Origin: a virus
Length of the DNA: 23,227 bases
Reading direction: 5' to 3' (one strand)
IMG/VR virus record: IMGVR_UViG_3300028559_000200
Coordinates: 1-23,227 of that record
The position numbers were made by a program, and so were the translations under genes. Below are positions 1-23,227 of the stretch, in pieces. Numbering within the stretch: the first letter of the stretch is position 1; each line of letters begins with the position of its first letter. Under the pieces are notes generated by a model. That model had not been told where the DNA came from. It did not search any database and saw only the letters and a list, made by a program, of their open reading frames with translations.

Positions 1-364
1 CCTGTATACCTGTTCCACCTGTAAACCCCTGTAAGCCTTGTAAGCCTTGAAGACCTTGTAAACCCTGTAAGCCTATAATACCCTGAGTACCTTGAGTACC
101 TTGAGTGCCCTGAAGACCTTGTAGACCTTGAGTTCCCTGTATACCTGTTCCACCTGTAAACCCCTGTAAGCCTTGAAGACCTTGTAAACCCTGACTACCC
201 TGTAAGCCTATAATACCCTGAGTGCCTTGAGTGCCTTGAGTGCCCTGAAGACCTTGTAGACCTTGAGTTCCCTGTATACCTGTTCCACCTGTAAACCCCT
301 GTAAGCCTTGTAAGCCTTGAAGACCTTGTAAACCCTGTAAGCCTATAATACCCTGAGTACCTTG
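1..364. repeat. 135-bp tandem repeat, about 2.7 copies
   Basis: Copies begin at 1, 136 and 271, giving a constant 135-bp period (45 residues, 15 Gly-X-Y triplets). Positions 1-94 and 271-364 read as identical. The middle copy has the same length but has lost one 9-bp unit (TAAGCCTTG) and gained another (GACTACCCT) a little further on, so the spacing is preserved. The third copy diverges after 364. The array may extend beyond the left edge. It is a higher-order repeat built on the 9-bp coding unit of the collagen-like gene. Confidence 0.9.
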
Positions 365-556
365 TCTGCCCTGTAAGCCTTGTAGACCTTGAGCACCTAT
401 AGTGCCTTGGGAACCTATAGTTCCTTGAGCTCCTGTAGTACCTTGTGTTCCTTGTCTACCCTGTAAGCCTTGAACACCTTGCAGGCCTTGAACACCTTGA
501 ACACCTTGAACACCTTGAGGTCCTAATGCTCCAGTACCGCTAAAAATTAATGCCAT
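2..556 (-). CDS. Second collagen-like fibre protein, N-terminal part (runs off left edge)
   Basis: An open frame begins with ATG at 556 and stays open to the left edge, so about 185 N-terminal codons are present and the C-terminus is outside the window. After a short leader (MALIFSGTGALGPQG) the protein is entirely Gly-X-Y triplets, mostly G-L-Q, G-T-Q and G-V-Q, with occasional G-I-I and G-F-T-G-G-T blocks. It resembles the 1984-residue fibre nearby but lacks that protein's long non-collagen head. The ATG lies 3 nt past the stop of the 246-residue gene; a purine run (GGGAGGGGG) precedes it, but that run also encodes the upstream protein's last residues, so it may be a coincidental ribosome site. 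Inferred to be a virion fibre, from family knowledge of collagen-like phage fibres and from its position among structural genes. The DNA carries 135-bp tandem repeats (see separate entry). Confidence 0.85.
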   Translation of the reverse strand, partial: MALIFSGTGALGPQGVQGVQGVQGLQGVQGLQGRQGTQGTTGAQGTIGSQGTIGAQGLQGLQGRQGTQGIIGLQGLQGLQGLQGLQGFTGGTGIQGTQGLQGLQGTQGTQGTQGIIGLQGSQGLQGLQGLQGFTGGTGIQGTQGLQGLQGTQGTQGTQGIIGLQGLQGLQGLQGLQGFTGGTGIQ

Positions 557-559
557 AGC

Positions 560-1300
560 TTACACCCCCTCCCAGAATATATATTGAGCTAAAACTCCTG
601 CTGTAGTATTAACAGATATGTCTCCTTTGTATCTGTCATCAGAAAATTTTTCTCCTCTACCGTCTCCAACAGCTGTTCCGGGGTATAAAACAAAATTAAA
701 CGATGTTGGGTTACACCCTAGACCATATTTGACAAATAAAGGACTAGTACCTAGATTATGACCGAATAAAGTAATTCTGTTAGCATTAGCTGATAATACC
801 TGAACACCGGTACCTGAAGCTACTGTACCTGTAGTTTCACCCGAAAGGTAATTAGAGATAGAGGCATAACCAACATCAAAAATAGTTACACTGTCAATAT
901 CTTTATCTAAGTCTCCCTGCAACGCAACAGCTCCTCCTGTTTGTATGTCTATGGTAAGAGGTGCATTGACCCCGGTTAGAGAAGGTACTGCAGATACTGA
1001 AGTAACTGGGGAGTAGGTAGTAGCATCTTGATATACCCCAAAGAGTGGTTCAAAAAAATCATCTAAAAAGATCTGCAAACTATCAGACGCCCCCATTGAT
1101 GTAGTATCAGCAGATAGAGTTATAACATTATTAACTATATTAGCCCCTGCTGCGGGGTCGGCAAAATTATAGATAATAGTATTAGTTGCTACATTAGTTA
1201 TAAGCAATAATTGCTCTAAAGTTATATTGGTAGTAAAACCAGATAAAAATACCTGCTTTGTAGATGGCGAAAATGAGTATCTATTTGCTAAAACTTTCAT
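560..1300 (-). CDS. Putative virion structural protein between two fibre genes (246 aa)
   Basis: I do not recognise a named family. The protein is rich in Thr, Ser, Val, Asn and Gly, has no signal peptide or membrane segment, and reads as mostly beta-strand. It has an N-terminal part of about 90 residues (MKVLANRYSFSPSTKQVFLS onwards) and a C-terminal Gly/Asn-rich part ending in FWEGV. This composition is typical of phage tail or fibre accessory proteins. It sits between two collagen-like fibre genes with gaps of 13 and 3 nt, so it is probably co-expressed with them; it may be a fibre connector or a capping/adhesin subunit (inference). A perfect T4-type late promoter word, TATAAATA, lies 10 nt upstream of the ATG, which supports late expression. 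There is no Shine-Dalgarno sequence. Confidence 0.85.
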   Translation of the reverse strand: MKVLANRYSFSPSTKQVFLSGFTTNITLEQLLLITNVATNTIIYNFADPAAGANIVNNVITLSADTTSMGASDSLQIFLDDFFEPLFGVYQDATTYSPVTSVSAVPSLTGVNAPLTIDIQTGGAVALQGDLDKDIDSVTIFDVGYASISNYLSGETTGTVASGTGVQVLSANANRITLFGHNLGTSPLFVKYGLGCNPTSFNFVLYPGTAVGDGRGEKFSDDRYKGDISVNTTAGVLAQYIFWEGV

Positions 1301-1310
1301 TAACTTATAT

Positions 1311-1318
1311 TATTTATA
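1311..1318 (-). promoter_or_regulatory. T4-like late promoter element (TATAAATA)
   Basis: The reverse strand reads TATAAATA, identical to the T4 late -10 consensus. It is 10 nt upstream of the ATG of the 246-residue gene and includes the TAA stop of the upstream fibre gene. If it is active, transcription would begin only a few bases before the start codon. Confidence 0.5.
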
Positions 1319-4300
1319 GCGCTATAGAGAAAGCTATAGCTTGGTTTCTTGAAATCCATTCACCGGAATTGCCCTGTTGGGCGTAGACGGTACCAGTGGC
1401 TGAAAGATTACCTGAAAGGGTAAGAGTTACATTAGGTTGTACTCCAATACCTAGTCTAGTATTAGCAGCATCAAAAATAAGAGCAGGTACCCCTGAGCGA
1501 ATTCTAGGTGTTGACAGATCTCCACTTTGTACAAATATTGGATAGTGAAGAGTTCCAGTAGTAGTTGCTGTTGGAGTTATAACACCTGTTGGCCCTTGAA
1601 CCCCCTGAGTTCCTTGTCTGCCTTGTAACCCTTGAGAGCCCTGAGAGCCTGTTGCTCCCTGAGACCCTATAGTGCCTTGAGTTCCCTGTAACCCTTGAGA
1701 GCCCTGAGAGCCTAAAGTGCCTTGAGTTCCCTGTCTACCTTGCAAGCCTTGAAGACCTTGAGTGCCTTGAGTTCCTTGAATACCAGATAAACCGACACTA
1801 CCAGTAAATCCTTGTAGTCCTTGGGTGCCCTGAAGGCCTTGTCTGCCTTGTAGACCTTGGGTACCCTGAGAGCCTGTAGCACCCTGAGAGCCTGTAGCAC
1901 CTTGAGAGCCTACAATTCCCTGAGACCCGATAATGCCCTGCAAGCCTTGAAGACCCTGTAAGCCTTGAGAGCCTGTAGCTCCTTGAGAACCTATGATACC
2001 CTGAGAGCCAATAGTGCCTTGAAGACCTTGAGTTCCTTGTCTACCTTGTAAGCCTTGAAGACCTTGACTGCCTTGAGAACCTATAGCTCCTTGAGAACCT
2101 ATAACTCCTTGAGTGCCCTGTACACCTTGCAAGCCTTGAAGACCTTGACTGCCTTGAGAACCTATAGTTCCTTGAGAACCTATAATACCTTGAGTTCCTT
2201 GTCTGCCCTGAAGTCCTTGTAAGCCTTGTAGACCTTGACTGCCTTGAGAACCTGTAGCTCCTTGAGAGCCTATAACCCCTTGAGTGCCTTGTAAGCCTTG
2301 ATTACCTTGAAGTCCTTGAGGCCCTATAATCCCTTGAGTTCCTTGAGTGCCCTGCAAGCCTTGAAGACCTTGAAGGCCTTGATTACCTTGCAACCCCTGA
2401 AGGCCCTGACTACCTTGAGAGCCTATAACCCCTTGAGTGCCCTGTACGCCTTGCAAGCCTTGAAGACCTTGAGTTCCTTGATTACCCTGAGAACCTACAA
2501 CCCCTTGAGTGCCCTGTACGCCTTGCAAGCCTTGAAGACCTTGAGTTCCTTGATTACCCTGAGAACCTACAACCCCTTGAGTTCCTTGTCTGCCCTGAAG
2601 TCCTTGTAAGCCTTGTGCACCCTGTAAGCCTTGTGCGCCCTGTAAGCCTTGAGCACCTTGGGAACCTATTATACCTTGTAAGCCCTGTAAACCTTGCAGG
2701 CCTTGAAGCCCCTGGCTACCCTGAGGCCCTATAATACCTTGAGTTCCCTGTAAGCCTTGAGTTCCCTGTAAGCCTTGACTGCCTTGAGAGCCTATAATTC
2801 CCTGTGTTCCTTGTCTACCTTGTAATCCCTGTAAGCCTTGAAGCCCCTGACTACCTTGAGAACCTATAACACCCTGAGTTCCCTGTAAGCCTTGAAGGCC
2901 TTGAACACCTTGTGTACCTTGAAGACCTTGAACTCCTTGTAAGCCTTGAACACCTTGTGTACCTTGTAGACCTTGTGTACCCTGAGAGCCTTGAGCTGCC
3001 GCCTGCCCTTCTCTGCCTTGTAAGCCTTGCAGGCCTTGAAGACCCTGTAAACCTTGCAAGCCTTGAAGCCCCTGGCTACCCTGAGAACCTGTAGAGCCTT
3101 GCGTGCCTTGCGTGCCTTGAAGACCTTGTAAGCCCTGTAGTCCCTGTAAGCCTTGAGTTCCCTGTAAGCCTTGAGTCCCTTGTGTCCCTTGAGCTCCCGT
3201 AGTTCCCTGTGTACCTTGTAAGCCTTGAGTTCCCTGGGAACCTTGAGCAGCTGCTTGTCCTTCTTTACCCTGTAAGCCTTGAAGACCTTGAAGACCCTGA
3301 CTACCCTGGGAACCAATAACACCCTGAGGACCTATAATACCTTGAGTTCCTTGTCTACCTTGAACCCCTTGTAGTCCTTGTAGACCTTGAGTTCCTTGAG
3401 ATCCTATAGCACCTTGAGCTCCAATAAAACCAGAAACACCTTGAGTACCTTGAACTCCCTGCAAACCTTGAGTACCTTGAACACCTTGAGTACCTTGAAC
3501 ACCTTGAAGGCCTTGCAGTCCTTGAGATCCTATAGTCCCTTGGATCCCTTGAGTTCCCTGCAAACCCTGTAAACCTTGGGTACCCTGAATACCTATAATA
3601 CCCTGGGAACCAATAGTGCCTTGTAAACCTTGCAATCCTTGTAATCCCTGCAAACCTTGAGCACCTTGGGAACCTATTGTACCTTGAACGCCTTGAACGC
3701 CTTGAACGCCTTGCAAACCTTGAACACCTTGCAAACCCTGAAGTCCTTGCAACCCCTGAGAGCCTATAATACCTTGTAGGCCCTGAAGACCTTGTAGGCC
3801 TTGACTGCCTTGAGAACCTATTATACCTTGAGTGCCTTGAACTCCTTGTAAGCCTTGAACTCCCTGAAGACCTTGAAGCCCTTGAATACCGATAACGCCT
3901 TGCAAACCTTGTAAACCCTGAAGTCCTTGAACACCCTGAAGACCTTGTAAACCTTGAGAACCTATAACCCCTTGTACGCCCTGAATACCTTGAGTCCCTT
4001 GAACTCCCTGAATACCTTGAGTTCCTTGAACACCTTGTAAGCCTTGAACACCTTGTAAGCCTTGTAGCCCTTGTAAGCCCTGAAGGCCCTGTGTGCCTTG
4101 TATGCCTTGAGAGCCTATAGTCCCTTGGATCCCTTGATCACCTTGTAAACCTTGAAGACCTTGTAAACCTTGAAGACCTTGTAAGCCTTGTGTGCCTTGA
4201 GAGCCTATACTTCCCTGAACACCCTGAGAACCTATAGTGCCTTGAAGACCTTGTAAGCCTTGAACTCCTTGTAGACCTTGTAGACCTTGTAACCCTTGAG

Positions 4301-7268
4301 TTCCTTGAGAGCCTTCAACTCCTTGAGAGCCTATAATACCCTGTAGACCCTGAAGACCTTGTATGCCTTGAGTACCTTGATCTCCTTGTAAGCCTTGAAG
4401 GCCTTGTAATCCTTGAAGACCTTGTAGACCCTGTGTGCCTTGAGAGCCTATTATACCTTGAGTTCCCTGTGTGCCTTGAGAGCCCACTGTTCCCTGAACC
4501 CCTTGAGAGCCTATAGTACCTTGTAAACCTTGAACACCTTGTAAGCCTTGAAGACCTTGTAAGCCTTGTGTACCTTGAGAGCCTATACTTCCCTGAACGC
4601 CTGATTCACCTGTACCTCCAGTAATACCTTGAACACCTTGAGAGCCTTGAAGACCTTGCAAGCCTTGAAGGCCTTGCAGCCCTTGAGTGCCTTGAATACC
4701 AATCTCTCCTTGAAGACCTTGTAAGCCTTGAAGACCTTGCAGGCCCTGTAGTCCTTGAAGACCTTGAGTACCTTGAACACCAATCTCTCCTTGTAAGCCT
4801 TGAATGCCCTGTAGTCCCTGAAGGCCTTGACTGCCTTGTAGTCCTTGTAAGCCTTGCAAACCTTGAAGTCCTTGAGTGCCTTGTAAACCTTGCGGCCCTA
4901 TTATACCTTGAACACCTTGAAGTCCCTGTAAGCCTTGTGTGCCTTGAGTACCTTGATCACCATCGAAACCTATCGTACCCTGGGTACCTTGTAAACCTTG
5001 AGAACCTATAACCCCTTGAAGACCTTGTGTTCCTTGAAAACCTATAACACCCTGTGTACCTTGAGCCCCGATCTCGCCTTGTAAGCCTTGTAACCCTTGA
5101 GTTCCTTGTAAGCCTTGAGAGCCTGTAATACCTTGAGAACCTATAGTTCCTTGTAGACCTTGAGAACCTATAGATCCCTGTACGCCTTGATCCCCTATAA
5201 GTCCTTGTAAGCCTTGAATACCTTGAGATCCCTGAACACCTTGTTCACCAAATATGCCTTGTAAGCCCTGAATGCCTTGCAGACCTTGAAGACCTTGTGT
5301 GCCTTGATCCCCTAATAGCCCTTGAAGCCCTTGAAGACCTTGAGATCCCTGAACCCCTTGTTCGCCCAATATACCCTGTAAGCCTTGAGTGCCTTGTAAA
5401 CCCTGAATGCCTTGTAAGCCCTGTGTACCTTGTAAGCCCTGTGTACCTTGCAGGCCTATAGTCCCTTGTAGACCTTGAGAGCCTATTACACCCTGCAAGC
5501 CCTGAAGACCTTGCAAGCCTTGAGAACCCTGAAACCCTAAATTGCCTTGTAAGCCTTGAGGGCCTATAGTTCCTTGTAACCCTTGCAAGCCCTGAAGACC
5601 TTGCAAACCCTGAAGACCTTGAAGTCCTAACGCCCCTTGTAGGCCTTGAGAGCCTATAGAACCTTGTAAGCCTTGTGTACCCTGAAAGCCAGAAAGACCA
5701 GTACTACCTGTACTGCCTTGAATACCCTGAGAGCCTATAGTTCCCTGGGTACCGATTCCTCCTGTCTCTCCTGAGGTTCCTTGAGTGCCTTGGCGCCCTA
5801 AAGTGCCCTGGGTACCTTGAGTGCCGTCAATACCTGCTGTACCTGTAGCACCTCGCAGACCTTGAGTGCCTTGAGTGCCTTGTGCTCCTTGAATACCTAG
5901 TAAGCCCTGAACTCCCTGTATGCTAAGGCCTGAAAGACCTAAAGTTCCTTGCACACCTTGTAATCCTTGAATACCAGATAGTCCTTGAATGCCTATAACA
6001 CCTTGAAGACCTTGTACCCCTTGAGTACCTTGAGTGCCCTGCAGACCCTGAGTTCCCTGAACCCCTGATAACCCTTGTAGACCCTGTGTGCCTTGCGTAC
6101 CCTGGAGTCCCTGTAACCCCTGAAGACCTTGTAAGCCTTGAAGGCCCTGCAACCCCTGCAAACCCTGCAGGCCTTGTGCACCTTGAGGGCCTTGTAGACC
6201 TTGAGTACCTTGAGTGCCTTGTGCACCTTGAACTCCTTGTATGCCCTGTAAGCCTTGTATGCCCTGTAAGCCTTGAGATCCCTGTGACCCCTGTAAACCT
6301 AATGGTCCTTGAAGTCCTTGAGTACCTGATAACCCCTGTATGCCCAACATACCCTGAACTCCTTGAACACCTTGAGATCCCTGCAACCCCAGAACACCTT
6401 GAAGTCCTTGCGTACCTTGTAACCCTTGTGTTCCTTGTAGGCCCTGATTACCTTGTAAACCTTGTATGCCTTGAAGCCCCTGTAACCCTAGTGTTCCTTG
6501 TACACCTAAAGCGCCCTGTAAGCCTTGAACTCCTTGTAAACCCTGAAGACCTTGAGTTCCTTGAGTTCCTTGATTTCCTATAATTCCTTGAAGTCCTTGT
6601 AAGCCCTGAACACCTTGAGTGCCCTGTAAGCCTTGAACACCTTGAGCGCCTTGTAAGCCTTGAACACCTTGAGTGCCCTGTAAGCCTTGAAGCCCCTGTA
6701 AACCTTGCAAGCCTTGAAGCCCCTGACTACCTTGAGAGCCTATTAATCCTTGAACACCTTGAACCCCCTGAATTCCTTGTTCTCCAGCAACACCTTGTAC
6801 ACCCTGTATACTTGTAATATTAGTACTAAATGTTATTGTTTGAGGTAAAACGCTCGGGTCAGTAGTTATAGAGATATTATCTCCGGGTATAAAAATTACC
6901 GTATCAAGACCTAAAGCAGTTAAAGGAGGTGAAGTAATATCATAGCCACTTACCTCCCAAAATTTAAATGTACTATTTAAACCTATCTTAACAGCACCGC
7001 TACTTAAATCTATAACATCAAAACCTGAATTGTCATCAAAACGAAGAGCACTAATACCGGTTAATACATTAAAAATATTATCGTTATTAATTTTACTTAC
7101 TTCAAAGGTATTATTATTATTACCGATACCAGGTATACCTTGAGGTCCTGGAGGACCTTGAGGGAATGAATACTCAATAACTGTAGACTCAGCTGATACC
7201 AACGCCACATTAACATTTACATTCTCGACAGTTGTAGAGAGATCTATTAAAAAGGTATCAGCAGCCAT
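1314..7268 (-). CDS. Giant collagen-like tail fibre protein (1984 aa)
   Basis: Domain order: a non-repeat head (about residues 1-154) that contains one short canonical collagen stretch ([12 protein letters not shown], about residues 38-49); a Gly-X-Y region from about 155 to 1893 (about 580 triplets); and a 90-residue C-terminal tip. The repeats are nearly proline-free: X is mostly Leu, Thr, Val, Ser or Ile, and Y is mostly Gln. The tip contains the run [17 protein letters not shown] and then SATGTVYA, similar to the LGIG...L.V.GN segment common near the ends of phage tail-spike proteins. Two Ala-for-Gly interruptions (GQAAAQG) and at least one two-residue insertion break the register. The gene follows the 113-residue structural gene with a 1-nt gap and starts without a Shine-Dalgarno sequence. 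Role inferred: a long receptor-binding or decorative fibre. The C-terminal 'adhesin' role is a guess. An assembly error in so repetitive a region is possible, but the frame is intact throughout. Confidence 0.92.
1590..6810. repeat. 9-bp coding repeat tract of the collagen-like region
   Basis: On the minus strand the tract is an almost uninterrupted series of 9-nt units of the type CAAGGNNTN, each encoding one Gly-X-Gln triplet. Synonymous variation (CAA/CAG, GGT/GGC/GGG/GGA, TTA/CTT/CTG) is scattered through it, so it is not a simple clonal satellite. Higher-order units occur locally, for example 72-bp copies at 2431-2574. The antisense open frames across this stretch are by-products of the repeat. 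Confidence 0.9.
2431..2574. repeat. 72-bp tandem duplication inside the fibre gene
   Basis: Two near-identical 72-bp copies (2431-2502 and 2503-2574) encode a 24-residue block containing [19 protein letters not shown] related, more diverged block begins at 2575. The near identity suggests recent expansion by slippage or unequal recombination. Confidence 0.8.
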
Positions 7269-7269
7269 A

Positions 7270-7611
7270 TTATTTGGTTATATCAAAATAAATTTCCCAC
7301 TTACCTTCCATATAAGTCTTTATAATACCTGTGGGATAGGTTATTTGAATATCATATAAATATGTTGCAGGGGGTATATCGATGACGATAGCGGGAATAG
7401 TAAATGCTGAAAGAGAAGGTAAAACAGAAATAGTAGATGTGGTTGTTGATAGAGAGAAAGCGGGCGGAGAATCATAATCTTCTCTTAACTCTATTGTTAT
7501 AATAGTGTTAGAAAGATTTACAGGTACACCATTGACTGAAATACCAATAGAATTAATTCCGTCCCAAGTATCACCCCTTCTGTGTCTAGGAAAGTTATAG
7601 GTGTAGGCCAT
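7270..7611 (-). CDS. Small virion protein resembling a BppU-type baseplate/fibre N-terminal domain (113 aa)
   Basis: The sequence opens [19 protein letters not shown], then has an NGVPVNLSN turn, and ends with [20 protein letters not shown] followed by [13 protein letters not shown]. This layout (a GDT start, a 'V-G-x-P-V-x-L' strand, then 'Y-x-Y-D-I-x' and 'G-x-W-x-I' strands) resembles the beta-sandwich N-terminal domain of BppU-like baseplate proteins and short phage proteins found beside fibre genes. The match is from memory of the family and has not been searched. It lies between portal and fibre genes and is probably an attachment or baseplate-associated piece. CATAAATA, a late-promoter-like word, ends 7 nt before its ATG. 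Confidence 0.8.
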
Positions 7612-7618
7612 ATACCTA

Positions 7619-7626
7619 TATTTATG
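7619..7626 (-). promoter_or_regulatory. T4-like late promoter element (CATAAATA)
   Basis: The reverse strand reads CATAAATA, one mismatch from the T4 late consensus. It lies 7 nt upstream of the 113-residue gene and between that gene and the portal stop. Confidence 0.4.
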
Positions 7627-7629
7627 GGT

Positions 7630-9537
7630 TTACGCTGGAGGAGTTGAAGGTGTTGAAGCTCCTGTAGCCTGGGTTGGTGGTCCGGATTCTGGGGGTGCTC
7701 CTGCTCCGGCTTCTGCACCAGGCCCTGCCGCTCCTGTCTCTACCCCGGCTTCAGGTGCCGGAGCTGTTCCTCCAAATTCAGGAATCTCAGAACCTCCTCC
7801 ACCGCCTCCGCCGAGTGCTGGTGCCCCTCCTGCCATCTCTCCTCCTTCAGGGGCAACCCCGGCCTGGGCAGCCATTTGCTCTCTCCAGTTCGGTCCCATA
7901 TTCTGAATCTGTGAAAGCTCCCACAACATAGCAGAATCTTTTCGAAGCCATTCTCTATTCTCTTTCATCTGTTCATCTGACCACTGTAAATAATATTTTT
8001 GTGAATAAGATTTAGCTATAGAATCGTTTTGAGTTGCTGAGTTAAAGTTTTCAAACTTCATTTGCAGCAATTGCTGATCTCTCATTGCCATGAACGAGGT
8101 AGGAACATTGAACTCAACCTGTACAGCACGCTCTCTGAGTTTGTACTGCTTCCAAAAACCCTTCATCTTCAAATGCGCAATAAAGGTGTCTCGAATACCC
8201 ATTGCAAATTGTCTTTGAATGCGCATTACAAAGCGAGCAAACCTTAGCTCTTCTCTTGTAATCTCAGCTCCGTCCTTAAACACTCCTCCATCCTCTGACA
8301 TAAAACGTGAGGTAGGCACTTTAAGAGAGTTATAAAGCTTCTTAAGGAAGTAATTTAAGTCATCAAGCTGTCCTAAATTCTGACCTGCAGGAAGAGAATC
8401 AACAGTAGAACCATTGCCCTGGGCATCTTTAGTAAACCAATACGCATCGAGCATGGATTGAGGATCATAGATATTAGTAACCCGGCCTCCTGAGCCTTGC
8501 GATGAATCAAAATTCTTCTTAGTCCAATACGACTGCATGAGACGTTTGAGATAAGCCTCAGCCTTAGGTGGTGGCATGGAACCGGTGTAGATAGTAAAGC
8601 GAAGACGCTCAGGTGCTCTTACAAGTCTGTAAATAACAATTGAGTCCTCAACAAGTGATAACTGACGGTAAGCTCTCTTTGCATTCTCAATAAAGGGCAG
8701 ACGGATTGACTTATACTCGTTCCAGATACCAGAGTTAATATAAGTGACCTGAGCTTTGTTCATGAAGAACAATTCTTCTTGATCCTTACGATTCATTGAT
8801 GTAGCCGGACCTACAACGGGCTTACGAATTAAAAAGCCTTTAACCATTTCATTCTGAACGTTCTGATAAACAGGGTTAATAAGTTCAGAAGGAATAGAGA
8901 CAAGACCCACTATACCTAAATCCTTCTTATCATCTAAAATAATATTCTCAAAATATAACTCCCCGTCAATAAGAAACTGTCTAAAGTACTCCCAGCCTTT
9001 GTCCTCTAAGTCAAATATTTCAATAAACTTCTTATACTCTTTCTCAACTGTATCCTTAACCTCTTTACTATAATCCCCTCTTAAATTAAACTGTATAATA
9101 TTATCATTGTCATCCTTAACGATACACTCATCGCAAATCTCGTCGATACAATCTGCTAGCTCAGCAAAAGCAGCCATACGACGATAATCCTGTAAGCGTC
9201 TAGTCTTGTCCTTATCTACATTAGCATAGATAAATGCTTGGTAATCCTTGTTGAGCGTAATAGCCCCTGGAGCCCCTGGTCCGCCTTGAAAAGAAAGTTC
9301 TGGGTCATTTAGGAAAACAGACTGATCTTGAATGATCTCTTCTCTTTTAGGTGCTGCTCTCTTAAAGTCCTGGAACCTTGGGTTCCGTTGCATCATTGAG
9401 TCTAAGATTTGATAAGCATATGGGAGCCGAGAAACAAAAGCACCAAGTAAAGTAGTTGAGGGAAAGGCCTGATCTTGAACGGGACCGGTAGTGTTCCCAG
9501 GGATAGCATTATTATAAGTGTATGCTTGATGAATCAT
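7630..9537 (-). CDS. 20: Portal vertex protein, T4 gp20 family
   Basis: The portal forms the dodecameric DNA-entry ring at one head vertex and is the docking site for the terminase and then the neck. T4 gp20-family landmarks are visible: a RRMAA...DEICDE helix around residues 119-137, FLIDGELYFENIILD around 188-202, the strongly conserved VEDSIVIYRLVRAPERLRF around 296-314, PKAEAYL around 324-330, LPAGQNLGQLDDLNYF around 382-397, and KKLYNSLKVPTSRF around 399-412. At 635 residues it is about 110 longer than T4 gp20 (524). Much of the excess is a low-complexity Gly/Ala/Pro tail from about residue 550, including a GGGGGGG run, probably disordered. The start is the first ATG after the divergent intergenic gap; a near-consensus late element (CTTAAATA) ends 6 nt upstream. 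The head genes that usually follow gp20 in T4 (21, 22, 23) are not adjacent here. Confidence 0.97.
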   Translation of the reverse strand: MIHQAYTYNNAIPGNTTGPVQDQAFPSTTLLGAFVSRLPYAYQILDSMMQRNPRFQDFKRAAPKREEIIQDQSVFLNDPELSFQGGPGAPGAITLNKDYQAFIYANVDKDKTRRLQDYRRMAAFAELADCIDEICDECIVKDDNDNIIQFNLRGDYSKEVKDTVEKEYKKFIEIFDLEDKGWEYFRQFLIDGELYFENIILDDKKDLGIVGLVSIPSELINPVYQNVQNEMVKGFLIRKPVVGPATSMNRKDQEELFFMNKAQVTYINSGIWNEYKSIRLPFIENAKRAYRQLSLVEDSIVIYRLVRAPERLRFTIYTGSMPPPKAEAYLKRLMQSYWTKKNFDSSQGSGGRVTNIYDPQSMLDAYWFTKDAQGNGSTVDSLPAGQNLGQLDDLNYFLKKLYNSLKVPTSRFMSEDGGVFKDGAEITREELRFARFVMRIQRQFAMGIRDTFIAHLKMKGFWKQYKLRERAVQVEFNVPTSFMAMRDQQLLQMKFENFNSATQNDSIAKSYSQKYYLQWSDEQMKENREWLRKDSAMLWELSQIQNMGPNWREQMAAQAGVAPEGGEMAGGAPALGGGGGGGSEIPEFGGTAPAPEAGVETGAAGPGAEAGAGAPPESGPPTQATGASTPSTPPA

Positions 9538-9543
9538 TTATAT

Positions 9544-9551
9544 TATTTAAG
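9544..9551 (-). promoter_or_regulatory. Near-consensus late promoter element (CTTAAATA) for portal
   Basis: The reverse strand reads CTTAAATA followed by ATATAA and the portal ATG. It differs from TATAAATA at the first two positions. It lies in the 55-nt gap between the portal and the plus-strand cassette, which must hold divergent promoters for both directions. Confidence 0.35.
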
Positions 9552-9592
9552 GTTAGGCTGGTATTCTTCAATCGATAATATACTATATCTGT

Positions 9593-9811
9593 ATGAATTC
9601 AAATATGCACATAGAGACTCTAGCCTGGCTTGACAGGCAAATTGATGATATTCATGCACAATCCGTCTTAGTAGGAGAGCTGTTACTAGATGAAGACGAT
9701 CCTAAAATACTTGAAAAATACGATAATAAACTTGCAGAGCTAGAAAAAGAGCTCAACAATATTAACAACAAAATTGAAGTAGAAAGAAGAATGCTCGCTA
9801 AAAAATTATGA
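9593..9811 (+). CDS. Small predicted coiled-coil protein of unknown function (72 aa)
   Basis: The protein is short and charged; heptad-like leucines in ILEKYDNKLAELEKELNNIN and the surrounding residues (about 38-70) predict a helical hairpin or coiled coil. No family was recognised. An alternative start is Met5 at 9605. Its end overlaps the thyX start by 4 nt (ATGA), so the two are probably translationally coupled. It is the first gene of the plus-strand early-type cassette, diverging from the portal gene. The region just upstream (GATAATATACTATATCTG) is AT-rich with possible -10-like words but no clear -35. Confidence 0.75.
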   Translation: MNSNMHIETLAWLDRQIDDIHAQSVLVGELLLDEDDPKILEKYDNKLAELEKELNNINNKIEVERRMLAKKL

Positions 9812-10467
9812 AAGTTACATTAAAAGCCATTACTAGTCCGTCTCCGGAACTCCAAGAAAAAGGTATTAACGATGCCGAAAGGTTTATGGTATATTGTGCC
9901 CGGGTATCCAATCCGGCAAATCAATTTAATACTGATACCTCAGACCGTTTGATCAATTACTGCATTAAGCATCAGCATTGGTCTATATTTGAACAAGCCT
10001 TCTGCACCTTTGAAATTGAAACTTCTAGAGCCGTTGCAGCTCAGATATTGAGACACCGCTCCTTTACCTTTCAGGAATTTAGCCAGCGCTATTCAACAGC
10101 AACTCTTCTTGAACCTTTTGAGTTACGCAAACAAGGTAAAACAAACCGACAGGTAGGAGATGAGGTCTTTACTGTACAAGAGGATCCAAAACTTTTTGCT
10201 AAAATAGATAAGTTGCAAGAAGAACAGATCAACGTATACAATGAAATGATACAACAAGGTATTGCAAGAGAGAGTGCCCGGATGGTCTTACCACTTAACA
10301 CTCAGACGACTTTGTATATGAGTGGATCATGTCGTTCCTTTATTCATTATATTCAATTGAGAGCAAAGGAAGAGACACAGAAAGAGCATCGAGAGGTAGC
10401 GCTTGAGATGAAAAAAGTCTTCTGTGAAGTCTTTCCTAATATTGCAAAAGCCTTAAAATGGGGTTAA
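9808..10467 (+). CDS. thyX: Flavin-dependent thymidylate synthase ThyX
   Basis: ThyX converts dUMP to dTMP using methylene-tetrahydrofolate, with FAD and NAD(P)H as reductant. The signature RHRX7S is present as RHRSFTFQEFS (residues 82-92), followed by QRYS. Other family features include the N-terminal ARVSNP region and the C-terminal SGSCRSFIHYIQLRAKEETQ segment with conserved Arg residues in the substrate site. The length of 219 residues is normal for ThyX. It follows the coiled-coil gene with an ATGA overlap. Together with the dCMP deaminase at 20330 it gives the phage a dCMP-to-dUMP-to-dTMP route independent of a host ThyA. The sequence appears intact, with no inserted intron. Confidence 0.96.
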   Translation: MKVTLKAITSPSPELQEKGINDAERFMVYCARVSNPANQFNTDTSDRLINYCIKHQHWSIFEQAFCTFEIETSRAVAAQILRHRSFTFQEFSQRYSTATLLEPFELRKQGKTNRQVGDEVFTVQEDPKLFAKIDKLQEEQINVYNEMIQQGIARESARMVLPLNTQTTLYMSGSCRSFIHYIQLRAKEETQKEHREVALEMKKVFCEVFPNIAKALKWG

Positions 10468-10476
10468 TATATTATT

Positions 10477-10668
10477 ATGCACGGACGATTTCCAAAACTT
10501 AATAAGCGTTATCTAATTAATGAACTCTTTCCTCTCCTTTCAAAAGAAGAAAAACGTTCTGTTTACTTCCCAACTAAGGAAGACCGATCTAACAGAGGAA
10601 CTAAACAGGACATGAGAATGTCCAGAGAAGAGCAAGAGTTGTACGAAAAACAGTATAAAGCTAAATAA
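10477..10668 (+). CDS. Small basic protein of unknown function (63 aa)
   Basis: A Lys/Arg/Glu-rich soluble protein with no recognised domain. It lies 9 nt after thyX and 1 nt before the GKGD-motif protein, so it looks like a genuine member of the cassette. The upstream sequence (TTAATATATTATT) has no Shine-Dalgarno motif, as for most genes here. Its operon position is the main evidence that it is real. Confidence 0.7.
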   Translation: MHGRFPKLNKRYLINELFPLLSKEEKRSVYFPTKEDRSNRGTKQDMRMSREEQELYEKQYKAK

Positions 10669-10669
10669 T

Positions 10670-10816
10670 ATGACTTCCTCAGCAGCGGGAAAAGGAGACG
10701 ATCCCCGTCCAGTAAAAATACCCAAATATATTAAGAATTTCGATCAAATTAAATGGTCTAAGAACCCGCGTAAACCCACTAAGAATGTGAAGGGAAAGCT
10801 GGTTTATGTGTACTAA
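10670..10816 (+). CDS. Short conserved phage protein with GKGD-xxRP motif (48 aa)
   Basis: The translation begins MTSSAAGKGDDPRPVKIPKY, continues with a Lys/Asn/Pro-rich basic body, and ends KGKLVYVY. Short phage proteins with an N-terminal (A/S)GKGDxPRPV motif followed by an 'xxYxxNFDxIxW/F' segment are widespread as hypotheticals; this one fits (IKNFDQIKW, residues 21-29). That is family knowledge from memory, and the function is unknown. It starts 1 nt after the previous stop (TAATATG), so it belongs to the same transcript. It is easily missed because of its length. Confidence 0.75.
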   Translation: MTSSAAGKGDDPRPVKIPKYIKNFDQIKWSKNPRKPTKNVKGKLVYVY

Positions 10817-10828
10817 TTTGAATAAATA

Positions 10829-10916
10829 TTAGTAGCTCGGAAATACTAAGAGATAAAGCTTATTTGTTGTTGTCGTAACTTCGAATAAGCTCTTTTAGTC
10901 TTTGAAGAGCTATTAA
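10829..10916. other. Long multi-stem hairpin in a convergent intergenic gap
   Basis: Three nested helices can be drawn. Outer: TTAGTAGCTC (10829-10838) with GAGCTATTAA (10907-10916), 10 pairs including one G-U. Middle: ACTAAGAG (10845-10852) with CTTTTAGT (10892-10899), 8 pairs including one G-U. Inner: AGCTTATT (10857-10864) with AATAAGCT (10884-10891), 8 perfect pairs, closing a 19-nt loop. An AUAA bulge separates inner and middle helices, and a 6x7 internal loop separates middle and outer. There is no strong T-run on the plus side; the minus side is followed by a weak U-rich stretch. It may be a bidirectional terminator between the convergent gene sets, a processed small RNA, or a leader controlling the 27-codon ORF that starts at the next base. 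Confidence 0.6.
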
Positions 10917-11000
10917 ATGTTTGAACAAGCTACTTTTTCGATACTCTTTTGTATCTTTATTGCTTTTGTAATTTTAAAGGAGTGCAATAAAAAGGATTAA
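10917..11000 (+). CDS. Possible 27-residue hydrophobic peptide
   Basis: ATG at 10917 opens a 27-codon frame reading MFEQATFSILFCIFIAFVIL and then KECNKKD before TAA. Residues about 5-20 would form a single membrane helix with a positively charged C-terminal end, a plausible layout for a small phage membrane peptide. The start codon lies immediately after the 3' arm of the hairpin, and the only purine-rich stretch that could serve as a ribosome site (GAAGAG) is partly in that arm. The frame overlaps the end of the convergent 138-residue gene by 3 nt. With so few codons a chance frame is possible. Confidence 0.35.
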   Translation: MFEQATFSILFCIFIAFVILKECNKKD

Positions 11001-11413
11001 TCGGTGCCACTTAGCACAGAAATTCCAGACGACCAAGGTCTAAGCTCAAGTTGTGTCTGCTCTCCAGAATACAGGTACTTAACAGCATATTGAGTTAGTT
11101 TACCATAACCTGCCGGGTTTTGGACTATAACATCGATATAACCCGTACTAATTGGTGGAGGTATGTTTATAACTAAGGTGTTATCAAAATTAGTTGAATA
11201 ATTTGAAGGTAAGAGCTTGTAAGCTGTAAAGCCTGGATTATTAGCAGATAGTTTAGGAATAGCTGAAAAAGGGTTATAAAATGTAGTGCCAGAGAGAGGC
11301 GCCCCGGAGAGATATACTGCTTGTAGCTGCATAAAGGATTTGCCGTAAACGTTAAAAGTTGCAGATAAGCCTACAAAAGCTACTGGGGTATATGGTTTAG
11401 TTAAAAATATCAT
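10997..11413 (-). CDS. Putative virion protein with Ig/IPT-like fold (138 aa)
   Basis: The sequence alternates short hydrophobic strands with Gly/Ser/Pro turns. The pattern FNVYGKSFMQLQAVYLSG, later VINIPPPISTGYIDVIVQNP, then a GYGKLTQYAV strand, is what IPT/TIG-type immunoglobulin-like domains look like ('G-x-x-F...V.....P......V.V.N..G'). This reading comes from motif memory. The ATG overlaps the gp15 stop by 1 nt, so it is cotranscribed with gp15 and is probably a small neck, tail or decoration component. No signal peptide or membrane segment is seen. Confidence 0.78.
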   Translation of the reverse strand: MIFLTKPYTPVAFVGLSATFNVYGKSFMQLQAVYLSGAPLSGTTFYNPFSAIPKLSANNPGFTAYKLLPSNYSTNFDNTLVINIPPPISTGYIDVIVQNPAGYGKLTQYAVKYLYSGEQTQLELRPWSSGISVLSGTD

Positions 11414-12147
11414 TAGTTAATAATACTTGGTTGAGGTTGAGCTGAAAGAACTTTGCGTTCAGTTGTCAGTTCATTAAGGGCGTCAAGAGAGAGCATAGAG
11501 TTGAGACCTGATTCAGTAGAGTAGTTAGAATTAATGGTAAAGATTGTAGCTTCAGGGCCTGAAGGCTTTGATTTAAACAACCAACCCTTAAAGGTGAATG
11601 AAGTTGTACCTTCTACTCTAGCTACTGTTGTTGAATTGATATCATAAGGATAGGTTGCTGTGATGTTACCTGACCAAACAACTTGAGATCTAATTTCATA
11701 ATCAGGCATTGAAGGGGTACGCCAAGATATGATAATATAAGGGTCAAAATAAGGAACAAAATTAGTTACAATTTGATCGTAATCCTCTTGAAATCGAGTT
11801 AAGATTGTCATATTGATTGCTAGGTCAATAGGTACGGGTTGTAAAAGTTTATTAGTTTGAGTTGGGCTAGTTGAGGTCATATAAGAGCCCTGAATCTTAT
11901 TAAAAACTCTATTAGGGTCTCTTGAAATGCCTCCATTAGTTAAAGCTATAACAGGCAGTTGAAGGTTCTGAGCCTTATCTAATAAATCTGCCAGTACCCG
12001 TTGCTTAGGTGCATAGACAAAGCGGCAACGAATAGAATCCTGAGGTTCTCTTAAGTTATTATAGCGCTTGATCGTAATATCGTCCATGGCACTTGCAAAC
12101 ATCTGAATCATTGTTGAGATTTCGAACGAATAGGTATATTTCCTCAC
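11413..12147 (-). CDS. 15: Tail sheath stabiliser / completion protein, T4 gp15 family
   Basis: T4 gp15 caps the proximal end of the contractile sheath and tube and joins the tail to the neck. The order of motifs follows T4 gp15 as I recall it: an N-terminal region with MDDITIKRYN (T4 has a 'NIQIKR' segment), IRCRFVYAPKQRVLADLLDK (T4 'IRVPITYASKEHFMMKL'), ATLTRF-type ILTRFQEDYDQIVTNFVPYF (T4 'IFTRYEDDMFQIVEQILPYF'), and the late FTFKGWLFKSKP (T4 'FEVNGWMYPP'). At 244 residues it is slightly shorter than T4 gp15 (272). The start is GTG, placed 5 nt after a CATAAATA late element; an ATG further in (residue 13) would remove conserved-looking sequence. It diverges from an HNH endonuclease gene across a 44-nt gap. 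Confidence 0.85.
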   Translation of the reverse strand: MRKYTYSFEISTMIQMFASAMDDITIKRYNNLREPQDSIRCRFVYAPKQRVLADLLDKAQNLQLPVIALTNGGISRDPNRVFNKIQGSYMTSTSPTQTNKLLQPVPIDLAINMTILTRFQEDYDQIVTNFVPYFDPYIIISWRTPSMPDYEIRSQVVWSGNITATYPYDINSTTVARVEGTTSFTFKGWLFKSKPSGPEATIFTINSNYSTESGLNSMLSLDALNELTTERKVLSAQPQPSIIN

Positions 12148-12152
12148 AACTA

Positions 12153-12160
12153 TATTTATG
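12153..12160 (-). promoter_or_regulatory. T4-like late promoter element (CATAAATA) for gp15
   Basis: The reverse strand reads CATAAATA followed by TAGTT and the GTG start of gp15. At this spacing a T4-type late start site would fall on or next to the initiation codon. Confidence 0.45.
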
Positions 12161-12191
12161 TAGTTCCTTTGAAACTAGAATAAATATGTAT

Positions 12192-12953
12192 ATGGATTAC
12201 GCACGTCATTATAACAAACTTATAGAACGTGCACCAAAAATAAAACCTTTAAACTATTATACAGAAGGGCATCATATTAAACCGCGATGTATGGGTGGTA
12301 CTAATGCAGATGGAATTGCATATCTAACACCTGAAGAGCATTATATAGCTCATTTATTTCTTGTTAAAATCTATCCTGATAATCAATCTTTAGTTTATGC
12401 AGCTAATATGATGACTGTAAGTAGGGATGGGTCTAGAGCTAATAACAAAAAATATGGTTGGTTGAGAAAAAAGTGTGCTATAGCTGCTAGTTTAACACAT
12501 AAAGGGAGAAAAAGATCAGAACAAACTAGATCAAAAATAGCTGAGAGTAGAAAAGGAATAAAACTTTCTGAGCAACATCGACAAAACATTAAAAAAGCTT
12601 TAATCGGTAAATCAAGACCACCCGAAGTTATAGCTAAAATTAAAGCAGCTCAAAAGGGAAGACCGTTAACACCAAAACAAGAAGCAGCTAGGTTAGCTAA
12701 GATAGGTAAACCTAGAACAGAAGAACAAAAGCGCAAACAAAGCTTAGCAATGATGGGTAGAAAACTAACACCTGAACAGTTAGCCAATAGGGGTCCCCGC
12801 GGGCCTATGTCAGAAAAACAACGACAGGCGATTAGTGCTGCAAGAAAAGGACAACCTTCAAATAGAAAAGGTAAAAGTATGTCTGAAGAACATCGCCGTA
12901 AAATAAGTGAATCTAATAAGCGCACTTATGCTTTAAAACATAATTTACTTTAA
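12192..12953 (+). CDS. Free-standing HNH homing endonuclease with NUMOD3 repeats
   Basis: The N-terminal HNH nuclease module runs from about residue 23 to 60: a HHIKPRCMGG motif (His27-His28) then LTPEEHYIAHLFL (His50, His54). The rest is a chain of NUMOD3-type DNA-binding motifs (S/T-E/P-E-x-R-x-K-I...A-x-x-G-K/R), recognisable at RKRSEQTRSKIAESRKG, KLSEQHRQNIKKALIGK, PMSEKQRQAISAARKG and SMSEEHRRKISESNK. I chose the ATG at 12192 (MDYARHYNKLIERA) because it aligns with the start of the second HNH gene (MNYQSIYNKIITRA). An ATG two codons earlier is also possible; the longer frame from 12093 would run back into gp15. The gene sits on the opposite strand to its neighbours, between gp15 and a 119-residue gene, and its end overlaps the latter by 9 nt: a typical mobile intergenic insertion. 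Confidence 0.9.
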   Translation: MDYARHYNKLIERAPKIKPLNYYTEGHHIKPRCMGGTNADGIAYLTPEEHYIAHLFLVKIYPDNQSLVYAANMMTVSRDGSRANNKKYGWLRKKCAIAASLTHKGRKRSEQTRSKIAESRKGIKLSEQHRQNIKKALIGKSRPPEVIAKIKAAQKGRPLTPKQEAARLAKIGKPRTEEQKRKQSLAMMGRKLTPEQLANRGPRGPMSEKQRQAISAARKGQPSNRKGKSMSEEHRRKISESNKRTYALKHNLL

Positions 12954-13304
12954 AGAATCTTCTTCCCCGGCTTCTAAAACATACTTTAGAACTTCGAGCT
13001 GTACTTTAGCCTTTCCCTTAACATACTTCTTAGCATTAACAGCATCTAAGACCTCGTTAGATCTCTGGTCTACATAACTCTGAATAAACTTTAAGACTTC
13101 TCCGCCTCGGGAGGACATAAACTCCTTAGCATCCTCATTACAAATCTCTTTATAATCTGGATCGTCTGGATCAATCTCCCCGGATTCAATCTTTTCTCTA
13201 AACCCCTCTAGGTACTGGTTTTGACGGCCCTTATAGAACTTCCGTATAGCTTTACGAAAAAGTATAAACTCTTGTTCTTTAATTTGTTCTATGTCAACAA
13301 CCAT
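12945..13304 (-). CDS. Unknown charged helical protein (119 aa)
   Basis: A highly charged (Glu/Lys/Asp-rich), predicted all-helical protein with no recognised motif. It contains an acidic SGEIDPDDPDYKE stretch (about residues 41-53) and two amphipathic helices after it. The stop overlaps the end of the convergent HNH gene. The start codon lies within a small inverted repeat (CCATAA...TTATGG, 13301-13318) that could fold over the start in the mRNA. It follows the metallopeptidase-like gene by 31 nt in the same direction. Function unknown. Confidence 0.75.
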   Translation of the reverse strand: MVVDIEQIKEQEFILFRKAIRKFYKGRQNQYLEGFREKIESGEIDPDDPDYKEICNEDAKEFMSSRGGEVLKFIQSYVDQRSNEVLDAVNAKKYVKGKAKVQLEVLKYVLEAGEEDSLK

Positions 13305-13318
13305 AAAAACAATTATGG
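13301..13318 (-). promoter_or_regulatory. Small hairpin over the start codon of the 119-residue gene
   Basis: CCATAA and TTATGG form a 6-bp stem with a 6-nt loop; the ATG of the downstream gene is inside one arm. The stem is weak and AT-rich, and a regulatory role is speculative. Confidence 0.25.
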
Positions 13319-13335
13319 CTTATAGAACAATAATG

Positions 13336-13908
13336 CTACCTATAATATCTCAAATACTCAGTCTTAGGGTTATGGTACTCTACAAGGGGTAAGATCTGTT
13401 CTGGCATCCGACGAACGATCTTGGGATCGTTGTAAGGAAAGGGATACCATTTGCGATTGCGATACGTTGCCCAATAAGAGAAAAGATATGAATTAACCTG
13501 CTGACGGTACTTGGTCATATTAATATCTAGTTTAAACTTTTTAATCTTCTTCTCCGTTCTCTTCTCACAATCCCACTCCAACTCGATAGTATCCTTGAAA
13601 GCCTGAACAAGTCTGTCGTCAGCATACTTTGTACCTGAACACCATTTCTCAATCATTGTAATCCCAGCATCAGCCTTGCCCCACAATGGATGCTTCTCTA
13701 AAAACTGATCCATATGACAGGACTCGTGGACTAAGACATCCAGCCAGTCTTCTTTTTGTGCTGCTACTTTAAGATCGATATCATCAAAGTATCCTGAGCA
13801 CTTAATACCATCTGTGTCTACATGTTTAGAAGGCACGAGATGGAACCCAATGCCATGCTTCTGGCAATCAGTAGCAACCTTAGCTACTAGCTTTTGAACA
13901 TTTGTCAT
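13336..13908 (-). CDS. Putative zinc metallopeptidase (HExxH protein, 190 aa)
   Basis: Residues 58-67 read VLVHESCHMD, giving HExxH at His61-Glu62-His65, the zinc-binding and catalytic core of zincin metallopeptidases. A third ligand may be supplied by one of the acidic residues in IELEWDCEKRTEKK further on. The rest is not assigned to a named family; the C-terminal third is aromatic-rich (SYLFSYWATYRNRKWYPFPY). No signal peptide is present, so cytoplasmic action is expected. Similar single-domain HExxH proteins occur in large phages with unknown substrates. Its start overlaps the stop of the epimerase gene (ATGA), indicating coupled translation. Confidence 0.75.
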   Translation of the reverse strand: MTNVQKLVAKVATDCQKHGIGFHLVPSKHVDTDGIKCSGYFDDIDLKVAAQKEDWLDVLVHESCHMDQFLEKHPLWGKADAGITMIEKWCSGTKYADDRLVQAFKDTIELEWDCEKRTEKKIKKFKLDINMTKYRQQVNSYLFSYWATYRNRKWYPFPYNDPKIVRRMPEQILPLVEYHNPKTEYLRYYR

Positions 13909-14762
13909 GTTAAGTTACGGGCTAGGGTAGAGATGTCCCGGAGCAACGATGTCTGGGTATTAGGAAGCTGCAGTCCCAGGTCATCAATCTTTTTAGTAGA
14001 CAAGACACAGTTTGAACGATTAGCCTTAGTATTAAGATCCTTTAGATCAATGAACCGCCATCTTGAATTCTTTAAACCTCTCTCCTTCATAATCTGAACG
14101 ACCTCTTCGGCTTTTACTGGTTCAGGATTAACAACATTATAAATCCCGTAATCAGGCTTGGCGCTAATAAACCGAACTACAAACTCATCAAAGTCATTGA
14201 GAGAAGTAACTGAATTAAGTTCATTAATGAGGGTGTCGTAATTGAGAAGTTTACTGAAATAGTTCTTCCGAGTCAAGATATCAGTAAAAGGAATTCTAAT
14301 TCTAAGAACATAGCAGTTAAATTCTTTAGCAAAAGTCTCAAATACATGTTTACACTTTGAATAATAAGAAGATTCATTCGAGTAGATTCCAAAGTTTGGT
14401 GTATCTTCCTCAGTAAATTCTTTTTCATAACCGGAATAAATGCATCCAGAACCTATATGAATAAGAGGGATACCATAAGTATGACAAATTCGAACAACAT
14501 TTAAAGGGTATAAAACATTGTAGCTGTAGCAGAGCTCTTTATTGTCTTCGCAAAAATCAACATTTGGTACCCCTGTTAGTCCAAAAGCTATAATAATTTC
14601 TTTAATTTCAATATTATTTTCTTTTATATATTTCTCAAACACAGACGGATTAGTATAATCAAGCTCTGACTGAGAAAAATGTTTAAACGAAATATTATTT
14701 TTACGAAAATAGTGTGCTAAATGCGTACCAACAAAACCTTTACCGAGAATAACAGTTACCAT
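13905..14762 (-). CDS. NAD(P)-dependent nucleotide-sugar epimerase/reductase (RmlD / NRS-ER-like)
   Basis: An extended short-chain dehydrogenase with the dinucleotide motif GKGFVG (Gly7, Gly9, Gly12) and the catalytic pair Tyr134-xxx-Lys138 in SSYYSKCKH. The central region FGLTGVPNVDFCED, then GSGCIYS, FTEEDTPNFG, LRIRIPF, YNVVNPEP and the late RSNCVLSTKKI follows, as I recall it, the bifunctional 3,5-epimerase/4-reductase (NRS/ER, UER1) family that completes UDP- or dTDP-rhamnose synthesis in plants and giant viruses; plain RmlD reductases are close relatives. The length of 285 residues fits. The likely role is making a deoxysugar nucleotide for glycosylating virion components, DNA or the host surface, but no glycosyltransferase is visible in this window. 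The gene begins a three-gene minus-strand group with the metallopeptidase and the 119-residue gene. Confidence 0.82.
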   Translation of the reverse strand: MVTVILGKGFVGTHLAHYFRKNNISFKHFSQSELDYTNPSVFEKYIKENNIEIKEIIIAFGLTGVPNVDFCEDNKELCYSYNVLYPLNVVRICHTYGIPLIHIGSGCIYSGYEKEFTEEDTPNFGIYSNESSYYSKCKHVFETFAKEFNCYVLRIRIPFTDILTRKNYFSKLLNYDTLINELNSVTSLNDFDEFVVRFISAKPDYGIYNVVNPEPVKAEEVVQIMKERGLKNSRWRFIDLKDLNTKANRSNCVLSTKKIDDLGLQLPNTQTSLLRDISTLARNLT

Positions 14763-14797
14763 AAAACTATATTATTAGCATTTTATAAAATATCAAG

Positions 14798-14865
14798 AAA
14801 AAACAGCTGGTATAAATTGTTTAACAGTAAATTGCAATGAACTATCAATACGTTTATACCAGCTG
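14798..14865 (-). terminator. Possible intrinsic terminator upstream of the epimerase gene
   Basis: A perfect 13-bp inverted repeat, CAGCTGGTATAAA (14804-14816) with TTTATACCAGCTG (14853-14865), encloses a 36-nt loop. On the minus strand the stem is followed directly by TTTTTTCTT (14803 downward), the usual terminator tail. The loop is long for a terminator, so another role for the inverted repeat is possible. It would stop transcripts that run left from the GMP reductase operon antisense to the second HNH gene. Confidence 0.45.
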
Positions 14866-14911
14866 CATTGTATTTAAGTAGAGAATAAATAATATTGCAA
14901 TGAACTATCAA
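14831..14911 (+). repeat. 18-bp direct repeat of the HNH start region
   Basis: ATTGCAATGAACTATCAA occurs at 14831-14848 and again at 14894-14911. The second copy holds the start codon and first codons (MNYQ) of the HNH gene. The first copy opens a 14-codon frame (MNYQYVYTSCIVFK) with faint similarity to the following HNH codons, as if it were a degenerate duplicate of the gene start. Confidence 0.85.
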
Positions 14912-15568
14912 AGTATTTACAACAAAATTATCACTCGTGCTCGTAATAGAGTAATTAATAATAATGATTATTACGAGCTGCACCATATTAAACCAAAATG
15001 TATGGGTGGTCAAGACATACCTGAAAATTTAGTGCACTTAACCGCTAGTGAACATTATATTTGTCATTTACTTCTTTCGAGATTACACCCTAATAATATT
15101 GGATTAATAAGAGCGGTTATGTTTATGAGTTCATGTTCATGGTATCATAAACAACCAAAAAATAAAACTTATAGTATTTATAGACGAAAATTTCATGAGT
15201 ACTACATGAATAAAAGAATAAAAAGAAATTGTCAGGTTTGTAATAAAGAAATGTTGGTAGTAAAAAATTTAGAAAAAACTAAAAAATATTGCTCAAAAGA
15301 GTGTTTAACAGAATCTAATAGAACAGCAAAAGATATAGAAATAAACTGTAAAAATTGTAATAAAAAAATTATTAAAAAAAGTTATACCTCAAAAGTATTT
15401 TGTTGTATGGAATGTTATGACAAATATAGAGGTAAACACCTTGTAAGAAGAAAACAAACTACAAAGAAAAATTGTTTATTTTGTAGCAAAGAAATGGAAT
15501 TAATGCCCCACTTAAAAGAACAAAAATTCTGTTCACATAGTTGTTCGAGTAATTATAGAAAAAAATAA
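14900..15568 (+). CDS. HNH homing endonuclease with three C-terminal zinc fingers
   Basis: The HNH core is at residues 25-60: HHIKPKCMGG (His28-His29), Asn43 in PENLVHL, and ASEHYICHLLL (His52, His56). It closely parallels the other HNH gene over the first 60 residues. The C-terminal half differs: instead of NUMOD3 repeats there are three Cys4 modules of the form CxxC...CxxxC, at Cys111/114/131/135, Cys150/153/168/172 and Cys192/195/211/215, likely treble-clef-type zinc fingers used for site recognition. The gene is very AT-rich and Lys/Asn-rich compared with neighbours, a sign of recent transfer. It lies on the strand opposite to its neighbours, between GMP reductase (3-nt gap to its stop) and the epimerase. 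AATAAATA ends 8 nt before the ATG. Confidence 0.9.
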   Translation: MNYQSIYNKIITRARNRVINNNDYYELHHIKPKCMGGQDIPENLVHLTASEHYICHLLLSRLHPNNIGLIRAVMFMSSCSWYHKQPKNKTYSIYRRKFHEYYMNKRIKRNCQVCNKEMLVVKNLEKTKKYCSKECLTESNRTAKDIEINCKNCNKKIIKKSYTSKVFCCMECYDKYRGKHLVRRKQTTKKNCLFCSKEMELMPHLKEQKFCSHSCSSNYRKK

Positions 15569-15571
15569 TGC

Positions 15572-16555
15572 TCAAATTAAAGACCATTCAACTTCTTTAA
15601 AGGCCTCCAGGTCATTGCCTCCGGCATAAGAGATAGCAGAGGTTAGATCTTGGTGCACCTCTTTAAGCTTTTGTTCATAAGTCATACCATTCATAGGCAT
15701 TGAAAGTGTTCGTCCTTCGATATTTTTCTTGTTACCGTTCATCAAAGAGGCAGACCCAAAATAGAGCTTCTTAGTAGGGTCAGTAGGATCAACCATAGCT
15801 GGAGAATCAATACAACGAGCAAACATTGAACCCGCCATAACCATATCAGCTCCCGCTACCAAAGCCTTAGCAATATCTCCGTTACAAGAAATACCTCCAT
15901 CTGCAATAATAAGAGGGGCCGTTTTTTCGTTGTACTCTTCTCTGGCCTGTCTAATTGTGTTGACAGTTGAGAACATAGGAGAGGCAAACCCTGTCTTATT
16001 GTAAGTAATACAACTTGCGCCGCAGGCTATGCCAATTTTTACCGCGTCTGCGTAAGGAGCCATTCTAAAGAAGGCAGAAGGTGTTGCGATATTGCCTCCA
16101 ATAATAAACAGTTCAGGGTAAAGCAATTGCTTAAGCTCACTCAAATACCTAAGCATATAGAGAGCCTCTTCATGATCTCCATGAGCTACATCTACTGTAA
16201 CGAAATCTAACCTTAACTTCTCGTCAACAATAGTCTTAAGCATCTCTACATCTCTTTTCTTAATGCCAATTGAGATAGAAATAAAAGGAAGAAGATCTTT
16301 GCAATCTTTCATCCTGCGCATCCAGTTCAAGGTCTCATCATACTCATAAAACCTATGCATGATGTAGAAGTACCCATTCTGTGCCAACCAAGTTGCCTTA
16401 GTCATGTCCACACATGATGCCATATTAGCAGGCACTAGAGGGAGCTTGAAAGTAAACTTTCCAAAGTCTACAAATGTATCCGCTAACGCTCTTGACTTAA
16501 GCTCAGAGTAGTTAGGGATTAAATGGATGTCTTTGTAGTTAAGAGATCTTTGCAT
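15572..16555 (-). CDS. guaC: GMP reductase (IMPDH/GMPR superfamily)
   Basis: GMP reductase converts GMP to IMP and ammonia with NADPH, the reverse arm of guanine interconversion. The TIM-barrel family landmarks are visible: the start MQRSLNYKDIHLIPN, PLVPANMASC around 39-48, VDVAHGDHEEA around 121-131, the loop KIGIACGASCITYNKTGF with catalytic Cys182, IIADGGISCNGDIAKALVAG as the phosphate-binding strand-loop, then MAGSMFA. The length of 327 residues matches GMP reductases, which lack the CBS domains of IMP dehydrogenases; the CITxxKTG segment also favours GMPR. The usual GPG before the Cys loop is ACG here. A longer frame starting at 16597 would overlap the previous gene; I chose 16555 because the family begins here and it lies 1 nt after the upstream stop. 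It is the last gene of an eight-gene operon. Confidence 0.88.
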   Translation of the reverse strand: MQRSLNYKDIHLIPNYSELKSRALADTFVDFGKFTFKLPLVPANMASCVDMTKATWLAQNGYFYIMHRFYEYDETLNWMRRMKDCKDLLPFISISIGIKKRDVEMLKTIVDEKLRLDFVTVDVAHGDHEEALYMLRYLSELKQLLYPELFIIGGNIATPSAFFRMAPYADAVKIGIACGASCITYNKTGFASPMFSTVNTIRQAREEYNEKTAPLIIADGGISCNGDIAKALVAGADMVMAGSMFARCIDSPAMVDPTDPTKKLYFGSASLMNGNKKNIEGRTLSMPMNGMTYEQKLKEVHQDLTSAISYAGGNDLEAFKEVEWSLI

Positions 16556-16556
16556 A

Positions 16557-17114
16557 TTAAAATTTTGTAGTAGGTTCGTCGTCAGGATCAAAGCCATAAT
16601 GCTCCACTATACACTTCTTACACCGGGACATAACCCAACCATTATCGTATAATTTGCCTGGTTCTCCACAAATTTCACATACTTTACTAGAAAGATATGA
16701 AACATAGTCAATAGCGTTTTCAATCTGTTCGTAATATTTGTTAAATGCTTTAGTCTTCTCTTCAGGTAAAAGCTGTTCAAAGAGTTCTTGTTCATTCTCT
16801 TTTAACCCGTTACCAATCCAATACACTCTGATAGTACCATACTTCTCCTTTACTTGAGAAAAACATATAGAAGGACGGTAAAGGAAGATGTAACCTTTAT
16901 TGTCTTCGGTCTTAAATTCTTCTTTGACTTTAAACATTTCTTGATGATCTGCAAGTGCAGTAAGATAATCACAAAGGTCATCAAAGATCTTATACCAACC
17001 GTCTCCAGAAAATTCTATTCCCCAACACATACAAGTCTCTTGCGGAGACTTATTTACATCTCTAAACAGCTTCGGGTACTTAGCGATTAGCTGTTGTTCT
17101 AATTCAGGCTTCAT
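16557..17114 (-). CDS. Conserved phage protein with C-terminal zinc-binding motif (185 aa)
   Basis: Two landmarks match a family of phage hypotheticals I recall: an N-terminal 'xGDGWYKIFDDLCDYL' segment (residues about 36-51) followed by FSQVKEKYGTIRVYWIG, and a C-terminal CEICGEPGKL...GWVMSRCKKC zinc ribbon (two CxxC pairs). No activity is known to me for this family; the zinc ribbon is probably structural. The start codon overlaps the stop of the preceding 73-residue gene (ATGA). It sits immediately upstream of GMP reductase. Confidence 0.78.
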   Translation of the reverse strand: MKPELEQQLIAKYPKLFRDVNKSPQETCMCWGIEFSGDGWYKIFDDLCDYLTALADHQEMFKVKEEFKTEDNKGYIFLYRPSICFSQVKEKYGTIRVYWIGNGLKENEQELFEQLLPEEKTKAFNKYYEQIENAIDYVSYLSSKVCEICGEPGKLYDNGWVMSRCKKCIVEHYGFDPDDEPTTKF

Positions 17115-17332
17115 TTATCTTTTAGCTGTTCCTCATACCCCTTCATCCAATCATCTACCTGATCAAAAGACCAATTTATAACTTTAGGAACAGCATCATT
17201 GAACTCTTTATACAGGTGCTTAAACTCACCCCACATCCTTGGGTCAATATTAGCACAGGGAGCCCCGCCCCCGAACATAATAAGAGCTTCATCAACTTGT
17301 TGGTTATATTCTTTTTGAGATATTCCGGCCAT
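17111..17332 (-). CDS. Unknown small soluble protein (73 aa)
   Basis: An acidic protein with Trp-containing C-terminal helices (WSFDQVDDWMKGYEEQLK) and a central GGGAPCANIDPRMWGEF segment. No domain was recognised. Operon context is tight: 6 nt after the previous gene's stop, with a 4-nt overlap with the next start. The leader before the ATG is A/T only (GTAAATATAT). Confidence 0.68.
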   Translation of the reverse strand: MAGISQKEYNQQVDEALIMFGGGAPCANIDPRMWGEFKHLYKEFNDAVPKVINWSFDQVDDWMKGYEEQLKDK

Positions 17333-17338
17333 ATATAT

Positions 17339-17551
17339 TTACTTTCTAGGTAGGAGTATAGCGGATACTAGACATTCGTCAAGCGGATAATCTCTATACT
17401 CTCCAACCCAATGCTTATCAGTAGGCTTGTAAAACGTTTTTACTTGTTCTACTTTATTGAGTTCGTTATACCCTTCCTCATACGCTGTAACTAGTACAAG
17501 TTTGTCAGGGTCTTGTTTCTGTAACTCCTCTATTAGTTCTTTAACTGTCAT
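17339..17551 (-). CDS. Conserved small phage/bacterial protein (70 aa)
   Basis: It begins MTVKELIEELQKQDPDKLVL and then VTAYEEGYNEL. This 'xxLIxxLQxxDPDxxV' N-terminal segment is common in short hypothetical proteins of phages and prophages, where a helix is followed by a beta-strand; no function is known to me. The start lies inside the last 11 nt of the phosphoesterase gene, suggesting coupled translation. Confidence 0.72.
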   Translation of the reverse strand: MTVKELIEELQKQDPDKLVLVTAYEEGYNELNKVEQVKTFYKPTDKHWVGEYRDYPLDECLVSAILLPRK

Positions 17552-18398
17552 ATCTTAATGTTCCTTTATAATCTGGTAAATTTGTAACTCTAGAAGAAAG
17601 TTTGTATTTTGGTTCTTCTTCTGGCATACGTTTAGTTGTAAATCTACCATCTAGTATTATACCGTAATCTTTCTCAGTATCAATATTCCAGCTTTCATAT
17701 GGTTTATTCATAGCTAGACAATCTGGTTCTTTAGTTGTTGTATGTCCTACAATCTGTTTGCCGATAGCCTCGGAGGCTAAGAATTCTTGATTCCAATCCT
17801 GCCACAATATACCACCAACATTGCAGTCCCCACCTCGACAATATCCAGCACCTGAGATAAGATAGTTATGAGGACGAGTGAAGTCTCTAAAGTTTTTCCA
17901 CACCTCAGGTACAATCTTATCAATAACATCATCAGGAGTTAAGCCATACGGGATGTGCTTATCAGATAACCCTGCATGTGAAAGAATGAAGCCTTGTGTG
18001 CGATGAACTATATTAAAATGTTCAATAAAGAATTTATCTTTTAGTCCGTGATCAAAAAAAGCATGACGGAACTTCTTAGCCTTAGAAGCCGTAAAACCTG
18101 AACAGTAATACTTTAATGTCTTAGAAATTTTATTACAAGAAAAATCTTTGTTCTCATGAATGTATGACAAATCATGATTACCTAACAAGAATACAAATTT
18201 ATCTTTGTTAGGATGTTCTAATATCAAATACTTTAAATATTCACAAGTTTCTTCAAACCCCGCAACCTTTGGAGGATCAAAAAAAGAATCAAACCAATCG
18301 CCTAAGAAAACTACTTCATCGTAATCTTTTTCATTTTCTAATATCCATTTAACATTATTAATGCGTTGATGAACATCAGGTATAACTAAAGTCTTCAT
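17541..18398 (-). CDS. Calcineurin-like metallophosphoesterase
   Basis: All five motifs of the calcineurin-like family are present in order: DVH (Asp8, His10), GDWFD (Gly33-Asp37), GNHD (Gly73-Asp76), HAG (His141) and GHT (Gly218-Thr220). Together these bind the two-metal centre and catalyse phosphoester hydrolysis. At 285 residues it resembles phage and bacterial Ser/Thr-phosphatase-like or polynucleotide phosphatase-type enzymes; the substrate cannot be told from sequence. It lies in the same operon as GMP reductase and the lipoprotein, with 1-nt and 11-nt overlaps with its neighbours. The sequence appears complete. Confidence 0.9.
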   Translation of the reverse strand: MKTLVIPDVHQRINNVKWILENEKDYDEVVFLGDWFDSFFDPPKVAGFEETCEYLKYLILEHPNKDKFVFLLGNHDLSYIHENKDFSCNKISKTLKYYCSGFTASKAKKFRHAFFDHGLKDKFFIEHFNIVHRTQGFILSHAGLSDKHIPYGLTPDDVIDKIVPEVWKNFRDFTRPHNYLISGAGYCRGGDCNVGGILWQDWNQEFLASEAIGKQIVGHTTTKEPDCLAMNKPYESWNIDTEKDYGIILDGRFTTKRMPEEEPKYKLSSRVTNLPDYKGTLRYDS

Positions 18399-18700
18399 TA
18401 AAATTCCATTCCCACCTGACCGAACCCATTAACATGATATGCATTCATGAACACATCATAGTTATGATACACATTACCTCCAACATAGTAAAGCCTTTTC
18501 TTGTCTTTAGTTTCATGAATAGGATGCTTAACTTCAAGACCTAACTTGTTGCGAGCATTTTCTTTCTGATCTTTAGTATAATCAAACTCCCCTAACATCT
18601 TAGTATAAGCATCCGGCCTATCTACAAACAGCTTCCTCATGTCGTTGTATGTACAAGAACATAATAGAAGCAATAAGATTATTATTAAGACAAGTTTCAT
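18398..18700 (-). CDS. Predicted lipoprotein (100 aa)
   Basis: The N-terminus is a classic signal: Met-Lys, then a long Leu/Ile stretch, then LCSC with the lipobox cysteine at residue 16. It should be cleaved before Cys16, lipidated, and held in an envelope membrane facing the periplasm or cell surface. The mature part is about 85 residues, charged, with a C-terminal YYVGGNVYHNYDVFMNAYHV segment. The family was not recognised. Phage-encoded lipoproteins can act in superinfection exclusion or lysis timing; which of these applies, if either, is unknown. Its stop overlaps the phosphoesterase start by 1 nt (TAATG). Confidence 0.8.
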   Translation of the reverse strand: MKLVLIIILLLLLCSCTYNDMRKLFVDRPDAYTKMLGEFDYTKDQKENARNKLGLEVKHPIHETKDKKRLYYVGGNVYHNYDVFMNAYHVNGFGQVGMEF

Positions 18701-18927
18701 TTTAGTTCACTAAGTATCGTATCTAGTTCTTCCTTAGATACCTCTTTATAAACCTTATTATCTATTTTTGAACCGGAAAGTTCAAGCAAAAACTTTAGCC
18801 AAAGAAAAGAAAACTTCCAATAACATCCTCCATCGAAGTAAGAAAACCGAGGAAAGTAAACGTTCTCTACTAAAGGTATATTGCCGGCCCAGAAGGATAG
18901 TTTGCCCATACTAATAATCATGTCCAA
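18697..18927 (-). CDS. Unknown small protein with aromatic-rich core (76 aa)
   Basis: An aromatic stretch (FPRFSYFDGGCYWKFSFLWLKFLLEL, given here only by its ends at about residues 25-50) could be a membrane-associated segment or a compact beta-sheet core, followed by a charged C-terminal helix. There are alternative starts at Met3 and Met7. Overlaps of 4 nt with the lipoprotein gene and 10 nt with the upstream gene place it inside the operon. No family recognised. Confidence 0.65.
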   Translation of the reverse strand: MDMIISMGKLSFWAGNIPLVENVYFPRFSYFDGGCYWKFSFLWLKFLLELSGSKIDNKVYKEVSKEELDTILSELK

Positions 18928-19565
18928 AAGTAGTCTCGGTTCTTAATAAGCTCTGTAATAACTTTGGTGTCCTTCTTATCAATAAGAGCTTCTAGGCGAT
19001 AAACTTCTCTGTATACCTCTTCATAGGTCATTCCGTAACGCTCTTCACAAGTCTTTATAGTGCGAGATACATTACCGTGCTTGTCAGTTTTAGGTTCTTC
19101 GAACAGATTATCAAAGTCTGCTTCAGGGTAGGCTGCATCCATTTGCTTCTCTAAGTCAGGACGTTCAACAGTAATGTACTTGTAGGCAGACTCTAACCAG
19201 GCTGCAAAAGCTTTATGATGTTCATCAGATTCCCAGTCAATAAGACCGTTTGAATATTCATCCTCGTAGAACGATTTAATAAATTCAAAATTAACTACAA
19301 CAATGAGGTGAGTTAAGTCACTCCATTGACGAGGAATAACCTTACGGAGTCTTGAATGTTTAGGTTTAAAGATAGGTTTGATATTATCGTAGTAAAGTCT
19401 TTGGAATCTATAAGGAACAACATCCCAAATATCCCAGACACCAAAGTGCTTATCAAGCCAACACCGGATGCTAAAATTAAGCTCCTGCCAGGCATTGAGC
19501 TTGGCTTCTTTCAAATAGTCTTCCCTTAACTTATGATCTCGGGCTATAATCTTTTCAACGTTCAT
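18918..19565 (-). CDS. Unknown phage protein, first gene of the GMP-reductase operon (215 aa)
   Basis: A soluble, charged, aromatic-rich protein. Visible features are an N-terminal helical part, a basic LRKVIPRQWSDLTHLIVVVN segment (about residues 73-92) and a C-terminal acidic helix with several Glu/Tyr pairs. I recall similar 'RKVIPxxWxDL' hypotheticals in T4-like marine phages, but no function. It opens the eight-gene minus-strand operon; the 48-nt gap to the divergent plus-strand gene must hold promoters for both directions. The sequence before the ATG (TATATTAGGT) has only a weak AGG. Confidence 0.75.
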   Translation of the reverse strand: MNVEKIIARDHKLREDYLKEAKLNAWQELNFSIRCWLDKHFGVWDIWDVVPYRFQRLYYDNIKPIFKPKHSRLRKVIPRQWSDLTHLIVVVNFEFIKSFYEDEYSNGLIDWESDEHHKAFAAWLESAYKYITVERPDLEKQMDAAYPEADFDNLFEEPKTDKHGNVSRTIKTCEERYGMTYEEVYREVYRLEALIDKKDTKVITELIKNRDYFWT

Positions 19566-19613
19566 ACCTAATATATTAGTGGACTATTTTAGAAGAGCAA
19601 GCAAAATATTGGA

Positions 19614-19910
19614 ATGAAAAAAGTACTCAAACCTCAACAATCAGAAGAGGCTATTTACTATTCAGACTTCTCTGGAAAAATATTTAAAGACTCTGTTCCT
19701 GTTACTGTCAAGATAGAATGTAGTTACGGATCTGAATACGACGGATCTGAAGTTGAGCTTCATTTATCGGATAAAGGTCTAGAAAAACTTCTAGAGTTCT
19801 TTAAAGCTAATCTTTGTCAAGAAACTAAAAATGAATTACAAAGAAATTTCCATTGCCAGTCCTCTGACAGTCATTATAATAACAAAGAACTCAACCAAAA
19901 ACTAATATGA
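19614..19910 (+). CDS. Unknown small protein (98 aa)
   Basis: The N-terminal 60 residues look like beta-strands (VPVTVKIECSYGSEYDGSEV) followed by a helix (KGLEKLLEFFKANL) and a polar, probably disordered tail (SSDSHYNNKELNQK). No family recognised. It is the first gene of a plus-strand cassette and overlaps the next gene by 4 nt. There is no clear ribosome site, apart from a weak GGA just before the ATG. Confidence 0.7.
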   Translation: MKKVLKPQQSEEAIYYSDFSGKIFKDSVPVTVKIECSYGSEYDGSEVELHLSDKGLEKLLEFFKANLCQETKNELQRNFHCQSSDSHYNNKELNQKLI

Positions 19911-20191
19911 AATCTATTCCAAAGACTGTTAAAGTAAAAGAAGAACACTACATTGAATTCACTGATGAAGAACTTCAAGCCCTTAATATGGAGAAGGGTC
20001 AGAAGTTCTCTTGTAAGATTGAAGATGGGGCTCTAAAGTTAGAACCTTTTGTTAAAGTAGAGCTAGAAATAGGCAACTGGGATAGAGAGGTTCTATTAAT
20101 GCTTATAGAAGAGTCTTGTGAACGGGATGTATCAGTAAATGAAGTTATTAACGATTTGTTGGAGAAAGTAATCGAAGATGGAAACCTTTAA
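19907..20191 (+). CDS. Putative regulator combining an AbrB-like hairpin and a ribbon-helix-helix-like tail (94 aa)
   Basis: Residues about 15-48 (FTDEELQALNMEKGQKFSCK onward to LKLEPF) follow the SpoVT/AbrB-MazE type swapped-hairpin pattern: helix-turn then 'L-x-x-G-x-x' and beta-strands. Residues about 52-90 (VELEIGNWDREVLLMLIEES then SVNEVINDLLEKVI) resemble a ribbon-helix-helix: one strand and two helices with the 'S-V-N-E-V-I' second helix. The reading is from pattern and not searched. If right, it is a small DNA-binding protein, perhaps controlling phage or host promoters. It sits between the 98-residue gene and the small membrane protein, overlapping both. Confidence 0.75.
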   Translation: MKSIPKTVKVKEEHYIEFTDEELQALNMEKGQKFSCKIEDGALKLEPFVKVELEIGNWDREVLLMLIEESCERDVSVNEVINDLLEKVIEDGNL

Positions 20192-20333
20192 CATTGTTTG
20201 GAAAATTGCCGTTGTAGGGCTTCTATTGGCAATTGTAGTATCATTGGGTATGATTAAATTTAAAATTGACGATATTGAACGTCTCTTGATTGTACCTGAT
20301 GCAGAGCTTCCAGCTTACGAAGAAGTTCAATGA
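20178..20333 (+). CDS. Small single-span membrane protein (51 aa)
   Basis: The frame starts METFNIVWKIAVVGLLLAIV, giving a membrane helix at about residues 8-26, followed by a charged MIKFKIDDIERLL segment and an acidic tail (PDAELPAYEEV). The start lies inside the last 14 nt of the regulator gene, and the stop overlaps the dCMP deaminase start (ATGA), so it fills an otherwise empty 138-nt gap exactly. That fit is strong evidence that it is real. The likely orientation is short N-terminus out or in with a cytoplasmic or periplasmic tail; function unknown. Lysis-related roles are possible but unsupported. Confidence 0.72.
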   Translation: METFNIVWKIAVVGLLLAIVVSLGMIKFKIDDIERLLIVPDAELPAYEEVQ

Positions 20334-20737
20334 AGCCAAAGTGGAGGCAAGCTTACATGGATGTTGCCGAGCGCTTTGCTCAGCTCTCTTCAGCTAAGAA
20401 ACTTAAAGTTGGAGCAGTATTAGTTAAAAGAGATTCAATAATCGCTATTGGCTATAACGGAACCCCTTCTGGGTGGTCAAATGACTGTGAGGATAAAAAC
20501 GGAGAAACTAAACCAGAGGTATTACACGCGGAAGCAAATTGTATTGCTAAACTTGCAAAATCATTTATGTCTGGAGAAGACGCTACAATGTTTGTAACTC
20601 ATGCACCTTGCATACATTGTGCAAAGATGATTTATAGTGCAGGGGTTAAAAAAGTGTTCTATAAAACTCTTTATAGAGATAATTCAGGAATAGAATTCCT
20701 TAAGAAGTGTAGCGTATCTGTAATACAGATTACTTAG
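20330..20737 (+). CDS. Deoxycytidylate (dCMP) deaminase
   Basis: The enzyme deaminates dCMP to dUMP, feeding ThyX. The zinc site is clear: HAEANC (His-Ala-Glu, residues about 64-66) and HAPCIHCAKMI (PCxxC, about 91-96). The N-terminal KKLKVGAVLVKRDSIIAIGY and NGTPSGWSNDCEDK segments are typical of dCMP deaminases. At 135 residues it is a short, core-only version compared with T4 Cd (about 193 residues). The start overlaps the small membrane gene by 4 nt; the stop converges on, and overlaps by 8 nt, the basic 43-residue gene on the other strand. Confidence 0.93.
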   Translation: MKPKWRQAYMDVAERFAQLSSAKKLKVGAVLVKRDSIIAIGYNGTPSGWSNDCEDKNGETKPEVLHAEANCIAKLAKSFMSGEDATMFVTHAPCIHCAKMIYSAGVKKVFYKTLYRDNSGIEFLKKCSVSVIQIT

Positions 20738-20861
20738 ATTTAGACTTAACAGCCTTCATAGGCTTCATGTGCTTCTTAACAGCTTTCTTTTTACCGTACA
20801 TATTAGCTTCAGTTAAGAATTGTCCTGCGATGGCGTTGAAATGTGGTGTATTGATTTCCAT
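20730..20861 (-). CDS. Short basic protein downstream of the 307-residue gene (43 aa)
   Basis: An ATG at 20861 opens a 43-codon frame: MEINTPHFNAIAGQFLTEAN followed by a Lys-rich tail (KKKAVKKHMKP then AVKSKSK). It begins 8 nt after the stop of the 307-residue gene, in the same direction, and ends with an 8-nt overlap with the convergent dCMP deaminase, so it fills the gap. The N-terminal half is neutral and amphipathic ('FNAIAGQFLTEA'), the C-terminal half strongly basic, consistent with a nucleic-acid or capsid-interior association (inference). No family recognised. Confidence 0.65.
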   Translation of the reverse strand: MEINTPHFNAIAGQFLTEANMYGKKKAVKKHMKPMKAVKSKSK

Positions 20862-20869
20862 ATAATAAA

Positions 20870-21793
20870 TTAGTCTTCAAACCCATATGACATAGCTTCA
20901 GGCTTTGATGCCATGTAGTCTTTATAAACTTTACCAAATGACTTCTCAAACTCCTTACGACCGATATCCTCAATGTCACCCTCTTCGCGTTCTAAGGCTT
21001 GAATGTCCTGATCAGAATTCTCAGCTGTTGCATACTTAATAGCTCCTGCACGAATGAGAGCTGAAGTTGCTTTCATAGCAGAACCTGTATCAGCTCCACC
21101 ACGTTGAATAGCTTTGACTAAATCTTTACCTTTCTGGACTTGATCGGCAATATTCTCAATTCTGGAATAATATGTCTTAAGGTCGTCAGAGAGCTCAACA
21201 CCAGCAGCTGACATCTCATCAGGGGTTAAAATTTCATACTCAGCGTCTTCCATAAAGCGAGCTGCTTTAGGTGCTTTAGGTTCAGCTGGCTGACCGTTCT
21301 CAACAGATCCCTCTGCATCTTCTACGGCCGCTTCAACTTTTTCTCTAGAAACTCTAGCACCGTATTCTTTCTTAGCATCTACAAGCTGAGATATAAGTCT
21401 TGCCGTATAACCTGCAACAGCTGCCCCCGCTCCTGGTATTTTAACTTTTTCTCTTTCTTGTATACCTTTAACAATGTCTATAAGAGCCTGTTTAATAGAT
21501 TCTCTATAAGCTTCTTCATTATTAGCTTTATTTGTACCACCAGGGAAAACTTTATCAAATAATTCTTGAGAAATCATGTCAACAACTTCTTCTTTTGTTA
21601 CTGGTTTTTCTTTATTTTTAGGAAGAGTAGAAAGAGTTTCAGCAATTTTACCAATAAGATAACCACCACCAGGGGCTGGTCCAATGCCTGATTTTAATGT
21701 TCTATTCATTACATCAAGCTCCGTAGAGACTGGTGCTTCTGTAAGTTGTGAAAGATACTCGTTGAGTAAAGAATCGAATTGCTTGGTTGCCAT
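20870..21793 (-). CDS. Acidic, Ala/Glu-rich late protein of unknown function (307 aa)
   Basis: The sequence begins MATKQFDSLLNEYLSQLTEA, has a Gly-rich segment (GPAPGGGYLIG) and a long helical body with a flexible Glu/Ala/Pro-rich linker around residues 160-185, then a helical acidic end (ALEREEGDIEDIGRKEFEKS). I do not recognise a family. High helix content and acidic charge would suit a scaffold or internal head protein, but that is only a guess. Its ATG is preceded, 8 nt upstream, by CATAAATA, the same late-promoter word found ahead of the structural genes, which supports late expression and a virion role. The sequence is intact. Confidence 0.78.
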   Translation of the reverse strand: MATKQFDSLLNEYLSQLTEAPVSTELDVMNRTLKSGIGPAPGGGYLIGKIAETLSTLPKNKEKPVTKEEVVDMISQELFDKVFPGGTNKANNEEAYRESIKQALIDIVKGIQEREKVKIPGAGAAVAGYTARLISQLVDAKKEYGARVSREKVEAAVEDAEGSVENGQPAEPKAPKAARFMEDAEYEILTPDEMSAAGVELSDDLKTYYSRIENIADQVQKGKDLVKAIQRGGADTGSAMKATSALIRAGAIKYATAENSDQDIQALEREEGDIEDIGRKEFEKSFGKVYKDYMASKPEAMSYGFED

Positions 21794-21801
21794 ATGTTTA
21801 T

Positions 21802-21809
21802 TATTTATG
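21802..21809 (-). promoter_or_regulatory. T4-like late promoter element (CATAAATA) for the 307-residue gene
   Basis: The reverse strand reads CATAAATA then ATAAACAT and the ATG. The element contains the TAA stop of the upstream 126-residue gene. Confidence 0.4.
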
Positions 21810-22185
21810 TAATTTGTGCTTTAATCTCTAAGATCTTATTATAGTATTGAGAAGGATTTGTGTTTTTAATTCTAACTTTAGCTAATTTTTCATTTAGTTC
21901 ACTCTTCAACCCTAATAGGCCCTGTAAGCGGTAATCAAAAAAGGCTAAACCTTCATGAAAATATTCTTCTACTCTAAAAGGAATAGGTATTTCAAATGAC
22001 TCTTTATTACTCTTATCAGTCATAAGAGTTACATGAAGGTAATAATGAGCTCGTTTAAATAGTACAAGTCTTCCTTGTTTAATAATCTTTTCACCCAGGG
22101 TAAACTTTATAGGGGATTGTAGATGCCGAGTGAGGAAAGTCTCTCCGGGCAACTCTTCTAGGTATGTGGATGCTACAGATATCAT
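21805..22185 (-). CDS. Unknown protein (126 aa)
   Basis: The first two thirds read as beta-strands (LGEKIIKQGRLVLFKRAHYY then LHVTLM, IPIPFRVEEYF); the end is a helix (LNEKLAKVRI...KILEIKAQI). No family recognised. The start overlaps the SH3-like gene by 4 nt (ATGA), so it is part of the same operon as the GroES gene. There is no signal or membrane segment. Confidence 0.72.
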   Translation of the reverse strand: MISVASTYLEELPGETFLTRHLQSPIKFTLGEKIIKQGRLVLFKRAHYYLHVTLMTDKSNKESFEIPIPFRVEEYFHEGLAFFDYRLQGLLGLKSELNEKLAKVRIKNTNPSQYYNKILEIKAQIT

Positions 22186-22568
22186 TTGTTCATAAACCCG
22201 GCCTTTTGACCGGCAGGCATTGGGGCAATTGAGTCATTAAAATACTGCCACCATTCTTTAGGATCAGGTGAGGTGTTAATAACTGCAATTACCTCAACGT
22301 CATTGCAGTTAATCATTCGGTATGCTTGCATAAAAATGTCATATACGGGTATTAAATTCTTTTGTGCAGGATTATATTTTAATTGCCCTGTTGGTGGTTC
22401 ATAATTTAAAATATTACGACCTAGTTGAGACATTAAAAGTCCTTTATCATTTGTACATAACATACGTCTATAATCACCAAATCCGGCCTTCTCTATTTTC
22501 CTTCTAAACCTCAGCTCAACAACATTAGTCATTAAGAGCTGGGCTAGAGCTGCTCGGCCTAATCTCAT
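22182..22568 (-). CDS. Phage protein resembling the Sm-like/SH3 beta-barrel (WYL_2-type) family (128 aa)
   Basis: The layout VVELRFRRKIEK...YRRMLCTND, then LNYEPPTGQL and NLIPVYDIFMQAYRMINCND followed by VEVIAVI, matches, from memory, small T4-like phage proteins annotated with an Sm-like/SH3 beta-barrel (WYL_2) fold: 'V-x-F-x-F-x-K...x-R-x-M-x-C-T' and a late 'N-L-x-x-x-D-x-x-x-x-x-x-R-x-I'. The role is unknown; the fold suggests nucleic-acid or protein binding. It overlaps GroES by 4 nt and the 126-residue gene by 4 nt. Confidence 0.75.
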   Translation of the reverse strand: MRLGRAALAQLLMTNVVELRFRRKIEKAGFGDYRRMLCTNDKGLLMSQLGRNILNYEPPTGQLKYNPAQKNLIPVYDIFMQAYRMINCNDVEVIAVINTSPDPKEWWQYFNDSIAPMPAGQKAGFMNK

Positions 22569-22975
22569 TTTTTCTTTTTCTTCTTGTCTGCCTCCTTTTC
22601 AATAGGCTTACAAATACCAAAAATACGATCTTCAGAAAGAAAGACTAACATTTTGCCATTTCTTTGAATTGACTGCAATCCTCTATCACCAGGAAAGATA
22701 ATTACGTCTCCCACTTTAACCTGCTTGCAAGCTGGGCCTGCAAGCTTAACTCTTGCTACCCGCCAAGCTCTATTATCAATAACTTGGTTAGGTAAAATAA
22801 TACCATTGCGCATTATTGATTTACCATCAGAAGCTACATCAACGTATTCTACTGAAATTACATTTGAAAGAAGTTCAACAATTTCATAGTCTTCTGGAAG
22901 AGGTACATCTTTGTAATCTTCAGGTGTAATTCCGTTTACTTCAGCATCTAGGCTAGCCATCGAGTGTGCGATCAT
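22565..22975 (-). CDS. GroES-like co-chaperonin (functional analogue of T4 gp31)
   Basis: The GroES fold elements are visible: a mobile-loop-like stretch DGKSIMRNGIILPNQ with the Gly-Ile-Ile-Leu chaperonin-binding tripeptide region at residues 58-61 (GroES has G-I-V-L), then WRVARVKLAG, VKVGDVIIFPGDRG (about 87-99), and VFLSEDRIFGI. At 136 residues it is longer than GroES (97) and T4 gp31 (111), with an extra N-terminal arm of about 30 residues and a poly-Lys C-terminus (KKKKKK). The role known for T4 gp31 is to pair with host GroEL to fold the major capsid protein; no GroEL is encoded here. It lies directly after the gp62-like gene. Confidence 0.85.
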   Translation of the reverse strand: MIAHSMASLDAEVNGITPEDYKDVPLPEDYEIVELLSNVISVEYVDVASDGKSIMRNGIILPNQVIDNRAWRVARVKLAGPACKQVKVGDVIIFPGDRGLQSIQRNGKMLVFLSEDRIFGICKPIEKEADKKKKKK

Positions 22976-22987
22976 ATATAGTATAAA

Positions 22988-23227
22988 TTAAGTAAATTGT
23001 TGTTTAAGTTCAAGTAATAGTTTCATCTCTCTCCTAGACACTTCCATATTAGAGGCCAGCATTTCTACCTTATCATCCTCTTTAGTCTTCTCTTCCTTAA
23101 CCTTCTTAATATATTTGATAAAGGGAGACTGTTTAGATTTAGGAAAAAGCTTTAATAGAAGCTTGTAATGAAGCATCTTATCGATATTGCCTAACATGTT
23201 AACAGATTCATTAATGCCTAGACAGGA
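22988..23227 (-). CDS. 62: C-terminal end of a probable clamp-loader small subunit (T4 gp62-like), partial
   Basis: The frame is open to the right edge, so the true start lies outside the window; an internal ATG at 23197 is not the start. The visible 79 residues (SCLGINESVNMLGNIDKMLH onward) contain MLHYKLLLKLFPKSKQ, SPFIKYIKK, then DDKVEMLASNMEVSRREMKLLLEL. This compares with the T4 gp62 region '[21 protein letters not shown]...IIKLLAKRYQVNTNDAINYKSIL': a 'H-x-x-x-L...P-K-x-K' turn, a basic stretch and a final 'L-A-x-x-x-x-V-S/N' helix pair. If right, it is the small subunit of the sliding-clamp loader. The match is by eye only. Confidence 0.5.
   Translation of the reverse strand, partial: SCLGINESVNMLGNIDKMLHYKLLLKLFPKSKQSPFIKYIKKVKEEKTKEDDKVEMLASNMEVSRREMKLLLELKQQFT

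Follow-up and report, generated by a model that had tools for sequence, protein, structure and literature searches.

Several collagen-like phage proteins have been described. EPclA of Escherichia coli prophages is reported to form a trimeric triple helix, the collagen part of which melts at 42°C in the absence of hydroxyproline (PMC3368898). The short protein gp12 of phage SPP1 is described as trimeric, with a collagen-like fold, and located on capsids (PMC6316719). FibU of phage 80alpha is predicted to be collagen-like; a trimer was expected and density is reported for just twelve copies (PMC7048315), a copy number which counts against a trimeric reading of the protein P0001 described here. 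In freshwater actinophages, two collagen-like genes are located in a variable island and possibly linked to host recognition (PMC10202952), and collagen repeats are listed among putative receptor-binding proteins of pelagimyophages (PMC7029224). For published viral collagens, section 6 of PMC3368898 gives 22.1% Pro and 35.3% Asp/Glu at position X and 38.1% Arg/Lys and 13.0% Gln at position Y of the Gly-X-Y triplet.

Here, a stretch of 23,227 nucleotides of viral DNA, referred to as the window, was analyzed. It comprises the complete IMG/VR virus record (23227 bases) and is therefore most likely a genome fragment. The window encodes a T4 gp20-like portal (Table 1) and a tail sheath stabilizer (phrog_227, 2.7e-21); judged by the gp20-type portal and the T4-like tail gene, the source is an uncultured T4-like phage. 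The portal matched 2496 records of cultured phages, every one with less than 60% identity; among the 15 matches listed, identity was 28-33%, with 32.7% for the freshwater cyanophage S-CRM01. A scan of GTDB genomes, which picks up close relatives only, found no relative of the portal. The T4 late-promoter motif TATAAATA occurs three times, which is no excess over chance (at least three occurrences in 31 of 100 shuffles).

The portal gene is followed by a gene cluster of the order portal-P0004-P0001-P0003-P0002 with gaps of 18, 1, 13, and 3 nt. P0001 is a giant collagen-like protein; the original prediction had placed its ORF exactly, and the gene lies on the minus strand. We read P0001 as a virion fibre of a T4-like phage, trimeric and of the collagen type, with a length of about 0.5 micrometre, and assign a probability of roughly 0.6 to this reading. 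It is based on the strict Gly period, the folded ends, the structural gene cluster, the association of one N-terminal module with collagen genes, and the precedents of phage collagens. The boundaries of the parts of P0001 were set by inspection, triplet counts, and an AlphaFold2 model.

Table 1. Position of the collagen-like gene cluster and of the parts of P0001 in the window
Feature	Position	Strand	Basis or remark
IMGVR_UViG_3300028559_000200, window	1-23227		whole IMG/VR virus record
P0002, second Gly-X-Gln ORF, 59 triplets, cut by contig end	2..556	-	triplet count
P0003, 246 aa	560..1300	-	phrog_5838, 2.6e-12; N-terminal part common to cyanophage virion structural proteins
P0001, giant collagen-like structural protein, 1984 aa	1314..7268	-	ORF with ATG start
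C-terminal non-collagen domain, residues 1898-1984	1317..1577	-	sequence inspection
Gly-X-Gln tract, residues 156-1897, 578 triplets	1578..6803	-	triplet count
Break 3, AAQ, residues 1424-1426	2991..2999	-	triplet count
Break 2, AAQ, residues 1340-1342	3243..3251	-	triplet count
Break 1, IQ, residues 450-451	5916..5921	-	triplet count
Beta-rich module, residues 55-151 (FDDNSGFDV...STFKFW)	6816..7106	-	relatives and AlphaFold2 strands
Short Pro-containing collagen stretch, residues 38-49	7122..7157	-	sequence inspection
N-terminal adaptor, residues 1-36, STT-ENVNVNV type	7161..7268	-	matches in same-slot genes
P0004, 113 aa	7270..7611	-	phrog_1084, function unknown
Portal, T4 gp20-like	7630..9537	-	PF07230, 1.3e-99

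The tract consists of four Gly-X-Y runs of 98, 296, 27, and 157 triplets (294, 888, 81, and 471 residues). The runs are defined by Gly, hence the informative number is that of the breaks: only three short ones interrupt the Gly period in 1742 residues, so that Gly occupies every third position over a long stretch, as is required of a collagen. Position Y is occupied by Gln in 469 of the 578 triplets, followed by Ile (54), Thr (16), and Leu (13), and position X by Leu (212), Thr (106), Ser (79), Val (66), Ile (44), Ala (21), and Pro (8). This composition bears out the original prediction of about 1740 residues of Gly-X-Y with mostly Gln at Y and Leu, Thr, Ser, Val, and Ile leading at X; the ten-residue Pro-containing piece noted there near the N-terminus occupies residues 38-47. 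Pro was found at X in 8 of 578 and at Y in 0 of 578 triplets, corresponding to 0.46% of the triplet residues, and only 30 of 1734 triplet residues are charged (7 Asp, 11 Glu, 1 Lys, and 11 Arg; net charge -6). Thus, P0001 is rich neither in Pro/Hyp nor in charges, which is the usual although not strictly defining trait of collagens.

A tract of this kind is not expected by chance. Elsewhere in the window (positions 7269-23227, six frames) the longest Gly-X-Y run comprises 3 triplets, and it reached at most 8 triplets in 200 random sequences with the length and the base-step frequencies of the ORF. Furthermore, the Gly codons of the tract are GGT (223), GGC (187), GGA (107), and GGG (61); mixed third positions together with a preserved Gly period are expected of a protein under constraint. 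Substitutions within the pattern are not random either: the triplet after a non-Gln triplet is Gly-Ser-Gln in 50 of 108 cases as compared to 13.4 expected, with a maximum of 26 in 10,000 shuffles (runs joined end to end). The ratio of Ile to Leu is 44:212 at X and 54:13 at Y in the P0001 tract; since its repeats are not independent, a Fisher p value overstates this contrast. The contrast in P0001 fits the triple-helix propensities reported by Persikov (2000). In a wider set of 112 further Q-type ORFs, Ile takes a larger share at Y than at X in 37 and a smaller one in 23, and the others are tied or have too few residues; the trend there is weaker than in P0001.

The Pfam model Collagen (PF01391) matched P0001 with 866.9 bits at a gathering cut-off of 27.2 and was its sole Pfam match at E 0.1. 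The model of the streptococcal adhesin Scl2/SclB (NF038329) also scored above its cut-off (1092.3 versus 325), yet P0001 has no LPxTG motif, the cell-wall anchor, and this assignment was rejected. PDB matches of the tract were collagens and the repetitive entry 8zxl/9ius; they were not taken as evidence of homology.

The rise of collagen is 0.286 nm per residue; hence, the tract would have a length of 496 nm if it formed a triple helix, as compared to a T4 virion of about 0.2 micrometre. The predicted length of about 0.5 micrometre was thereby reproduced, and the mean rise of 2.88 Å given in section 6 of PMC3368898 leads to about the same value. Stability of such a triple helix is not assured because Pro and charged residues, which are common in viral collagens, are nearly absent from P0001 (8 and 30 in 1734 residues).

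In the proposed arrangement, three P0001 chains would be held together by their folded ends, namely the adaptor with the Pro-containing piece and the beta-rich module on one side and the C-terminal domain on the other, and the Gly-X-Gln tract between them would wind into a collagen-type triple helix of about 0.5 micrometre. The adaptor would anchor the fibre on the virion with the C-terminal end facing outward, and the fibre would extend the distance at which the particle touches or holds a host cell or another surface. Trimerisation, the triple helix, presence in the virion, the attachment site, and a role in adhesion are what we infer for P0001 here.

Neither the N-terminal 155 residues nor the C-terminal domain gave a match in the phage collection, and for both parts no PDB sequence match was found at E ≤0.1. 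A direct search with the C-terminal domain returned two near-identical contigs only; partial similarity was observed to ORFs in loci L015 and L018. AlphaFold2 predicted strands at residues 55-149 of the N-terminal part, with a block pLDDT of 56-80 there and an overall mean of 59.6 (40 sequences); a fold search with this low-confidence model revealed no PDB match at E ≤0.001.

There are 91 stretches with relatives of the beta-rich module, and 79 distinct loci underlie the best 80 of them. Two of these loci are the near-identical contigs; analysis of the 77 others gave 77 ORFs with the module, spread over 74 loci. Of these ORFs, 39 contain at least 10 collagen triplets, on the N side in 23 and on the C side in 29, and 32 have a run of at least 6 triplets no more than 40 residues away from the module. 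In locus L004, the module comes after a Lys/Asp-rich collagen. Among ORFs of at least 200 aa, 39 of 76 with the module carry at least 10 triplets as compared to 36 of 366 controls from the same loci; the respective numbers are 34 of 56 versus 17 of 160 for ORFs of at least 500 aa and 23 of 33 versus 5 of 40 for those of at least 1000 aa. The 77 module ORFs comprise 63 distinct module sequences, 31 of them with collagen, so the counts keep some relatedness, and 37 of the 76 ORFs of at least 200 aa do not reach 10 triplets. By these numbers, the module preferentially accompanies collagen genes; it may cap or nucleate collagen trimers.

Portal relatives were found in 25 loci including the two near-identical contigs (L002 and L003), leaving 23 others for comparison of the slot occupied by P0001. 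A relative of P0004 follows the portal in 14 of these 23 loci; searches of the phage collection with P0004 itself gave no match. P0003 matched 32 phage records, for example S-PM2 and S-RIM44, none of which covers 80% of the query, and a PDB match of P0003 at E ≤0.1 was not found. None of the slot ORFs in the 23 other loci has as many as 10 triplets when only runs of at least 6 are considered, although this absence is weaker evidence in eight of them (L009, L011, L014, L015, L023, L024, L027, and L031) since less than 3 kb follow the portal. Locus L022 alone has ORFs reaching 10 triplets, both located outside the slot: an ORF ahead of the portal has 17 triplets, and another, four genes past the P0004 relative, has 121 (97 with Gln at Y).

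The adaptor begins the slot gene in L024, L009, and L010 as well (z values of 13.8, 8.9, and 5.0; 0 of 2000 shuffles each). The slot gene of L009 is complete with 346 aa and has no long collagen, and the portal of this locus is 95% identical over residues 1-558. The slot gene of L010, also complete, encodes 729 aa without long collagen; that of L024 has at least 291 aa and is cut by the contig end. GP.G-type stretches occur at the equivalent place in L010 and L024. For L013, L016, and L019, homology of the adaptor was not supported, since 62, 92, and 40 of 2000 shuffles, respectively, reached the observed score. A search for further relatives with the L024 segment returned only the contigs of L024 and L009 themselves. 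Given a shared adaptor and differing slot bodies in the relatives, it looks as if the giant rod came into a variable fibre gene by an exchange or insertion specific to this lineage.

Long Gly-X-Gln sequences are found far beyond this locus. A pattern of 12 consecutive Gly-X-Gln triplets matched at least 120 stretches in IMG/VR. The best ORF was scored in 118 of the 120 pattern loci (Gln at Y ≥40%). Among the pattern loci listed, the 42 complete best ORFs have a median of 111.5 and a maximum of 426 triplets, and among the 118 scored, 50 of those listed have a Pro share at X not exceeding 8/578. A wider set comprised 169 ORFs of at least 50 triplets, after removal of duplicates and of ORFs with Gly as the commonest residue at Y. 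P0001 is the longest complete ORF among those fetched (582 triplets by a looser count; the next has 483), but open-ended ORFs of 594, 610, 619, and 633 triplets exceed it. The original prediction of a tract atypical in length and nearly free of proline therefore stands with regard to complete ORFs and to the low Pro content as such; P0001 is neither the longest tract nor peculiar in lacking Pro.

Two sets were not selected for Gln: in the P0003 set, the commonest residue at Y is Gln in 8 and Thr in 9 of 19 ORFs, and in the module set it is Gln in 19 and Thr in 17 of 39. A search of cultured phages with the tract DNA matched 32 records; in regions of five of these, the top counts were 135 triplets for S-CRM01, 129 for DSL-LC02, and 104 for VR25. 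DSL-LC02 also has a tail fibre gene of 5.4 kb, which is cut and does not enter these counts. A protein search of the phage collection with 304 residues of the tract gave no match, which carries no information as low-complexity sequence is filtered there. A search of open-access literature by title and start of the abstract found no report on long Gly-X-Gln phage collagens. Gly-X-Gln collagens are, by their sequences, common in environmental phages, and most are shorter than P0001.

A variant of the trimeric fibre reading would place the fibre on the head, at the capsid or neck, as a decoration of the Hoc or SPP1 gp12 type; we regard this as a real, if tentative, possibility. The P0001 gene comes after those of the portal and P0004, and P0003 matches a PHROG of the head and packaging category; in S-CRM01, however, the Gly-X-Gln genes precede the neck genes and adjoin genes for the tail collar and for fibre assembly. 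Coliphage VR25 has a collagen gene between gp24 and hoc, and the gene next after it is noted as Hoc-like, but the tract of this collagen is unlike that of P0001 (Pro at X in 41 and Gln at Y in 37 of 104 triplets). An IME08 gene matching the P0001 tract sits between gp24 and hoc, too; it is annotated as tail fiber-like and falls below the 8-triplet threshold for listing. Gp12 of SPP1 provides an example of a capsid collagen (PMC6316719), whereas tail is the majority category in the best 25 of 42 PHROG matches of P0001 (tail 15, head 2, unknown 8), all of which overlap the repeat.

The records L002 (IMGVR_UViG_3300027730_000146) and L003 (IMGVR_UViG_3300028557_000198) encode a 1984-aa protein identical to P0001. 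The window differs from L003 at 10 DNA positions, all within 13423-15731, and from L002 at 15818 and 15833, with other differences located in P0002 (window 79-125) or in the L002 overhang; hence, all differences found between the three records lie outside the P0001 ORF. Conceivably, P0001 is cut after synthesis, or the long tract has merely arisen through repeat slippage and would then have little function. The neighbouring P0002, which begins 757 nt beyond P0001 and then runs off the contig, indeed has a repeat unit of 135 nt (2.7 copies, 91% matches), and L002 and the window disagree at the end of this ORF; furthermore, L009 and L010 show that complete slot genes with this adaptor exist without a long tract. 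Against this, the tract units of P0001 have diverged in DNA with Gly retained, the tract has the same length in all three records, and comparable tracts recur in many contigs. We therefore consider cutting or slippage unlikely.

An intrachain packing of the tract in polyglycine-II-type bundles, as in the S16 gp38 adhesin, had been put forward as the alternative to a triple helix. Gly-X-X sequences are reported to form PPII helices without proline, and PPII bundles to occur in phage tail spikes (PMC13243192); the PPII segments listed in Table 1 of that source comprise 6-11 residues (sfAFP, S16 gp38) or 4-9 residues (ALK), whereas P0001 runs unbroken for up to 888 residues. The tract thus lacks turns, which makes intrachain packing unlikely, and it contains only 2 Gly-Gly steps in 1742 residues. 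An AlphaFold2 prediction of the last 240 residues as a single chain without alignment, which is weak evidence, gave a mean pLDDT of 39.3 and no confident bundle. Hence, this alternative fits poorly, and we give it very little weight. That the giant tract is a misassembly of a shorter repeat appears most improbable and the tract as assembled is probably genuine: short reads handle repeats poorly, the three records all stop inside P0002 and may have sites or software in common, but the tract is identical in all of them, length included, its longest exact repeat is just 84 nt, and no 101-mer recurs.

Returning to the trimeric fibre, a more general proposal may be considered: Gly-X-Gln tracts would represent a distinct and widespread class of phage collagens without proline, hydroxyproline, and charge pairs, in which the helix is stabilised by Gln recurring at Y, for which P0001 mostly substitutes Ile where it deviates, and fibres of about 0.5 micrometre thereby become possible. 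At present, this proposal is speculative and rather doubtful. Should the tract form a stable triple helix, P0001 would be a natural, unmodified, and almost proline-free collagen of extreme length; it would put to the test what truly makes collagen stable, and recombinant collagen produced without hydroxylation could draw on sequences of this class. The locus also suggests that aquatic T4-like phages can gain reach when a collagen rod is exchanged into a fibre slot that is already there.

Among the closest counterparts of P0001 are environmental IMG/VR ORFs such as those of L143, L163, L184, L072, and L073, which share the Gly-X-Gln pattern and a low Pro content (0.2-3% at X); 435-626 triplets were counted and, unlike P0001, all five are open at a contig end, so that these counts are minimum values. 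Among cultured phages, SCRM01_020 and SCRM01_023 of S-CRM01, a T4-like freshwater phage, likewise have Gln as the top residue at Y (82 of 135 and 40 of 60), but they have only 135 and 60 triplets and more Pro at X (27 of 135 and 10 of 60); their gene location is different, and their ends look unlike those of P0001, by eye only. S16 gp38 resembles the proposed P0001 fibre, by description, in Gly-rich PPII conformation and phage adhesion; it has short bundled segments with a GGX motif, whereas P0001 has long unbroken GXQ runs of up to 296 triplets. Likened by description as well, gp12 of SPP1 exemplifies a phage collagen at the surface of the virion, with 64 aa as compared to 1984 aa of P0001 (PMC6316719). 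EPclA-D of E. coli prophages have, like P0001, Gly-X-Y domains between folded domains (PMC3368898), although section 6 of that source gives 48.1% Pro at X and 14.5% Gln at Y versus 8/578 and 469/578 in P0001. As far as sequence can tell, P0001 is extreme in length and unlike published viral averages in composition, yet it lies within a broad set of environmental phage collagens.

Long Gly-X-Y repeats are a trap for misannotation by NCBIfam adhesin models, since P0001, the giant collagen-like protein (1314-7268, minus strand), scored far above the cut-offs of LPXTG adhesin Scl2/SclB and adhesin Lcl although it harbors no LPxTG motif. Within its Gly-X-Gln tract (1578-6803, minus strand), Gly-Ser-Gln came next after 50 of the 108 triplets with a residue other than Gln at Y, as compared to 13.4 expected.

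The length of the second Gly-X-Gln ORF, P0002, is only partial because the ORF leaves the contig; near this edge, the sequence of the near-identical contig L002 differs from the window and that of L003 extends 45 bases further.

Regions upstream of five minus-strand start codons (9537, 7611, 7268, 1300, and 556) were judged by eye. An obvious Shine-Dalgarno sequence was lacking upstream of three of them (portal, P0001, and P0003), and these regions were AT-rich; a weak AGG precedes the start codon of P0004 (7611), and GGGAGGGGG that of P0002 (556).

Collagen-type and tract-matching genes, and other genes of the window in the flanking region
Feature	Coordinates	Strand	Remark
P0002, second Gly-X-Gln ORF	window 2-556	-	open at contig end; 135-nt repeats, 91% matches
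Thymidylate synthase	window 9808-10467	+	
Homing endonuclease	window 14900-15568	+	
Dehydrogenase-family PHROG match	window 15572-16597	-	
dCMP deaminase	window 20330-20737	+	
Open ORFs of L072, L073	3-8114		2704 aa each; 607 (L072) and 626 (L073) Gly-X-Y triplets
VR25 collagen-type gene	L315 4071-5651		between gp24 and hoc
IME08 gene matching P0001 tract	L317 3940-5127		between gp24 and hoc

The open collagen ORFs of the environmental contigs L072 and L073 are Gln-rich at Y, and a relative of P0003, a protein whose N-terminal part is shared with cyanophage virion structural proteins, is located two genes after them. A separate class of phage collagens with Thr at Y and up to 255 triplets per ORF was found in the loci L105, L110, and L111, also close to P0003-type genes. 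In coliphages VR25 and IME08, the gene position between gp24 and hoc suggests that these collagens are associated with the head.
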